Source: Daejeonella sp. H1SJ63 (GTDB taxonomy: Bacteria; Bacteroidota; Bacteroidia; Sphingobacteriales; Sphingobacteriaceae). Taken from it: 64,000 nt of DNA. Shown piece after piece: positions 1 through 64,000 of this stretch. The translations under genes and the position numbers were made by a program. Under the pieces are notes generated by a model. It had not been told where the DNA came from. It saw only the letters and a list, made by a program, of their open reading frames with translations, and searched no databases. Positions within the stretch are counted from its first letter, which is position 1, and the number at the start of each line of letters is the position of its first letter. The DNA lies in assembly GCF_029360775.1 (NCBI RefSeq), contig NZ_JARKMZ010000036.1, forward strand, positions 1-64,000, read 5' to 3'.

Positions 1-371
1 CACCGGACCAGACAAAATATGGTACTTTACAATACGGGCAGGGTCTGTTATGCACTTTTTTAAATTGCTAAGAGAGATACTGAATTTTTGCCGTTCCATG
101 GCAAGAAATTTAGATTTTGTTTGATCGGATCATATTGGATACGCGCTGCAAGCTGCCACCAGCAAAGGGAGAGGGAATTGTACTCGTTCTTACGGGGTGT
201 AACGGTTTCTCTTTAACTTTCGTATAGATTTAATAATTCTTAAGAAGGTTAAACCCGATTTTACCGAAAGTTGAAACAAAACAATTCTTAATTGAACGAA
301 GATTAATAATACTGTTATGAAACCATCATGATTTTCAAAAGCCCACAGTAGCATGAATAAATCATGATCGC
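1..371. other. Left-edge region without a recognised gene
   Basis: No convincing gene is visible here. One plus-strand frame is open from the window edge to a TGA near 122 (about 40 codons) and could be the tail of a gene entering from the left, but its translation is not one I recognise. The rest is AT-rich, with stops in all frames, and looks intergenic. Confidence 0.4.
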
Positions 372-410
372 CCTGCCTACCGGCCGGTAGGCAGGCCTGC
401 CGCAGGCAGG
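372..410. repeat. REP-like GC-rich palindrome
   Basis: A perfect 24-base palindrome at 372-395 has half-site CCTGCCTACCGG. It is followed at 396-410 by a second small hairpin built from the same CCTGC/GCAGG arms. The block is much more GC-rich than its AT-rich surroundings and sits about 30 bases before the patatin start. CCTGCC...GGCAGG palindromes of this kind are dispersed REP-like elements in Bacteroidota genomes. That it is such an element is inferred from form only, since no second copy was seen in the window. Confidence 0.6.
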
Positions 411-441
411 TTCATCACCATTAAAAACAAATTATAAACGG

Positions 442-1467
442 ATGAAAAAGATTCTGAGTATTGATGGAGGAGGTATCCGCGGATTGATTCCGGGACAGGT
501 ATTGGTGGCATTGGAGAAAAAGCTGCAAATAAAAACCGGAAATTCTGATGCAAGGATTGCTGACTATTTTGACTTCTTTGCAGGAACCAGTACCGGGGGA
601 ATTTTAACCTGTTTATTTCTTTGCCCTGATCCGCTTGTTCCCGGCAAGCCAAAATTCAGTGCACAGGAGGCCGTAGATCTTTATAAAGATTATGGTGATG
701 ATATTTTCAGTCTGTCGTTCTGGATCAGGTTGTTAAATAAACAGCCCATTTTTAACAGCAAATATTCGGCAAAGGCATTGGAAACTACTTTGAAAAATTA
801 TTTCGGAGATGTTCGTTTAAGTGAATTGTTAAAACCCTGTCTGGTTACAGCTTATGATATTCAGGAAAGAAAGACCCATTTTTTCACTCAGCATGATTAC
901 CAAAAGAAGGGAGAGGGTGGTGATTTCTATGTAAGGGATGTATGCAGGGCAACGTCTGCTGCACCCACTTATTTTCAAACGGCTTTGGTGAAGTCTATCA
1001 GCGGGATCAGTTATCCGCTGATAGATGGTGGGATATATGCCAATAACCCCAGTTTATGTGCTTATTCTGAAGTGCGAAATTCCAAAGGAGATCCTTCGGC
1101 AAAAAATATGTTCATTGTTTCTCTGGGAACGGGAGGTGAAAACAAATCTTACAATTACCATTCTGCCAGAAACTGGGGAGCCCTGGGATGGATTAAACCT
1201 TCCATTGATATTATGATGTCTGGAGCTGCAGAAACCACTAATTATCATTTGCTGAAGATGTTTTCTGCCAATGGGAATGAGGATAATTATCGAAGAATAC
1301 AACCATCCCATCTCAGAAATGCAGATCCGGAAATGGATAATGTGAGCCCTTATAATATTCAGGCATTGATTGAACTGGGTATAAAAACTGCAGAGGATTA
1401 TTCAGATGAACTGGATAAGATCGTTGAACGGATCTGGCAGGATAAAGATGCTGTGGAATTTGATTAA
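442..1467 (+). CDS. Patatin-like phospholipase
   Basis: Cytoplasmic patatin-family serine lipase, predicted to hydrolyse acyl esters of phospholipids with a Ser-Asp dyad. The oxyanion-hole motif DGGGIRG is at residues 8-14, the nucleophile elbow GTSTG has Ser50, and the second catalytic motif DGG has Asp195. No signal peptide or membrane segment is seen. At 341 residues it matches the bacterial subfamily that includes the CBASS effector CapV. However, no CD-NTase gene lies downstream (a tRNA follows), and the upstream side is almost outside the window. A role in lipid turnover and a role as a signalled effector both remain possible. The start follows a REP-like palindrome, so the gene probably has its own promoter. 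Confidence 0.88.
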   Translation: MKKILSIDGGGIRGLIPGQVLVALEKKLQIKTGNSDARIADYFDFFAGTSTGGILTCLFLCPDPLVPGKPKFSAQEAVDLYKDYGDDIFSLSFWIRLLNKQPIFNSKYSAKALETTLKNYFGDVRLSELLKPCLVTAYDIQERKTHFFTQHDYQKKGEGGDFYVRDVCRATSAAPTYFQTALVKSISGISYPLIDGGIYANNPSLCAYSEVRNSKGDPSAKNMFIVSLGTGGENKSYNYHSARNWGALGWIKPSIDIMMSGAAETTNYHLLKMFSANGNEDNYRRIQPSHLRNADPEMDNVSPYNIQALIELGIKTAEDYSDELDKIVERIWQDKDAVEFD

Positions 1468-1501
1468 TCGGATATAAATATAGATTTGACAAACAGCTTC
1501 A

Positions 1502-1576
1502 GGGAGATTAGCTCAGCTGGTTTAGAGCACTACCTCGACAAGGTAGGGGTCGCCGGTTCGAACCCGGCATTTCCCA
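1502..1576 (+). tRNA. tRNA-Val (anticodon GAC)
   Basis: The cloverleaf folds cleanly. The acceptor GGGAGAT pairs with ATTTCCC (one G-U), the D stem is GCTC/GAGC, the anticodon stem is CTACC/GGTAG, and the T arm is GCCGG-TTCGAAC-CCGGC. Discriminator A is at 1576 and no CCA is encoded. The anticodon GAC is at 1537-1539 and reads GUC/GUU valine codons. Oddly, the base before the anticodon (position 33, at 1536) is C instead of the nearly universal U. Confidence 0.93.
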
Positions 1577-1837
1577 CATCGATTATTGTCATTTTGAACA
1601 TTAAATAAACTCAAGAATCCATTCAGATGGGTTCTGAAGATAGTAATTGTGTTGAAAACGATTTGAAAATCTGATGTGAGGGATAAACAAGAGCTTAACT
1701 TTTTCCTGATTTTCTGAATTTAGTAATCACTTCTTCATTCAGGTTAGAGTTAATGCAAATCATAGGTGCGATTTCTTTTAATGGCTCTTTTTATATTAAA
1801 AGACTTTCAAACACCTGTAATCTAACAGACTAATAAG

Positions 1838-2392
1838 ATGAAACAGTTATCTATTACTGAGAATAAAGAATTGATCCATAGTTTAAAAAATCGTTTTGAA
1901 AAAAACTTAACCCGCCACCCCGAACTGAAATGGGAAGCTGTTCTCAGCAGACTGGAGTTGAATCAGGAAAAGTTGTGGTCATTGAATGAGATGGAAAGAA
2001 CCGGTGGTGAACCGGATGTAGTAGGACAGGATCTGAAAACGGGAGCCTATATTTTTTATGATTGTTCAGCCGAAAGTCCGGCCGGTCGCAGAAGCCTTTG
2101 CTTTGATCGTGAGGCACTTGATGCAAGAAAAGAGAACAAGCCTGAAGGGAATGCTATGGAAATGGCAAAACTCATGGGTGTAGAGCTGCTCGATGAAGAA
2201 CAATACCGGGCTTTGCAGAAACTGGGCCGTTTCGATGCCAAGACCTCGAGCTGGATACAAACCCCGGCAGCGATCCGTAATCTGGGAGGGGCACTATTTG
2301 CTGATTTTCGATATGATAGGGTATTCGTGTACCATAATGGAGCGCAGTCTTATTATGCAGCGAGAGGGTTTAGGGCTGGGGTGAAAGTCTGA
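1838..2392 (+). CDS. DUF4256 family protein
   Basis: A 184-residue soluble protein that matches the uncharacterised DUF4256 family along its full length. Family hallmarks visible are a WSLNEME segment followed by TGGEPDVV, then YDCSAESP, and near the C terminus a VFVYHNGA segment followed by SYYAARGFR. There is no signal peptide or membrane segment. The biochemical role of the family is unknown to me. The stop codon lies at the very edge of an inverted repeat that bounds the next gene, so the downstream element seems to have landed directly behind this gene. Confidence 0.85.
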   Translation: MKQLSITENKELIHSLKNRFEKNLTRHPELKWEAVLSRLELNQEKLWSLNEMERTGGEPDVVGQDLKTGAYIFYDCSAESPAGRRSLCFDREALDARKENKPEGNAMEMAKLMGVELLDEEQYRALQKLGRFDAKTSSWIQTPAAIRNLGGALFADFRYDRVFVYHNGAQSYYAARGFRAGVKV

Positions 2393-2428
2393 TTTTCAAT
2401 TACGAATTTTCAATTACGAATTACGAGG
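2391..2428 (+). repeat. Left arm of inverted repeat around four-helix-bundle gene
   Basis: An AT-rich arm with two tandem copies of a CAATTACGAATT motif. It is an imperfect inverted copy of 2987-3024: 18 bases at the outer end agree except at two or three positions, and inner ATTACGA motifs are also shared. It begins inside the stop codon of the preceding gene. Together the arms bound a unit of about 634 bases. Confidence 0.6.
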
Positions 2429-2494
2429 GTTGATTACTAATTATTAGTAGAGTAGTCAAATGAGAATTACAGATTGCAGGTTATTAGTTCTGGC

Positions 2495-2857
2495 TTATTT
2501 ATTATGACGTGATTTGTGGGTGATTTGAATTTTACCAATTATTCTGCATAATTCCTCTGCATCATCTAGTATGTTTTCTGCTTCTTGCTCTGACAAATAA
2601 GATGTAGACTTGAGAAGCTTGATCCAATAAATAGTTTCTCTTGCTTCTTTATAGGAAATGCTAATTTTTGATATAAAATCCCTGTTTGATTGACCACCAA
2701 TTGATTCTTCAATATTAGCACCAATTGCGGTTCCTGATCGTAATAATTGCTTAGACAGAACAAATTCCTTCTTCTCCGAAATCAGGTACTTGTACAGGTT
2801 CACAATCCGAATTGCAAATGCAAATGATTTCTGCTGAATAATATTATCGTTTTTCAT
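2495..2857 (-). CDS. Four-helix-bundle protein (23S rRNA intervening-sequence protein family)
   Basis: A 120-residue, mostly helical protein of the four-helix-bundle/IVP (S23) family. Characteristic segments are FAIRIVNLYKYL near residues 14-25, LLRSGTAIGANIEES around residues 38-52, and KEARETIYWIKLL near residues 70-82. Relatives are encoded inside intervening sequences of 23S rRNA genes or as free-standing genes in many copies in Bacteroidota, and their function is not settled. Here the gene is free-standing, points opposite to both neighbours, and sits between inverted repeats, which suggests a small dispersed cassette. No partner gene such as a reverse transcriptase or transposase is present. 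Confidence 0.88.
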   Translation of the reverse strand: MKNDNIIQQKSFAFAIRIVNLYKYLISEKKEFVLSKQLLRSGTAIGANIEESIGGQSNRDFISKISISYKEARETIYWIKLLKSTSYLSEQEAENILDDAEELCRIIGKIQITHKSRHNK

Positions 2858-2986
2858 CTTTTCTGATTAAGTATTCATAATTAATCATTGTACAATCAAA
2901 ACTGGTAAATCTCTTCCCTTTAATGAATAACCGTTAAATATTAATGATTAACCGTAAGCAGCTTTGTCTATTTATGATCATTACCA

Positions 2987-3024
2987 CTTCGTAATTTTTA
3001 ATTTTTAATTCGTAATTGATTTTC
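2987..3024 (-). repeat. Right arm of inverted repeat around four-helix-bundle gene
   Basis: Reverse-complement counterpart of the arm at 2391-2428, ending with AATTCGTAATTGATTTTC at 3007-3024. It contains internal AATTTTTAATTTTTAATT runs. It lies just before the presumed promoter of the MFS transporter, so the cassette separates two plus-strand genes without disrupting either. I saw no clear target-site duplication outside the arms. Confidence 0.6.
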
Positions 3025-3072
3025 CGTTTACCTACCCGAACAATCCACACGCAATTTTTTTATTATTTCATC

Positions 3073-3102
3073 TTGTCAAAGTCTGATGTCTTGCTATATT
3101 TA
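3073..3102 (+). promoter_or_regulatory. Candidate Bacteroidota -33/-7 promoter
   Basis: TTG at 3073-3075 and TATATTTA at 3095-3102 (7 of 8 matches to TAnnTTTG) are separated by 19 bases, the usual spacing for the primary sigma factor in this phylum. They lie 17 bases before the first possible start of the MFS gene. Predicted from sequence only. Confidence 0.4.
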
Positions 3103-3118
3103 GACTCAGTATCCGGTC

Positions 3119-4357
3119 ATGTCCGGATCATACCGGATGAAAGAAAATTCAGAAGTTCAAAGCGCATTAAAGGCTGGACAAGCGAAGGTTGCCGCAACAG
3201 GGTTTTTAAGCTTGTTTTCCCTGATCGGGATTATGTTTTACGGGCTCACTTTCTTTTATGATTTCTGGGTACAGGAATTTGGATGGACCAGGGCAACAGT
3301 AACTTCAGGTAATGCTTTTGCTAAGATTCTGGTTGGATTATTTGGATTTGTGGTGGGTTATCTGATTGATCGCTTTGGTCCGAGGAAGATGATGCTCGCC
3401 GGTGTTTTGATGGCCGGTGGTGCGGTAATCGGTTTGGGTTTAATGACTTCTTTATGGCAGTTTTATGTATTCTATATCTTCAGTGCGCTTGGTTATATGT
3501 GCGGGGGGCCGCTGCCCAATCAGGTTTTAACTTCACGTTGGTTTGATAAAGCCAGAGGCAAGGCCATGGGCTTCGCTTATCTGGGAATTGGTATCGGTGG
3601 TATGCTGGCACCGCAGATCGCTAAAGCATTGAATGTTGAGTTTGGATTTCGTCATGCATTGGTAATCCTTGGTGTTACGATGATTGTTCTTTCATTTCCG
3701 ATGGCCTGGTTTGTGAAGGATAATCCTCCGCAAACAGGCGAAAAATCCGGGTCGGATAAGCCTGAAGTGCCAACGAAAGACATTAAAGCTATTTTAAAAA
3801 CCAGAGCATTTTATTTATTGCTGATTGGAAGTATGTGTTCAATCGGGGCAGTGAGTGCTACCAGTCAGAACCTGAAATTGTTCTTTAGTCTTGATTTGAA
3901 ATATTCACAGCAGCAGGCAGCCAATGTGCTTTCGCTGATACTTGCAGCCAGTATTTTTGGCCGTTTGTTTATGGGCTGGCTGGCTGATCAGATCGAAAAG
4001 AAATACGTGATGCTCCTGATCTATTGTCTGGTAGCCTGTGCCATTCCTTTGCTTCATTTTGCCCATGTTCCAGGTGTGATCTATGTTTTCGCTATCGTTT
4101 TCGGCATCGGATTAGGTGGTGATTATATGATCATCCCATTGATGGCTGCCGAGTTGTTCGGAGTAAGGGTGATGGGTAGGGTGATGGGTATTGTTTTAAC
4201 CGGCGATGGTCTTGCTGAAGCAATCGCCCCATGGATGGTGGGCTGGATCAGGGATATAAGCGGAAGTTATGCCAATGGATTCTCTGTGCTGATTGTACTG
4301 GCTGTAGTGGGTATTATTACAGTGATTCTGACTCCAAAGAGAATGCCGGCGAATTAA
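3119..4357 (+). CDS. MFS transporter, OFA (oxalate/formate antiporter-like) family
   Basis: Inner-membrane secondary transporter of about 412 residues with the hydrophobic pattern of 12 membrane segments. The segment order and motifs resemble the OFA family of organic-anion exchangers: LIDRFGPRKMM after the second segment, RWFDKARGKAMG in the middle of the N half, and GDYMIIPLMAAELFG in the C half. The substrate (formate, oxalate, pyruvate or lactate type) cannot be read from sequence. Two in-frame ATGs compete (3119 and 3137) and neither has a Shine-Dalgarno sequence, so the start is uncertain by six codons. A strong terminator follows the stop. Confidence 0.85.
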   Translation: MSGSYRMKENSEVQSALKAGQAKVAATGFLSLFSLIGIMFYGLTFFYDFWVQEFGWTRATVTSGNAFAKILVGLFGFVVGYLIDRFGPRKMMLAGVLMAGGAVIGLGLMTSLWQFYVFYIFSALGYMCGGPLPNQVLTSRWFDKARGKAMGFAYLGIGIGGMLAPQIAKALNVEFGFRHALVILGVTMIVLSFPMAWFVKDNPPQTGEKSGSDKPEVPTKDIKAILKTRAFYLLLIGSMCSIGAVSATSQNLKLFFSLDLKYSQQQAANVLSLILAASIFGRLFMGWLADQIEKKYVMLLIYCLVACAIPLLHFAHVPGVIYVFAIVFGIGLGGDYMIIPLMAAELFGVRVMGRVMGIVLTGDGLAEAIAPWMVGWIRDISGSYANGFSVLIVLAVVGIITVILTPKRMPAN

Positions 4358-4378
4358 TTCCGATCTGATTTAATTAAC

Positions 4379-4421
4379 AAAAATCCTCAGCTACTCTTTA
4401 AAATAGCTGAAGATTTTTTTT
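4379..4421. terminator. Bidirectional intrinsic terminator
   Basis: A 15-base-pair stem with one mismatch (arms 4379-4393 and 4404-4418), a 10-base loop, a T run on the plus strand and an A run before the left arm. It lies between the convergent MFS and ceramidase-like genes and should stop transcription from both sides. Confidence 0.85.
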
Positions 4422-4445
4422 GCCCCGGTCAGGAAATTCAGACCC

Positions 4446-5822
4446 TTATTTAGAAAATCCCACTTCTGCTGCCAGTCGTTTTACCTCCTGAATAATCACC
4501 TCTTCGATATTTGAAGCCCATGGTGTAGTAAATATCGGCGAACGGCTTGCTTCATAGCCGCCTTCTTTCCAGGCAATACTTGTTGGAATGTAGGCCATCA
4601 CATCATTGCTGTAGCCAAAAACAAAAATATTCTGACCGTAGAGTTTCTTCAGTTCATTGCTGTATCCAACAAGCACTTCGCCGCCCATAGTGATAATGGG
4701 CTGTTCCCCAAGTTTCCATACCTGTAGTGGATATGGGTAGGAGGTCATGAGTTTTTCGCCATTTTCAAGCTTTGAAAGCAGCACTTTGGCACTGGCTTTG
4801 AGATAGTCGGGCGTTTTGGAAGTATCACTCATCAGTTCTTTGAGTTCTTCTTTTGTCGGACTGGCCTTTTCAAATTTCAGGTCAATTTCTGAGTAGGATA
4901 GGGCTAGCTCAGGTTTGAGTGGCTTCATTTCTTCCTTTAAAACCCTGTCGACAGAGGCTGCAAGCGTTTCGCCGTATTGAATGGCCAATGCCACTGTCTT
5001 GCGTGGCAGTGGATTCAGATCAGCACCGGCTCCCTGAAAGAATAATGCAGTTGCCCCCGGATATTTTTTTTCGAGTTCAATCTGAGCGAATCCTGCATAA
5101 TCTCCCGACCATTCGTATGTGCCGAGAACTGTATTATGGCAGGCATAACCAAAGGCAATGGCAATGATCTTCCCTTTAGTATTTGTTACTCTGATAACCG
5201 GAACTGCAAAATCGTTAGGCCCCTTTAATTCGGTTTGCATTCCTAAAGTGTTCTCATTATTATTTCTCCTGTTTACCTGAAAACGGCTGACCCCATTCTC
5301 GGAAGCAAGGTTTGCAGGCTGCATGTTTTTGATAGCCTCAGCAACCAGTTTGACCAGCTGATCTTCCAGTTTTTTTGCATAACGATCGATTTTAACTAAT
5401 TCTTTCTTTTCCAGAGTAAAAATATGCGGCGCAGATTGTGTTTCCGGTCCGGTATGTGTATGCGAGGCATTGATCAGGATCTGGGATCTTTTTAAGCCAT
5501 ATTCCTGTTCGATGCGGTTTCTGACAGGTTCTGAGATCACTTTACGGATGGCAACCAGATCCAGCGAGATCATTACAACACGCTGCCCTTTGGCATCTTC
5601 CAGAACCAGGGCTTTGGCCCAAAGGTCGGTAAGCTTGCCTTCAGAGGGTTTATTTCTAAAAGCATATCCTGCCATCCACATATGTTCTTCGGGCGTAATG
5701 TTGGCCCGGGCAGTTCCGGCTTTCCAGCCTGAAACCGCATTGTTCTCGCCGGCATATACCCATGAGGTATTAAGAATACCTGATATCACCAGGCAGATTA
5801 TGAGACAGATTTGTTTCTTCAT
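4446..5822 (-). CDS. Secreted neutral/alkaline ceramidase-like hydrolase
   Basis: Protein of 458 residues of the neutral/alkaline non-lysosomal ceramidase N-terminal family, zinc amidases that can release sphingosine and fatty acid from ceramide. Visible motifs are GTARANITP and MAGY near the start, a metal-ligand segment ASHTHTGPE, and GYACHNTVLG in the middle. The start is set at 5822 because MKKQICLIICL begins a typical signal peptide; an upstream in-frame ATG at 5861 would put 13 extra residues before it. The long C-terminal Ig-like domain of larger ceramidases seems absent. Sphingobacteria make sphingolipids, so a lipid substrate is plausible, but many family members in this phylum are uncharacterised. 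Confidence 0.82.
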   Translation of the reverse strand: MKKQICLIICLVISGILNTSWVYAGENNAVSGWKAGTARANITPEEHMWMAGYAFRNKPSEGKLTDLWAKALVLEDAKGQRVVMISLDLVAIRKVISEPVRNRIEQEYGLKRSQILINASHTHTGPETQSAPHIFTLEKKELVKIDRYAKKLEDQLVKLVAEAIKNMQPANLASENGVSRFQVNRRNNNENTLGMQTELKGPNDFAVPVIRVTNTKGKIIAIAFGYACHNTVLGTYEWSGDYAGFAQIELEKKYPGATALFFQGAGADLNPLPRKTVALAIQYGETLAASVDRVLKEEMKPLKPELALSYSEIDLKFEKASPTKEELKELMSDTSKTPDYLKASAKVLLSKLENGEKLMTSYPYPLQVWKLGEQPIITMGGEVLVGYSNELKKLYGQNIFVFGYSNDVMAYIPTSIAWKEGGYEASRSPIFTTPWASNIEEVIIQEVKRLAAEVGFSK

Positions 5823-6008
5823 AATTTCTAATTGTGTGCTTTGTATGATCAATTTAGGCATTTCCGAGTTTAAAGTAGCTAATCGGGCGGTGCAATTATC
5901 ATAGATTAGATGGATTGCCTGATACAGAATTCAGAACATTCTGTAAACATTTCAAAAAATTATATAAAAGATTACAAGATTTTATCCTAATCTTTGTATT
6001 GCAATTAC

Positions 6009-6404
6009 ATGAAAAAGCTTTTAATCACCGTTTTAGCTGTCTTCTACCTGGGTGTTTCATCCGGGGCAACTGTGCATTTTCACTATTGCATGGGCGAGCT
6101 GATCGAGTGGGGGCTTTCAAATGATAGCTCAGAACAGGCTGATAACTGCAGCAATTGCGGCATGAAAAAAGGCATTTCTGAAGATTGCTGCAAAGATCAA
6201 AAGCAGGAATTTAAACTAAAAGAATCCCAGAAAATATCTTTAAATACCGTTCAGGCTAAGGTAATTGATCTGACTCCGCTTGTTTATCCTGAATTTAACA
6301 TCACTTTCAGGGGTACTCATAAAGACATCATCCCTGAGATCAATGCTCCTCCCCGAACACAGAAAGCAGCTGCTTTTCTTCGTAATTGTAATTTCCGTAT
6401 CTGA
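6009..6404 (+). CDS. HYC_CC_PP family protein
   Basis: Small exported protein of 131 residues with the three hallmarks of the HYC_CC_PP family: HFHYCMG shortly after the signal peptide, a Cys cluster (CSNCG then DCC) in the middle, and NAPPRT near the C terminus. The start at 6009 is chosen because MKKLLITVLAVFYLGV forms the signal peptide; an ATG five codons upstream is also possible. The His/Cys-rich make-up and its place at the head of the copper genes suggest a periplasmic metal-related role, but the family's function is not established. It is separated from the next gene by about 160 bases. Confidence 0.85.
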   Translation: MKKLLITVLAVFYLGVSSGATVHFHYCMGELIEWGLSNDSSEQADNCSNCGMKKGISEDCCKDQKQEFKLKESQKISLNTVQAKVIDLTPLVYPEFNITFRGTHKDIIPEINAPPRTQKAAAFLRNCNFRI

Positions 6405-6563
6405 TTAATTCTCATTCAGTCTGATATTCTTTCAGGTTGTTCAGGCATTTAATGCCCGCTTACATCGTGTGCTTTGACAGCGTACCGATGAAATGATTTG
6501 TCCGGATTTCCCGGCAATTTATCATTAATCGTATTTAATATTTATTAATTAAAAAATTTCATC

Positions 6564-6836
6564 ATGAGAAATTTATTTAGCTCAACAGTAATTTTAATTG
6601 TTTTGTTTTTTGCTGCATGCAGCAGTTCTGAGAAGCCTGTTTCTAAGGCTATCGACACTGTTTCTGCTCCTGTTTCGGCTTCTGTTTATACCTGTCCGAT
6701 GCACCCCGAAATTCAAAGTGATAAACCCGGTTCCTGCTCAATTTGTAAAATGGATCTTGTGGCTAAGACCGAAGGCAGTGCTCCGGCAGACTCAGCAGCT
6801 GCAGATACCGCTGCTCATGATTCAAATCAACACTAA
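6564..6836 (+). CDS. Lipoprotein with heavy-metal-binding domain (HMBD)
   Basis: A 90-residue lipoprotein with lipobox FFAAC (Cys19). The only domain is the short heavy-metal-binding module at about residues 42-68, with CPMHPEI and SICKMDLV, which provides Cys, Met and His ligands. The same module recurs at the N termini of the two adaptors encoded downstream. It ends five bases before the cusA-like start, so it is probably the first gene of the efflux operon. Inference: a free periplasmic metal-binding partner for the pump, comparable in role, not in fold, to CusF. Confidence 0.85.
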   Translation: MRNLFSSTVILIVLFFAACSSSEKPVSKAIDTVSAPVSASVYTCPMHPEIQSDKPGSCSICKMDLVAKTEGSAPADSAAADTAAHDSNQH

Positions 6837-6841
6837 GTCCA

Positions 6842-8146
6842 ATGGTTGAACAATTAATTTCATTCTCTTTACGCAACCGCTTCGTGGTTCTGCTTTTTGC
6901 AGCAGGAATATTTGCCTGGGGGATCTATTCAGTAAAAACAAGCAAGATAGATGCGATTCCTGACCTTTCAGAGAATCAGGTTATCGTGTTTACTGAATGG
7001 ATGGGCAGAAGTCCGCAGATCATAGAAGATCAGGTTACCTATCCATTGGTTACCAATCTTCAGGGTATGCCTCAGGTGAAGTATGTCAGGGCAAACTCCA
7101 TGTTCGGGATGAGCTTCATCTATGTCATTTTCGAAGATGATACGGATGTTTACTGGGCAAGATCGAGGGTACTTGAGCGTCTGAACTCGATCAGAAATGT
7201 ATTGCCTGAGGGTGTAAATCCTACTATCGGACCGGATGGCACAGGGGTGGGGCATGTTTTATGGTATACTCTGGATGCTCCCGGTATGGATCTGGGTGAG
7301 CAAAGGGCAGTACAGGACTGGTATGTTAAATTTGCTCTTCAAAACGTTCAGGGTGTGAGTGAAATCGCATCCTATGGTGGTTTTCAAAAGCAGTATCAGA
7401 TCAATATTGATCCCAATAAGTTAAGTTATTATAAACTGACGATTCAGGATGTGATGCGAACAGTTAAAAGTAATAATAATGAGGCCGGCGGGAGAAAATT
7501 TGAGATGAGCGGTATCGGATACATCATTAAAACTACCGGTTATCTTAAATCCATCCAGGAAATTGAGAATCTGTCTGTCAGAACACAAAATTCCATTCCT
7601 GTAAAAATCCGCGACATCGGAACAGTACAGATGGCCGGAGAAAGTCGTCTCGGCATCTTTGATTATAATGGTACCGGTGAAGTGGTTGGTGGTATCGTGG
7701 TACTTCGTTACGGTGAAAACGCAGATGAGGTAATCATGAAAGTAAAAGCCAAAATGCTCGACGTTGCCAAAGGTTTTCCTCAGGGAATGAAATTTAATAT
7801 TGTGTATGACAGGTCTGAGCTGATTGAAGAATCTGTATCCTCTATTAAAACCACCTTAATTGAGGAAATGATTGTGGTTTCTCTAATTGTAATTGCATTC
7901 CTGTTTCACTGGAGAAGTGCTGTGAGTATTATTATACAGATTCCAATTACCATAGCTGCGAGTTTTATTGTGCTGAATGCGTTTGATATATCGTCGAATA
8001 TCATGTCGCTCACAGGTATAGCACTTGCTATTGGCGTAATTGTCGATAACGGGATTATTATGGCCGAAAATTCTTATAAAAATCTTGCTGTAAGGCAGGC
8101 TGAGTTAAATGAACAAAGTAAAGGAGGGAATGCAGATGTGGAATAA
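6842..8146 (+). CDS. cusA: CusA-type heavy-metal RND pump, N-terminal half
   Basis: First part (434 residues) of an HME-family RND pump that exports Cu(I)/Ag(I) with protons. It holds TM1 (about 12-30), the first periplasmic porter loop, and TM2-TM4. The proton-relay Asp of TM4 is in the motif IGVIVDNGII. The frame stops at 8144-8146, just after TM4, in the cytoplasmic TM4-TM5 loop, where a Lys/Glu-rich linker begins. The second half is encoded in the +1 frame, with only 8109-8143 available for a frame change. Either the pump is made as two chains, or a single inserted base or a programmed shift separates the halves. Together they give about 1090 residues, near family length. Confidence 0.88.
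   Translation: MVEQLISFSLRNRFVVLLFAAGIFAWGIYSVKTSKIDAIPDLSENQVIVFTEWMGRSPQIIEDQVTYPLVTNLQGMPQVKYVRANSMFGMSFIYVIFEDDTDVYWARSRVLERLNSIRNVLPEGVNPTIGPDGTGVGHVLWYTLDAPGMDLGEQRAVQDWYVKFALQNVQGVSEIASYGGFQKQYQINIDPNKLSYYKLTIQDVMRTVKSNNNEAGGRKFEMSGIGYIIKTTGYLKSIQEIENLSVRTQNSIPVKIRDIGTVQMAGESRLGIFDYNGTGEVVGGIVVLRYGENADEVIMKVKAKMLDVAKGFPQGMKFNIVYDRSELIEESVSSIKTTLIEEMIVVSLIVIAFLFHWRSAVSIIIQIPITIAASFIVLNAFDISSNIMSLTGIALAIGVIVDNGIIMAENSYKNLAVRQAELNEQSKGGNADVE
8122..8127 (+). promoter_or_regulatory. Strong internal ribosome-binding site before the second cusA ORF
   Basis: A perfect AGGAGG lies inside the end of the first cusA ORF, eight bases before ATG at 8136 and two bases before ATG at 8130, both in frame with the second half. 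Strong Shine-Dalgarno sites are uncommon in this window, so its placement favours separate or coupled initiation of the second half. It could also act as a stimulator of +1 frameshifting. Confidence 0.6.
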
Positions 8147-10082
8147 GAAGAAATCTTCAGTTGATTCTGAAAAGAAAAAGGATTATGTCAGACTTTCGGA
8201 CGAAGAAAGACTGAGTATTATCGGGAAAGCGTGCAAACAGGTGTCGAGGGGGGTATTTTACTCAACGATTATCATTGTTGTATCTTTTTTACCGGTGTTT
8301 TTACTAAGCGGACAGGAGGGTAAGTTGTTCCATCCGCTGGCTTATACCAAAACATTTATTCTGATTATTGATGCCATTTTAGTGCTTACTCTGGCACCGG
8401 TGATCATTTCCTTTTTTATGAAGGGAAGATTCAGGCTGGAACATGAAAATCCGATTAACAGAGGTATGGAAAAGGTTTATCTTCCGGTAATCCGGGCCTG
8501 TATCCGTAACCGGAAAACAACTATCGGGGTTAATATTCTGGCATTGGTAATCAGTGTACCCATGATGATGAGCATGGGCCGTGAATTTATGCCGCCACTG
8601 GATGAGCAGTCGGTGCTTTTTATGCCTGTTACTTTACCCGATGTATCTAATACTGAGATCAAGAGAATTCTTCAGGTACAGGATAAGATTATTAAATCTG
8701 TTCCTGAAGTGGATCATGTACTGGGCAAAGCAGGCCGTGCCGGTTCGGCAACAGATAATTCTCCGATCAGTATGATTGAGACAATCATTTCCTTAAAGCC
8801 TAAATCAGAATGGCGTCCGGGAATAACAAAGAAAGATATTATTAATGAGTTAGATGCCAAATTACAGATACCGGGAGTGGTTAATGGCTGGACTCAGCCA
8901 ATCATTAACCGGATCAATATGCTTTCAACTGGTATTCGTACAGATGTTGGCGTAAAAGTTTATGGCCAGGATTTGAAGCAGATCAGCCATATTTCGCAGG
9001 ATGTACAGAAGATTCTTCAGCATATTGAGGGTGTAAAGGATCTTTATGTAGAACCGGTTTCGGGAGGTAAATATCTGGAAATTGATATTCAGCGCGATAA
9101 GCTGGAGCGTTATGGACTGAATGTAGATGATGTGAATGCCACGGTAGAAACAGCTATCGGAGGTACTCCTTTTGCATCAACAGTTGAGGGAAGAAAGCGC
9201 TTTAATATTCATCTGCGTTTAGGTGAGGATTACCGGAACAGTATCGATAAATTAAAGCGTATTCCTTTAAATTCTCCGGATGCAGGAACGATCCCATTAT
9301 CTGCGGTAACAGAGATACGTTTTGTGGATGGTCCGCCGATGATCACTTCAGATAATGCTATTCTGAGAGGAGCTGTAATGTTTAATGTCAGAGATCGCGA
9401 TCTGGGCCATACGGTTCAGGAAGCTATCGATAAGCTGAATAAGGACTTAAAATTGCCGAATGGTTATTTCGTAGAATGGAGCGGTCAATATGAGAATCTG
9501 ATGCGCGGGCAGAAAACCCTGCTTTACATCCTTCCGGTGGTATTGTTTGTTATCTTTTTAGCATTATATCTGGCATTTAAGTCGCTCAGGGAAGCATTTC
9601 TGAGTCTGATCACTATTCCTTTTGCATTGATTGGAGGGGCATATCTCGTCTATTTCTGGGGAGTTAACCTTTCAGTTGCAGTAGCGGTAGGTTTTATCGC
9701 ACTATTTGGTATAGCCGTAGAAACCGGGGTGGTTATGGTCATTTATCTGAATGATGCCATGCGTCAGCTGGTTGAGTTAAAGGGAAATTCAGGTGAGACC
9801 ATCACGAAGGAAGATCTGAAAGAATATGTCATTAACGGTGCGGCCAAACGTCTGAGGCCAAAGATTATGACGGTTTCTGTTGCCTTGTTCGGTTTGATAC
9901 CGGTCTTATGGTCGAGCGGAGTAGGTAGTGATGTGATGTTACCAATAGTACTTCCTATGATCGGTGGTGTACTGACTTCATCAACACATATCTTACTGGT
10001 AACACCATTAATCTTCCTGATGACTAAGGAATATGAATTGAAAAAATTTGGAAAACTGGAGGTGTACGATGTTAAGCATTAA
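8136..10082 (+). CDS. cusA: CusA-type heavy-metal RND pump, C-terminal half
   Basis: Second part of the pump (648 residues from this start): TM5-TM6, TM7, the second periplasmic porter loop and TM8-TM12. Key residues are present: the TM10 Glu in IAVETGVVM and the Lys in RLRPKIMTV, both used in proton transfer in CusA. Met residues in NSPISM and INRINM fall where the CusA cleft has metal-binding methionines (my alignment by eye). The start at 8136 is chosen for the AGGAGG eight bases upstream; 8130 and 8109 are alternatives in the same frame. The overlap with the first half suggests translational coupling. The last 14 bases overlap the TolC-like gene. Confidence 0.88.
   Translation: MWNKKKSSVDSEKKKDYVRLSDEERLSIIGKACKQVSRGVFYSTIIIVVSFLPVFLLSGQEGKLFHPLAYTKTFILIIDAILVLTLAPVIISFFMKGRFRLEHENPINRGMEKVYLPVIRACIRNRKTTIGVNILALVISVPMMMSMGREFMPPLDEQSVLFMPVTLPDVSNTEIKRILQVQDKIIKSVPEVDHVLGKAGRAGSATDNSPISMIETIISLKPKSEWRPGITKKDIINELDAKLQIPGVVNGWTQPIINRINMLSTGIRTDVGVKVYGQDLKQISHISQDVQKILQHIEGVKDLYVEPVSGGKYLEIDIQRDKLERYGLNVDDVNATVETAIGGTPFASTVEGRKRFNIHLRLGEDYRNSIDKLKRIPLNSPDAGTIPLSAVTEIRFVDGPPMITSDNAILRGAVMFNVRDRDLGHTVQEAIDKLNKDLKLPNGYFVEWSGQYENLMRGQKTLLYILPVVLFVIFLALYLAFKSLREAFLSLITIPFALIGGAYLVYFWGVNLSVAVAVGFIALFGIAVETGVVMVIYLNDAMRQLVELKGNSGETITKEDLKEYVINGAAKRLRPKIMTVSVALFGLIPVLWSSGVGSDVMLPIVLPMIGGVLTSSTHILLVTPLIFLMTKEYELKKFGKLEVYDVKH
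10058..10062 (+). promoter_or_regulatory. Ribosome-binding site that decides the TolC-type start
   Basis: GGAGG lies six bases before ATG 10069, inside the end of the pump gene. It favours 10069 over the in-frame ATG at 10048, and only the 10069 start puts the signal peptide at the N terminus. Confidence 0.6.
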
Positions 10083-11316
10083 AATGAGACTGTTGCCGGT
10101 ATTGTTATTCTGTTCGCTGAATAGCTTTGCTCAGCAGCCTTTGAGTCTGGAACAGATATTTAAGGAGATCAGTGAAAATAATCCGGCATTAAAGGCTTAT
10201 GATAGCCGTATTCAAAGTAAAGATGCCAAAGTTGAAGGTGCAGGAGCATGGATGGCTCCGATGGTCGGGGTAGGCACCTTTATGAGTCCTTATCCTTTTC
10301 AGGGTAAGATTTCAGATAATGATAAAGGAGCATTTATGTTCAGTGCTGAGCAGGAAATACCTAATCCTGCCAAAATTAAAGCCAGAAAGGATTATCTAAG
10401 CACTCAATCGCTGACCGATGTTTATGGTAAAAGCGTACGCTTCAATGAGCTGAGGGCAAAAGCGAGAGAACTATATTTCGGATTGCTTATTGATTACAGG
10501 AAGATCAGCTTTCAGAGAGAAAATCAGCAGATTATGGAAGCTATGAAGAAGCTTGCTGAAATCCGTTTTCCTTTTAATCAGGGGGGACTGAATCAGATTT
10601 TTAAAGCTGAAGGCCGTACTTATGAAGCAGAGAATATGATTCTGATGACTGATGCAGATATCCGTTCTAAGAAAATTGCCCTGAATGCATTGATGAACAG
10701 AATGCCCGGATCTGTGATTGAAATTGATACCGCATTAAAGGTCAGCTTTAATCCTAAAGCAGATCTGGACACAGCGTATTTTGCGGGAACCAGAAGTGAT
10801 ATTCTTCATATGGAGCATGATATCCATGCCATGGAGAAGAATATCAATCAGATGCGCCAGGAAAACAAGCCTGATTTTAAGATCCGTTTTGACCATATGT
10901 CTAACTATTCTGCTATGATGCCAAGGCAGTTTACAGTGATGGGCATGTTGTCCATTCCTATTGTTCCATGGTCGCAGAAAATGTATAAATCAGAGATCAA
11001 ATCAATGAATTTTGAGCGGGAGGCAATGCGTCAGCAAAAATCAGCAATGCTGACCGAGATGCTGGGTATGACTAAGTCTATGGAAAATGAGCTAATCACG
11101 ATGCAGAAGCAGATCAGTAATTATGAGAATAAGATCCTGCCCTCACTTGAGAAATATCTCAAAGTTTCTATGTTGTCTTATCAGGAAAACAAATCTGATC
11201 TGAATACTGTAATTGATGGATGGGAAGCATTAAACATGTCGCAAATGAATTATCTGGAGCAATTACAAAAGTTTTACCAAATGGTCACAGCATATGAAAA
11301 AAATATTGAAAGGTAG
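10069..11316 (+). CDS. TolC-family outer membrane efflux channel (CusC-type)
   Basis: Outer-membrane factor of 415 residues that would form the exit duct for the CusA-type pump. A signal peptide (MRLLPVLLFCSLNSFAQ) is followed by the usual TolC N-terminal phrase LSLEQIFKEISENNPAL, then two long helical/coiled-coil repeats typical of the family. It has no lipobox, unlike E. coli CusC. Residues are rich in Met and charged amino acids in the second helical hairpin. The start overlaps the pump gene by 14 bases, and the end overlaps the next adaptor by 23 bases, so these genes are translated together. Confidence 0.88.
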   Translation: MLSIKMRLLPVLLFCSLNSFAQQPLSLEQIFKEISENNPALKAYDSRIQSKDAKVEGAGAWMAPMVGVGTFMSPYPFQGKISDNDKGAFMFSAEQEIPNPAKIKARKDYLSTQSLTDVYGKSVRFNELRAKARELYFGLLIDYRKISFQRENQQIMEAMKKLAEIRFPFNQGGLNQIFKAEGRTYEAENMILMTDADIRSKKIALNALMNRMPGSVIEIDTALKVSFNPKADLDTAYFAGTRSDILHMEHDIHAMEKNINQMRQENKPDFKIRFDHMSNYSAMMPRQFTVMGMLSIPIVPWSQKMYKSEIKSMNFEREAMRQQKSAMLTEMLGMTKSMENELITMQKQISNYENKILPSLEKYLKVSMLSYQENKSDLNTVIDGWEALNMSQMNYLEQLQKFYQMVTAYEKNIER

Positions 11317-12613
11317 TATCGTGCTTTTTCTTGTTCTGGGATTCATTCTGGCAGGATGTAATTCAAATGAGAAATCGGAGCAGGTTTCGGTGAAGTATAC
11401 CTGCCCGATGCATCCGGAGATTCTGAAGGATGGTCCCGGGACTTGTCCGATCTGCAAAATGGATCTGGTTCCTTTGGATCATCATGACGGACATGCGGCT
11501 GCAGACGAAAGTCTGAATGCACTGGTAAGACCAGCAAATGAGTACATAATTTCAGGAATAAGAACCGTAAGGCCTGAGAAAGGGTTTAAAAGCACTGAAT
11601 TAAGTATGAAAGGTATTATCAACTATAATACCAATAACTGGAGATCTTTATCAGCAAGAGTTAGCGGACGTATAGAGCGATTGTACGTTAAATACAATTA
11701 TCAAATGGTTAGTAAAGGCCAGAAGATTATGGACATCTATAGTCCTGATCTGGCTAATGCCCAACAGGAATTATTGTTCCTGAAATCAAATGCTGATGCC
11801 GGACTGCTTGAATCGGCAAAGAAGAAATTACTGTATCTGGGGATGAATAGTGCTCAGATTGATCAGGTGCTTAACACAGGTAAGATCAGCTACACGATCT
11901 CTGTTTATAGTCCTTATTCAGGATATGTGGCAGAATTGAATTTAAATGCAGGATCAAACCAGGGAAGTTCAAATGCTGCGGGAGCCACAAGGATCAGTTC
12001 ATCTGGGTCATCAGGGATGAATTCAATGTCTTCGGGTTCATCTGCAGATGCCGTCCCAGAAATTCCTGTCATTAATACCGGTCAGGCGTTTCAACTCAGG
12101 GAAGGACAATATGTTTCGGCCGGTCAGAACTTATTTAATCTGATCAATGCCAATCAGGTTTGGGCAGAATTTTATGTGAACCCTGAATTGCTCGACGAGT
12201 TTAAACCAGGTAGTAAGATTGATGTCAGTGCGCTGGATATCCCGGATCAAAAGTCGGAGAGCAGTGTGAGTTTGATCCAACCTTATTACAACGAAGGCCA
12301 GAACTATTCATTGGTTAAAGCGAATTTGATGAATGAAAATAAGAAATGGAAGGTTGGGCAACTGATTACTGTGAAAAGAGAAGCGAGGGCAGAAGGTTTT
12401 TGGTTACCGAGAACCGCTTTGCTCAGACTGGGAGAAAAATATGCAGTATTCGTTAAAAAGGGTGATGCATTTGTTCCTGTTTATGTCACTTTAAAGAGGC
12501 ATACAGATAAATGGGTTGATGTCGGAACGAGTATTGCTGAAGATCAGGAGCTTGCTTTAAATGCATGGTTTCTTGTTGATAGTGAGAGTTTTATTAAAGC
12601 AGAACGGTTATGA
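11294..12613 (+). CDS. cusB: RND periplasmic adaptor with N-terminal HMBD (CusB-type, first copy)
   Basis: Membrane-fusion lipoprotein of 439 residues (lipobox ending at Cys22) linking pump and outer-membrane channel. Order: HMBD at about 35-62 (CPMHPEI ... CPICKMDLV), a linker with HHDGH, barrel-sandwich and helical-hairpin regions (about 95-215), then beta-barrel and membrane-proximal regions. A Ser/Met-rich low-complexity insert at about residues 232-254 interrupts the barrel-sandwich return strand and is unusual; its methionines could bind Cu(I), but this is only a guess. The start overlaps the TolC-like gene and the end overlaps the second adaptor by four bases. Confidence 0.88.
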   Translation: MKKILKGSIVLFLVLGFILAGCNSNEKSEQVSVKYTCPMHPEILKDGPGTCPICKMDLVPLDHHDGHAAADESLNALVRPANEYIISGIRTVRPEKGFKSTELSMKGIINYNTNNWRSLSARVSGRIERLYVKYNYQMVSKGQKIMDIYSPDLANAQQELLFLKSNADAGLLESAKKKLLYLGMNSAQIDQVLNTGKISYTISVYSPYSGYVAELNLNAGSNQGSSNAAGATRISSSGSSGMNSMSSGSSADAVPEIPVINTGQAFQLREGQYVSAGQNLFNLINANQVWAEFYVNPELLDEFKPGSKIDVSALDIPDQKSESSVSLIQPYYNEGQNYSLVKANLMNENKKWKVGQLITVKREARAEGFWLPRTALLRLGEKYAVFVKKGDAFVPVYVTLKRHTDKWVDVGTSIAEDQELALNAWFLVDSESFIKAERL

Positions 12614-13827
12614 TTAAAAATAAAGTATTATCAGGGTTAATTTTTTTATTTCTGGGTTTTACTGTACTTGAATTAAGTTCATGCACTCAGGATAAAGGGA
12701 GTAAAAACGCTTCTCCGGAAAAGTATACCTGTCCGATGCATCCTCAGATTATGAATAACGGACCGGGGACTTGTCCGATTTGTAAAATGGATCTGGTTCC
12801 GGTAAATGCTTCAGGCGGGAAGAATGAGCTTACCCTGAGCGATAGTCAGATTCAACTGGCCAATGTCCGGACAATAAAGATCAGCAGTTCAGGTTTCAGT
12901 ACATCCAAAGTGTTGAATGGGCGCCTTATCGTAGATGAAGATCGTACTGAGATGATTTCAAGCCTTTATTCCGGCCGGGTAGATCGTTTGTTCATTAAAG
13001 AAACAGGGCGCCCAGTTGCTAAAGGACAGGCATTGTTTCAGATTTATAGTGAGCAGCTTCAAACACTTCAGCAGGATTATCTGCTTCAGCTGAAACAGGT
13101 TGCAGCATTTCCTTCAGAAAAGATCTATCAGTCGATGAGGGATGCCGCTAAAAATAAGCTTCGTTTGTTTGGATATACAGAGGCTCAGATCAAGGTATTG
13201 AATCAGGGAAGCAACTTAAAACCCTTGTTAACGGTTTACTCTAAATCGTCGGGTATTGTAAAAGAACTTAATATTACTGAAGGGCAATACCTTTCGGAAG
13301 GAAGTCCGGTAATGAAATTAGAAAGTTTGGATCAGCTTTGGCTTGAAATGGATATTTATCCTTCTGAGATATCCGATATTAAGATCGGAACAAAGATTAA
13401 GTTTAGCCTGAACGGGCGCAGTGGAGATGAACAAACCGCTGTGGTGGATTTTATTTCTCCTCAGATGGATCCTGCTACTCAAATCCTGAAAGTAAGAGCT
13501 CCGGTAAGGAATTCAGGAGACATGCAGCCGGGTATGCAGGCTACTGTGTTTTTGCCGCAGACTGAAATTGCGAGTGCAGTAAGTCTACCCCTTGATGCAG
13601 TTGTGAGGGATGAAACGGGAGCTCATGTATGGGTTAAAACCGGAAAAAATACCTTCTCGCCAAGAATGGTTCGTACCGGTGAAGAAGATTCAGAAAGAGT
13701 GATTATCCTTTCGGGGCTTGAAAATGTTCAGGAGGCGGTAGTAAGTGGTGCGTATTTACTTTCCAGTGAATTTATATTGAAAAAAGGGTCCGACCTGATG
13801 TCGGGGCACGACATGAGTAAAATGTAA
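12610..13827 (+). CDS. cusB: RND periplasmic adaptor with N-terminal HMBD (CusB-type, second copy)
   Basis: A second, divergent adaptor lipoprotein of 405 residues (lipobox LSSC, Cys25). It has the same layout as the preceding gene: HMBD at about 39-66, barrel-sandwich with helical hairpin, beta-barrel, membrane-proximal domain. It lacks the Ser/Met-rich insert of the first copy and ends with HDMSKM. The ATGA overlap with the first adaptor shows tight coupling. Two non-identical adaptors beside one pump may form a mixed adaptor ring, or one may serve another step. The 42-base gap to the CopB-like ATPase leaves room for continued transcription. Confidence 0.88.
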   Translation: MIKNKVLSGLIFLFLGFTVLELSSCTQDKGSKNASPEKYTCPMHPQIMNNGPGTCPICKMDLVPVNASGGKNELTLSDSQIQLANVRTIKISSSGFSTSKVLNGRLIVDEDRTEMISSLYSGRVDRLFIKETGRPVAKGQALFQIYSEQLQTLQQDYLLQLKQVAAFPSEKIYQSMRDAAKNKLRLFGYTEAQIKVLNQGSNLKPLLTVYSKSSGIVKELNITEGQYLSEGSPVMKLESLDQLWLEMDIYPSEISDIKIGTKIKFSLNGRSGDEQTAVVDFISPQMDPATQILKVRAPVRNSGDMQPGMQATVFLPQTEIASAVSLPLDAVVRDETGAHVWVKTGKNTFSPRMVRTGEEDSERVIILSGLENVQEAVVSGAYLLSSEFILKKGSDLMSGHDMSKM

Positions 13828-13869
13828 GGTTAAATACCTTATTTTTATGTTATACCTAAATTTTAGATT

Positions 13870-15912
13870 ATGGAACACCATCATCACGGGCATGTTCATT
13901 CTCCGGATGAGCATGGTAATCATTCTCCTGAAACAAAGAACAAACAGGCAGCACCTCCTGCAATTGATGCGCATGCCGGCCATCATACCTCAGATTTTTT
14001 AAAGCGCTTCTGGATATGCCTTATCCTTACGGTTCCGGTTTTGCTTCTTTCAGAAATGATCCAGCATTGGTTTGGGTTTCATCTTGAATTTCAGGGAGAT
14101 AAGTTCGTATTGTTAGGGATCAGTCTAATTCTCTTCATTTATGGTGGGAAGCCCTTTCTGATCGGGATGTCGCGCGAAATAAAGCAGGCAAATCCGGGAA
14201 TGATGACCCTGATCGGTATTGCGATACTTGTAGCATTTATCTACAGCGCTTCGGTTATTTTTGGTTTGAAGGGGATGGATTTCTTTTGGGAACTGGCTAC
14301 CCTGATAGATATCATGTTGCTGGGACATTATTTTGAGATGCGTTCTCAGCATGCAGCTTCCCGTGCTTTGGAAACTCTGGTAGAGTTACTTCCGTCAGAT
14401 GTGCACGTAGAACGAAAGGGAATAGTTGTTGATATTTCATTGAAAGAACTCCGGAACGGTGATGTTATTCTGATCAAACCCGGAGAGAAAATCCCTGCCG
14501 ATGGGGCGATCATTAGCGGACACTCAATGGTTAATGAAAGCATGCTTACCGGAGAAAGTATTCCGGTTCACAAACAAAGTGATGACAAAGTTATAGGTGG
14601 CTCCATTAATGGCGAGGGTTCGATTAAAGTACTGGTTACCGGAACCGGTGAAGAAAGTTACCTCAATAAGGTAATTAATATGGTAGAGGGTGCTCAGTCT
14701 GCTAAATCCAGAACACAGAATCTGGCTAATAAAGTGGCTAAATGGCTCACGTATATATCGTTGAGTATTGGAATAATAACTTTTTTATTCTGGTTTAGTA
14801 AAGATGGAGATCTTGCTTTTGCATTGGAAAGAATGGTTACGGTGATGGTTACTTCTTGTCCTCATGCGCTCGGAGTAGCTATTCCTCTGGTTGTGGCAAT
14901 TTCTACTTCTCAGGCCGCTATTAATGGCCTGCTGATTAGGAACAGAACAGCATTTGAAACTTCAAGAAAGCTAAGCCTTATTATTTTTGATAAAACCGGA
15001 ACCCTGACTGAAGGCTCTCACAGAATACAGCGTATTGTTGTTTTAGATAATAATTATTCAGAAAATGATATTCTTCAATATGCTGCCGCTTTACAGCAGG
15101 ATTCTGAACATTATATTGCTAAAGGTGTAAAGAAATCATTAGAGCTTAAGAAGCTCGAACTATGGTCTTCGGCTGAATTTGAATATCTTCCGGGGATTGG
15201 TGTTAAAGGAAAGGTAAAAGGTAGGCAGGTGATAGCTGCCGGACCGAATTATTTCAGGAAAGAGAATATGCCGGTTCCGGAAATTCCTGCAGAAATTAAT
15301 CAGGCATCTGAAACTGTTAATTTTTTAATTGTTGATGGAAAAGCTGCCGGAATAATCACCCTGTCAGATACTATCAGGCCATCATCGAAAGCAGCTATCG
15401 AAGACCTTAAATCAATGGGAATTAAATCCTATCTTCTTACCGGAGATAACGAACATGTGGCTAAATCTGTTGCTGATACTCTGGGAATGGACGGCTTTTT
15501 AGCTAATGTATTACCCGATCAGAAGCAGCAGAAGGTATTAGAGTTTCAGCAGAAGGGCGAGATCGTGGCTATGACCGGTGACGGTGTAAATGATGCACCT
15601 GCACTTGCACAGGCTGATGTTGGTATTGCAGTTGGCTCAGGTACCGATGTGGCTGCTGAAACAGCTGATATATTGCTTGTTAACAGTGATCCTCAGGATA
15701 TTGTTAACATTATCAGATTTGGCAGGGCTACTTATAAAAAGATGATTCAAAATTTAATCTGGGCAGTTGGTTATAACGTCATTGCAATTCCTTTGGCTGC
15801 CGGGGTTTTATATCCCAACTTTTTGCTAAGTCCGGCTACTGGTGCTGTATTAATGAGTATAAGCACAATAATCGTGGCAGTTAATGCTCAGTTATTAAAA
15901 CGAAGCCTTTAA
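13870..15912 (+). CDS. copB: CopB-like P1B-3 copper-exporting ATPase (CPH type)
   Basis: P-type ATPase of 680 residues that moves copper out of the cytoplasm. The N terminus is His-rich (EHHHHGHVH, then HAGHH) with no HMA domain. The metal-site motif is Cys330-Pro331-His332 in TM6, diagnostic of the P1B-3 group. The phosphorylation site is Asp374 in DKTGT, the actuator motif is TGES, and the hinge motif GDGVNDAP is present. The nucleotide-binding motif normally read SEHP is SEHY here, keeping the His but losing the Pro. It lies between the RND operon and the HMA-AraC regulator on the same strand. Confidence 0.92.
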   Translation: MEHHHHGHVHSPDEHGNHSPETKNKQAAPPAIDAHAGHHTSDFLKRFWICLILTVPVLLLSEMIQHWFGFHLEFQGDKFVLLGISLILFIYGGKPFLIGMSREIKQANPGMMTLIGIAILVAFIYSASVIFGLKGMDFFWELATLIDIMLLGHYFEMRSQHAASRALETLVELLPSDVHVERKGIVVDISLKELRNGDVILIKPGEKIPADGAIISGHSMVNESMLTGESIPVHKQSDDKVIGGSINGEGSIKVLVTGTGEESYLNKVINMVEGAQSAKSRTQNLANKVAKWLTYISLSIGIITFLFWFSKDGDLAFALERMVTVMVTSCPHALGVAIPLVVAISTSQAAINGLLIRNRTAFETSRKLSLIIFDKTGTLTEGSHRIQRIVVLDNNYSENDILQYAAALQQDSEHYIAKGVKKSLELKKLELWSSAEFEYLPGIGVKGKVKGRQVIAAGPNYFRKENMPVPEIPAEINQASETVNFLIVDGKAAGIITLSDTIRPSSKAAIEDLKSMGIKSYLLTGDNEHVAKSVADTLGMDGFLANVLPDQKQQKVLEFQQKGEIVAMTGDGVNDAPALAQADVGIAVGSGTDVAAETADILLVNSDPQDIVNIIRFGRATYKKMIQNLIWAVGYNVIAIPLAAGVLYPNFLLSPATGAVLMSISTIIVAVNAQLLKRSL

Positions 15913-15986
15913 TTGTAAGTTATACAACTGTCTGAATAAATCTGATTATCATCCTGTTGTATTGACTGGAATTCGATTTTAAGAGA

Positions 15987-16559
15987 ATGGAAATATATAT
16001 TAAAAACATGGTATGCAACAGGTGCATCACAGCTGTTCAGAATGAACTGATTAAACTTGACTTGCATCCTATAGACGTACGAATGGGAATTGTGAAGCTG
16101 ATGGAAGAAGAGCTGGATGAGCAAAAACTTAATACCCTTAACAGAAATTTGAATGAACTTGGCTTTGAGCTGCTGGATAACAGCAGAAGCAGACTGATCG
16201 AACAGATTAAGAACCTGATTATTGGAATAATTCACCATTCTGAGGTATCCGAACAAAAGCTCAACTGGTCTAAATTGATTTCTGATAAGGTTTTCCATGA
16301 ATATAATTATCTGAGTACCCTGTTTTCTTCTGTTGAAGGTATTACCATAGAGCAGTTCATCATCCGGCAGAAAATAGAGCGGGTTAAGGAACTTTTATTT
16401 TACGATGAGCTAAGTCTCGGTGAGATTGCTGATCAATTGGGATATAGCAGTATTGCACATCTTTCGGCACAGTTTAAAAAAATTACGGGACAGACGCCCA
16501 CTCAGTTTAAAAATTCAAGGCATCAGGATAAACATCGGAAATCTATAGATAGTGTTTAA
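15987..16559 (+). CDS. HMA-AraC fusion regulator, putative copper sensor
   Basis: A 190-residue protein with two parts. Residues 1-65 resemble a heavy-metal-associated fold with a CxxC motif (Cys10, Cys13, in NMVCNRC). Residues about 85-185 are an AraC-type double helix-turn-helix, with IEQFIIRQKIERVKELL and the second-helix pattern SLGEIADQLGYSSIAHLSAQFKK. This is unusual wiring: the sensory part is a copper-chaperone-like domain, not a sugar-binding cupin. Lying between two copper ATPase genes, it probably binds Cu(I) and controls them; this is inference from domains and position. A gap of about 75 bases precedes it and about 93 bases follow. Confidence 0.85.
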   Translation: MEIYIKNMVCNRCITAVQNELIKLDLHPIDVRMGIVKLMEEELDEQKLNTLNRNLNELGFELLDNSRSRLIEQIKNLIIGIIHHSEVSEQKLNWSKLISDKVFHEYNYLSTLFSSVEGITIEQFIIRQKIERVKELLFYDELSLGEIADQLGYSSIAHLSAQFKKITGQTPTQFKNSRHQDKHRKSIDSV

Positions 16560-16627
16560 TCGTTTTAAACACATAATATTATAAGTCTTTCTGATAATTA
16601 TGTAAGTTCTTAACTCGCTGTCTTTCA

Positions 16628-16635
16628 TATTTTTG
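16628..16635 (+). promoter_or_regulatory. Candidate -7 element before copA-like gene
   Basis: TATTTTTG is a full match to TAnnTTTG, 17 bases before the copA-like start. No clear TTG element was seen at the expected -33 distance, which would suit a promoter that needs an activator such as the adjacent AraC-type protein. Confidence 0.4.
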
Positions 16636-16652
16636 TATTGTAAATCAAGAAT

Positions 16653-18926
16653 ATGAAATCAGAACATGAATCTCCGGATGAAGTACTTTTACTGAACAAG
16701 ATCAGATCCACGTATCCGGTTACAGGTATGACCTGTGCAGGCTGTGCAGTAAGTGTTGAATCAATGTTAAAATCTGTGAAAGGGGTGATCGATGCAGGAG
16801 TAAATTTTGCAGATAACTCGGCATGGGCAGAATATGACTCTAAGAAAACCAGTCCCGGAGAGCTACGGAAAAGTATACAATCTATTGGATATGATCTGAT
16901 TATTGATTCGGATAATTCAGCAGAGCTGCAGGAAAGCTTGCAGCAAAAGAAATATGAGGACATCAGGCACAGAACGATCCGGGCTTCAATTCTTACCCTT
17001 CCGGTTTTTATAATAGGTATGCTTTTTATGGATATGCCCTATGGCACCTGGATTTCGATGATTTTGAGTGCTCCGGTGGTATTTTGGTTTGGACGAAACT
17101 TCTTCATCAACGGCTGGAAACAGGCAAGGCATGGTATGGCTAATATGGATACTCTTGTAGCCCTAAGTACGGGTATTGCCTTTATTTTCAGCGCATTTAA
17201 TACAATTTATCCTGAATACTGGCATAGCAGAGGGATTCATCCTCATGTTTATTATGAAGCCGCTTCAGTTATTATTGTATTCATTTCTTTAGGCAAGCTC
17301 CTCGAAGAAAGAGCCAAAGCGAATACCACACAGGCAATCAGAAAGCTGATGGGTTTGCAACCTAAAACTGTCAGAATAATCAGGAATGGTATTGAAGAAG
17401 AGATTTCTATTTCGGAGGTTTTGCCTGAACAGATTATTGTACTCAGACCCGGCGAGAGAGTTGCTGTAGATGGTATGGTGATTTCCGGTTCGTCGTACAT
17501 TGATGAAAGCATGATCAGCGGTGAACCGATTCCTGTATCAAAAAATAAAGAAGATAAACTGTTTGCCGGTACGATCAATCAAAAGGGCAGTCTGCATTAT
17601 AAAGCTGAAAAGGTGGGAGCAGATACCCTGCTTGCTCATATCATCAAAATGGTTCAGCTTGCTCAGAGCAGTAAAGCACCGGTTCAGAAACTGGTGGATA
17701 AGATTGCCGGAATATTTGTTCCTGTTGTGATCGGTATTTCAATTCTCACATTTATAATATGGATGTTGTTTGGTGGAGAGGAAGCTTTTACTCATGCATT
17801 ACTCACTTCTGTAACCGTACTGGTGATTGCCTGTCCATGTGCTTTGGGACTTGCAACTCCAACTGCAATTATTGTAGGGGTTGGAAAGGGAGCTGAGAAT
17901 AATATTCTGATCAAAGACGCTGAAAGTCTGGAGCTTGCCTATAAGGTTGATGCGGTTATTCTTGATAAGACCGGAACAATTACTGAGGGAAAGCCGGTAC
18001 TTACCTCGATGGATTGGAATCCTGAAACAGGGGGTGATCATGATGAGTATTTAAAGATACTGTTCAGTCTGGAGATAAATTCAGAGCACCCTCTGGCAGA
18101 TGCAATTGTTAAAAAGCTTAAAGCTGATAATGTATCAGGTGTTGATCTATCCTCTTTTGAAAGTTTAACTGCCAGTGGTGTGAAGGGAGTTTATAAGGGA
18201 CTTGAATATTTTGCCGGGAATCATCGTATTCTGGATGAGCATAATATTGCTCTGAATGATTATCAGAAAACCTACCTGAAAAACAGGCTTAATGATGCCT
18301 CAACAGTTGTTTTTTTTGCTGATCAGAACAGGGTTTTAGCGATTATTACTATAGCCGACAAAATTAAAAGCACTTCGGCTGAGGCAATTCATCAGCTTCA
18401 CCGGCTGGGGATTGAAGTGCATATGCTTACCGGAGATAACCAGCAGACAGCCTCTGCTGTGGCTGAAGAAGTGGGCATAAAGAGCTATCGTTCAGAAGTC
18501 TTGCCCTCTGATAAAGCAGATTTTATTAAGAAGCTTCAATCTGAAGGAAAGGTTGTTGCCATGGTGGGAGATGGTATCAATGATTCGCATGCCTTAGCTC
18601 AGGCAGATGTGAGTATAGCAATGGGAAAAGGGTCAGATATTGCAATGGATGTGGCCAAGATCACCCTGATTACTTCCAACCTTCAGTCCATACCGATGGC
18701 TTTGAAATTATCCAGAAAAACTGTTCAGGCTATACGACAAAATTTATTTTGGGCATTTATCTATAATTTGATTGGGATTCCGCTTGCAGCAGGAGTATTG
18801 TATGCATACAATGGATTTCTGCTGAATCCAATGATTGCCGGAGGGGCCATGGCACTCAGTTCTGTATCTGTAGTAACGAATAGCCTGAGATTAAAAACAT
18901 TAAAATTAAATTCTATTAAATCTTAA
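16653..18926 (+). CDS. copA: CopA-like P1B-1 copper-exporting ATPase (CPC type)
   Basis: Cu(I)-exporting ATPase of 757 residues in the inner membrane. One N-terminal HMA domain carries GMTCAGC (Cys28, Cys31). The metal-site motif is Cys394-Pro395-Cys396, the phosphorylated residue is Asp438 in DKTGT, the ATP-binding motif is SEHPLA, and the hinge motif reads GDGINDSH. Length and order match typical CopA. It follows the HMA-AraC gene and is four bases upstream of a small chaperone gene, so the pair is co-transcribed. With the CPH-type ATPase upstream, the locus encodes two differently tuned inner-membrane copper exporters. Confidence 0.94.
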   Translation: MKSEHESPDEVLLLNKIRSTYPVTGMTCAGCAVSVESMLKSVKGVIDAGVNFADNSAWAEYDSKKTSPGELRKSIQSIGYDLIIDSDNSAELQESLQQKKYEDIRHRTIRASILTLPVFIIGMLFMDMPYGTWISMILSAPVVFWFGRNFFINGWKQARHGMANMDTLVALSTGIAFIFSAFNTIYPEYWHSRGIHPHVYYEAASVIIVFISLGKLLEERAKANTTQAIRKLMGLQPKTVRIIRNGIEEEISISEVLPEQIIVLRPGERVAVDGMVISGSSYIDESMISGEPIPVSKNKEDKLFAGTINQKGSLHYKAEKVGADTLLAHIIKMVQLAQSSKAPVQKLVDKIAGIFVPVVIGISILTFIIWMLFGGEEAFTHALLTSVTVLVIACPCALGLATPTAIIVGVGKGAENNILIKDAESLELAYKVDAVILDKTGTITEGKPVLTSMDWNPETGGDHDEYLKILFSLEINSEHPLADAIVKKLKADNVSGVDLSSFESLTASGVKGVYKGLEYFAGNHRILDEHNIALNDYQKTYLKNRLNDASTVVFFADQNRVLAIITIADKIKSTSAEAIHQLHRLGIEVHMLTGDNQQTASAVAEEVGIKSYRSEVLPSDKADFIKKLQSEGKVVAMVGDGINDSHALAQADVSIAMGKGSDIAMDVAKITLITSNLQSIPMALKLSRKTVQAIRQNLFWAFIYNLIGIPLAAGVLYAYNGFLLNPMIAGGAMALSSVSVVTNSLRLKTLKLNSIKS

Positions 18927-18930
18927 TCAT

Positions 18931-19137
18931 ATGAACACAATTAAATTCAAAACAAATATTAAATGCACCGGTTGTCTGACACAGGTTGGCCCGTCGCTGA
19001 ATGAAACTGCCGGACAAGATAACTGGCAGGTAGATCTGAGCTCAACAGATAAAATTTTAACTGTTAATACTGATCTGAATGCCGGAGAGATCATTGATGC
19101 AGTAAAAAAAGCGGGCTATACCGCAGAAAAAATATAA
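18931..19137 (+). CDS. Small HMA-domain copper chaperone (CopZ-like)
   Basis: A 68-residue single HMA domain with the metal-binding CxxC at Cys12 and Cys15 (IKCTGCLTQV) and the usual last strand ending in KKAGYTAEKI. Such proteins deliver Cu(I) to CopA-type ATPases. It begins four bases after the copA-like stop and is followed by a strong terminator, so it closes the copper block. Confidence 0.9.
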   Translation: MNTIKFKTNIKCTGCLTQVGPSLNETAGQDNWQVDLSSTDKILTVNTDLNAGEIIDAVKKAGYTAEKI

Positions 19138-19141
19138 CTGG

Positions 19142-19186
19142 TTTTATAACAAAAAAGACCCCATTGGGGCCTTTTTTGTTATAAAG
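19142..19186 (+). terminator. Strong intrinsic terminator of the copper block
   Basis: Arms of about 20 bases (19143-19162 and 19166-19185) pair with one mismatch around a three-base loop. The GGGGCC arm runs into TTTTTT on the plus strand, and an AAAAAA run sits in the other arm, so it can also serve the convergent lipoprotein gene. Confidence 0.9.
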
Positions 19187-19197
19187 GTTTTACTGTC

Positions 19198-19962
19198 TTA
19201 TTGAGTAACAGTTATTGTTCCAAGATCTTTTACAGATCCCTGAACAACAGCTACGTTTTCAATAGTCTTCTTCAGATAAGGGCTTACCGGCTCGATCTCT
19301 ACCTTGTAAGTTCCTGCAGCAACACCAGGGAACCAGAATTTACCTGTGGCATCAGTTATTGTGCCTAATGTATCTGTTCCTGCTATGGCGTAAACCTTAG
19401 GACTTGCTGCTAACGGGCTTACTACCCCTGTAATTGCACCAGATACAGCATTCGGAATTGCCCTGATAACAGGTTTAAGTAAATACTTTCCATTTCCGGC
19501 CTGTACAATTGATTTTGCTGCATCAAAGTCAAGAAGTAAGGTATAAGCAACACCTTCCTGAAGCTCTTCCTGTACTTTAAGTTTTACACCTGAGCTTTGT
19601 CCACTTGGAGTCGTCAGTGCAGTACTGTTTCCGTTAACAACTACTCTGTTTCCTGTATCATTCAAAACAAGTCTTATTTCCTGTATCATACCGGAAGGAA
19701 TGTCTTTGGAGGCAATAAGAGTGTCTTTACCCATTCTGAAATTCAAAATATTGAATGGTGTTGCTCCAACGCTTATTGTGCTGGAGCCTCCTGATGTTAA
19801 TACCTGTATTTCTTTAACACTAAGATAAATTGCATCATATGCAGCAGGGCTATCAGTTAGCTTAATATTCATTTTGGTCATATTGCTGCCGCTTTCATTC
19901 TTGTTACATGCTGTCAGACCTATTCCCAGGCCCAGCATTCCGATCATTAGTAGTTTTTTCAT
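19198..19962 (-). CDS. DUF4382 lipoprotein with carboxypeptidase-regulatory-like tail
   Basis: A 254-residue lipoprotein (signal ending in LGIGLTAC). The first part, about residues 30-170, matches DUF4382: a beta-rich domain beginning MNIKLTDSPAAYDAIYLSVKEIQV and ending in LKPVIRAI. The second part, about 175-254, resembles a carboxypeptidase-regulatory-like beta-sandwich (TDATGKFWFPGVAAGTYKV). Both are common in surface or periplasmic proteins of Bacteroidota, with no known enzymatic role. It is convergent to the copper block and has its own promoter region at 19963-20103, shared with the divergent next gene. Confidence 0.85.
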   Translation of the reverse strand: MKKLLMIGMLGLGIGLTACNKNESGSNMTKMNIKLTDSPAAYDAIYLSVKEIQVLTSGGSSTISVGATPFNILNFRMGKDTLIASKDIPSGMIQEIRLVLNDTGNRVVVNGNSTALTTPSGQSSGVKLKVQEELQEGVAYTLLLDFDAAKSIVQAGNGKYLLKPVIRAIPNAVSGAITGVVSPLAASPKVYAIAGTDTLGTITDATGKFWFPGVAAGTYKVEIEPVSPYLKKTIENVAVVQGSVKDLGTITVTQ

Positions 19963-20103
19963 AATTCAATGTTATTGGTATAAGCTGTCAGAAACAATAA
20001 TCCTGCCAATTCATTGTACGTATGTGTGTTTTTAGGGTTTCATGATTATTTTGATTTTGTTTATTTATATTACTTACCTTTTTAACTCCTAACATAAGCC
20101 TTT

Positions 20104-21144
20104 ATGAAAGTATTATTCTTGATATTGATTTTTAGCAGTTCATTTTTTACTTCGTTTATTCAGCCCGAAGAACCAATAAATGGACAGCAACCCAACTTAT
20201 CTGTAGACTCAAAAGGACATATTCGTATGGTTTATGGATACGCAGATAAGATCTATTGCATGACTTCTACCGATAACGGGCTCAATTTTTCTCCGGCAGT
20301 GCTTGTTGCTGAAATTAAGGGGATGCATTTAGGAAATACCAGAGGGCCTCAGATTGCTTCTTCAAAGCACCTTTCAATGATAAGCGCTATTGATAAGTTG
20401 GGTGCAATCCATTCATTTGTACTCGATCATTTAAAGGGGGGCTGGAAACCGATAGGGATTGTAAATGATAAGCCTGGTTCTGCAGTTGAGGGCCTGATGG
20501 CTATAACTGCAGATAAAGAAGATAATTTCTATTCTGTATGGCTGGATATCAGGCAGGGTGGGAAAAATAATATTTACTTTTCTTCATTTAATGTAAAATC
20601 AAAAGGGTGGATGGCAAACTCATTAGTGTATCAATCGCCGGATAAACATGTGTGTGAATGTTGCAGACCCAATATTGCGGTAAATAAGAATAAGATTGTG
20701 ATCGGTTTTCGTAACTGGATAATGGGATCGAGGGATATTTATTATTCAGTTTCTAATGATAAAGGCAAATCGTTTTCGCCGGCAGAAAAATCAGGAAGTG
20801 GTACCTGGCAATTAAATGCCTGCCCTATGGATGGGGGAGGTCTGGCAATCGATGAGGCGGGAAAAGTATCTGCTGCCTGGAGAAGAAACGGAGATGTATA
20901 TTACTGGGAACAGAATAAGCAGGAGCAAAAACTTGCTGCCGGTCGGGATGTGAGCATGACCCGCTACAGGAATCTGGTATATGTAGTCTGGCAGGATAAA
21001 AAAAATATAAGCATAATGAATATGAAAACCAGACAAACTACACTTCTTGGCACAGGGGGGTCACCGAAAGTCTACATCCTTGCCAATGGTAAAGTGATTT
21101 GTTTCTGGGAAGATAACAAAACAGTCAGGTTTAAAATTGTATAG
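20104..21144 (+). CDS. Secreted sialidase-like beta-propeller protein with a CxCC motif
   Basis: A 346-residue protein with an N-terminal signal segment. It contains Asp-box-like repeats of sialidase or BNR propellers (STDNGLNFSPA near residue 57, SNDKGKSFSPA near 218), but I do not see the full set of sialidase catalytic residues, so enzymatic activity is doubtful. An unusual cluster HVCECCR (His182, Cys184, Cys186, Cys187) lies in one blade and could hold a metal. Its place just beyond the copper block makes a metal-related role conceivable; position is the only support for that. The gene ends seven bases before the convergent giant adhesin. Confidence 0.75.
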   Translation: MKVLFLILIFSSSFFTSFIQPEEPINGQQPNLSVDSKGHIRMVYGYADKIYCMTSTDNGLNFSPAVLVAEIKGMHLGNTRGPQIASSKHLSMISAIDKLGAIHSFVLDHLKGGWKPIGIVNDKPGSAVEGLMAITADKEDNFYSVWLDIRQGGKNNIYFSSFNVKSKGWMANSLVYQSPDKHVCECCRPNIAVNKNKIVIGFRNWIMGSRDIYYSVSNDKGKSFSPAEKSGSGTWQLNACPMDGGGLAIDEAGKVSAAWRRNGDVYYWEQNKQEQKLAAGRDVSMTRYRNLVYVVWQDKKNISIMNMKTRQTTLLGTGGSPKVYILANGKVICFWEDNKTVRFKIV

Positions 21145-21150
21145 GTAAAA

Positions 21151-24100
21151 TCAACGTTTCAGGATCATATATCCTTTGTTCATAGAGGTTATTTTCTGGC
21201 CGTTAACCGTACGTTTGGTTGTGATCAGATAATAATAAACTCCATCTACAAGCGGACTGTTGGTATTTGACAGAAGACCGGTATTGGCAAAGCCTTTGAA
21301 TACTCTGTCGCTTTCATTATAGCCGTTAATTTTAAATACCTGATTGCCCCATCTGTTGAATATTAATACTTCATTATCAGGGAAGGAAATTATATTGTCA
21401 ATTTTAAAGAAATCATTGCCAATTCCGTCGTCATTAGGTGATAATAGAGGATCCGGACGGATATCATTATTAGCCGGAAGATTATTATTCAATGTCGCCG
21501 GATCTGTATCGACCGGAGGGTAAATGTCAAGAATGTTAACGACGGCTCCGGTACCAATTCTTACCAGGGGATCGGAAGTGGATGAAATACTAATATTGAT
21601 ATTTTCTGTTCCTTCCTTTTCATCATCTGTAAGGGCTGCAATAGTAATTTTCTGAGTAGTCGTTATTTTTCCTTTAGGTATTCGTATTTCCCGATATTGA
21701 TCCAGAAGTGCGTAATCCCGATTATTTGTTGCAGTTCCTTTGTAGGCTATTCTTATGGTAACATCACTTCTGAAAGGACGAATCAGTCTGGCTGTAACTG
21801 CAGTTTTCCTGCCTTCAGAAACACTGCTTTGTGCCGGTGTCAGATTGACAATGGTATTCGGAATGACATCAATAATCAGCTTGGCTGTTTCACACATACC
21901 TGTAGTATTGCAAACACGATAAGTTACAGTCTCAATTCCCCAGAATCCTACATTTGGGGTATAGGTAAATTGTCCTTCACTGTTAAAGCTGATCGTTCCA
22001 TTCTGAGCAGTAGAAATTAATGTAAAGCTGATCGCTTCCTTTTCGCGGTCATAATCGTTTAATGCCACACTACCTGATACAGGTATTTCTTCGTCAGTTT
22101 TGAATAAGTCATTTACAGCAACCGGAGGGCAATTTCCAGCCATTACTTCACCGGAAATACTGAGGGTACAGCCTTTAGCATCAGTAACCAGAAGTTCATA
22201 AACTCCGGGTTTAAGGTTGTTGATGGTATTCTCTTTACTTGCAATACCTTTCCATATCAGATTGTAAGGTTTAGTTCCACCTGTAATTTCAGCGGTAATT
22301 GTACCATCAACAGATGATTTACAAATGGTATTCCTGACATTTAGAGTAGCTTTTAATATTTCAGGTTCAGCAATATTTATAATCTGTATTGCACTACAAC
22401 CGTTTGCATCAATTACGGTTAATGCATAAGAAATATTTGGAGCAAGGTTTTGCAGGTCTTCAGAAGTTTGGTTGTTTGACCATTTAAAGCTGTAAGGCAA
22501 AACACCACCCGTTACCTTGACATCAATACTGCCATCCTTACCTCCAAAACAACTAACATCGGTTTTGGTATAAGAGATTTTGATTGGTGCAGCCGGCTGT
22601 TTAATGGTGATTGATTCAGTATAGCTGCAGCCTTTAGAATCTGTAATCGTCAGGGTATAGGTACCTGCTGTAAGATTTTTTAAATCTCTTGTGATTTGTC
22701 CATTTGACCAGCGATAAGTATAAGGAGCAGTACCGCCTTCAGGGGTAGTATTGATGGAACCTGTATTATCACCATAACAGGATACATCGGTAAGGATATA
22801 TTTCAGACTTATCGGACTTTCAGGCTGGCTAATTAAGATATCAGGTGCGATCAAAGTGATACATTCCGGATATTGCGCATCTCTTACATATACCTGATAA
22901 GTGCCCGATGCCAGGCCACTGAACTTTTTATTGCTTTGCCAGGTTTTACCTCTGTCAATACTATATTCATAAGTCCCGAATCCTCCGGTAACCGTACCCA
23001 CCTGAATTGCTCCGGTATTTTCGCCGTAGCAATTAATATCAATACTTGTTGCAGTTGCCTTGATAGCGGCAGACGGTTGAACAATGGTTGCAGTTCCTGT
23101 TCCGGTATTGGTACAGGAAAGGCCATCAGAAACTGAAAGTATTTTATAAGTTCTGGTAGAATCTGAAGTGACGTTGAATGTAAAGTTGCTGTTTCCTATG
23201 CGGGAAATGGTTACCGGAGTTTTTCCGTCAGTATAGGTAATTGTCCATGGAGCCAACCCTGTAAGTTTTACATTCAGCGTACTTGTAGATCCATAACATG
23301 CCGTTTTTCCTCCACTGATTGTGGCAGTTGGCAATGGATGAATTATAATTGTGTATTTACTTGCAGGTCCGGCACAACCATCATAGGTAGGTATAATGGT
23401 ATAAGTAATGGTATCAGGAACAGACTTAGTATTGATAAGGGTCTGCACCGGAATTTTGTTTGTACCCCGTATCGCATAGCCTTCCAATCCGGAAGGTGCA
23501 TCTGATGTCCATGTAAAACTGGTGCCCGGAATATCTGATGTTAGTAAAACCTCTTTTGAATTTGATCCGGTACATAGCGATTGACTTAATGAAGTATTGC
23601 TTAATCTTGGAAGTGGTTTTACCGAAATAGTGAAGCTTGAAGAAGGTCCCTGGCATCCATTCAAAATAGGTGTTACAGTAATTATTGATTGAATAATGCT
23701 CGTTGATTTATTGGCGGCAGTGAACACCGGAATTTCTCCGCTGCCACTGGCTGCAAGACCAATGGATAGATTTGAGCCGGTCCAGGTATAAGTAGTTCCC
23801 GGAGTATTGCTGCTAAAGTTTATTACTGAAGATTTAGTTCCTGCACAGAGAATCAGATCTGCAGGTACAATCACTCTTGGGGTTGGATTAATTGTAATGG
23901 TAAAGTTATGCTCAGGTCCCTGACATCCATCTAAAGTCGGAACAACAGTAATAACTGCGGTAATAGGCAGATCGGTATTATTGATTGCATTAAATGAAGG
24001 AACATTACCGGTACCACTGGCTGGCAGTCCAATTTCAGGTCTTGAATTAGTCCATGTGATTGTAGCTCCGGGAGGTGTACTGTAAAAATAGCTTTCCGGT

Positions 24101-27100
24101 ATCGCAGCTCCATTACAGTAAGTCAAACTTTCAGGAACAACCAGAGCAGGTGCCGGATTGATTTTTACTTCAAATACTCTGGCAATACTTACGCAGGAGT
24201 TCAGCATTGCTGTTACTGCATAGTTCCCAGACATTGAAGGGTCTGAATTGGGACGCGTTACAGATGGGCCAATGGCTGTAAAGCCTTTTGGTCCTACCCA
24301 TTTATATGTTATCTGAGGATCAGGATTCAAAACGGAAAGAACCAAGGGTTCTCCCGCACAAATCGGACTATACGTATTGACAGATGGTGAAGGAGGTGCT
24401 CCGGGACTTGAAATAGATAATATTGGACCAATAGCCAGACATCCGTTTGAATTCCTTACTACCACAGGGTAACTTCCTGCCTCCAGACCGGTAAAATTAC
24501 CCCCATTCTGAACAAAAGTATTTCCACCATCAACAGAATATTCTAAAGGTTGGGTACCGCTTGCAGTGATCGTGATTGTTCCGTCTTTGATGTTACAGAT
24601 TGTTTCATTAGTTGCAATTGCTGCTGAAATGATTGGTAATGGATTGACCGTAATGCTATAACTTATTGCTTCACCCTTGCATCCGTTAACTGTAGGTATT
24701 ACGGTAATGACCGCGGTTATTACTGAACCTGTTAAATTTGCGGCCTTAAAACTTGGAACATTTCCGGTTCCACTTGCTGCCAGTCCTATTGCCGTATTCG
24801 AATTTGTCCAACTGTAACTGGTTCCACTAATGTTGCTTGTGAAATTACTTGAAGGAACAATCTCATCAGCACAAATAACTGAACTGGCCGGCACTTTAAT
24901 TACCGGCAAGGGATTAACGGTGATTGTATAGGTATAAGTTTTTCCGGTACATCCGTTTAAAGTCGGAGTTATGGTAATGATTGCAATAATTGGCAGATTG
25001 GTATTATTTGTAGCGACAAATGCAGGAATATTTCCGCTGCCACCTGCAGCCAGGCCGATCTCAGGTCTTGAGTTTGTCCAGGTGAAGTTTGCACCCGATG
25101 GAGTACTACTCAATATGTTCTCAGGAATAGGAACTCCCTTGCAATAGGTTTGATTTTGTGGAACAGTTAAAGTTGGGAGCGGGCTAACTACAATATCAAA
25201 TGAGTGTGAATCACTTACGCAGGAGTTAAGCGTAGCTGTTACCGCATAAGTTCCAGACATTGAAGGGTCTGAATCAGGACGTGTGATGGATGCACCGATA
25301 GCTTTAAAACCCAAAGGTCCGGTCCATGTATATATCGCCAACGGATTGGGATTCTTCACAGAAAGAATCAGAGTGGTACCTTCGCAAACCGGATTAGCAT
25401 AAGTATTAACCGATGGAGGAGGAGGAGCGTCAGGACTGGAAACAGATAATGTAGGTCCGGAAATAATACAACCACCTGCATTGCGAACCATTACGGAATA
25501 GCTACCTGCAGGTAAGCCTGTAAAATTACCATTATTACGAATAAAAGTACTTCCTCCATCAATCGAGTATTCCAATGGCTGCATTCCGGATGCAGAAATT
25601 ATAATAGTTCCATCTTTAAAATCACACTGAGATTCGGCGGTTGCAACCGCTGATGTAATTACCGGAAGAGGATTTATAGTTATGGTATATTTAACTGGTG
25701 TTCCGGAGCATCCATTTAAAACAGGAGTTACTGTTATGGTAGCTGAAACCGCAAAAACGGATGAGTTAAGCGCAGTAAAACTTGGAACGTTGCCTGTTCC
25801 GCTCGCCGCCAGTCCGATTGCCGTATTCGAATTTGTCCATCGGTAGGTAGTACCCTGAATATTACTGGTAAAATTGCTTGATTCTATGATTTCTCCTGCA
25901 CAAACGATGGAGTTGCTTATACCACTGATTATAGGCTGAGGATTGATGGTAATGGTATATGTTTTTGCAGGACCTGCACATCCATTCAGTCTTGGAACTA
26001 CGGTAATGGTTGCTGTTATTGGTGAGGAAGTATTATTTACAGCGGTAAAGCTGGGCACATTGCCTGTGCCATTTGCAGGCAGCCCGATTGATGTATTGGA
26101 ATTGGTCCAGGTAAAGCTGGCGCCTGCAGGAGTGCTTCCGAAGTTTTGTGCAGATACTGTTGCTCCTGCACATATAATAAAGCTTCCCGGAACAATTACT
26201 TCAGGTAGGGGATTTATGGTGATGGTATAGCTTGAACTTGGCCCAGCACAACCGTTAAGAGTTGGAGTAACAGTTATCGTAGTGCTGATTGGAGCAGAGG
26301 TGTAATTTATTGCAGTAAATGCAGGTAGATTTCCACTGCCGCTGGCCGCCAGTCCGATTGAGGTATTGGAGTTGGTCCAGGTAAAGGTGGTGCCGGCTGA
26401 GCTGCTGCTGAAGGCAGTAATATCTACTGATGTTCCGGCACAGAGTGTATAGTCGATGGGTACATTTACTTTAGGTAAAGGGTTTACAGTAATGGTATAG
26501 GTAACAGAGGGTCCGCTGCATCCGTTAAAGTATGGAGTTACGGTAATATTTGAACTGATACTTGCAGTGCCGTTATTGATAGCGGTAAAAGAAGGTACGT
26601 TTCCACTGCCGCTTGAGGCCAGTCCTATTGCCGTATTGGAATTGGTCCATGTGTAGGTAGCTCCGGCAGGGGTACTGATAAAATTGCTTGCCGGTATTGT
26701 TGCACCTGAACATACGTTCTGATTAGCAATTGCTGAAATAACCGGTAATGGATTAACTGTAATGGTAAAGCTGACAGCCGGTCCTGTACACCCGTTTAAT
26801 ACCGGAGTAATTGTAATTGTTGCGGTTATTGTTGCTGATGTGGTATTAACCGCTGTAAATGTCGGCATATCACCGGATCCACTGGCCGGCAGTCCAATGG
26901 CAGTATTGGAGTTGGTCCAGGTGTAGGTTGCTCCTGCAGGGGTACTGGTAAAGCTGCTAATCGGGATTGTTGCACCTGCACAATAGGTCATATTTGCTGG
27001 TACTGTAGCAATTGGCAACGGTTTTACGGCTATTGCAATGATCTTTGCAGCACTTACACAAGAACCAATCCGTGCCGTTACGGCATAATTGCCTGACATG

Positions 27101-30100
27101 GAAGGTGCTACGTTTGTTCTTGAAATACTTGTTCCTGTAGCAGTAAATCCTAAAGGTCCGGTCCAGGTATAGGTTGCCAGAGGATTCGGATTCTGTACAG
27201 ACAAGACGATGGTGCTGCCTTCGCAGGTCGAAGAAGTATAAGGATTAAGGGCAGGCATTGGTGGTGCACCCGGACTGGAGATAGATAAAATTGGTCCGGC
27301 GATCACACATCCAGAAGCATTTCTTACCATCACAGAATAACTGCCGGCAGCTAATCTTGTAAAGGAGCCGTCATTTTGAATAAATGTACTTCCTCCATCG
27401 ATAGAATATTCAAGCGGAGCAGCCCCTGAAGCTTTGATGGTTATACTTCCGTCTGCAGCGTCGCAAACTGTCTCATTTACGGCCACAGCAGAATTGATCA
27501 CCGGTTGAGGGTTGATCGTTATAGTATATGATGACGGAGGCCCGGTACATCCGTTGATAGAAGGGGTTACAGTAATGGTTGTTGTAACAGGCGATGTTGC
27601 GGTATTCACAGCGGTGAAGCTGGGTACATTCCCTGTTCCGCTTGCCGCCAGTCCGATGGTGCTATTGGAATTGGTCCAGGTATAGGTAGCGCCTGCCGGA
27701 CTGCTGCTGAAACTGGAAGAGCTGACCGTTGCTCCGGCACATACAGTAAATCCTGACGGCAGGTTTACAATGGGTTGTGGACTCGCTGTTATTGTATAAG
27801 AAGAAGGGAGCCCTGCACAACCATTAAGGTACGGTGTTACAATAATTGTTGCACTGATACTGTTTGTTCCTGAATTAACAGCTGTGAAAGATGGTACATT
27901 TCCGGTACCACTTGCTGCCAGTCCGATAGCAGTGTTGGAGTTGGTCCAGGTATAGGTAACCCCTGCCGAACTGCTGCTGAAGTTAGATGCGGCCACATTA
28001 GCTCCACCACAAACGGTGAAATTATCAGGCACATTCACCCTCGGTAAGGGATTGACAGTAATGGTATAGGTAGTCGGAGGTCCGGTACAGCCATTAAAAT
28101 AAGGTGTAACAGTAATTGTTGCACTGATACTGCCGGTTCCTGAATTAATTGCTGTGAATGATGGAAGATTTCCGCTTCCAGCCGCCGCCAGTCCGATTGC
28201 GGTATTGGAGTTGGTCCAGGTAAAGGTAGCACCGGGTTGATTACTGCTAAATATCGGAGAACCTACCATTATCCCTGAACAAACAGCAAAGCTTGCAGGT
28301 ACAGAAACTGTAATTTGCGGGTTTACTGTAATGGTATAGGAAGACGCTGGCCCAGCACAACCATTCAGAATAGGTGTTACCGTAATTGTTGCAGTAACAG
28401 GTGCCGATGAATTATTCGCTGCAGTGAAGCTGGGAACATTTCCTGTTCCGCTTGCTGCCAGCCCGATAGCCGTATTGGAATTGGTCCAGGTGTAGGTTGC
28501 GCCAGCAGGAGTACTTGCAAAACTGCTGATCGGAACCGTTGTACCTGCACAATAGAGCATGTTGGATGGTAAGGTAACTACAGGCAGGGGACTAACTATT
28601 AATGAAATAACTTTTGCACCACTTACGCAGGAACCGATACTTGCCGTTACTGCATAATCTCCTGACATTGATGGATTGGCATAAGGTCTGGAGATACTTG
28701 TCCCGGTAGCAGTAAATCCTAATGGTCCGGTCCAGTTATAGGTTGCCAGCGGGTTTGGATTTTGTATAGATAAAACTAAAGTACTTCCTTCACAAACCGG
28801 AGATGTAAACGGGGTAATAGTAGGGATTGGTGGTGCTCCCGGACTGGATACAGACAAAGTTGGTCCTATCAGTATACATCCATTGGCATTCCGTACTCTT
28901 ACTGCATAGCTTCCTGCCATTAAACCGGTGAATTTTCCACCATTCTGAAGATATGTACTTCCACCGTCAATTGAATATTCCAGCGGGCCGGCTCCGGTGG
29001 CTGATATGGTTATTTTTCCATCACTTGCATCACAAAACGTTTCATTAACCACTACGGCAGAACTTAGCTGAGGATATGGATTAATCGTAATGGTGTATGA
29101 AGATGGTGGCCCCGCACAGCCATTCAGGTAAGGTATTACTGTAATAGTTGCAGTTTGAGGTGATGCGGTATTGTTTAAAGCAGTAAAGCTGGGCACATTA
29201 CCTGCTCCACTTGCAGCCAGCCCTATAGAAGTGTTCGAATTAACCCAGGTAAAGGTAGCACCGGCCGGACTGCTGCTAAAGTTTGAAGGTGAAATTGTTT
29301 CACCCGCACATACCGTAAAGTTGTTAGGCAGGATAACGGCTGGTTGTGGATTAACGGTTATCGTAAAACTTGAGCTCGGACCTACACATCCATTGAGGGT
29401 GGGGGTTACGGTTATGATAGAACTGATAGAAGCAGTAGTATTGTTTACAGGGGTAAAGGCAGGTAAATTCCCTGTTCCGCTTGCTGCCAGTCCTATGGCA
29501 GTATTTGAATTAGTCCAGCTATAAGTTGCTCCGCCCGGTATACTGCTGAATGTTTTTGCCGTTGTTAAAGTTCCTGCACAGACCGAATAATCGGCAGGAA
29601 CATTTACTTTAGGTAAAGGATTTACTGTAATAGTATAGGTGGTTGATGGTCCGGTACATCCGTTAACTGTTGGGATTACAGTAATAGTTGCACTGATACT
29701 TGTGTTACCCGTATTTACAGCAGTAAAAGAAGGTACGTTTCCACTTCCGCTCGAAGTCAGTCCTATTGCAGTATTGGAATTTGTCCAGGTATAAGTAGCT
29801 CCGGCAGGGGTGCTGCTGAAATTACTTGCCGGTATCGTTGTACCTACACAGAAACTCTGATTTGCAGGTACTGAAACAACAGGAAGAGGGTTAACCGTAA
29901 TGGTATAACTTGCTGTCGGGCCGGTACAACCATTAAGTTTAGGGGTTATTGTGATTGTTGCAGTAATCGGTGCTGATGTGGTGTTAACCGCTGTAAATGT
30001 TGGCATATCGCCTGAACCGCTTGCTGCCAGTCCGATGGCTGTATTAGAATTGGTCCAGGTGTAAGTTGCTCCTGCAGGGGTGCTGGTGAAGCTTCCAACC

Positions 30101-32160
30101 GGAATAGTTGCACCGGTACAATAGGTCATATTTGCGGGTACCGTAGCAATTGGAAGTTGACTAACATTCAGTTCAATAATTCTGGCATCGCTCACACAGG
30201 AACCGATTTGAGCAGTTACCGCATAATTTCCAGACATGGATGGTGTTACATTTGGACGTGAAATACTTGTTCCCGTCGCGGTAAATCCTAAAGGTCCGGT
30301 CCAGTAATAGGTAGCCAGAGGATTCGGGTTTTGTATGGATAAAACCATCGTACTTCCTTCACAAACAGGATTTGTGAATGGGTTAATATTTGGAACCGGC
30401 GGGGCTCCCGGACTGGAGATGGATAAGGTCGGTCCGGCAATCACACATCCCGAAGCATTTTTTACCATCACAGAATAACTGCCGGCCGCCAGCCCGGTAA
30501 AAGAACCGCCATTCTGAATAAATGTACTTCCTCCGTCGATGGAATATTCGAGCGGAGCGGCACCGGAAGCAGTAATGCTGATGCTACCGTCACTTGCATC
30601 ACAATACGTCTCATTTACGGCAACAGCAGAGTTTATTACCGGTAAAGGATTAATTGTAATGGTATAGGTTGAGGGCGGCCCGGTACATCCGTTAATAGTT
30701 GGGGTTACAGTAATGGTTGCTGTAACCGGTGAAGTTGTCGTATTCACAGCAGTGAAGCTGGGCACGTTGCCTGTCCCGCTTGCTGCCAGTCCAATGCTGG
30801 TATTGGAATTGGTCCAGGTATAGGTAGCACCTGCCGGACTGCTGCTGAAACTGGAGGAGCTGACTGTTGCACCGGCACATACAGTAAATCCTGCCGGCAG
30901 GATTACTGTGGGCTGTGGCTTAACTGTTATGGTGTATGAAGATGTTGGACCCGCACAATTATTAAAGTAAGGTGTTACAATAATTGTTGCACTGATGTTA
31001 CTTGTGCCGGTGTTAATAGCTGTGAATGCAGGCACATTTCCGCTGCCGCTCGCAGGTAGTCCGATGGCTGTATTGGAATTGGTCCAGGTATATGTAGCTC
31101 CTGATGGAGTACTGCTGAAACTGCTTTCAGCGATATTTGCACCGGCGCAAATGGTAAAGTTTGCCGGAACAGTTGCTACCGGCATTGAATTTACAGTTAA
31201 AGTTGCAGCCGTAGAAGTGCTTGATCCGCAGGCATTGCTAACAATCACATCATAAGATCCGGCATCAGTGAATGCAACAGCAGCGATGCTTAATGTTGCT
31301 GAAGTTTGGCCGGAAACATTTACACCATTTTTGCGCCACTGATAGGTAACCGGAAGTACACTGGTAACAGAAACGCTCATTGTGAGCCCAGAGCCAAGGC
31401 ATAAAATCTGGTTTGCCGGACTGGTGATAATCGGACTGGAGTTAACGGTTACACAGAAAGTACTTGAATATTTATCCAGATCATCAATAACTCCTGCAGT
31501 TCCACCACAGATATTATCAACTAACGCTCTGTAACATCTTGACTCAGTCAGGTTAGTATAGTCAAGTGTGTTTGAGTACTCACCAGGATTTATATTTTTA
31601 ACTACCGTCCAGTTTTCAGTTCCTGCAGGGGCAGACTCCCATCTCAACACAGGCCCTGTATTTCCGGTTATCATCAGCGTACCACTTGCAGGGGAACAAT
31701 AAGTTGCCGTACCGGATATTGTTCCTCCTGAAACACTTGATTGACTTTGAGCATAATACAGATATACAGGTTCCGAAGTGCTGGTACATACCGGTGAACT
31801 ATCATCTACAATCCTTCTGATTCTGTAATCTCCTGAAGCAAAGGCATTCTTGTTTAATATGAAACTGGTAATATCGTTTTTAGAAAGTTCGGATGTTGTG
31901 ATGGGAGAATTAGAATCATTGACAATCGCGGAATATGGAACACCACTGAAAGATACTTCCCATCGATAGGTTTGACCATTACCCGGAATAGCAGAGTCCG
32001 GTTTAATGGCCTGATAACTATTATTTCCGCATGCTGTATTGTAAATAGGCTGCCCGCCGATAAATTTTACACTGTTAGGAATACACTGAGCGGATATTTT
32101 TGAATACCCGAGAGCAGTAATGAAAAAGAATAAGATTAATTTCCGGTAAATTAACTTCAT
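21151..32160 (-). CDS. Giant modular T9SS type B surface adhesin
   Basis: A 3669-residue exported protein. Order from the N terminus: signal peptide; an Ig-like region; then 20 PKD-like modules of about 90 residues, each with an (A/T)(T/S)(Y/F)TWTNSNTAIGL core and a closing YTITVNPLP. Five cassettes of one SprB-like plus one Ig-like domain are spaced between them. Four more SprB repeats follow (DVSCYGDNTGSI type), then a cadherin/Ig-like domain (PPVAVND), a Calx-beta domain, and a gliding-motility-associated C-terminal domain (SPNDDGIGNDFF ... FNRWGNQVF ... KGYMILKR). The last marks type IX secretion and cell-surface anchoring. Likely role: adhesion or gliding surface protein. One intact frame of 11 kb with near-identical modules argues for selection on length. 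Confidence 0.93.
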   Translation of the reverse strand: MKLIYRKLILFFFITALGYSKISAQCIPNSVKFIGGQPIYNTACGNNSYQAIKPDSAIPGNGQTYRWEVSFSGVPYSAIVNDSNSPITTSELSKNDITSFILNKNAFASGDYRIRRIVDDSSPVCTSTSEPVYLYYAQSQSSVSGGTISGTATYCSPASGTLMITGNTGPVLRWESAPAGTENWTVVKNINPGEYSNTLDYTNLTESRCYRALVDNICGGTAGVIDDLDKYSSTFCVTVNSSPIITSPANQILCLGSGLTMSVSVTSVLPVTYQWRKNGVNVSGQTSATLSIAAVAFTDAGSYDVIVSNACGSSTSTAATLTVNSMPVATVPANFTICAGANIAESSFSSTPSGATYTWTNSNTAIGLPASGSGNVPAFTAINTGTSNISATIIVTPYFNNCAGPTSSYTITVKPQPTVILPAGFTVCAGATVSSSSFSSSPAGATYTWTNSNTSIGLAASGTGNVPSFTAVNTTTSPVTATITVTPTINGCTGPPSTYTITINPLPVINSAVAVNETYCDASDGSISITASGAAPLEYSIDGGSTFIQNGGSFTGLAAGSYSVMVKNASGCVIAGPTLSISSPGAPPVPNINPFTNPVCEGSTMVLSIQNPNPLATYYWTGPLGFTATGTSISRPNVTPSMSGNYAVTAQIGSCVSDARIIELNVSQLPIATVPANMTYCTGATIPVGSFTSTPAGATYTWTNSNTAIGLAASGSGDMPTFTAVNTTSAPITATITITPKLNGCTGPTASYTITVNPLPVVSVPANQSFCVGTTIPASNFSSTPAGATYTWTNSNTAIGLTSSGSGNVPSFTAVNTGNTSISATITVIPTVNGCTGPSTTYTITVNPLPKVNVPADYSVCAGTLTTAKTFSSIPGGATYSWTNSNTAIGLAASGTGNLPAFTPVNNTTASISSIITVTPTLNGCVGPSSSFTITVNPQPAVILPNNFTVCAGETISPSNFSSSPAGATFTWVNSNTSIGLAASGAGNVPSFTALNNTASPQTATITVIPYLNGCAGPPSSYTITINPYPQLSSAVVVNETFCDASDGKITISATGAGPLEYSIDGGSTYLQNGGKFTGLMAGSYAVRVRNANGCILIGPTLSVSSPGAPPIPTITPFTSPVCEGSTLVLSIQNPNPLATYNWTGPLGFTATGTSISRPYANPSMSGDYAVTASIGSCVSGAKVISLIVSPLPVVTLPSNMLYCAGTTVPISSFASTPAGATYTWTNSNTAIGLAASGTGNVPSFTAANNSSAPVTATITVTPILNGCAGPASSYTITVNPQITVSVPASFAVCSGIMVGSPIFSSNQPGATFTWTNSNTAIGLAAAGSGNLPSFTAINSGTGSISATITVTPYFNGCTGPPTTYTITVNPLPRVNVPDNFTVCGGANVAASNFSSSSAGVTYTWTNSNTAIGLAASGTGNVPSFTAVNSGTNSISATIIVTPYLNGCAGLPSSYTITASPQPIVNLPSGFTVCAGATVSSSSFSSSPAGATYTWTNSNSTIGLAASGTGNVPSFTAVNTATSPVTTTITVTPSINGCTGPPSSYTITINPQPVINSAVAVNETVCDAADGSITIKASGAAPLEYSIDGGSTFIQNDGSFTRLAAGSYSVMVRNASGCVIAGPILSISSPGAPPMPALNPYTSSTCEGSTIVLSVQNPNPLATYTWTGPLGFTATGTSISRTNVAPSMSGNYAVTARIGSCVSAAKIIAIAVKPLPIATVPANMTYCAGATIPISSFTSTPAGATYTWTNSNTAIGLPASGSGDMPTFTAVNTTSATITATITITPVLNGCTGPAVSFTITVNPLPVISAIANQNVCSGATIPASNFISTPAGATYTWTNSNTAIGLASSGSGNVPSFTAINNGTASISSNITVTPYFNGCSGPSVTYTITVNPLPKVNVPIDYTLCAGTSVDITAFSSSSAGTTFTWTNSNTSIGLAASGSGNLPAFTAINYTSAPISTTITVTPTLNGCAGPSSSYTITINPLPEVIVPGSFIICAGATVSAQNFGSTPAGASFTWTNSNTSIGLPANGTGNVPSFTAVNNTSSPITATITVVPRLNGCAGPAKTYTITINPQPIISGISNSIVCAGEIIESSNFTSNIQGTTYRWTNSNTAIGLAASGTGNVPSFTALNSSVFAVSATITVTPVLNGCSGTPVKYTITINPLPVITSAVATAESQCDFKDGTIIISASGMQPLEYSIDGGSTFIRNNGNFTGLPAGSYSVMVRNAGGCIISGPTLSVSSPDAPPPPSVNTYANPVCEGTTLILSVKNPNPLAIYTWTGPLGFKAIGASITRPDSDPSMSGTYAVTATLNSCVSDSHSFDIVVSPLPTLTVPQNQTYCKGVPIPENILSSTPSGANFTWTNSRPEIGLAAGGSGNIPAFVATNNTNLPIIAIITITPTLNGCTGKTYTYTITVNPLPVIKVPASSVICADEIVPSSNFTSNISGTSYSWTNSNTAIGLAASGTGNVPSFKAANLTGSVITAVITVIPTVNGCKGEAISYSITVNPLPIISAAIATNETICNIKDGTITITASGTQPLEYSVDGGNTFVQNGGNFTGLEAGSYPVVVRNSNGCLAIGPILSISSPGAPPSPSVNTYSPICAGEPLVLSVLNPDPQITYKWVGPKGFTAIGPSVTRPNSDPSMSGNYAVTAMLNSCVSIARVFEVKINPAPALVVPESLTYCNGAAIPESYFYSTPPGATITWTNSRPEIGLPASGTGNVPSFNAINNTDLPITAVITVVPTLDGCQGPEHNFTITINPTPRVIVPADLILCAGTKSSVINFSSNTPGTTYTWTGSNLSIGLAASGSGEIPVFTAANKSTSIIQSIITVTPILNGCQGPSSSFTISVKPLPRLSNTSLSQSLCTGSNSKEVLLTSDIPGTSFTWTSDAPSGLEGYAIRGTNKIPVQTLINTKSVPDTITYTIIPTYDGCAGPASKYTIIIHPLPTATISGGKTACYGSTSTLNVKLTGLAPWTITYTDGKTPVTISRIGNSNFTFNVTSDSTRTYKILSVSDGLSCTNTGTGTATIVQPSAAIKATATSIDINCYGENTGAIQVGTVTGGFGTYEYSIDRGKTWQSNKKFSGLASGTYQVYVRDAQYPECITLIAPDILISQPESPISLKYILTDVSCYGDNTGSINTTPEGGTAPYTYRWSNGQITRDLKNLTAGTYTLTITDSKGCSYTESITIKQPAAPIKISYTKTDVSCFGGKDGSIDVKVTGGVLPYSFKWSNNQTSEDLQNLAPNISYALTVIDANGCSAIQIINIAEPEILKATLNVRNTICKSSVDGTITAEITGGTKPYNLIWKGIASKENTINNLKPGVYELLVTDAKGCTLSISGEVMAGNCPPVAVNDLFKTDEEIPVSGSVALNDYDREKEAISFTLISTAQNGTISFNSEGQFTYTPNVGFWGIETVTYRVCNTTGMCETAKLIIDVIPNTIVNLTPAQSSVSEGRKTAVTARLIRPFRSDVTIRIAYKGTATNNRDYALLDQYREIRIPKGKITTTQKITIAALTDDEKEGTENINISISSTSDPLVRIGTGAVVNILDIYPPVDTDPATLNNNLPANNDIRPDPLLSPNDDGIGNDFFKIDNIISFPDNEVLIFNRWGNQVFKINGYNESDRVFKGFANTGLLSNTNSPLVDGVYYYLITTKRTVNGQKITSMNKGYMILKR
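23330..31190 (-). repeat. Coding repeat array of the giant adhesin
   Basis: Twenty PKD-like modules of about 270 bases each, many nearly identical at DNA level, with five interposed SprB-plus-Ig cassettes of about 490 bases near 30.2-30.65, 28.6-29.1, 27.0-27.5, 25.2-25.7 and 24.15-24.65 kb. Distances between cassettes (about 1570, 1570, 1840 and 1030 bases) fit 4, 4, 5 and 2 modules exactly. Boundaries are approximate. Confidence 0.85.
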
Positions 32161-32431
32161 ACTGCATTTATGAAATATTATAGAGTCTTCATTGATTTTA
32201 TATGTACGTAAAGTTGTGGTTAAATGTTACCGGAATTGTATTTTAATTAGGAACAAATAGTCATTCAGGCTATTGTTAAAAAAGATCATCGGGGATCTTA
32301 AATGAAAAGGCAATTCTGAATTTAAGATACTATTGAGAACAGGATGAATTTGAAGGTCAGCCTGAGATTAACGACGAATATTTCTGTTTCTGGTGTTCAA
32401 TTTGAAAATCCGGATATAAAAGAGGATCAGA

Positions 32432-32860
32432 TTATGAATATGAAAGGTTTGACATGGAAAGATTTTGGAGATATTCAGTGCTTAAAGATGTGGTCAGAAA
32501 GTCAATTACAAAGGGATATTGTTTTGCCCGTTCGTAATCTGCTTCATTAACTGAATTAGATGTAATAATTATTCTGGCATTCTTAAAATGTGGCCAGATG
32601 TCTGCTGAAAAGTGATGCAGAAATTCCCATCCATCCATAACCGGCATGTGCAAATCAAGAAAGATAAGCCAGGGATAACTGTTAGATGTCAGGGTATTTT
32701 CGCTGATCAGATTTTTGCAATAATCAAGTCCTATCTTACCGTCCAGTGCTGTAATTACCTCTTCTGAAATACTTGATTTATTCAGAATCCGATTCTGAAT
32801 AAATAATGTTAATTCATTATCGTTGATACAAAGTATTCCTTTTAATCGTTCAGCATGCAT
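32432..32860 (-). CDS. Degenerate single-domain response regulator
   Basis: A 142-residue receiver domain with no output domain. The phosphate-accepting Asp69 is present in FLDLHMPVMDG, and the Thr/Ser switch region ITSN is intact. However, the acidic pair usually found after the first strand is reduced (CINDNE in place of VDDD-like), and the conserved Lys near the end is missing (FLTTSL where FLTKPL is usual). Phospho-signalling may thus be weak or altered. The partner kinase is unknown. It lies upstream of the giant adhesin on the same strand, about 270 bases away. Confidence 0.82.
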   Translation of the reverse strand: MHAERLKGILCINDNELTLFIQNRILNKSSISEEVITALDGKIGLDYCKNLISENTLTSNSYPWLIFLDLHMPVMDGWEFLHHFSADIWPHFKNARIIITSNSVNEADYERAKQYPFVIDFLTTSLSTEYLQNLSMSNLSYS

Positions 32861-33033
32861 ACAATCCAGTAAATATTAATGTGTTCTTATTTACGTTGAT
32901 TGAGAAAAAAAGTTTCATTCAACTTAAATTTATAAATCAGAAGGCCCTTCTGGTATTAGCCCTGCAATATGCATTCAATAAATAATGAAAAACATAAAAT
33001 CTATATTGATTTTGCTATTTTTGAGAAACGCTC

Positions 33034-35844
33034 ATGATGAAGACCCTTTTATTGCTTTTGTGCTGCTTACTTGTTATTACGGCGTTTGCGCAAAATGGTC
33101 CTGACTCCGGGAAGAAAACTTCATTTAAGTTGCCTCAGGGTGTAACTGAGAAGGATTATTTACCGGGTGTTGTTATTGTTAAATTCAAGAAAGGTAGTAC
33201 GTCGGGTCAGATTAATTCAGTTAGTTCTTCTTTTATATCCAGGCAAGTGGCAGGCAAAACTGCCGATGCCGGTCAGATCAGCCGGGTCTTTAAGAACTCA
33301 ATCAAGGCTCAGACAGCAGAGCCAATACAACGCAGGGTGATCGAAGATACGATAGGACTTGACAGAGTCTATCATTTAAAGTTCGATCCGGCAACCGGCG
33401 TTGAGAAGGTAATCAATGAATTACTTAAAAATCCTCTGATTGAATATGCAGAACCAAGTTATGTTTATTACGCATCTTATATCCCTAATGATCCTTTTTA
33501 TTCCGGCAATCAGGCTTATCTCAGGCAGGTAAAGGCAGAGCAGTCGTGGGATCTGATACGTAATTCATCGAATACCATCATTGCCATTGTAGACACGGGT
33601 ACTGATATGGATCATGCAGATCTTAAGGCAAATATTCTCTCCCCTGGAATAGATCTTGTGGGTGCAGACTTTGCCAATTCAATTGAAGATAATGATCCGG
33701 ATGTAAAAAGTGACTCTGCCGGTCATGGTGTAATGGTAAGCGGTATTGCCTCTGCAATTTCCAACAATGGTTTTGGTATTGCCAGTCTGGCATCAGATGC
33801 TAAATTAATGATAGTGAAAGTTTCTGCAGATAATAGAGCAAGAACGATTTACAGAGGCTATGAAGGGATTAAATATGCTGCAGATAATGGGGCACATATT
33901 ATAAACTGCTCCTGGGGCGGGCCAGCCGGAGGATTCTTCGGACAGGATATCATTAATTATGCTTTTTCAAAAGGATGTATGGTCATAGCCGCAGCCGGAA
34001 ATTCAAGCTCTTCCCAAATTGATTATCCTGCTGCATTTCAGGGGGTAATTGCTGTGGCCAGTGTAGATATAAATGATAAAAAGAGTAGTTTTTCTAATTA
34101 TGGGAATTCTGTAACCCTCTCAGCTCCCGGTGAGATATTTACCACATCAAACGGAAATAAATTTACTAATACTCAGGGAACATCTTTTTCGACACCTTTA
34201 GTTTCAAGTGCCGCAGCATTGGTTAGGTCGAAATTTCCTCAATATGATATGTTTCAGATTGGGGAACAATTGAGGGTTACAGCAGATAATATTGATTCTG
34301 ATAATCCTGCATACGCAGGTCAGATGGGTACAGGCCGTCTGAATGTATTTCGTGCTCTTACTGAAAATTTACCATCTATAAGATATCAGAATATTACACT
34401 GGTCGACAAGGGTAAGGGTGCAATCCCGGTTGGAGATACGCTGAAAATATTTCTGGATATTGAGAATTTCCTGTCGCCTGTTTCCGGCTTAACAATAAAA
34501 CTGAGTACAGCTAATCCTAATATTCAGGTCATTAATGAGCAGTTAATACTTGAAAGTATTGGCACAAAAGAACTAAAGACGATTGGCCCTTTTCAGGTAT
34601 TTATAAAACCCGGGGTCACAGATAATGAGCCGGTTGATTTTAAGCTGACTTATACTTCAGGGACTACCTATTCCAGTTCAGAACAATTTCAGGTCCTGGT
34701 TGCCCGCGATTTTTTAAATGTTGAAGTTAATCAGGTTTCATCAACAATAACCAGTAACGGGCGCATTGGATACAGAGATTTTTTAGCTCAAAATGGTTTG
34801 GGTTTTATGTATAAGTCTGAGCCAATGTTATTCGAAGCCTCACTGATGATAGGAAACTCTCCAACCGCAGTTTCAAATAATGTAAGATCTCAATCTGGCG
34901 AATCTGACGAGCATTTTATTAAACATGTACGTGTTTTCAATGATACCGATCCCGCGTCAGCATTTCTGGCACGTTCGGAGTTTGATGACTCAGGAAATCC
35001 GGGTCGTTTAGGTTTGAATATCAAACATAATGTAAGGGCATTTTCTGCAGCACCGGATGATAAATACATCATTGCTGAGTATGAAATTCAAAATACCGGT
35101 CTGAATACATTAAATGGGGTATATGCCGGTCTATTTACAGATTGGGATTTAGACCTCAATGGTAGTGATGTGACAAAATATGATGCGGTTAACAGATTGG
35201 CCTATGCTTTCGGTAAGTTTGGGAAAACTCCTTATGCCGGGGTGAAACTACTCAGTAAGAGCATACAGGCAGTATATTATCCTATGACTTATTTAGTTAA
35301 TGGTGATCCTCTTGAAAGTGACAATGAATTTACTTTAGCTGAGAAATACCAGGCCCTTTCAAGCGGAATAAAGGCTATGGGTCTTGGCGATAATGCTGCA
35401 AATGGCTATGATATATCGTTTGTCAGTGGTTATGGCCCATTCAATCTTCCTGTTAATGGCAATGCTAAAGTTGCATTTGCATTGATAGGAGGCGATTCAT
35501 TAAGCGATCTGCAGGCAAGTGCTGTTGCAGCTCAAACTAAGTATGATGAATTGAACAAAACTCCGGTGATAGGTACTTCGGATAGTTTTGTTCTCAGGCA
35601 GAATTTCCCAAATCCGGTGGCAGATAAAACGGAAATCGATTTTAGTTTGGCGCGACCAGGATTAGTTAAGTTAGTATTGTTCAACGTAACGGGGCAGGCA
35701 GTCAGGGAATTGTTCAGAGGAAACCTTGCTGAAGGCTATTTTAGTGTTAGAGCCGATCTTTCCGGACTGGATCCGGGAGTATATCTTTATAAAATGATGT
35801 TTGAAGGTGAAGAAAAGACTCTGAAATTGCTGATTTCAAGATAG
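33034..35844 (+). CDS. Secreted subtilisin-like S8 protease with T9SS type A signal
   Basis: A 936-residue exported serine protease. Signal peptide (LLLLLCCLLVITAFAQ), then a propeptide-like region to about 165. The S8 domain at about 180-450 has Asp187 (AIVDTG), His231 (GHG) and Ser384 (GTSFSTP). Residues about 460-560 and 600-840 are beta-rich regions of unknown role. The last 80 residues are a T9SS type A sorting domain (LRQNFPNPVADKTEI ... LFNVTGQAV ... GVYLYKM). It is expected outside the cell or on its surface, degrading proteins. ATGs at 33034 and 33037 are both possible starts. It is transcribed divergently from the receiver gene. Confidence 0.92.
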   Translation: MMKTLLLLLCCLLVITAFAQNGPDSGKKTSFKLPQGVTEKDYLPGVVIVKFKKGSTSGQINSVSSSFISRQVAGKTADAGQISRVFKNSIKAQTAEPIQRRVIEDTIGLDRVYHLKFDPATGVEKVINELLKNPLIEYAEPSYVYYASYIPNDPFYSGNQAYLRQVKAEQSWDLIRNSSNTIIAIVDTGTDMDHADLKANILSPGIDLVGADFANSIEDNDPDVKSDSAGHGVMVSGIASAISNNGFGIASLASDAKLMIVKVSADNRARTIYRGYEGIKYAADNGAHIINCSWGGPAGGFFGQDIINYAFSKGCMVIAAAGNSSSSQIDYPAAFQGVIAVASVDINDKKSSFSNYGNSVTLSAPGEIFTTSNGNKFTNTQGTSFSTPLVSSAAALVRSKFPQYDMFQIGEQLRVTADNIDSDNPAYAGQMGTGRLNVFRALTENLPSIRYQNITLVDKGKGAIPVGDTLKIFLDIENFLSPVSGLTIKLSTANPNIQVINEQLILESIGTKELKTIGPFQVFIKPGVTDNEPVDFKLTYTSGTTYSSSEQFQVLVARDFLNVEVNQVSSTITSNGRIGYRDFLAQNGLGFMYKSEPMLFEASLMIGNSPTAVSNNVRSQSGESDEHFIKHVRVFNDTDPASAFLARSEFDDSGNPGRLGLNIKHNVRAFSAAPDDKYIIAEYEIQNTGLNTLNGVYAGLFTDWDLDLNGSDVTKYDAVNRLAYAFGKFGKTPYAGVKLLSKSIQAVYYPMTYLVNGDPLESDNEFTLAEKYQALSSGIKAMGLGDNAANGYDISFVSGYGPFNLPVNGNAKVAFALIGGDSLSDLQASAVAAQTKYDELNKTPVIGTSDSFVLRQNFPNPVADKTEIDFSLARPGLVKLVLFNVTGQAVRELFRGNLAEGYFSVRADLSGLDPGVYLYKMMFEGEEKTLKLLISR

Positions 35845-35939
35845 GATGTAATATTTTCTCTGCTTATCTCCTGAAAATTAAAAAATAATCTGATAGTTTG
35901 AAAATATGACAGAATGAGCTGCAGGTAAAATAAGCAGGC

Positions 35940-36518
35940 TTACTGATTGCTATTATAACAGGCTCTGCAACGAGGTTCATAACTTTCTTTTTCACCAAGA
36001 AGGATTTTAGACTCATTTGCTACGGTCCGGTAGGAGTAACTTGCCGCTCCTCCGCATTGCACACAGACTGCATGAACCTTGGTCACCATTTCTGCAATTG
36101 ACATCAGTGCAGGCATTGGTCCGAAAGGCTTCCCCTGAAAATCCATATCCAGTCCGGCTATAATAACCCTGATTCCTCTGTTGGCCAGTTTATTGCAAAC
36201 ATCGGGAAGTTCATCGTCGAAGAATTGTGCTTCGTCAATGCCTACAACCTCAGTATTGGCGCCAAGCAAAAGGATTGAAGCGGCGTTTTCTAACGATGTA
36301 GACTGAATTGAATTCAGATCATGTGAAACTACAGAGTTTTCGTCATAGCGGGTATCGGTCTTTGGCTTAAAGATCTCTACATTAAGTCGTGCAATTTGTG
36401 CTCTGCGCAATCTTCGGATCAGTTCTTCTGTCTTTCCTGAAAACATTGATCCGCAAATCACCTCAATACTTCCGCCAAGTTCAGCTCTTCTCTTAAAATT
36501 ATGCTCGTTAAATAACAT
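35940..36518 (-). CDS. tdk: Thymidine kinase
   Basis: A 192-residue cytoplasmic type II thymidine kinase that phosphorylates thymidine with ATP in pyrimidine salvage. The P-loop is [10 protein letters not shown] near residues 22-31, a Walker-B-like [10 protein letters not shown] lies mid-protein, and Cys residues (CVQCGG, CRAC) form the structural zinc site. Length is typical. The gene is convergent to the protease gene and divergent from the next gene. Confidence 0.95.
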
Positions 36519-36697
36519 TCTGCTCTTTATCCCTCTTTTAATTCGGGCATCAAATATCTGAAATTTCTCCCGGATTGAATCTTTACTGCATTAAAAATCC
36601 TGCCTTTAGTGATAAATGTAATATATTTGAATATGCCGGAATATACGATAATACTGTTTTTTTTCGTTGATTTTGAGTAGAATTCTATTTTTAAATT

Positions 36698-37642
36698 ATG
36701 ATGAATAAGAAGGAAATTTTAAAAAAGGTTGGGGATATAATTTCAGAGCTGAACGACCAATATGAATATCTTTCAGCGAATCCTGAGAATTTAAACGATC
36801 TCGAACTTGAACTGTTTGCTGCAAATTCAGAATTTCTATCCAATCATATTTCAATTCTTATCAAACTAAATGATAATTCTGTAAGTTCCAAAGCAGATAA
36901 TCACGTTGCTGCTCAGCAGGCCGAACCTGCTGTTCCTCAATTTTTGAATCCTGTTTCTGCTGACCCTGCTAAGAATCCTGAGGAAGCTGCACAGATTCCA
37001 GACTGGAAGTCTCAACTTGCTGAAGAAGTCAGAGATTCATTCGATTATGAAGAAAAGAATGCAAATGAATTATTTGACAGGCCGCTTACTGAAGAAGAGA
37101 TTCGTGTAATTGATGAAAAGACCAGGTTGAAAACGGTTGTTTCAACCGTTCATTCAGATATTGAGTCACTTCAGCATGTAATTTCGGATGAGCCTCTGAA
37201 TGTTGAAGAAACAACACTTGTAGCTGCATCTGAATCTGTTTTGGTGCCTGTATCTTCGTCTGAACCGCCATTATTGCCTGTAACAGAAGTGAAGGGATCT
37301 GAACTGCCAACTGCCTCTTCGGCTGAAGCTCCTCTTTCTCTGAATGATATTTTATCTGCCCAAACTTCCAGAACAACAGTTTCAAGTCAGTTAAACCAAA
37401 AGCAGCCAAAAGATTTGAAAAGTATGATCAGTCTGAATGATAAGCTGCTTTTCGTAAGAGATTTGTTTAATGGTTACAGTCTTGCTTACAGTGAGGCAAT
37501 TGAACTTCTGAACCGTTTTGATAATTTTGAATCTGCAGATAATTTCCTGAAACAGAATTATGCTTCCAAGAACTCATGGTCGGATAAACAGGCTGCAGTG
37601 GATAAATTCTACGAGTTGCTCAGTAAACGCTTCTCTAACTAA
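36698..37642 (+). CDS. Conserved protein of unknown function
   Basis: I do not recognise a named family. The 314-residue protein has three regions. A helical N-terminal segment (about 1-50, KKEILKKVGDIISELNDQYEYL) comes first. A long Ala/Pro/Glu/Ser-rich, probably disordered middle (about 55-240) follows. A helical C-terminal domain (about 240-314) contains SLNDKLLFVRDLFNGYSLAYSEAIELLN. There is no signal peptide or membrane segment. Its 3' end overlaps that of the convergent rodA by eight bases. The layout suggests an adaptor or scaffold, but this is only a description. ATG 36701 is an equally possible start. Confidence 0.7.
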   Translation: MMNKKEILKKVGDIISELNDQYEYLSANPENLNDLELELFAANSEFLSNHISILIKLNDNSVSSKADNHVAAQQAEPAVPQFLNPVSADPAKNPEEAAQIPDWKSQLAEEVRDSFDYEEKNANELFDRPLTEEEIRVIDEKTRLKTVVSTVHSDIESLQHVISDEPLNVEETTLVAASESVLVPVSSSEPPLLPVTEVKGSELPTASSAEAPLSLNDILSAQTSRTTVSSQLNQKQPKDLKSMISLNDKLLFVRDLFNGYSLAYSEAIELLNRFDNFESADNFLKQNYASKNSWSDKQAAVDKFYELLSKRFSN

Positions 37643-38894
37643 TTCCCATTCTGTTGGAATCAAATTTCAGCAGGATAAACAGAAGAATGGTAAAACTCCA
37701 TAGCGATGAACCTCCATAACTCATAAATGGCAGCGGTATTCCAATAACCGGTATAATCCCGACGGTCATTCCTATATTAATAAAAATATGAAAGAAAAGG
37801 ATTGAAGCTACGCCGTATCCATAAATTCTTGAGAATGAGGAACGTTGTCTTTCAGCGATATTGACGATCCTTAATAATAAAAAAAGATAGAGTCCGATTA
37901 CTACAAAGCAGCCTGCAAAGCCCCACTCTTCTCCAACAGTACAGAAGATAAAATCAGTACTTTGTTCAGGCACGAAATCATATTTTGTTTGGGTACCCTG
38001 CAGGTATCCCTTACCCCAAAGTCCGCCCGATCCAATAGCAATTTTCGATTGATTCAGGTTGTAGCCAATTCCTCTTGGATCATTTACCTTGCCCAGAATA
38101 AGATCGATACGATTTCTCTGGTGAGGTTTAAGAATCTGATTGTAGGCAAAGTCAACAGAGAATATAAAAAGTACTGAGAAGAGAACGCCCAGTCCCGTAA
38201 TTGTAATGACCTTTCTGTTTTTGCGGTAGAGGTAGATCAGGGTTCCGGCAAAAACCAGTACCCCACCAACAACCAGGTATTTATTGTAAAGTACAGTAAG
38301 TACAAACAGCAAAATGGAAAGTCCTTCAACAATGAGAAAATATCCGGAAAGTCCTTCGCGATAAAGAACCAGAATCAGCGATGTAAAGGTGAGTGCTGAA
38401 CCAGCATCCGGCTGAAGCAGGATCAGGGCAGTAGGGAACAGGATAATTACTGCAGCAATAATTTGTGTCTTCAGCTCCTGTATTTTTATAGTTCCTGAAC
38501 TCAGATATTTTGCCAGAAGCAGACAGGTTGAAAATTTGGCGAATTCAGAAGGCTGCAGTCTGAAACTTCCTATTGGTATCCATGCCTGGTTACCTCCTAC
38601 ATTTCTTCCGATAATGAGTACCAGTATCAGCAGCATAATGCTGATTCCATAGAAAATAGGAGAGAAGGTGTTGAAGAATTTGCCGTCAAGCAACAGAATG
38701 GCAAAACCAATGATTATTGCTGAAACAATAAAGATGAGCTGCTTACCATAATTGGTATCCAAATCTATAATACTCGGATTATTTGTGTCATAGACAGCTG
38801 CATGAATATTGAACCATCCGATGATACAAAGACTCAGATAGGTTAAAATGATAAACCAGTCTACATTAAAGAATAGGCCTCTTTGATTATTCAT
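37635..38894 (-). CDS. rodA: Rod-shape peptidoglycan polymerase RodA
   Basis: SEDS-family glycosyltransferase of 419 residues with about ten membrane segments, which polymerises lipid II together with its partner PBP2 for side-wall growth. Family motifs include LQPDAGSALTF in the middle and GIPLPFMSYGGSS near the end. Its start overlaps the end of the mrdA-like gene by eight bases, matching the obligate RodA-PBP2 partnership. The C terminus overlaps the convergent unknown gene. Confidence 0.95.
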   Translation of the reverse strand: MNNQRGLFFNVDWFIILTYLSLCIIGWFNIHAAVYDTNNPSIIDLDTNYGKQLIFIVSAIIIGFAILLLDGKFFNTFSPIFYGISIMLLILVLIIGRNVGGNQAWIPIGSFRLQPSEFAKFSTCLLLAKYLSSGTIKIQELKTQIIAAVIILFPTALILLQPDAGSALTFTSLILVLYREGLSGYFLIVEGLSILLFVLTVLYNKYLVVGGVLVFAGTLIYLYRKNRKVITITGLGVLFSVLFIFSVDFAYNQILKPHQRNRIDLILGKVNDPRGIGYNLNQSKIAIGSGGLWGKGYLQGTQTKYDFVPEQSTDFIFCTVGEEWGFAGCFVVIGLYLFLLLRIVNIAERQRSSFSRIYGYGVASILFFHIFINIGMTVGIIPVIGIPLPFMSYGGSSLWSFTILLFILLKFDSNRMGIS

Positions 38895-40806
38895 TATTTT
38901 TTATTGTCCTGCGTTCTGTAAGGGCTTTGTTTACTTCTTTTTTGCTGCTATCTGTTACCCTGCTTCCGGCTGATTGTCCGGCGGCACCTGGCAGCAGGTT
39001 GGCCTGCATCAGCCTGTCGACATAAGCCTGAGGTCGTTTGATAGTTTTATTAATATATTTTTCAACCATCAGGCTGGCAATAGGAGCAGACCATGTTGCG
39101 CCAAATCCGGCGTTCTCAACCACAACAGCAATAGCGATCTTTGGATTATCACGCGGTGCAAAAGCAACAAAGACAGAGTGATCTTTTCCATGCGGATTTT
39201 GTACTGTTCCGGTTTTTCCGCACATTTCAATATCTTCCATTCTTGATACCCATGCTGTTCCACTGGGCTGGTTAACTACTGCACTCATTCCATCAATGAT
39301 CACATCGAAGTATTTTTGGTCTATACCGGCGCTGTTTTTTGTGGTATATTCTTCTTTGATTACCTTTTTATCGCCAATAGCCTTGATGAGATGTGGTTTA
39401 TAGAAGAAGCCTCTGTTTGCTACGATAGCCATAACATTGGCCATTTGCAGCGGTGTAATTCCAAGTTCTCCCTGTCCGATTGATAAGGAAATGGTAAAGG
39501 ATGAGCCCCATCGGTCATTACGGAAACGTTTGGTGTAATATTCATCTGTCGGTAAATGTCCGCTGGCTTCGGCAGGCAGGTCAATTCCTAATGCAGAACC
39601 AATGCCAAATGCAGATACTGCAGTTCTCCACTTTTTATAGGCATTTACCGGACGCATACCCGCCTGATCAATCATCCTTGCATAGGTATATCCATAATAA
39701 GTGTTACAGGATTCTGTAATCGATCCTTTCAGGTTTATTGATCCATGAACGTGGGTACATCCCATAAAACCGCGCCGACCGTATCTGTAACCACCCGGAC
39801 AGAAAAAATAGGTGTTTTCATTGATCATCCCGAACTGCTGCGCAACCAAAGCATTCACAACTTTAAATATTGAGCCGGGAGGATACTCAGCCTGAATGGG
39901 TCTGACGAACATAGGTTTGTACTTGTCATTCAGTAAAGCCATATAGTTATTGCCGCGCTGACGGCCAACCATAAGATTGGGGTCATAACCCGGGCTGCTT
40001 ACAAAGGATAAAATCTCGCCTGATGATGGCTCAATAGCCACAATACTGCCGATCTTATTTTTCATCAGCTGCTCACCAAAGCGTTGCAATTCTTTGTCCA
40101 GAGAGGATATCAGGTGTTCTCCTGAAACTGCAACTGTATCATATTTACCGCCGGCATAATTTCCTTTCGGACGGTTAAGCGCATCTACCATAAGGTTCTG
40201 AACTCCACGCTGTCCCCTGAGCAGTTCCTCGTAAGATCGTTCTACACCGGTAATTCCATGATAATCACCCTGACGATAAAAGCCATTAGACTTTTCAATA
40301 ACTTTTGGATTAACCTCTCCGATATAGCCCAGGAAATGGGCAGCAATACTATCAGGGTATCGTCTGACTGTGCGGTTTTGAACAAAAAAGCCGGGAAAAT
40401 TGCTCAGATGTTCCTGAAATGATGCATATACCTGTACAGAAAGCTGTTTTTCAAAAATTGATGCTTTATAGGGCGAGTAATTGCGGGCTTTTTTGAATCT
40501 GCGGTCGAATCCCTGCTTGCTGATTCCAATTAGCTTGCAGAATTCCAGAGTATCAAAAGCTTTAACCTCACGTGGAATGACCATCAGATCATATACCGGT
40601 TCATTCTGAACCAGTATTTTCTCATTCCTGTCAAGAATGATACCTCTGGCGGGATAAATAGGTAACCTTCTGATTACGTTGTTCTCAGCCGACAGGATGT
40701 ATTCTTCGCTGATTACCTGAATGTAAAAAAGGCGCAATAACAGGATGATGGATAGAACAATGAATATTCCCTGAACAACAAACTTTCTCGCAAAAAAACT
40801 ATTCAT
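38887..40806 (-). CDS. mrdA: Penicillin-binding protein 2 (transpeptidase of the rod complex)
   Basis: A 639-residue class B PBP anchored by one N-terminal membrane segment, cross-linking side-wall peptidoglycan. The PBP dimer domain lies at about 50-230. The transpeptidase motifs are SIFK with nucleophile Ser312, SCN in ITESCNTYYG, and KTGT in MCGKTGTVQNP. Length is within the family range; a Ser/Lys-rich tail of about 30 residues follows the catalytic domain. It is downstream of mreD with a gap of about 150 bases and overlaps rodA. Confidence 0.95.
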   Translation of the reverse strand: MNSFFARKFVVQGIFIVLSIILLLRLFYIQVISEEYILSAENNVIRRLPIYPARGIILDRNEKILVQNEPVYDLMVIPREVKAFDTLEFCKLIGISKQGFDRRFKKARNYSPYKASIFEKQLSVQVYASFQEHLSNFPGFFVQNRTVRRYPDSIAAHFLGYIGEVNPKVIEKSNGFYRQGDYHGITGVERSYEELLRGQRGVQNLMVDALNRPKGNYAGGKYDTVAVSGEHLISSLDKELQRFGEQLMKNKIGSIVAIEPSSGEILSFVSSPGYDPNLMVGRQRGNNYMALLNDKYKPMFVRPIQAEYPPGSIFKVVNALVAQQFGMINENTYFFCPGGYRYGRRGFMGCTHVHGSINLKGSITESCNTYYGYTYARMIDQAGMRPVNAYKKWRTAVSAFGIGSALGIDLPAEASGHLPTDEYYTKRFRNDRWGSSFTISLSIGQGELGITPLQMANVMAIVANRGFFYKPHLIKAIGDKKVIKEEYTTKNSAGIDQKYFDVIIDGMSAVVNQPSGTAWVSRMEDIEMCGKTGTVQNPHGKDHSVFVAFAPRDNPKIAIAVVVENAGFGATWSAPIASLMVEKYINKTIKRPQAYVDRLMQANLLPGAAGQSAGSRVTDSSKKEVNKALTERRTIKNNE

Positions 40807-40954
40807 TAATTCTTATCAGATTAATATTATTCCTGCTTTGCTTTAGCCACACTATTTTTCAGATCGTTGGTGCCAAGGCTATTTTGAATCTGTAAAAGTA
40901 AGAAAGAAATGATACCGAAAGTATAAGCTCTGTTTAATTATTTAAGGCCGTAAT

Positions 40955-41473
40955 TTACTTCCTTACCTTTTTGCTGAAGAATGCAAACTCAGTTATAAGC
41001 ATCAGTAAAACAGTGAACAAAGTACTTGATAATACTCTGACTAAAGTATATCCCATTTCAGAGAATTTAAAACTTTCGAAACTGAAAAGGATGAGATGAT
41101 GAAAGAAAGTGAGAATCACTGCATAGAATACAAACCATCTGAAACCCATAATGCCAAGGCTGGGATCCGGTTCATTATCAAATCCGTCACGCTGAACGGT
41201 AAGATTAATGAAAACAATCCGCACAAAAGCAAGCACGGTACAGGCAGCGGCATTTAAACCAAGGGTGTCATAAAATATATCTATTGTTATACCCGTGAAA
41301 AAGGCCAGCAGGAACAATAGGATATTAGGTATTCCAAATGGAAGTAACAGGATAAAAAGTATATACAAATAAGGTATACTGAGGTTATAATAGCCAATAT
41401 TTTTTAGCAGAAAAACCTGAGAGGCAATCAGTACAATAAACCTGATGATGTTGATGATCAATACTTTTCCCAT
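40955..41473 (-). CDS. mreD: Rod-shape-determining protein MreD
   Basis: A 172-residue integral membrane protein with about five hydrophobic segments, in the position expected for MreD between mreC and the PBP2 gene. MreD bridges MreC and the RodA-PBP2 synthase. Sequence conservation in this family is low, so the call relies on size, topology and gene order. It overlaps the last base of mreC. Confidence 0.88.
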   Translation of the reverse strand: MGKVLIINIIRFIVLIASQVFLLKNIGYYNLSIPYLYILFILLLPFGIPNILLFLLAFFTGITIDIFYDTLGLNAAACTVLAFVRIVFINLTVQRDGFDNEPDPSLGIMGFRWFVFYAVILTFFHHLILFSFESFKFSEMGYTLVRVLSSTLFTVLLMLITEFAFFSKKVRK

Positions 41474-42300
41474 TATTCAGTTTTATTTTGGGCCTCCAGC
41501 TCCAGTTGCTCACGGGAAAGAAGGTTGTTGATCACATATACGTACTGAAGTTTTGAAAAGTCTGTGTCCAGCTTTACCTGAATATCAAGCGAATTATCGC
41601 CTTTCCTGGTGCCAATTCTTGATACAAAACCAATATTGCTGCCTTCAGGAAACAGAGAAAACTCTGATGTAGAGACTCTTGCACCCTTTTTGATGGCCAG
41701 GTGACTTTGAATATCCTTTAATTCAGCATAACGGGGATCAAAATTATCTTCACCCCAAACCAGTGATCCTATGTTGCCACTTACATTGGCACTGACTTTG
41801 GTTTCGGTATGCAGCAATGAACGGATGGTAGCAAAGTTTTCAGAAACATTAAGTATGATTCCTACTATACCCGTTGATGATATAACCCCCATCCCTTTTT
41901 TAATTCCATGTTTCTGACCACGATTAATGGTAATGTAATTATTTTTTTGATGAATGGAATTGTTAATCACTTTTGCCACAGTATAGGTATACTGCTGAAC
42001 CAGGTTGGTATCATTAACAAGTACCTGCTTAACACTGTCGTTACGAAATGAACTGCTTAACTGATTTCTGAGACGGGAATTTTCAAGAGCAAGGCTATCG
42101 TTGATTTTACCCAGAATCAGATAACTGCTGAACTCATTTACCCGCTCGTAAGCTGTACCAACAACCTGATTGGACGAGTTCCATACACTGGCACGCTGAT
42201 AATTATTGTTTTTAACCAGAATGATCAGTGAGGTAACAAAAAAAATGATCAGTAAAAAAAATGCGTTGTACTTACTGATGAAAAGCCAGAGGTTACGCAT
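41473..42300 (-). CDS. mreC: Rod-shape-determining protein MreC
   Basis: A 275-residue protein with a short cytoplasmic start, one membrane segment (about 12-28), a coiled-coil stretch, and the beta-rich periplasmic MreC core (VINNSIHQKNNYITINRG, then GVISSTGIVGIILNVSENFATI). It links the MreB filament to periplasmic cell-wall enzymes. About 210 bases with a tandem repeat separate it from mreB, so mreCD may have separate or modulated transcription. Confidence 0.93.
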   Translation of the reverse strand: MRNLWLFISKYNAFFLLIIFFVTSLIILVKNNNYQRASVWNSSNQVVGTAYERVNEFSSYLILGKINDSLALENSRLRNQLSSSFRNDSVKQVLVNDTNLVQQYTYTVAKVINNSIHQKNNYITINRGQKHGIKKGMGVISSTGIVGIILNVSENFATIRSLLHTETKVSANVSGNIGSLVWGEDNFDPRYAELKDIQSHLAIKKGARVSTSEFSLFPEGSNIGFVSRIGTRKGDNSLDIQVKLDTDFSKLQYVYVINNLLSREQLELEAQNKTE

Positions 42301-42438
42301 ACTTTATTTGCAGGTTATAAGTATTAAGTTATGAGTTGAAGTAAATTTATGATTTACATTAAATTGCCCCAATTCCTATTGATTTAAATGGGAAAATTTA
42401 TAATTAATTTTCATTGAATCAATAACAGTAAAAATTAA

Positions 42439-42508
42439 ACGTATTACTTATAACGTATTACTTATAACGTATTACTTATAACGTATTACTTATAACGTAT
42501 AACTTAGT
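42439..42508. repeat. Tandem 14-bp repeat between mreB and mreC
   Basis: Four perfect copies of ACGTATTACTTATA (42439-42494) and a fifth degenerate copy. It is AT-rich and lies directly after the mreB stop in the transcribed direction. Related TTATAAGTATTAAGTTAT-like sequence is found near 42315-42332. The unit is too short and has no spacers, so it is a simple tandem repeat. Confidence 0.9.
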
Positions 42509-42513
42509 ACTTC

Positions 42514-43536
42514 CTATTGCATCAGAAATTTAAAATTACCAATATTCTTAAGCGCAATACCTGTACCCCTAACTACTGCCCGCAATGGATCTTCAGCAAC
42601 ATGAACCGGAAGTTTGGTCTTTGCAGCAATACGTTTATCCAGTCCGCGAAGTAATGCTCCACCGCCTGTAAGATAGATACCTGTTTGATAGATATCTGCT
42701 GATAGTTCAGGTGGAGTAATCTCAAGTGCTTTCAGAATTGCTTCTTCAATTTTAGAAATGGATTTATCAAGGCAATGTGCAATTTCAGTATAAGATACGG
42801 TAATCTGTTTTGGAACTCCCGTCATAAGGTCACGGCCCTGTACAGCATAATCAGCAGGAGGGTCAGAAAGCTCAGGAAGAGCAGCGCCAACCTCGATTTT
42901 AATCTTTTCTGCAGTACGGTCACCGATCATGATATTGTGCTGTCGTCTGATGTACTGAACAATATCACTGTCGAAATTATCTCCGGCCACACGGATGGAC
43001 TGATCGCATACAATTCCGGAAAGTGCAATTACGGCGATTTCGGTAGTACCCCCACCGATATCGATGATCATATTTCCCATTGGCTCTTCAACATCAATAC
43101 CTATACCTACCGCAGCAGCCATCGGCTCATGGATCAGGTAAACTTCTTTGGCTCCGGCAATTTCTGCAGAATCGCGAACGGCACGCTTTTCAACTTCTGT
43201 AATACCTGAAGGGATACAGATAACCATACGGAGAGAAGGGAAAAACCAGCCTTTGCCATTATTGATCATTTTGATCATTCCGCGGATCATGTATTCCGCA
43301 GCATTGAAGTCTGCGATTACCCCATCCTTTAATGGTCTGACTGTTCTGATATTATCGTGCGTCTTACCCTCCATCTGCATCGCCTGCCGGCCAATAGCGA
43401 TAACTTTATTGGTTGTGCGGTCAAAAGCCACAATTGAAGGCTCATCAACTACAACTTTATCATTATGTATTATAAGAGTATTTGCTGTACCAAGGTCAAT
43501 GGCAATCTCTTGTGTAAACCAATTAAATAATCCCAT
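42514..43536 (-). CDS. mreB: Rod-shape-determining protein MreB (bacterial actin)
   Basis: A 340-residue actin-like ATPase that organises elongation of the rod cell wall. Phosphate-binding loops are visible: IDLGTANT near residue 13, IDIGGGTTEIAVI mid-protein, and LTGGGALLRGLD near 290. There is no N-terminal amphipathic extension of note. Upstream (43537-43619) is a short gap to purH on the same strand. The gene heads the mreB-mreC-mreD-mrdA-rodA series. Confidence 0.97.
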   Translation of the reverse strand: MGLFNWFTQEIAIDLGTANTLIIHNDKVVVDEPSIVAFDRTTNKVIAIGRQAMQMEGKTHDNIRTVRPLKDGVIADFNAAEYMIRGMIKMINNGKGWFFPSLRMVICIPSGITEVEKRAVRDSAEIAGAKEVYLIHEPMAAAVGIGIDVEEPMGNMIIDIGGGTTEIAVIALSGIVCDQSIRVAGDNFDSDIVQYIRRQHNIMIGDRTAEKIKIEVGAALPELSDPPADYAVQGRDLMTGVPKQITVSYTEIAHCLDKSISKIEEAILKALEITPPELSADIYQTGIYLTGGGALLRGLDKRIAAKTKLPVHVAEDPLRAVVRGTGIALKNIGNFKFLMQ

Positions 43537-43619
43537 TCTGTATCTGTTAGCGTGTTGAAAATTATACTAAGATAAACTCTTTTTGTTAATCTGTTCCTAT
43601 CCGGAAAATTAGCATCTGA

Positions 43620-45146
43620 TTAGTGTTTGAAATGTCTTACACCGGTTGTTACCATTCCAACTCCTTTGGCATTAGCCATATCAATAGATTCCTGGTCTTT
43701 GATAGAACCACCCGGCTGAAGGATCATAACCACACCTGCATCAGCGGCAATCTCTACACAGTCGGGGAATGGGAAAAAGGCATCAGATGCCATTACACTT
43801 CCTGCAATTTCAAAGTTAAACGCGTTTGCTTTAACTATAGCCTGCTGTAATGCATCAACTCTGGAAGTTTGTCCTACTCCGCTTGCAATCAATTTATTAT
43901 CCCGGGCGAGCACAATAGTATTCGACTTGGTATGTTTTACAATTTTATTGGCAAAAACCAGATCCTTTATTTCCTGAGCACTTGGTTTTCGATCAGTTAC
44001 AGGAGTCATTTGTTCTGCCGTTTCCATCAGCTGATCTTTGTCCTGCTCAATAATTCCGTTCAGCAATGTTTTAAATTGTTTAGAAGGCAGGGCAACATCA
44101 TTTCTCTTCAGCAGAATACGATTTTTCTTTCCGCATAAAATCTGTTTGGCGCTTTCTGAAAATGAAGGAGCAATAAGCACCTCGAAGAACAGTTTATTGA
44201 TCTCGGCTGCTGTTTCCTCATCAATCTCGCGGTTGCAGATCAGGACACCCCCGAATGCAGAAACCGGATCGCAGGCAAGTGCTGCTTTCCATACTTCAAG
44301 CATAGAATTACCCGAAGCTACTCCGCAAGCATTGGTATGTTTCAGGATTGCAAAAGTAGGCTCATCAAATTCATCAATTAAGGCTACAGCTGCATCTACA
44401 TCAACCAGATTATTGTAGGAAAGCTCTTTGCCATTCAGCTTGTCGAACATTGCATCAAGCTTACCATAGAACACACCTTTCTGGTGAGGGTTTTCTCCGT
44501 AACGCAGCGTGCTTGCTTTTTGTTCGCTGTATTTGAATACTGTTAAAGGGTCTTCCTGATTAAAGTAATTAAAGATGGCAGTATCATAATGCGATGAAAT
44601 ATTGAATGCCTGTCTTGCAAAAGCTTTTCTATGGCTGAGCATAGTATAGCCATTATTCTCAGTTAAGATATCTCCTAAGGTTTTATAATCATCTTTTGAA
44701 GCAATAATTACTACATCATTGTAATTTTTGGCAGCAGCCCTGATCAGGGAAATACCACCAATATCTATTTTTTCGATGATGTCGGCCTCAGATGCACCTG
44801 AACTAACCGTTTCTTCAAAAGGGTACAGGTCAACTATAACCAGATCGATCTCAGGGATCTCATACTGGCTTATCTGAGCCTGATCTTCATTTAGCCCTCT
44901 GCGGTTAAGAATGCCACCAAATACCTTAGGATGCAGTGTTTTTACACGTCCGCCAAGTATGGAAGGATAGCCTGTCAGATCTTCAACAGCAATAACATCT
45001 ATGCCTAATTCACGAATAAACTTTTCGGTTCCTCCGGTTGAATAAAATACAACACCCTGCTCATGCAGTTGTCGGATCAGAGGTTCTAAATTGTCTTTGT
45101 AATAAACTGAAATTAAGGCGTTTTTGATTTTAACAGGGTGGCTCAT
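43620..45146 (-). CDS. purH: Bifunctional AICAR formyltransferase / IMP cyclohydrolase
   Basis: A 508-residue cytoplasmic enzyme that catalyses the last two steps of IMP synthesis. The N-terminal cyclohydrolase (MGS-like) domain begins with ALISVYYKDN and STGGTEKFI, with KTLHPKVFGGIL. The C-terminal formyltransferase holds LRYGENPHQKG, KHTNACGVA, SDAFFPFPD and ending VRHFKH. Full length. It lies between purN and mreB on the same strand. Confidence 0.97.
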   Translation of the reverse strand: MSHPVKIKNALISVYYKDNLEPLIRQLHEQGVVFYSTGGTEKFIRELGIDVIAVEDLTGYPSILGGRVKTLHPKVFGGILNRRGLNEDQAQISQYEIPEIDLVIVDLYPFEETVSSGASEADIIEKIDIGGISLIRAAAKNYNDVVIIASKDDYKTLGDILTENNGYTMLSHRKAFARQAFNISSHYDTAIFNYFNQEDPLTVFKYSEQKASTLRYGENPHQKGVFYGKLDAMFDKLNGKELSYNNLVDVDAAVALIDEFDEPTFAILKHTNACGVASGNSMLEVWKAALACDPVSAFGGVLICNREIDEETAAEINKLFFEVLIAPSFSESAKQILCGKKNRILLKRNDVALPSKQFKTLLNGIIEQDKDQLMETAEQMTPVTDRKPSAQEIKDLVFANKIVKHTKSNTIVLARDNKLIASGVGQTSRVDALQQAIVKANAFNFEIAGSVMASDAFFPFPDCVEIAADAGVVMILQPGGSIKDQESIDMANAKGVGMVTTGVRHFKH

Positions 45147-45362
45147 TGAGAAAAAGGGTTTAAAGGCGCAAAGATAGGCTTTTTGATCAATTAGCTGTTA
45201 AAAATAAGGTGAAAAATGAATAAAATACAGGAAAGCCTGAAAAGCTTTATCAGGTTTTTATTCAGGACAGTCAGAAGACGGATTTGTAGGCCCGAAGTAT
45301 GTCTGAATATTCAGGCTCAGAGTAATAAAAAGCGTATTGAGTATGGAATATTTGAATTGAAC

Positions 45363-45944
45363 CTATTCTGATTTTATCTTTTTTAAAACCTGTTCAACAA
45401 CTTTTGGATAATGCTGATGTTCAAGCTGCTGACCTTTGAACTTAATCATTTCAAGGTCATCGCCCTCTTCAATTCTGAACCTCGACTGGTGAATGGTTTC
45501 ACCTTCGTCAAAATTTTCATTTACATAATGGATTGTAATTCCTGATTCTTCATCTCCGGCTTCCAGCACTGCCTTATGTACACGGTCGCCATACATGCCC
45601 TTACCACCGTGTTTCGGGAGTAATGCAGGATGAATATTTATGATTTTATCAGGGAAGGCTTTGATCAGGTTTTGAGGGATCAGCCAAAGGAAACCTGCAA
45701 GAACAATCAGGTCGATCTGAAGATTCTTCAGCAGCCTGATAACATCATCTGTTTTATAAAATTCATGCTTGTCGAAAATATGAGAAGGGATCTCAAAATT
45801 ATCTGCTCTTTGCAGCACATATGCTTCAGGATTATTTGTCAGCACAATAACAACCTCAGCATCATGATGTTTTTTGAAATACTCCATGATCTTCTGAGCA
45901 TTGGATCCGGAACCGGAAGCAAAAATGGCAATACGTTTCTTCAA
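45363..45944 (-). CDS. purN: Phosphoribosylglycinamide formyltransferase
   Basis: A 193-residue enzyme that transfers a formyl group from 10-formyl-THF to GAR in purine synthesis. Motifs are ASGSGSNAQKI at the start (phosphate loop), the catalytic NIHPALLPKHGGKGMYG with the conserved Asn and His, and DEESGITIHYVNENFDEG with the catalytic Asp. Full length. It sits about 215 bases upstream of purH on the same strand, giving two purine genes together. Confidence 0.96.
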   Translation of the reverse strand: MKKRIAIFASGSGSNAQKIMEYFKKHHDAEVVIVLTNNPEAYVLQRADNFEIPSHIFDKHEFYKTDDVIRLLKNLQIDLIVLAGFLWLIPQNLIKAFPDKIINIHPALLPKHGGKGMYGDRVHKAVLEAGDEESGITIHYVNENFDEGETIHQSRFRIEEGDDLEMIKFKGQQLEHQHYPKVVEQVLKKIKSE

Positions 45945-46111
45945 AGCTTATTTTTTAACAAAGATATTATTTTGCGTCTTTTATAGAAATGATCTAAGTC
46001 AATTTGCCGCTGTCGGTGGTCATGTAATTATTTTTCAGCCGGACCCAAGCGGTCGGTTGAAACCCATTTCCTGAATTTTTATATTCCTGATAAAGCTGAT
46101 TTAAAATTTAT

Positions 46112-46137
46112 TAGATTTAGTTAAACGAACCTAAATC
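46112..46137 (+). promoter_or_regulatory. Candidate -7 element and inverted repeat before the FAH-family gene
   Basis: TAGATTTA (46112-46119, 7 of 8 matches to TAnnTTTG) overlaps the left arm of a perfect 7-base inverted repeat, GATTTAG at 46114-46120 and CTAAATC at 46131-46137, 10 bases apart. An operator overlapping the start site is a reasonable reading, but chance in AT-rich DNA is not excluded. Confidence 0.3.
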
Positions 46138-46146
46138 AGATTATCC

Positions 46147-47094
46147 ATGAAATTAGTCTCCTATAAAACCGAAGATCGTGAACACCTTGGACTGTTTATC
46201 AAAGGCCATATTTATAACCTGAATTCATGCGATAAACTTATTCCTGATAATATGAATGAGTTTTTGAATGGAGGAGAGGAATTGATGGACAGGGCAAAAA
46301 GGGTAGATGCCGGCATTAAATCAGGCAAACAGGAGGCAAAAGAAGAGATTTTCTTCGAATTATTGGCTCCTGTACCTCATCCAAATTCATGCCGTGAAGC
46401 TTTTTCATTCAGACAGCATCTGGCTTCAGTACAGCGGGATGCCAGATCTGGCAGGGATCAGTATCCTGTTTTCTGCTTTACCAATCATAATGCAATCCGG
46501 GGAATCGGGGATATAGAATGTATGCCGGGGCAGCTTGATAAACTTGATTTCGGACTGGAAGTTGCGATAGTAATAGGAAAAAAGGGAAGAAATATTAAAG
46601 CTGCTGAGGCTTCTTCATACATAGCCGGCTTTATGGTAATGAATGGCTTAAGTACCCGGGCTTTACAGATGGAAGACCGGTCTGTTAATCCCGGAAATGA
46701 TTTTTCAACCTTAGTTGGCCCATGGCTCGTAACTCCCGAAGAACTTGATAATTACAGAGCTGAACCTAAAGCCGGTCATGCAGGCAATTCTTATTCTCTG
46801 GGAATGAGGTGCTGGGTAAATGGTATTGAAGTTTCTTCAGGACAAATGTTGGATATGGAATGGACTTTTGCCGAGATCATTGAAAGATGTTCATACGGAG
46901 TAGATATTCTGCCGGGAGATGTGATAGGCTCGGGAATAGTCGGAACCGGTTGTTTGATGGAATTGAATGCAAGCGGGATGCAAAGAGATCCAAATTATAA
47001 GCCTCAATGGCTGAAGGCAGGAGATATTGTGGAAATGGAAATTACCGGACTCGGAAGATTAACAAATACTATCAGGGAGGCTAAAACTATTTAA
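46147..47094 (+). CDS. Fumarylacetoacetate hydrolase (FAH) family protein
   Basis: A 315-residue cytoplasmic protein of the FAH superfamily, metal-dependent hydrolases, isomerases or decarboxylases acting on 2-oxo or beta-diketo acids. The fold's metal ligands appear as DFGLEVAIVIGKKG in the middle, with GFMVMNGLSTRALQ, and a late LPGDVIGSGIVGTG segment. The divergent N-terminal region SCREAFSFRQHLAS replaces the usual arrangement. Substrate is not deducible. It is a single plus-strand gene between purN and the LytTR regulator, with which it converges. Confidence 0.85.
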   Translation: MKLVSYKTEDREHLGLFIKGHIYNLNSCDKLIPDNMNEFLNGGEELMDRAKRVDAGIKSGKQEAKEEIFFELLAPVPHPNSCREAFSFRQHLASVQRDARSGRDQYPVFCFTNHNAIRGIGDIECMPGQLDKLDFGLEVAIVIGKKGRNIKAAEASSYIAGFMVMNGLSTRALQMEDRSVNPGNDFSTLVGPWLVTPEELDNYRAEPKAGHAGNSYSLGMRCWVNGIEVSSGQMLDMEWTFAEIIERCSYGVDILPGDVIGSGIVGTGCLMELNASGMQRDPNYKPQWLKAGDIVEMEITGLGRLTNTIREAKTI

Positions 47095-47148
47095 ATAGTT
47101 CTGATCTGCAATTGTAATAGCAATCCGGTGAAAAACTTTTATGAAGTT

Positions 47149-47179
47149 CAGGAATAGATTAGTAAAGAATCTATTCCTG
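47149..47179. terminator. Hairpin between convergent FAH and LytTR genes
   Basis: A perfect 12-base-pair stem (47149-47160 with 47168-47179) and a 7-base loop lie between two gene ends. No strong T run follows directly, only AATCTTTT, so termination efficiency is uncertain. Confidence 0.65.
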
Positions 47180-47195
47180 GTAATCTTTTGATTTT

Positions 47196-47936
47196 TTAAA
47201 GTCCAAGAACCTGTCTTAACTTCGGGTAACCTGTTTTGCTGACAGGGATTTTTTCTCCCGACTTCAATATTGCCAGATGAGACTCCTTTTCGTAAGGGTC
47301 AATTCTTGTGATTTCGTCAATTCTTACGATGTATGAACGGTGTACTCTGACGAAATGATCTTCACCTAAAAGCTTTTCAAAATAAGCCATGGTCTTGTTC
47401 TTCAGGAATGAACCTTCGGGAGTATGTATTTTGACATAATCATCATCTGCTGCCAGAAAAATAATATCGTTAACCGGAATGATTTTGATCTTGGTGCCTG
47501 TTTTAACCACAACACGTTCATTCCTTAAACTTGAATTCTGAATATTGTCTAAAAGTTGTCTGGTATTTTGTTTAGGCTCTGAAACCTGGTGTTGATCCAT
47601 CCACTTCTGAACTGCTTTGTCAAAACGTTCTTTGGTGAATGGTTTTAAGAGGTAATCAATAGCATGTTCTTCAAATGCTTTGATAGCGTATTCATCAAAG
47701 GCAGTTGTAAAAATCACTGCCGGAGGTTGTTCGATCAGTTCAAGCATTTCAAATCCATTGATTTTTGGCATCTGAATATCCAGAAATATCAGATCAGGAT
47801 TATGCTGGGCAATAGCTTTAACACCTTCAAACCCATCATTGCATTCCTGCACAATTTCCATTTCCGGCCAGCTTTGCAGATATTCTGATACTACTGAACG
47901 TGCCAAAGGCTCATCGTCAATTAAGATTACTCTCAT
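47196..47936 (-). CDS. LytTR-family response regulator
   Basis: A 246-residue regulator. The receiver domain (1-120) has DDEP, phosphate-accepting Asp53 in FLDIQMP, and Lys in LLKPF. The LytTR DNA-binding domain (about 145-245) has DDYVKIHT and FVRVHRSYIV. It pairs with the LytS-type kinase encoded two bases upstream. Targets are unknown; LytTR systems often control envelope or surface genes, and the operon also holds a LiaF-like membrane protein. Confidence 0.94.
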   Translation of the reverse strand: MRVILIDDEPLARSVVSEYLQSWPEMEIVQECNDGFEGVKAIAQHNPDLIFLDIQMPKINGFEMLELIEQPPAVIFTTAFDEYAIKAFEEHAIDYLLKPFTKERFDKAVQKWMDQHQVSEPKQNTRQLLDNIQNSSLRNERVVVKTGTKIKIIPVNDIIFLAADDDYVKIHTPEGSFLKNKTMAYFEKLLGEDHFVRVHRSYIVRIDEITRIDPYEKESHLAILKSGEKIPVSKTGYPKLRQVLGL

Positions 47937-47938
47937 AA

Positions 47939-49030
47939 TTATAGCTGAGGAATTTTTACAATAGTGGTAAATATATGGCTATGCGATGTAGTTTCCAACA
48001 GATCGGTTCTGCCAAATAATAGATGCAGACGCCTTTTCACACCGCTTAAGCCGAACCCTGTTCCATGTTTTGGACGGCTTGTATCCGGATCGAAAGGGTT
48101 CTGTACAGTGATATGAAGCTCATTCTCTGTACATTCTCCGAAAATACTTATCGTTACTACACCGGTAGTGTCATAAAGCCCGAATTTAATAGCATTTTCA
48201 ACAATAGGCTGAAGCAGCATTGGGGGAATTAATTTTGTTTTGCAACTTTCATTGTATGAAATTTCTGTAGAAAGCCGGTGCCCAAAGCGTACTTTTTCAA
48301 TGTCAAGATATAACTGTAAATGTTCCAGTTCATCCATAAGTGAAACAGGCTGCTGATCTTCTTTCTTAAGTGTTCCTCTCAGAAAATCAGATAGCTGATG
48401 GATCATTTTTCTGGCCTCCTCGGGTCTGCTTCCGATCAGTGCAGTGATAGAGTTCAGGCTGTTGAACAGGAAGTGGGGCTGAAGCTGCTGTCTTAAATTA
48501 TAAAGCTCGGCCTCTCTGGCAAGCCTTTCAGCCTCTGTTTTTCTTTTTTCACTTTCTTTCTGGTCTTCCTGAGTGTACCAGACAACACTAACCATCGCCA
48601 TTAGTCCGATGATAAGCAAGCCAATGAAAAATCGCACCGGCAATGAATTGTAAAGGAATTCTGAATAAGAAGGGTCATTCAGAAGAAGATTTGCAAGAGC
48701 CCAGTTATTAACGATAAGCCATAGCGAGGCCAGAATTGAACAGTAGAGCAGCATCAGCAGATATCTGTTTTTCTCAGGCCGGTAATATTTAAGGTTATTG
48801 CCTATCATATAACAGGCAATTGTCAGCAAGAGGATACTGATAGTACTGTCAATCAGTGCTGTTTGTGCACTAAAGCCAAACCAGAACAATATCGCAGACT
48901 GCGCTATAATACAGGCTACAATACTCTGGACGGCTACCAGTGTAATCTTGTTTCCTGACAAAATATGCGCAGTTGAGTTTTGTTTTTTAAGCTCTGGCTG
49001 TTGTGACACTGTTTGTATGATTTTGTTCAA
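47939..49030 (-). CDS. LytS/YehU-type sensor histidine kinase
   Basis: A 363-residue membrane kinase. The N-terminal half has about four hydrophobic segments (30-150), followed by a charged coiled coil (155-180), then the His_kinase domain with phospho-acceptor His186 in LQPHFLFNSLNS. The ATPase domain follows (MLLQPIVENAIKFG, then HGTGFGLSGVKRRL). No extracellular sensor domain is seen, so the membrane segments probably sense the signal. The predicted start lies 44 bases inside the preceding gene; the next Met is too far in to be likely. Confidence 0.92.
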   Translation of the reverse strand: MNKIIQTVSQQPELKKQNSTAHILSGNKITLVAVQSIVACIIAQSAILFWFGFSAQTALIDSTISILLLTIACYMIGNNLKYYRPEKNRYLLMLLYCSILASLWLIVNNWALANLLLNDPSYSEFLYNSLPVRFFIGLLIIGLMAMVSVVWYTQEDQKESEKRKTEAERLAREAELYNLRQQLQPHFLFNSLNSITALIGSRPEEARKMIHQLSDFLRGTLKKEDQQPVSLMDELEHLQLYLDIEKVRFGHRLSTEISYNESCKTKLIPPMLLQPIVENAIKFGLYDTTGVVTISIFGECTENELHITVQNPFDPDTSRPKHGTGFGLSGVKRRLHLLFGRTDLLETTSHSHIFTTIVKIPQL

Positions 49031-49349
49031 TCAGTAATGCTTTTTGATGACTCATTTCAATATATTGATCGGCATCATTTACTTCAAGTATATTACAGTA
49101 GATCTCAGAACCATCTTTTAGTTCATCCAATTGATACAATTCAGTCATGTTGATGAAATTCCATCGGAAAGCTTTATCATCTCTGTTTTCCAGAATACTT
49201 TGTTCTTCGCTGATCATCTTTCTTGCTTTTGCAAGGGCTTCCTGCTCATTTTTTGCACTAATCAGTCTGAGCTGTTCATCGAACTGAGGCAGGTGATTGC
49301 CATTACCACAGGTGATTCTGAAGATTAGTTTAGCGACATACCAATTCAT
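48987..49349 (-). CDS. DUF4288 domain protein
   Basis: A 120-residue protein of the DUF4288 family: MNWYVAKLIFRITCG at the start, QFDEQLRLISAKNEQEALAKA, then FRWNFINMTELYQLDEL with an acidic segment EIYCNI. No signal peptide. Function of the family is not known to me. It overlaps the kinase start by 44 bases and is 57 bases downstream of the LiaF-like gene, so it is part of this operon. Confidence 0.8.
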   Translation of the reverse strand: MNWYVAKLIFRITCGNGNHLPQFDEQLRLISAKNEQEALAKARKMISEEQSILENRDDKAFRWNFINMTELYQLDELKDGSEIYCNILEVNDADQYIEMSHQKALLIEQNHTNSVTTARA

Positions 49350-49406
49350 AATAGATAAATTTAGAATGTTATAATTAAATATCTGTTTATCAGTAATTTG
49401 ATTTTT

Positions 49407-50177
49407 TTAGAAGCTCTTGATATCTATTCCTCCGAAGATGGAGGTGCCCTCAATAACCAGTACCTTATCCGGAAAGGGATTTAACTGAGGAGGACGTTTA
49501 TCTTCGATACCCCCGAATATTGCTACCATTTCAGATTGTACGGTCCAGTTAGCCGGTACAATAATCTTGGTTCCGCCAAAAACCTGTACAACTTCCAGTT
49601 TTACTATACCTTTAATATCCGCCTGCATCAGATTGATCTCAGAGCCCCCGAAGAAATTCACGATTTCGCCACCCTGAAAGTTTTTGGAAACGATGTTCTT
49701 TTTTATTCCTCCGAAAACTGAGGTAGACTCAACTCTGTCTCCTGAAAAATTGTTTGAACTGAATCCTGCTTCCGGGCCATTGTTCGTGCTTTCTGACTGA
49801 AAATCAGGATCAACTCTTTTCTCCCAAACCGGAGAATCTGCTTCAGGAGTTCTTTTACGTCCAAATATCAGATAGGCGCCGATCCCGATGATCAGGAAAG
49901 GCCAGAAAAATCTGCTTAGTTCCATGTCGGGCACGATTTTATTGCTTAAAAACATTACCCCGATAGCCAGCGGCATAAATGCTGAAGGACGGTTATATCC
50001 CTGTCTTGACCCTATGAATATGCCGATGAGGATCAGAAATACAGGCCAGCTGAATAACCAACCGGGGATAAAGTACAGATCCAGTGATTTTAATAATAGT
50101 ATGAATCCTAATCCCAGTAATACCAGACCGACTAAGGCTTTACCTGATTTCTGATTTGAGCTTCTAAAATTTTGCAT
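49407..50177 (-). CDS. LiaF-like membrane protein (cell-wall-active antibiotics response family)
   Basis: A 256-residue protein. The N-terminal part has four hydrophobic segments (about 15-105, LVGLVLLGLGFILLL first). After a charged linker, the C-terminal LiaF-type domain (about 145-256) shows repeating strands with FGG motifs (SVFGGIKKNIV, FFGGSEINL, VFGGTKIIV, SIFGGIDIKSF). In Firmicutes LiaF restrains an envelope-stress two-component system. Here the same fold heads an operon with a LytS-type kinase and a LytTR regulator, suggesting similar control. Confidence 0.85.
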   Translation of the reverse strand: MQNFRSSNQKSGKALVGLVLLGLGFILLLKSLDLYFIPGWLFSWPVFLILIGIFIGSRQGYNRPSAFMPLAIGVMFLSNKIVPDMELSRFFWPFLIIGIGAYLIFGRKRTPEADSPVWEKRVDPDFQSESTNNGPEAGFSSNNFSGDRVESTSVFGGIKKNIVSKNFQGGEIVNFFGGSEINLMQADIKGIVKLEVVQVFGGTKIIVPANWTVQSEMVAIFGGIEDKRPPQLNPFPDKVLVIEGTSIFGGIDIKSF

Positions 50178-50194
50178 GACGTATTAATTTGATT

Positions 50195-50202
50195 CAAAAC
50201 TA
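50195..50202 (-). promoter_or_regulatory. Candidate -7 element for the LiaF-like/two-component operon
   Basis: On the minus strand TAGTTTTG fits TAnnTTTG fully, 17 bases before the LiaF-like start. No TTG at the proper -33 distance was found. Confidence 0.35.
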
Positions 50203-50411
50203 TGATCTAATATTATTCTTTTAAATACAATTTAGGCAAGTTTACCACAGTTCTCGGTGAATGTCGGAAAAATGTCGGTGAAAATTTAATTGTGAATCCG
50301 GAATTAATAAATTGAATTCCTGAATTTTTCGGGGTGAAATATCCCCCTGTTAATAAATTCATTTAAATTGTGCTTTCATTAAGATTGCAAACTCAGAATT
50401 GAAGACGGTAT

Positions 50412-51323
50412 ATGTTAAAGATTGGAATAATTGGTTTAGGTGATATTGCTCAAAAGGCTTATCTGCCGATATTATGTAGCAGGGACCTTGAAATTCATCT
50501 TTTTACCCGCGATCAGGAACGGCTGGCCCGTATTGGCAGGCAGTACAGACTCGGAAATCTTCATTCCAGCCTTGAATCTATCCTGAAAAGCGGTATCAGG
50601 GGTGCATTTGTTCATACCTCCACTGAAGCGCATGAGCACATTATAGAACAGCTTCTCCTGAATGATATCCATGTATATGTGGATAAGCCTGTTACTTATC
50701 ATTATGCCTCCTCCAAAAGAATGATAAATCTGGCAGAAAGCAGGGAATTGAACCTGATGGTGGGCTTTAACAGGAGATATGCTCCTGCTTACAGAGAACT
50801 GAAGCAAATGCCAGACCCGAACATGATCATTATGCAGAAGAACCGTCATTCTTTGCCGGGGGATATCAGAACCTTTGTTTTTGATGATTTTATTCATGTG
50901 CTCGATACTATGCGTTATCTTTTTTCTTATCCCGTGAAAGAAATTCTGGTGAGAGGAATGAAAAGAGATGGACTGCTGCTTCATGCTGTGGTTCAGTTGA
51001 TCGCTGAGAACGGAGCTATCGCGATCGGGATTATGAACCGGGATTCTGGAACGCTTGAGGAGAAGGTGGAGGTTTTCAGTACAGAAGAAAAAAAGACCGT
51101 TATTAATCTTACGGATTTGAGAATCAACTGTCAAAAAACAGAGATCACAAACGGGATTAACGACTGGGAATCGACTCTGTCTAAAAGAGGTTTTGAGAAT
51201 ATTATCAATGATTTTCTGCAGGCTATGGAAACGGGGGGAAGAACTCAGTTCAGCATGCATGACGCATTGCTGACGCATGAGCTGTGTGAGGAGGTGGTTA
51301 ATCAGTTGTCTGCTGTCAGTTAA
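50412..51323 (+). CDS. Gfo/Idh/MocA-family oxidoreductase
   Basis: A 303-residue NAD(P)-dependent oxidoreductase of unknown substrate. The Rossmann domain starts with GIIGLGDIAQKAYLP, with HTSTEAHEHI and DKPVTYHYASS (the usual EKP Glu is Asp). The C-terminal domain starts with GFNRRYAPAY and has a DDFIHVLDTMRYL segment in place of the more usual GGHxxD motif. Family members act mainly on sugars and inositols. It stands alone on the plus strand, convergent to the molybdenum-cofactor operon. Confidence 0.87.
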   Translation: MLKIGIIGLGDIAQKAYLPILCSRDLEIHLFTRDQERLARIGRQYRLGNLHSSLESILKSGIRGAFVHTSTEAHEHIIEQLLLNDIHVYVDKPVTYHYASSKRMINLAESRELNLMVGFNRRYAPAYRELKQMPDPNMIIMQKNRHSLPGDIRTFVFDDFIHVLDTMRYLFSYPVKEILVRGMKRDGLLLHAVVQLIAENGAIAIGIMNRDSGTLEEKVEVFSTEEKKTVINLTDLRINCQKTEITNGINDWESTLSKRGFENIINDFLQAMETGGRTQFSMHDALLTHELCEEVVNQLSAVS

Positions 51324-51337
51324 CAGAAAAAAAACTA

Positions 51338-51793
51338 TTATTTCCTGAGATTACTTTCATAGCAACGGATCCAGTCTTCTGTACTGATTTTTTGCACCAG
51401 TTCTCCGATCAGATCGAAAGGTATATTTTCAGGTTTCTTAAAACGTAAACAACTTTTGCCCATATCTGCTTTTCCGGTATGGTGTTTTGGATATTCTTGC
51501 TGAAACCATTCGAGAATTTTTTTGTCGGCATAAAGCCCCATATGGTAAAATGCGATAAAATTTTTCTGTGAAGCCAGACTCATGAACGGGAGCGGCAATT
51601 CAGGTTTACAATGGTATCCGGCAGGGTATAGCGAATGCGGCACAACATATCCCGGCATTCCATAGCTCATTTCCTCAGTAAACCCTTCAGGAAGGTTTTT
51701 CAGAATCACCCTTCTGAGCTTGTTCATGGCATCTTTTCGTTCTTCAGGAAGCGAATCAAAATATTCCTGTGGTGTAAGTGCCTTTGATTGCAT
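51338..51793 (-). CDS. DUF1801 domain protein
   Basis: A 151-residue cytoplasmic protein of the DUF1801 (YdhG-like) family: PQEYFDSLPEERKDAMNKLRRVIL, MSYGMPGYV, FIAFYHMGLY, and GKSCLRFKKPENIP. The family has no firm function, though a role in iron or lipid metabolism has been proposed for relatives. It starts four bases after moaE ends, so it is the last gene of the molybdenum-cofactor operon by position only. Confidence 0.85.
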   Translation of the reverse strand: MQSKALTPQEYFDSLPEERKDAMNKLRRVILKNLPEGFTEEMSYGMPGYVVPHSLYPAGYHCKPELPLPFMSLASQKNFIAFYHMGLYADKKILEWFQQEYPKHHTGKADMGKSCLRFKKPENIPFDLIGELVQKISTEDWIRCYESNLRK

Positions 51794-51796
51794 AGC

Positions 51797-52240
51797 TTAT
51801 TGATTAACTTTCCACTGATGTGAATCATCTTCCATGATCTCTCTTCCCCAAACCGGCAGTTCAGCCTTCAGCCTTTCTACAGTTTCTTCGCAGGCATCCA
51901 TTGCCGCTTTTCTGTGTGCTGAGGATGTGAATACAAACAAGCAGATTTCTCCGGCAGCAACTTCTCCCAGGCTATGATGTACATGCATACAGGTTAGCGG
52001 GTATTTGGCAAAAATATCTTCACGTATCAGATGCATTTTTTCCAAAGCCATGTCCTCATAGGCAGTATAATCAATGGCCTTTACAATTCCGTTTTCTGTT
52101 TGATCAGCTCTGACCTGACCCAGAAATATACTATGCCCTCCGATAGCTTTCTGACTGCTGTGTTTCTGTATGCTTTCTGCAATAAATGATGCAGGAATCG
52201 GTCCTTTGCTGAATATATTCTTTGGTTTTCTTTCTGACAT
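51797..52240 (-). CDS. moaE: Molybdopterin synthase catalytic subunit MoaE
   Basis: A 147-residue large subunit of molybdopterin synthase, which inserts two sulfurs into precursor Z with MoaD as donor. Motifs are GHSIFLGQVR near the start, HHSLGEVAAGE, and SSAHRKAAMDACE. The active-site Lys of the LKAELP segment is retained. The second Lys position in the following WK(K/R)E motif reads WGRE here, which should be compared with relatives. The start at 52240 (MSERKPK) lies one base after the preceding stop; a start 13 codons earlier would overlap it. Confidence 0.93.
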   Translation of the reverse strand: MSERKPKNIFSKGPIPASFIAESIQKHSSQKAIGGHSIFLGQVRADQTENGIVKAIDYTAYEDMALEKMHLIREDIFAKYPLTCMHVHHSLGEVAAGEICLFVFTSSAHRKAAMDACEETVERLKAELPVWGREIMEDDSHQWKVNQ

Positions 52241-52241
52241 T

Positions 52242-53351
52242 TTAGTATTCTTTGAATTTTTGCCAACCTGTAAGTCCATCTTTCAGGCTATATACTTTTT
52301 TTGATTTGCCAAAGTGTTTTGTAAGCAGCTCTGCAGCACCTGCACTGCGTTTCCCACTTTGACAAAACAGTACAATGGTTTCGGCATGAATATCCGGGAT
52401 TTGGGTTTTTAAACGGCTAAGAGGTATTTTTATATGGCTAAAGCCATCTTTAAGAGCTTCTTCATCTGATTCGCGAACATCTATGATTTGTATTTTTTTA
52501 TCCTGATGCATAGCCTCAAATTCCTCATGATTAAGCTCATTTGCCGGGCTTAAAGAACAGAACCAGTCATAATTGAACGACCTGAATTCATCGGCATTTG
52601 AAGGAATCAGCTTTGCGGTTTCGGCCAAAGCCGACAAATCCATTTCAAAAAACTGATTGTTCAGCGAATTATAGGTTAGCAAACGGTCAATCAGAGGTTC
52701 GCCGATGCCGGTAATCAGTTTGATGGTTTCATTAGCCATCATGGTTCCAATAATCCCGGGAAGAACTCCAATCACTCCTGCCTCTTCACAATTCAGGACT
52801 TCACCGTCTGAGGGCGCTTCAGGGAACAGGTCGCGGTAATTGACCGCTGTATTTGCTGAGAGGGGAGAATTAAAAACCGAAACCTGACCTTCAAATCTGG
52901 AAATAGCTCCATAAACCAATGTTTTGTTCAGTAAGACACAAGCATCATTGATCAAATACCTGCTTGCAAAATTATCAGTTCCATCCAGTATGATGTCAAA
53001 CCCCGATAGTATTTCAAGGGCATTAGAATTATTCAGTCTTTTGTTGAAAATGTGCATTTCTATTTCCGGATTGTTTTGCTCCAGAATATCTCCTGCTCTT
53101 AATGCCTTTGAAAGTCCGATGTCGCTTACAGAAAATAATATCTGACGATGGAGATTGCTAAGGGATACCAAATCAAAATCAACAATGCCTAGCTTTCCAA
53201 TACCTGCGCCGGCAAGATAGAGTAAGGCAGGGCAACCCAGTCCGCCTGCGCCAATTACCAGAACACGTGCATTCTTCAACTTTTGCTGCCCACCTTCGCC
53301 AAGCTCTTTCAGTGAAATCTGACGCTGATATCTTTCGTTTTTAGTTTTCAT
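52242..53351 (-). CDS. moeB: MoeB/ThiF-type adenylyltransferase fused to rhodanese
   Basis: A 369-residue protein that would activate the C terminus of MoaD. The ThiF domain (1-245) has the ATP loop GAGGLGCPA, DFDLVSLSNLHRQ, and catalytic-region CEEAGVIGVLPG. The zinc-binding CxxC pairs of E. coli MoeB appear lost (NYRDLFPEAP replaces the first pair). The C-terminal rhodanese domain (about 265-369) has the active Cys in LFCQSGKRS, so it may also supply the sulfur, as in MoeZ or MOCS3. It begins two bases after moaD. Confidence 0.9.
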   Translation of the reverse strand: MKTKNERYQRQISLKELGEGGQQKLKNARVLVIGAGGLGCPALLYLAGAGIGKLGIVDFDLVSLSNLHRQILFSVSDIGLSKALRAGDILEQNNPEIEMHIFNKRLNNSNALEILSGFDIILDGTDNFASRYLINDACVLLNKTLVYGAISRFEGQVSVFNSPLSANTAVNYRDLFPEAPSDGEVLNCEEAGVIGVLPGIIGTMMANETIKLITGIGEPLIDRLLTYNSLNNQFFEMDLSALAETAKLIPSNADEFRSFNYDWFCSLSPANELNHEEFEAMHQDKKIQIIDVRESDEEALKDGFSHIKIPLSRLKTQIPDIHAETIVLFCQSGKRSAGAAELLTKHFGKSKKVYSLKDGLTGWQKFKEY

Positions 53352-53353
53352 GA

Positions 53354-53587
53354 TTAACCTCCTGAAAAGGGCGGAAGTAAAGCAATGTTATTATCTCCTT
53401 CAAGCAATGTATTTTCCCGTATTACTTTTTTATTAAGAGCGATTGCAAATTTAGTATCTGATAAAGCGGGATATATTGATAGCAGAGTCCGGATTAACGT
53501 ATCTGTATCGGGTATATCATAAAGCATCAGCTCTGATTTACCTGTGATATCTGTAAGTTGTCCGAAAATCATTACCTGTACCTGCAT
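53354..53587 (-). CDS. moaD: MoaD-type sulfur carrier
   Basis: A 77-residue ubiquitin-like small subunit of molybdopterin synthase. The beta-grasp pattern is followed by IALLPPFSGG, whose terminal Gly-Gly is thiocarboxylated by the MoeB-type enzyme encoded next. The spacing of two bases to moeB and 11 to the TauE-like gene supports one transcript. Confidence 0.92.
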   Translation of the reverse strand: MQVQVMIFGQLTDITGKSELMLYDIPDTDTLIRTLLSIYPALSDTKFAIALNKKVIRENTLLEGDNNIALLPPFSGG

Positions 53588-53598
53588 CGTGTTTTTTA

Positions 53599-54330
53599 TT
53601 AGGTTAGAATAAGTTTAATACCTGCTACGAGTAAAACAAGAGCCAGGGTGTTTTTCAGGATGTTCTGGTTAAATTTCAGGGATCCGAAATAAGAACCGCA
53701 TAGCCCACCGGCAAAGGCAATGCTTACATAGCTGAACATATCCGGACTGAGCTCAATACCTTTGGTCATATGTCCGGCTAATCCTGAAAAAGAATTGACA
53801 AAGATGAACAGGGCACTGATGGCAGCAGTTTGCTTTTGATCGGTCCATTTTAGTAAGAGTAAGACCGGCGATAGAATGATCCCTCCGCCAATTCCAATCA
53901 ACCCTGATAGAAATCCGATGACCGAACCAATAAGAATGGAAAGGTAAATATTATTTTTCCTGATCTCTTCGATACGCACATTCGAAAAAAACAGAAAGCG
54001 AATCACAGGAATAATGAGGAGTAATCCCAGTATCTTTTTGTAAAAATCAGCCTGAATACTGATCAGTCCCCCTGCAAATGCCATTGGAATTGAAGCAAGT
54101 GCCAATGGAAGAAAAATATTCCATTTAAAGTGTTTGCCTCTGTAAAACTGAATGAAAGAAGTTAATGACACAAAAAGGTTAAGCATGAGGGCTGTAGGCT
54201 TCATGACATCAGGTGAGACGGCATATATTGCCATTAAGGCAAGATACCCGCTGGCACCACCGTGTCCTACCGATGCGTATAGAAAAGCAACGATAAATAG
54301 TAGTATGTAAAAAATATAAATACTTTCCAT
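53599..54330 (-). CDS. TauE/SafE-family anion exporter
   Basis: A 243-residue membrane protein with about seven or eight hydrophobic segments and the two-repeat pattern of the TauE/SafE family (SVGHGGASGYLALMAI in the first half, GLIGIGGGIILSPVLLLL in the second). Members move sulfite, sulfoacetate or similar anions. It is inserted between moeA and moaD in the molybdenum-cofactor operon, which suggests a link to sulfur or oxyanion handling; substrate is not known. Confidence 0.87.
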   Translation of the reverse strand: MESIYIFYILLFIVAFLYASVGHGGASGYLALMAIYAVSPDVMKPTALMLNLFVSLTSFIQFYRGKHFKWNIFLPLALASIPMAFAGGLISIQADFYKKILGLLLIIPVIRFLFFSNVRIEEIRKNNIYLSILIGSVIGFLSGLIGIGGGIILSPVLLLLKWTDQKQTAAISALFIFVNSFSGLAGHMTKGIELSPDMFSYVSIAFAGGLCGSYFGSLKFNQNILKNTLALVLLVAGIKLILT

Positions 54331-54334
54331 TGTT

Positions 54335-55534
54335 TCAGAATGAAGGTAAAATGTGAATTTCTACTTCTTCTCCGGCCTTGTATTCTGTACGATCTTCGTC
54401 GAGTTTAATCAGGCAGTTGGCTTTTGCAAATGAACTTAGCCTGAATGACTCCTGTGCTTTAAGGTCTTTTACATATTTTCCATCGAAATAAGCTTTCAGG
54501 AAATGGGTAATTCCTGCCGGTTTTTTCATGCCTGTTTCCAGAATTCCGGTTATCTTTTTCAGATCTTTTTCCCGATTACTCAGCAGACTCATAGCCGGAT
54601 ACACATATTCATAAAAACAGCTCAATACTGAAGCAGGGTTTCCGGGCAGGCCGAAAATATATTTATTGCCTTTTTTGCCAAAATAGATCGGTTTACCTGG
54701 TTTTTGTTTGATCTTATGAAATATCTGTTCTATGCCGTTTGCTTCAGCCGCACGAATCACAAAATCATAATCCCCCACACTTACGCCACCCGTCAGCAAT
54801 ATCAGATTGCTTTGTTCCATGGCAATTCCTAATATTTCAATCAGAACCTTAAGATCGTCTTCAGCTGAAAATACATCCACATTCAATATTCCGGCTTCTC
54901 TGATAGCAGCATTTAAAGCATAGGAATTGGATTCGTACACTTGTCCGTAGGCGAGGGGGAGTCCGGGTTGCTGAAGTTCATTGCCTGTAAGGATGATACT
55001 GATAGTTGGTCCCGGATAGACCATCAGTTCATGAATACCTAAACCGGCCAGAAAACCAATTGCAGGGGCATTCAGTAAACAGCCTTTTTCCAATGCCAGT
55101 TCGCCCTTTTTTGCATCTGATCCCTGAATTCTTACATTCTGGCCTACAGATAAATCAGGGTCTTTTATGATCAGTTTTCCATCCAGAATATCAACCTTTT
55201 CCTGCATTACTACTGTGTCGGCTCCCGGAGGAACTGCGGCACCTGTAAAGATTCTGCAGGTGTTTTGAATGTGCAACGGACTTTGTTCAGCAAGGCCGGC
55301 CTGAGCAAGACCTTCAATTTTAAGTGCTTTATTTTGCTTCCATCCTTCAAAGTTCAGGGCATAACCATCCATTGAAGATTGATTGAACGGAGGAACATCT
55401 GTTAATGCATAAACATCTTCAGCAAGGATCAGTCCTGCTGCTGCGGCAATTGAAACCTTTACAGGATCAGGGGGGATAATATGCTCCCTGATCAATTTTT
55501 TTGCCTCTGAAACCTCAATGAATTCTGCCGACAT
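54335..55534 (-). CDS. moeA: Molybdopterin molybdenumtransferase MoeA
   Basis: A 399-residue enzyme that inserts molybdate into adenylylated molybdopterin. Motifs are FNQSSMDGYALN, TGAAVPPGADTVVMQE, LLTGGVSVGDYDFV and FGLPGNPASVLSCFYEYV. Full length with domains I-IV. It lies 71 bases downstream of moaA and four bases upstream of the TauE-like gene. Confidence 0.95.
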   Translation of the reverse strand: MSAEFIEVSEAKKLIREHIIPPDPVKVSIAAAAGLILAEDVYALTDVPPFNQSSMDGYALNFEGWKQNKALKIEGLAQAGLAEQSPLHIQNTCRIFTGAAVPPGADTVVMQEKVDILDGKLIIKDPDLSVGQNVRIQGSDAKKGELALEKGCLLNAPAIGFLAGLGIHELMVYPGPTISIILTGNELQQPGLPLAYGQVYESNSYALNAAIREAGILNVDVFSAEDDLKVLIEILGIAMEQSNLILLTGGVSVGDYDFVIRAAEANGIEQIFHKIKQKPGKPIYFGKKGNKYIFGLPGNPASVLSCFYEYVYPAMSLLSNREKDLKKITGILETGMKKPAGITHFLKAYFDGKYVKDLKAQESFRLSSFAKANCLIKLDEDRTEYKAGEEVEIHILPSF

Positions 55535-55605
55535 TTCTTATGAATTTGCTAAATAAATGTGAATTTCGATAAAAAATAGGGGATTAGCAATCGGGACAAT
55601 ACCTC

Positions 55606-56586
55606 TTATCCGCCAATGCTGATCATGCTTCTGTTGTGCAGATCTTCTGTATGGATTTTTTCAAAATCTTTGCTGAACTGTCCGCCAAGCTCCTTAGCTT
55701 TTGTGGCAATACTCGCTTTGATCAGAGTCAATACATCTTCACCGTTTCTAAGCGCACTCAGCAGGTCATTTTCTTTTTCAGAGAAGAGGCAGTTTTTCAT
55801 TTTTCCGTCAGCGGTGAGCCGCATACGATTGCATCCTGCACAGAAAGGAGAACTCATTGTACTGATAATGGCAAAGGTTCCTTTATGACCTTCAATAGCG
55901 TATTTTTTTGCCGTATCATGCTTATCACCCTGTATGGGTATTGCATGAAATTGCTTTCCAATTTCGTCGAGCATTTCAGTCCAGGTAAACACCTGATTGC
56001 TGGTCCAGCGGTTACCTTCAAATGGCATAAACTCAATGAAACGTACATGCACCGGAACATCTTTTGTCCAGGCAATAAAATCATTGATTTCATGATCATT
56101 CATCCCCTTCATTACCACTACATTTACTTTGACATGAAAGTTTCTGCTGATCATCAGATTGATGTTATCCATCACCTTCTGAAAACTGTCTCTGCGGGTA
56201 ATGATACTGAATTTGCCGGGATCAAGGGTATCCAGACTAATGTTTAGCGATTTTACTTTTGCCTGTTCAAGAACATCCACAAAATCATGAAGACGGGTTG
56301 CATTGGTAGTAAGAGTCAGCTTTACAGGGAGCTTAGCCAGTCGAAGTATAATGTCGGCAGCATCTTTTCTTACCAATGGTTCACCACCTGTCAGGCGGAT
56401 CTTATTTACACCATTCTCAACGAAAAGCCTTGCAAGTGATTCAATCTCATCGGGCTGCATCAGCCTTGAATGGGGGGTAAATTCATAGTTTTCCTCAGGC
56501 ATGCAGTAAAAGCAGCGTAAGTTGCAGTTATCCGTTAAAGAGATCCTGAGGTAATTATGAACCCGATTATATGAATCAATGAGCAT
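55606..56586 (-). CDS. moaA: GTP 3',8-cyclase MoaA
   Basis: A 326-residue radical SAM enzyme that starts molybdopterin synthesis from GTP. The N-terminal cluster motif is CNLRCFYC; the second cluster is CAGCNRMRLT with the third Cys in MKNCLF; the C terminus ends in Gly-Gly as required. Its partner MoaC is not encoded in this window. It begins 13 bases after the nucleotidyltransferase gene ends. Confidence 0.96.
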   Translation of the reverse strand: MLIDSYNRVHNYLRISLTDNCNLRCFYCMPEENYEFTPHSRLMQPDEIESLARLFVENGVNKIRLTGGEPLVRKDAADIILRLAKLPVKLTLTTNATRLHDFVDVLEQAKVKSLNISLDTLDPGKFSIITRRDSFQKVMDNINLMISRNFHVKVNVVVMKGMNDHEINDFIAWTKDVPVHVRFIEFMPFEGNRWTSNQVFTWTEMLDEIGKQFHAIPIQGDKHDTAKKYAIEGHKGTFAIISTMSSPFCAGCNRMRLTADGKMKNCLFSEKENDLLSALRNGEDVLTLIKASIATKAKELGGQFSKDFEKIHTEDLHNRSMISIGG

Positions 56587-56599
56587 GGTTAAAAGTACG

Positions 56600-57208
56600 C
56601 TATTTAGCTAAATTCTTATAATTTTCGCTGGTATCAATATCGATACGCCCATCCTTAAAATCAATAGATCCGGTTTGATCATGAAATTTATTGAACAGTA
56701 CTCTTGCACCTTTGTCTCCTTTCAATGCCATGAGCTCATGAAACATGCTTTTATGAAATAGCGCAGGAGTACCCAGTATATTATCATAACTGCTGGCAAT
56801 AATGGCTTTTCCGCTTGTCTGATGAGCGAGAATTAATTCGTTTAACAGATCTGAACTGACATAGGGCTGATCGCAAACCATGATGATTGCCGCATCCGTT
56901 TTACTAAAACTGTTCAGAATCTCATTGATCCCGCACCTGATTGAAGAGGCCATTCCACTCTCCCAGTCCGGGTTTTCTGTAATGATAATCTGCTCTCTGT
57001 TGAGTTGTTTTTCTATATTTTCTTTGTCTGAACCCAGGATAATTATTACAGAGGATGCCATACTTCCGGTAGCAGCATCAATACTGTGCTGAAGCAGGCT
57101 TGTACCCCTGTATTCCAAAAGCTGCTTGGGGCTTCCCAAACGGGAAGACCGTCCTGCAGCCAGAATAATGATGGCAATATTTTCCTCAGTTTGAGCTTGA
57201 TCAGGCAT
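56600..57208 (-). CDS. MocA/MobA-like molybdopterin nucleotidyltransferase
   Basis: A 202-residue NTP-transferase fold: IIILAAGRSSRLGSPKQLL (nucleotide loop), then MVCDQPYVSSDLL. The SRLGSPKQ pattern and the adjacent xdhC fit a MocA-type enzyme (molybdopterin cytosine dinucleotide synthesis for xanthine-oxidase-type enzymes) more than MobA; this distinction is inference. Confidence 0.85.
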   Translation of the reverse strand: MPDQAQTEENIAIIILAAGRSSRLGSPKQLLEYRGTSLLQHSIDAATGSMASSVIIILGSDKENIEKQLNREQIIITENPDWESGMASSIRCGINEILNSFSKTDAAIIMVCDQPYVSSDLLNELILAHQTSGKAIIASSYDNILGTPALFHKSMFHELMALKGDKGARVLFNKFHDQTGSIDFKDGRIDIDTSENYKNLAK

Positions 57209-57212
57209 GGGT

Positions 57213-58334
57213 TTAGTTTCTGGGATGTATGGGACTTTGTCTGAATTTCAGGAACTGCCCATCTCTTCCTGAAAATGCTGCTCTGATACCTGCCGCAAGC
57301 GATAAGGCAATCTCTTCCGGCATGACAGCACCAATATCAAGACCGAGAGGAGCATAAATGCGCTGCATATCTGTTTCAGAAACAGGATTGTTTTCTTCGG
57401 CGAGTTCTTTCCATATTTTTTCTGAGCGCAGTCGCGGACCAAGCATTCCAATAAATGGGGCATTTGACCTCAGTACCATGGGTAGATTTCGCTTATCAGT
57501 TTTATAATCATGCGACATCAGGATAATTGCAGTATGCTCATCAACAAGCAGTTCAGAAAATTCTGAAACCGGTCGTATCTCATCGGCAATAGCCCTGATT
57601 TTTGTATTAACTTTTATAAGTTCAGCAACGATACTGACTCTCCACCCAAGCTCCTTAAGCAAACGACTCATCGGATAAACATCATACTGATGACCGATCA
57701 GAACGACATGGATTTCAGGCGGCAGGATCTCAATAAACATGTCAGCACTTCTTCCATCCTGCGATTCGTAATGGAATGAATTGGATGTGTTTTTAGAAAT
57801 CTGAAGTTCGGCAGCCTTGTTTAACCGATCTTTCAGACCGGGATCTTCGAATGTGTTAAGACTGTCTGATCCGGTGTATTTGATCACTTGTCCCGCTAGC
57901 AGATTTCCCCAGTTGCCATTCAACTTTGTGATCGTAATCAGGATATGGGTATCGCGGTTGGCCCTGATACATGACTTTAATATTTCTACCGGATTATCAG
58001 GATTATTGAAATCAAGAGGTGTAAACAATACGTCAATAATACCGTTACAGCCTAAGCCAACCCCAATCTGATGAGGATCATCTTCACTGGTATCATAAGT
58101 GATCAGGGTAGATTTTGAATTGTTGATAGCTAATCGCGCACGTTTGAGCGCATCGCCCTCCAGACAGCCCCCACTGATTCCGCCTACCCAGGTTCCGTTA
58201 TCAAGAACCAGCATACGTGCACCTGTGCGACGGTAGGATGAACCTTCCACCCGAACAACTGTTGCCAATGCCGCATGCAGACTGTCTTTATCGGTCTCAT
58301 CGTAAGCTTTAACTATAGCTTTTATCTCTTTCAT
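57213..58334 (-). CDS. xdhC: XdhC-family molybdenum-cofactor insertion protein
   Basis: A 373-residue maturation factor that binds cofactor and delivers it to xanthine-dehydrogenase-type enzymes. The N-terminal XdhC domain has RVEGSSYRRTGARML, GGISGGCLEGDA and DPHQIGVGLGCNG; the C-terminal Rossmann domain has MSHDYKTDKRNL and GMLGPRLRSEK. The start at 58334 (MKEIKAIVKAYDE) is preferred; an upstream in-frame ATG adds 15 residues without family resemblance. First gene of the operon. No molybdoenzyme is encoded in the window. Confidence 0.92.
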   Translation of the reverse strand: MKEIKAIVKAYDETDKDSLHAALATVVRVEGSSYRRTGARMLVLDNGTWVGGISGGCLEGDALKRARLAINNSKSTLITYDTSEDDPHQIGVGLGCNGIIDVLFTPLDFNNPDNPVEILKSCIRANRDTHILITITKLNGNWGNLLAGQVIKYTGSDSLNTFEDPGLKDRLNKAAELQISKNTSNSFHYESQDGRSADMFIEILPPEIHVVLIGHQYDVYPMSRLLKELGWRVSIVAELIKVNTKIRAIADEIRPVSEFSELLVDEHTAIILMSHDYKTDKRNLPMVLRSNAPFIGMLGPRLRSEKIWKELAEENNPVSETDMQRIYAPLGLDIGAVMPEEIALSLAAGIRAAFSGRDGQFLKFRQSPIHPRN

Positions 58335-58472
58335 TTTATTAACACAGCTTGGCTTAAAATGTCTGAATATTCTAAACAATCCAATTTAAATAAACGCTTA
58401 AGCCGGTTTGAAATTACAATAATTTGGATGAATTTGTTAGATTAGAGATGGATTGTTAATTCTTAATTTCTG

Positions 58473-58931
58473 ATGATGAACAGACTCTTTCTGCTGATTC
58501 TTCTTTGTGTCTTTTCCTTGTCTGCTATGGCGCAAAGTGAAAATCCAAAATATAATAAAGCAATGGCTGAATCATTGGGTGCAGATGATTATGGCATGAA
58601 AATGTATGTTTTTGTAATACTTAAAACAGGACCGGTAAGCGCCGATAAAGCAGCGACAGATAGCTTGTTCAGAGGGCATATGAAGAATATCGGCAGACTT
58701 GCAGACTCAGGAAAACTTCTTGTTGCCGGACCAATGAAGAAGAATGATAAGAACTATCGCGGAATATTTATTCTGAATGCAGCAAGCCTGGAAGAGGCAG
58801 CAGCACTTTTGGAAACAGATCCCGCCGTGAAGGCCAAACTCCTGGATACGGAGCTATACCAATGGTACGGATCAGCTGCTTTGGCAAAATATCTGGAGTA
58901 TCACGAAATGGTGGGAAAGAAAAAGATGTAA
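58473..58931 (+). CDS. Exported YciI-like protein
   Basis: A 152-residue protein with a signal peptide (MNRLFLLILLCVFSLSAMAQ) followed by a YciI-like ferredoxin-fold domain: MKMYVFVILKTGP, FRGHMKNIGRLADSGKLLVAGPM, and LETDPAVKAKLLDTELYQWYGSAAL. Most YciI proteins are cytoplasmic, so export is notable. Function unknown. It is divergent from xdhC and ends 13 bases from the convergent LLM gene. Confidence 0.85.
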   Translation: MMNRLFLLILLCVFSLSAMAQSENPKYNKAMAESLGADDYGMKMYVFVILKTGPVSADKAATDSLFRGHMKNIGRLADSGKLLVAGPMKKNDKNYRGIFILNAASLEEAAALLETDPAVKAKLLDTELYQWYGSAALAKYLEYHEMVGKKKM

Positions 58932-58944
58932 TTTTTTTCAATGC

Positions 58945-59976
58945 TTATTTTCCGAGTGCTTTTCTAACCGCCGGAGCTACAATGTTTCCGTAAAGTTCAA
59001 TCGATTTCAGTATTTTATGATGAGGTATATTGCCCATGCTCATTTGAGCAAGGAAGCGGGTATTGCCGAATAGCTCATGTTCGTAAAGTATTTTATCAAT
59101 CACTTCCTGCGGACTTCCGGCAAGCAGTGCACCTTTTGGAGATCGTGAATATTCGAACTGCTGTCTGCTCAAAGGCGACCAGCCTCTTTCCTGACCTATC
59201 CGATTCATCATTGTAGCATAAGCCGGGTATAATTCATCAGCAGCCTGGTTTGAATTCTCAGCAATGTAAACATGAGAATTGATACTTACCTGCAATTCAT
59301 CAGGATTTTGTCCATTTCGTTCAGCAGTTTGACGGTACAGTTTGATGAATGGCACAAACTGCCCGGGCATACCTCCTATAATGGCTAATGCAAGTGGTAA
59401 TTTCAAATTTGCAGCCCTCACTGCTGATGCAGGCGTGCCTCCTGCAGCTATCCAGACAGGCAGCGAGTTTTGGAATGGCCTTGGGTAAACTCCCTTGTTT
59501 TCAAATGAAGGTCTGTGCTTTCCTTTCCAGCTCAATATATCAGTTTGATTTAGCTTTAAAAGCAGTTCCAGCTTCTCTGAAAAAAGTTCATCATAATCAC
59601 TCAGGTCATAGCCAAAAAGGGGATAGGATTCAATGAATGAACCCCGGCCAACCATGATTTCAGCCCTTCCTGAAGATAACTGGTCAACTGTAGCAAAATC
59701 CTGAAATACTCTTACCGGGTCATCCGAGCTAAGAACGGTTACTGCACTGCTTAGCCTGATTGTTTTAGTTTTTACAGCTGCTGCTGCAAGAATAATGGCT
59801 GGCGCCGAAACGGCATAATCCGGGCGATGGTGTTCGCCAATCCCAAACACATCCAGACCAAGCTGGTCGGCAAGTTCAATTTCTTCGAGAAGATCTTTTA
59901 TTCGCTGGTTGGTATTTTGGCTGCGGTTTAGAGCATCCGGCCGCATATCAGCAAATGTGTAGAGTCCTAATTCCAT
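58945..59976 (-). CDS. LLM-class flavin-dependent oxidoreductase
   Basis: A 343-residue TIM-barrel enzyme of the luciferase-like family using FMNH2 or F420. Motifs are [54 protein letters not shown], and [17 protein letters not shown]. Many relatives in this phylum are unassigned. The gene stands between a convergent YciI-like gene and the cls gene upstream on the same strand. Confidence 0.9.
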
Positions 59977-60071
59977 ATGAGGATTTTGGTTTTGTTCTTT
60001 CGGACAAATTTCGCATTTTAAATTTCCCGCCTGATATTTTTCCTGATCTGAATTGTAAGCAGCCGGTCAAA

Positions 60072-61529
60072 TTAAAGCAGGGGGGAGATCAATCTGACAG
60101 CTTTTTCTTTCAGCTTTTTATAGCCCGGACGCTTGTTCCATTCCTCTGCTTCCAGCCTGATTGAATATTTAAGATCTTCCTTAAAATGATTATGAAGAAT
60201 TTCTGCTACTTCCTTGTCGTAAATAATGGCATTTACTTCGAAGTTCAGATCAAAGCTTCTGATATCCATATTTGATGTTCCGATCATACCCAGCTGCTGG
60301 TCAAATACCATTGTTTTTGCATGGATAAAGCCTCTTTGATAGCGGTATACTTCAATGCCGGCACTTAGAAGGTCGCTGTAATAGGATTGAACGGCAAGAT
60401 CAACAATAGATGAATCTGATTTTAGCGGTAAAATAATTTTAATCTTAACCCCGCCAAGTGATGCTATGGTAAGTGCATCGAGCAAACTCTCATTGGGAAT
60501 AAAGTATGGGGTACTGATCAGAATCTCTTTGGTGGCGAGGTTGATTGCCTGCAAGATGGAATATAATATGACCGGAGTGCCTGAATCTGGTCCGCCGGCA
60601 GCAATCTGCACAATCTTGTTCCCGGTTTTCGGAATGCTGCCAAGAGGAGGGAATAGTTTATTATCAGGTTCAAGCTGAACATCGGCGCAGAAATTCCAGT
60701 CGCAAAGAAACAGATACTGAAGGTATTGTACCCCCGGGCCATCGATGCGAAGATGTGTATCACGCCAGTATATTTTACCGGGCTTTTCAAAAGTGTTAAT
60801 ATAGCGGTCGCTGATATTAATACCGCCGATAAAAGCTGTAACTCCGTCAATTACCACTATTTTTCTATGATTTCTGTAGTTTAGCCGGTTGGCCAGAGTA
60901 ACAAAACGGACCTTGAAAAATGGGAAGGCCTTAACTCCGGCTGCTCTAAGCCGGTGTACAAGGGTGTTACGTATTGAGCGGCTGCCATAATCGTCATAAA
61001 TGAATTTTACCGCAACGCCTTCTTTTACTTTCTGTATCAGTATTGACTCAATTTCCTTTCCGCTTTCATCATCTTCCACTATATAATATTCAATGTGGAT
61101 ATGCTCTTTTGCAGTTTTCAGCGCCCTGATCAGTTCAGGGAATTTATTTTCTCCATTCAGCAGCAGTTTTACAGCATTATTTGAGGTTAGCGGACTTGTA
61201 CTGTCTTTTAACAACATATTTGCAAGCTCCTCATAATTTTTCACCGCATCATCTCCTTCATCGAAGGTTTGTTTAGAGTAGCTGTGGATAAATTTCTTAA
61301 GCTTTTCTGCAAGCTCGGTATTGCTGATCAGCTTTTTGCTGTACATTTTTCTGGTCCGGTAGTTAATGCCGAACAAAAAGTAAAATGCCATGCCAACGAA
61401 GGGAGCAAAGATGGCAAACAGGAGGTAGGCAAGTGTTTTGGTGTTATTTCGTGTGTCATATATAATTCTGACACAAACAATGCTTAGAATGAGCAAATAG
61501 ATAATCTGTATAAAATGCAGAAGACTCAT
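60072..61529 (-). CDS. cls: Cardiolipin synthase
   Basis: A 485-residue membrane enzyme joining two phosphatidylglycerols. Two N-terminal membrane segments precede two HKD phospholipase-D motifs: NYRNHRKIVVIDG with SDRYINT following, and FIHAKTMVFDQQLGMIGTSNMD. Length is typical of the ClsA type. Confidence 0.93.
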   Translation of the reverse strand: MSLLHFIQIIYLLILSIVCVRIIYDTRNNTKTLAYLLFAIFAPFVGMAFYFLFGINYRTRKMYSKKLISNTELAEKLKKFIHSYSKQTFDEGDDAVKNYEELANMLLKDSTSPLTSNNAVKLLLNGENKFPELIRALKTAKEHIHIEYYIVEDDESGKEIESILIQKVKEGVAVKFIYDDYGSRSIRNTLVHRLRAAGVKAFPFFKVRFVTLANRLNYRNHRKIVVIDGVTAFIGGINISDRYINTFEKPGKIYWRDTHLRIDGPGVQYLQYLFLCDWNFCADVQLEPDNKLFPPLGSIPKTGNKIVQIAAGGPDSGTPVILYSILQAINLATKEILISTPYFIPNESLLDALTIASLGGVKIKIILPLKSDSSIVDLAVQSYYSDLLSAGIEVYRYQRGFIHAKTMVFDQQLGMIGTSNMDIRSFDLNFEVNAIIYDKEVAEILHNHFKEDLKYSIRLEAEEWNKRPGYKKLKEKAVRLISPLL

Positions 61530-62002
61530 ACCAGGGCTATGCTGAATTACCTGATGAAGATAAGATATTTAGCTTAATCCCAAAGTTGATTCACTACAAA
61601 TTATGTGCAGTTACTCTGTTCCTGTCTATATAAAAGGCCATAATTACAAACAACCACTGTAAATTACCGCCCAGGCGATCATTTCAACATCAGGAGGCGG
61701 AGGACCCATTATATTTCCGGCCTGAATAATCACCAGAAATAAGATCAGTGCAATCAGACCGTATTTGCCGGAATTGTTTTTTGCTGCAAATCCGATTCCG
61801 AAATGTCCGATAAACATAAGCTGAGATTATTATGATTAGATTTTTTGCTGATTAATTTTAACTGTCGGGCAGGTGAATTTTTTTATTTAATGATTTGATT
61901 CAAACAGAAATTGAATATTACACGATATTAACCGTTAAATAAGAGACTAAGGTCATATTTTGAACTGAATTTTAGTTTTATTTTTGTGTTTAAAATTGTT
62001 CC
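61530..62002. other. Intergenic region with a decayed gene
   Basis: Apart from the pseudogene at 61594-61817, this stretch shows no gene. The part after 61850 is AT-rich and should contain the promoter of the adaptor gene; TATTTTGAAC at about 61953 and TTTATTTTTGTG at about 61977 contain TAnnTTTG-like matches, the latter TTATTTTTG close to the start at 62003. Confidence 0.5.
61594..61817 (-). pseudogene. Remnant of a membrane-bound hydrolase-like protein, internally deleted and frameshifted
   Basis: From ATG at 61815-61817 the frame gives MFIGHFGIGFAAK, the start of a widespread family of polytopic inner-membrane proteins usually named metal-dependent hydrolase, about 200 residues or more. 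It then jumps to the family's C-terminal part (LFLVIIQAGNIMGPPPPDVEMIAW). The frame ends at 61644, but in the next frame the family ending continues as QWLFVIMAFYIDRNR to a TAG at 61594. So the centre is gone and one base is lost near 61655. Family recognition is from memory of the two end motifs. Confidence 0.6.
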
Positions 62003-63079
62003 ATGAGGTTTAGCGTATTTATTGCCTTTTCTGTGCTGCTTTATTCCTGCAGCAGTTCTGATGAAAGAATCAGGCCTGAGATTCAGCCGATTTCGGAATC
62101 TGTTTATGCCTCGGGAACTTTGAAAAGCAAGGGACAGTATCAGGCATTTGCAACCGTTAATGGTATTATTGAGGAGATTTTTGTTGATGAGGGGGATACG
62201 CTAAAAAAAGGCGATCCGATACTGAGAATTTCGAATGAAGTTCAACAGTTAAATGCCGAGAATGCCAGGCTGGCAGCAGATTATAATGACCTTGCTGCAA
62301 ATAAGGACAAGCTTCATGAAGCCGCCTCCCAGATTGATCTTACCCGAAGTAAGATGAAAAATGATTCGGCGATTTATCATCGCCAGAAAAATCTGTGGGA
62401 TCAGCAGGTTGGATCTAAAAATGAACTCGAACAGCGTGAACTTGCTTACCTCAATTCCGGGAATGCCTATAGTAATGCCATTATCCGGTATAATGAGCTG
62501 AAACGTCAGCTTAGTTTTGCTTCATCTCAGGCAAAGGGAAATTTATCGATTTCACAGACTCTCTCATCTGATTTTGTGCTCAGAAGCGAGATGGATGGTA
62601 TTGTTTACAGTATTAACAGGTCGGTAGGCGAGATCGTAGGACCCCAGAATCCGCTGGCAGTTATTGGCAGTTCAAAAGACTTTATTCTGGAAATGCAGAT
62701 CGACGAAAAAGATATTCTGCTGGTCAGGCAGGGGATGAAAGTGCTGGTGAAACTCGACAGTTATAATGACCGGGTATTTGAAGCGGTGCTGACACGCCTT
62801 AACCCTTTGATGAACGAGCGTACACAAACTTTTACCGTAGAGGCGGAGTTTGTACAAATACCGGAACATTTATTTCCCAACACCAGCTTCGAGGCGAGTA
62901 TACTGATTCAGACAAAAGATAAAGCATTGCTGATTCCACGCAATTATGTTTTTAAGGATTCCCTGGTCCTGAAAGCGGGTGGAGATACCCAGCGTGTAAA
63001 AATCGGGTTGAAAGATTATAAAAAAGTAGAAATTCTTGAAGGGCTGCGTGAAACAGATGAATTGATCCTGCCTGAATAA
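62003..63079 (+). CDS. Periplasmic adaptor (MacA/HlyD-like) lipoprotein
   Basis: A 358-residue membrane-fusion lipoprotein (signal ending at Cys16 in LLYSC). The lipoyl-like half-motifs flank a coiled-coil hairpin at about 75-180 (AFATVNGIIEEIFVDEGDTLKKGDPIL before; SEMDGIVYSINRSVGEIV after), followed by a beta-barrel and membrane-proximal domain. The stop overlaps the permease start by one base, so it is the adaptor of an ABC exporter of the MacAB type. It lacks the HMBD seen in the copper adaptors. Confidence 0.88.
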   Translation: MRFSVFIAFSVLLYSCSSSDERIRPEIQPISESVYASGTLKSKGQYQAFATVNGIIEEIFVDEGDTLKKGDPILRISNEVQQLNAENARLAADYNDLAANKDKLHEAASQIDLTRSKMKNDSAIYHRQKNLWDQQVGSKNELEQRELAYLNSGNAYSNAIIRYNELKRQLSFASSQAKGNLSISQTLSSDFVLRSEMDGIVYSINRSVGEIVGPQNPLAVIGSSKDFILEMQIDEKDILLVRQGMKVLVKLDSYNDRVFEAVLTRLNPLMNERTQTFTVEAEFVQIPEHLFPNTSFEASILIQTKDKALLIPRNYVFKDSLVLKAGGDTQRVKIGLKDYKKVEILEGLRETDELILPE

Positions 63080-64000
63080 TGAACTTTAAACTGATTTTTT
63101 CTATCGCCAGATCACTGATGTTAGCCCGCTGGAGGCAAACGATGGTGGCTGCTTTTGGAGTTACCTTTGGCATTGCGATGTTTGTTAGTTTGTTAAGCTT
63201 TATGTCGGGTTTGAACGACCTTCTGGATGGGCTTATCCTGAACCGTACCCCTCATATACGCCTCTACAATGAAATTCAGCCAACGGCAGATCAACCGATT
63301 GATATGTCTGATACACATAAGTCATATCACAATTTTGTAAAATCGGTTAAGCCAAAGCAGGAGCGGCCTGAGATCTATAATAATATGGCGATAATGAATT
63401 TCCTGAAATCCGATAATCGCGTTTTGGGAATTGCTCCTAAAATTACCACGCAGGTGTTTTATAATGTTGGTGTGATCGATTTAACGGGTGCTGTTAACGG
63501 CATTGATGTGGAAGCTGAAAATAGCTTGTTTAATTTTCAGGACTATGTAGTTGAAGGTGATTATATCGATCTGAAAAATACACCGAACAGCATCATGCTT
63601 GGTAAGGGATTGGCCGGCAAGATGCTGGCTTCAATCGGAGATGTTATTCAGTTAACCACTTCAAGGGGCGAGAGAACTCAGCTCAAAGTAGTGGGAATCT
63701 TTCAGTCGGGTTTGCAGGATGCAGACAATACTCAGAGTTATGCATCGATTATCACTACCCAGAAATTACTCGGCGAGTCAGTAAACTATATAACCGATAT
63801 ACAGATTAAGCTTAAGGATATCACAATGGCACCGCAGATTGCCAGAGAATACGGAAAATTGTTTGATGTAGACGCTGTAGATATTCAAACAGCCAACTCG
63901 CAGTTTGAAACCGGAAGTTCAGTTCGTTCGATCATTTCTTATGCAGTAGGTATAACCCTTTTGATTGTTGCCGGCTTTGGGATCTATAATATCCTGAACA
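63079..64000 (+). CDS. FtsX-type ABC transporter permease, truncated by the window
   Basis: The N-terminal 307 residues of a MacB/LolC-type permease. TM1 (about 23-45, MVAAFGVTFGIAMFVSLLSFM), a periplasmic domain (about 50-280, with PNSIMLGKGLAGKML and SRGERTQLKVVGIF), then the start of TM2 (ISYAVGITLLIVAGFGIYNILN). Its ATG overlaps the adaptor stop (TAATG), showing coupling. No ATPase domain is seen in this part; the ATPase is probably a separate gene beyond the edge. Substrate unknown. Confidence 0.88.
   Translation, partial: MNFKLIFSIARSLMLARWRQTMVAAFGVTFGIAMFVSLLSFMSGLNDLLDGLILNRTPHIRLYNEIQPTADQPIDMSDTHKSYHNFVKSVKPKQERPEIYNNMAIMNFLKSDNRVLGIAPKITTQVFYNVGVIDLTGAVNGIDVEAENSLFNFQDYVVEGDYIDLKNTPNSIMLGKGLAGKMLASIGDVIQLTTSRGERTQLKVVGIFQSGLQDADNTQSYASIITTQKLLGESVNYITDIQIKLKDITMAPQIAREYGKLFDVDAVDIQTANSQFETGSSVRSIISYAVGITLLIVAGFGIYNILN

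Follow-up and report, generated by a model that had tools for sequence, protein, structure and literature searches.

A CusA-type permease of a likely Cu(I)/Ag(I) efflux system in Daejeonella sp. H1SJ63 is, judging from its sequence and those of its relatives, very probably built from two polypeptides, encoded by two genes, that re-associate into a working pump. In the 64,000-nucleotide stretch of DNA analysed (hereafter the window), the permease is found not as the one ORF of a single-chain RND protein but as two overlapping ORFs on the forward strand (6842–8146 and 8109–10082), and the ORF list and translations confirmed the +1 offset of their frames given in the original prediction. The two genes are conserved and separately started, dN is low in both, and the key residues of the pump are divided between the two chains.

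Architecture of the split permease

The first gene, cusA-N (6842–8146, + strand), encodes chain N of 434 aa, which comprises TM1–TM4 and the first periplasmic loop and corresponds to positions 1–430 of TIGR00914 and residues 8–427 of the CusA chain in the PDB. The second gene, cusA-C (8136–10082, + strand), encodes chain C of 648 aa, which comprises TM5–TM12 and the second periplasmic loop and corresponds to TIGR00914 positions 425–1036 and CusA residues 436–1042. The ORF of cusA-C gives 657 aa when counted from its first ATG at 8109. This ATG was rejected as the chain C start in favor of ATG 8136, the likely start, whose position is conserved in close kin and often followed by Trp. The overlap of the two genes is then 11 nt rather than 38 nt, from the start codon of chain C (8136–8138) to the stop codon TAA of chain N (8144–8146). 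Alignment with E. coli CusA and its helix limits showed that chain N ends just past TM4 and that chain C begins in the TM4–TM5 loop; the break thus falls in the predicted cytoplasmic loop.

Together the chains cover the whole length of the family models. Of the 1021 positions of Pfam PF00873 (ACR_tran), 2–423 match chain N and 416–1019 match chain C. TIGR00914 is the best-scoring model for both chains; scored apart, they reached 454.0 and 623.2 bits, each below the curated cut-off of 701.45, and we therefore term the protein a split variant rather than a standard CusA/CzcA member. Modeled singly with AlphaFold, the chains gave structures too poor for use (pLDDT 62 for chain N and 48 for chain C), the input for each chain being an 18-row alignment of the window and 17 sequences picked from 56 listed references.

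The proton relay of CusA/CzcA proteins is kept over both halves, as had been predicted. By alignment, D402 of chain N (codon 8045–8047) corresponds to D405 of CusA, and E529 (9720–9722) and K576 (9861–9863) of chain C correspond to E939 and K984, respectively; all three are invariant in the 18 aligned rows per chain. Chain C also carries the methionine triad of the Cu/Ag site, M163 (8622–8624), M213 (8772–8774), and M262 (8919–8921), equivalent to M573, M623, and M672 as read by eye from the alignment with CusA and invariant in 18 chains. Together with E215, the likewise invariant counterpart of E625, the triad is as expected for the CusA (Cu/Ag) subgroup. In the transmembrane methionine relay, M391, M410, and M1009 of E. 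coli CusA are kept, and M403, M486, and M501 are replaced with isoleucine, leucine, and isoleucine, respectively. The roles of D405 and of the triad with E625 in CusA are described in PMC8092243.

The neighboring genes, all on the + strand, are those of a CusCBA cluster, in which an outer membrane factor and adaptors accompany the permease. Just upstream of cusA-N lies the end of a small ORF (6603–6836) with a heavy-metal-binding domain (HMBD; Pfam PF19335, E = 1.6e-16 over 6603–6833). Downstream are a cusC/TolC-type outer membrane factor (10069–11316, Pfam OEP), whose start overlaps cusA-C by 14 nt and is preceded by a GGAGGTG motif, two CusB-type adaptors (11294–12613 and 12610–13827, each with Pfam HlyD_D23 and HMBD), and an adjoining P-type ATPase (13870–15912, Pfam E1-E2_ATPase), which is likely to be for copper. 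The order is identical on three plasmids.

Conservation of the split and of both chains

The original prediction had called for a comparison of cusA orthologs and named a continuous frame in relatives as a refutation. The result was the opposite: of the 80 named close relatives, the cut lies in this loop in 76, and four have a fused gene. When the threshold was raised, L075, one of the 76, which lies at the end of a contig, had no N match. Counted as distinct loci, 119 of 138 are split; 51 loci of the initial set were put aside, mostly as duplicates but also as short hits or loci without an N hit. The frame of chain C relative to that of chain N is +1 in 67 of the 119 split loci, +2 in 40, and the same frame behind a stop in 12. 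This count omits duplicates and seven rows without an upstream N hit, namely L069's second copy, L072, and L075, which lie close to the end of a contig or locus, and four rows from two genomes with C first. Those two genomes have the reversed layout C-tolC-cusB-cusB-N, and in five loci unrelated ORFs lie between the halves. Loci L166 and L169 were considered as lacking the N half, which a whole-genome search located downstream. Three complete plasmids carry the split pair, annotated as two adjacent permease CDS. The occurrence of the split in so many relatives indicates that the gene is not broken and that two parts apparently suffice to make such a pump.

Neither chain shows signs of decay, in agreement with the prediction. 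Against nine relatives, dN was 0.065–0.13 in both chains; dN/dS was 0.022–0.032 in the four of 18 comparisons in which dS was computable, dS being saturated in the other 14. Chain N is 434 aa long in all 10 loci compared for dN. The distances of chain N and chain C were correlated (r = 0.95, 117 rows), as would also be expected of merely linked genes. In the comparison listing 56 references, 11 of 118 rows were unmeasured, and four long-branch rows were left out of one comparison.

Probable start of chain C

The sequence AGGAGG (8122–8127, + strand), a Shine-Dalgarno (SD) motif within the end of cusA-N, lies 8 nt before ATG 8136, at the predicted spacing. The accompanying claim that such motifs are rare elsewhere in the window was confirmed: of 42 ORFs with 150 aa or more, 37 lack a strong SD at the first ATG. 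The string AGGAGG-N4-10-ATG is present five times over both strands, so that by itself it is within chance, and the weight lies on its retention in relatives. In the window's subclade, 27 of 33 loci have an SD of 5 nt or more before the chain C start (28 of 33 at 4 nt or more), a descriptive, unplanned count since the subclade was picked after viewing the tree and the SD list. Such a match of at least 5 nt is found at only 3 of 85 chain C starts beyond the subclade and at 3 of 117 chain N starts; pooling all split loci (30 of 118) masked the subclade signal. Control ORFs, each read from its first ATG, gave 52 of 411, a loose control that includes spurious ORFs. Gly occurs within the last nine chain N codons in 27 rows, and the first such codon is GGA in 25 of them, against a GGA use of 32% in the same ORFs. 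Of 32 subclade loci, 27 have a similar SD-like motif before the tolC start (for the remaining five, the scan picked an ATG 47–50 nt upstream), but KLEV residues may force the sequence there.

The called chain C starts lie close to the chain N stop, between −23 and +60 nt in 108 of 118 and between −23 and +12 nt in 105 of 118, a start-near-stop arrangement as in coupled gene pairs; no start was obtained for L095. Overlaps longer than 4 nt reportedly couple less efficiently (PMC12548453), and Bacteroidia ribosomes reportedly do not recognize SD sequences (PMC9976891).

Proposed two-chain pump and its alternatives

From these observations we infer translational coupling, re-association, trimer formation, and transport; most likely, the chains would be co-translated and re-associate as a CusA trimer of six chains. 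Chain N would supply TM1–TM4 and the first periplasmic loop, and chain C would supply TM5–TM12 and the second. A ribosome ending chain N at TAA 8144 may re-start at ATG 8136, or a second ribosome may start there, positioned in either case by AGGAGG 8122–8127. The chains would then re-associate in the inner membrane, the newly created termini facing the cytoplasm, and would restore the proton relay from D of chain N and E and K of chain C; three N–C pairs would form the usual trimer, docking on CusB and CusC. Weighing against this model are the three replaced relay methionines, the absence of an SD at most chain C starts outside the subclade, the reports on overlap length and SD recognition cited above, and the fused copies nested among the split ones.

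The +1 offset might instead reflect a programmed ribosomal frameshift within 8109–8143 that yields one full-length CusA. The window and its closest kin do show this offset with an SD-like motif upstream, as in prfB-type shifts. The spacing of the motif, however, fits the ATG, and no prfB-like slippery codon before the chain N stop was seen by eye in the terminal codons inspected. A programmed shift would entail a fixed frame relation and an uninterrupted gene in relatives, whereas 52 of the 119 split loci are not +1, five have unrelated genes between the halves, and two genomes have C before N. These observations exclude the shift for the family, and we regard it as highly improbable. The same three observations and the complete plasmids also rule out, for the family, a normal cusA that differs by one base, be it through faulty sequencing or through a recent indel that inactivated the gene. 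A purine-rich run at this position, AAAGGAGGGAA, could favor such an event, but the identical split in many separately sequenced species, the low dN and dN/dS, and the exact length of chain N in 10 loci leave it a negligible probability.

If the two chains are indeed made, they might act separately, for example as oligomers of their own or with one regulating the other. The two genomes in which the genes lie apart and reversed, where expression levels may differ, are in line with this idea. Neither chain alone, however, contains the full proton relay; the genes share a cluster with CusB and CusC types, the divergence of the chains is correlated, and fused copies exist inside the clade. Separate action is therefore improbable, though less so than the two preceding explanations, and the re-associated pump is preferred.

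How the split arose is a separate question. On the tree, all split copies fall within one Bacteroidota clade, in which some fused copies are nested, indicating that the split is not essential. A tree forcing the split rows together was rejected (p-AU = 6.7e-61, 61 chosen rows), and the fewest changes on the tree were six, five of them forced, with fused outgroups. Several independent fissions at one loop, a history compatible with the two-chain explanation, would account for the interleaving of split and fused copies and for the short loops of eight nested fused copies (22–27 aa), which resemble the 21-aa loops of two outgroup copies (loops were read in 10 of 19 fused rows). One fission followed by about five fusions is nevertheless the shortest account, and some nested fused loops (e.g., L099) retain an RYAELN stretch like the tail of chain N; repeated fission is thus the less likely history, albeit one of appreciable probability.

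Tentatively, and with considerable doubt, we suggest that the whole clade has a stable RND permease of two chains, divided next to the cytosolic entrance for the metal, which may allow the ratio and assembly of the chains to be regulated. In the Sphingobacteriaceae group, chain C might start from a working SD used by terminating ribosomes, in a class thought to ignore SD sequences. The conserved AGGAGG at an overlapping start offers a direct test of SD pairing by Bacteroidia ribosomes in re-initiation.

Comparison with known systems

In tripartite RND drug and metal pumps the permease is usually depicted as a single chain, and no split heavy-metal RND permease was described in the literature searched by title and abstract, in which subscription journals were thinly covered. 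That a split form persists over a large Bacteroidota clade reveals a position at which the fold can be interrupted, and natural two-part pumps should be useful for assembly studies. The split also explains why automated annotation yields pairs of "permease subunit" entries as if there were two pumps.

Gene pairs that overlap or abut and are coupled by termination-reinitiation have a stop and a start a few nucleotides apart and often encode subunits of one complex (PMC10666635, PMC12548453, and PMC3711429). The present pair differs in that it makes up a single membrane protein whose break lies inside a Pfam domain, and in having AGGAGG in a class reported to ignore SD sequences (PMC9976891).

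The closest known relative considered is CusA of E. coli, the HME-RND permease of CusCBA (TIGR00914), which is homologous over nearly its full length via both chains and shares the proton-relay D/E/K, the Cu/Ag Met triad, and a cluster of the CusB/CusC type. It is one chain of about 1,050 aa, in contrast to the two chains here, and three of its six transmembrane relay methionines are replaced here. E. coli has one CusB, whereas two tandem HMBD-bearing adaptors are present here.

SecD and SecF of the RND superfamily are two chains in most bacteria. They likewise demonstrate that an RND-fold machine is possible as two polypeptides (PMC8277102). SecD/SecF differ, however, in function and in being cut between the two 6-TM repeats; the cut in the present permease follows TM4, so that TM5 and TM6 of the first repeat sit in chain C.

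Results

The permease gene lies on the forward strand as two overlapping ORFs, cusA-N (6842–8146; chain N, 434 aa) and cusA-C (8109–10082; chain C, best start ATG 8136), the latter in the +1 frame relative to the former. In the heavy-metal RND model TIGR00914, chain N matched positions 1–430 (454.0 bits) and chain C positions 425–1036 (623.2 bits). Each score is under the curated cut-off of 701.45 bits, which may be why both chains carry the generic annotation "efflux RND transporter permease subunit". When aligned to E. coli CusA, chain N reaches just past TM4 and chain C begins in the next loop; the ORFs and this alignment bear out the original prediction of a +1 frame change in the loop after TM4. 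The contig is 144 kb long, of which the window covers 64 kb, in a genome of 3.65 Mb and 56 contigs. Daejeonella and other Sphingobacteriaceae are among the closest named relatives in the matches listed.

The same split was sought in orthologues and is shared, at the same loop, by 76 of the 80 named loci listed, out of 569 confirmed stretches; the frame is continuous in four (L088, L099, L101, and L103). A family survey of 201 genomes (E ≤ 1e-200) matched 78 genomes in 87 rows, with an open frame of 637–735 aa in 84, fused length in two (genomes G214 and G151), and a frame broken by TGA in one (G026). A phylum survey matched 58 of 395 genomes, with frames of 638–728 aa in 24 and 1,031–1,100 aa in 34 (row count); in these surveys, length by itself is no proof of an adjoining N half, which is provided by the analysed loci. 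Removal of duplicates left 138 loci with an N and a C half, 119 of them split and 19 fused. In Mucilaginibacter robiniae, Hymenobacter, and Adhaeribacter, complete plasmids are annotated with two adjoining permease CDSs ahead of TolC and adaptors.

The window's genome holds a second split pair (G000:C33:141607-144763; L002, L181), whose chain C is about 55% identical, with further TolC- and adaptor-sized ORFs behind it. The TGA in the single-contig genome G026 lies inside chain C (G026:C1:2299675-2301575, L033), which may reflect either decay or another split. At G000:C21:532936-534747 and in many relatives, CusA-like open frames reach about 1,450 aa, exceeding CusA by some 400 aa; they are possibly fused to a TolC-type protein.

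The original prediction had offered a programmed +1 shift or a one-base insertion as alternatives to two chains. Relative to chain N, the frame of chain C in the 119 split loci is +1 in 67, +2 in 40, and unchanged, with a stop in between, in 12, so that 52 are not +1. The C start lies −23 to +12 nt from the N stop in 105 of the 118 loci where it was called, and at a larger distance in 13. Three Spirosoma-group loci have a methyltransferase-like ORF between cusA-N and cusA-C (L073 by Pfam, L092 by 80% identity to L073, and L116 by eye); L117 has a different methyltransferase there (Pfam), with no significant similarity to the L073 type (E 0.49), and L098 a 23S rRNA-IVP-type ORF (Pfam). Genomes G407 and G423 carry the cluster as C-tolC-cusB-cusB-N, the intervening genes being named from sequence by eye, and N lies about 3.6–3.9 kb behind C. 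A frameshift yielding one product across frames was rejected on these mixed frame relations, unrelated intervening ORFs, and C-first order; two cistrons are the sole reading found to fit all three together. As separate observations, L079 and L084, near kin of the Spirosoma-group loci, are without the methyltransferase-like ORF, and the window encodes a small protein of the same Pfam family as the L098 ORF at 2495–2857 (−).

Both chains look constrained at the sequence level. Against nine relatives, dN was 0.065–0.13 for both chains, and dN/dS was 0.022–0.032 in the four of 18 comparisons with computable dS (one for chain N, three for chain C), dS being saturated in the other 14. Chain N is 434 aa long in 10 of 10 loci compared. 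The low dN and constant length agree with the earlier view that the gene is not visibly decaying. The pairwise distances of chain N correlate with those of chain C (r 0.95, 117 rows), as expected for linked genes and partners alike.

Transport by E. coli CusA requires D405, E939, and K984, and Cu(I) is bound by M573, M623, and M672 with E625 (available text of PMC8092243). The proton-relay residues are, as predicted, kept across both halves: D402 in chain N, and E529 and K576 in chain C. This division of the relay argues that the chains would have to join. The copper ligands correspond to M163, M213, M262, and E215, all in chain C. M410, which sits at the cytosolic entrance, has a conserved counterpart in M407 close to the chain N end, but its partner M501 is I91; in total, three of the six CusA relay methionines are replaced. 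The cluster comprises an HMBD protein, both CusA chains, a TolC-type protein, two HMBD adaptors, and, behind these, a pair of P-type ATPases flanking an AraC-type regulator; this composition fits putative copper or silver export. The adaptors are CusB-type, in tandem at 11294–13827, with a heavy-metal-binding domain in each. Elsewhere in the window, a 3,669-aa ORF (21151–32160, −) has PKD-like, SprB, and Ig-type repeats and a CHU_C type IX secretion signal.

Discussion

A quick C-half tree of 138 rows, for which the program gave a long-branch warning, placed all 119 split rows inside one 127-row clade (SH-aLRT 98) with eight fused rows, and six split/fused changes were needed, five forced by starred branches. 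A second tree, with four long rows left out and the two C-first rows added, needed five changes; the C-first rows paired (99) near fused L031, with a weak support of 62. A more careful tree, built from 61 selected rows, rejected a single split clade without fused copies (p-AU 6.7e-61). Given fused outgroups, the shortest account is one fission and about five re-fusions; several separate fissions are a less likely alternative. In the 107 measurable split loci, the N tail after TM4 has a median length of 19 aa and the C leader one of 26 aa (median sum 45), versus a loop of 21–27 aa in ten fused copies. The leader has an aromatic residue among its first 12 in 87 of the 107, and a median charge of +3 with its last ten residues excluded and only +1 across its first 20.

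The AGGAGG at 8122–8127 (+), a candidate Shine-Dalgarno (SD) motif, stands eight nt upstream of ATG 8136, as originally read. Its claimed scarcity holds at ORF starts, no SD match being found at the first ATG of 37 of the 42 window ORFs of at least 150 aa, though AGGAGG-N4-10-ATG occurs five times on both strands together, so that the string alone is within chance. The C start has an SD match of 5 nt or more in 27 of 33 loci of the subclade (the tree group holding the window, picked after the tree and SD list were viewed) versus 3 of 85 split loci outside and 3 of 117 chain N starts. Within the subclade, N and C overlap by 11 nt in 22 loci and by 8 nt in six; outside, many C starts lie just beyond the N stop or at −4 nt. 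The first Gly codon in the last nine chain N codons is GGA in 25 of 27 Gly-holding loci, which are related and not independent draws, against a 32% share of GGA among all Gly codons of these ORFs; L020 does not follow this pattern, nor does L098, and in L098 the C start is 952 nt away. Translational coupling is reportedly most efficient at −4 to +3 nt and drops as overlap lengthens (excerpt of PMC12548453), so the SD motif may offset the longer overlap seen in the subclade. SD sequences are reportedly not recognised by Bacteroidia ribosomes, rpsU being the main exception (accessible part of PMC9976891). The tolC start at 10069 overlaps cusA-C by 14 nt with a GGAGGTG motif upstream; 27 of 32 subclade loci have a comparable motif, which the KLEV residues may force.

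SecD/SecF is cut between its repeats, whereas the CusA of the window is cut after TM4. A literature search, mostly of non-subscription journals, turned up no description of a split heavy-metal RND permease. Two-chain RND machines, represented by SecD/SecF (available text of PMC8277102), are already known, and conserved pairs of coupled genes are familiar as well.
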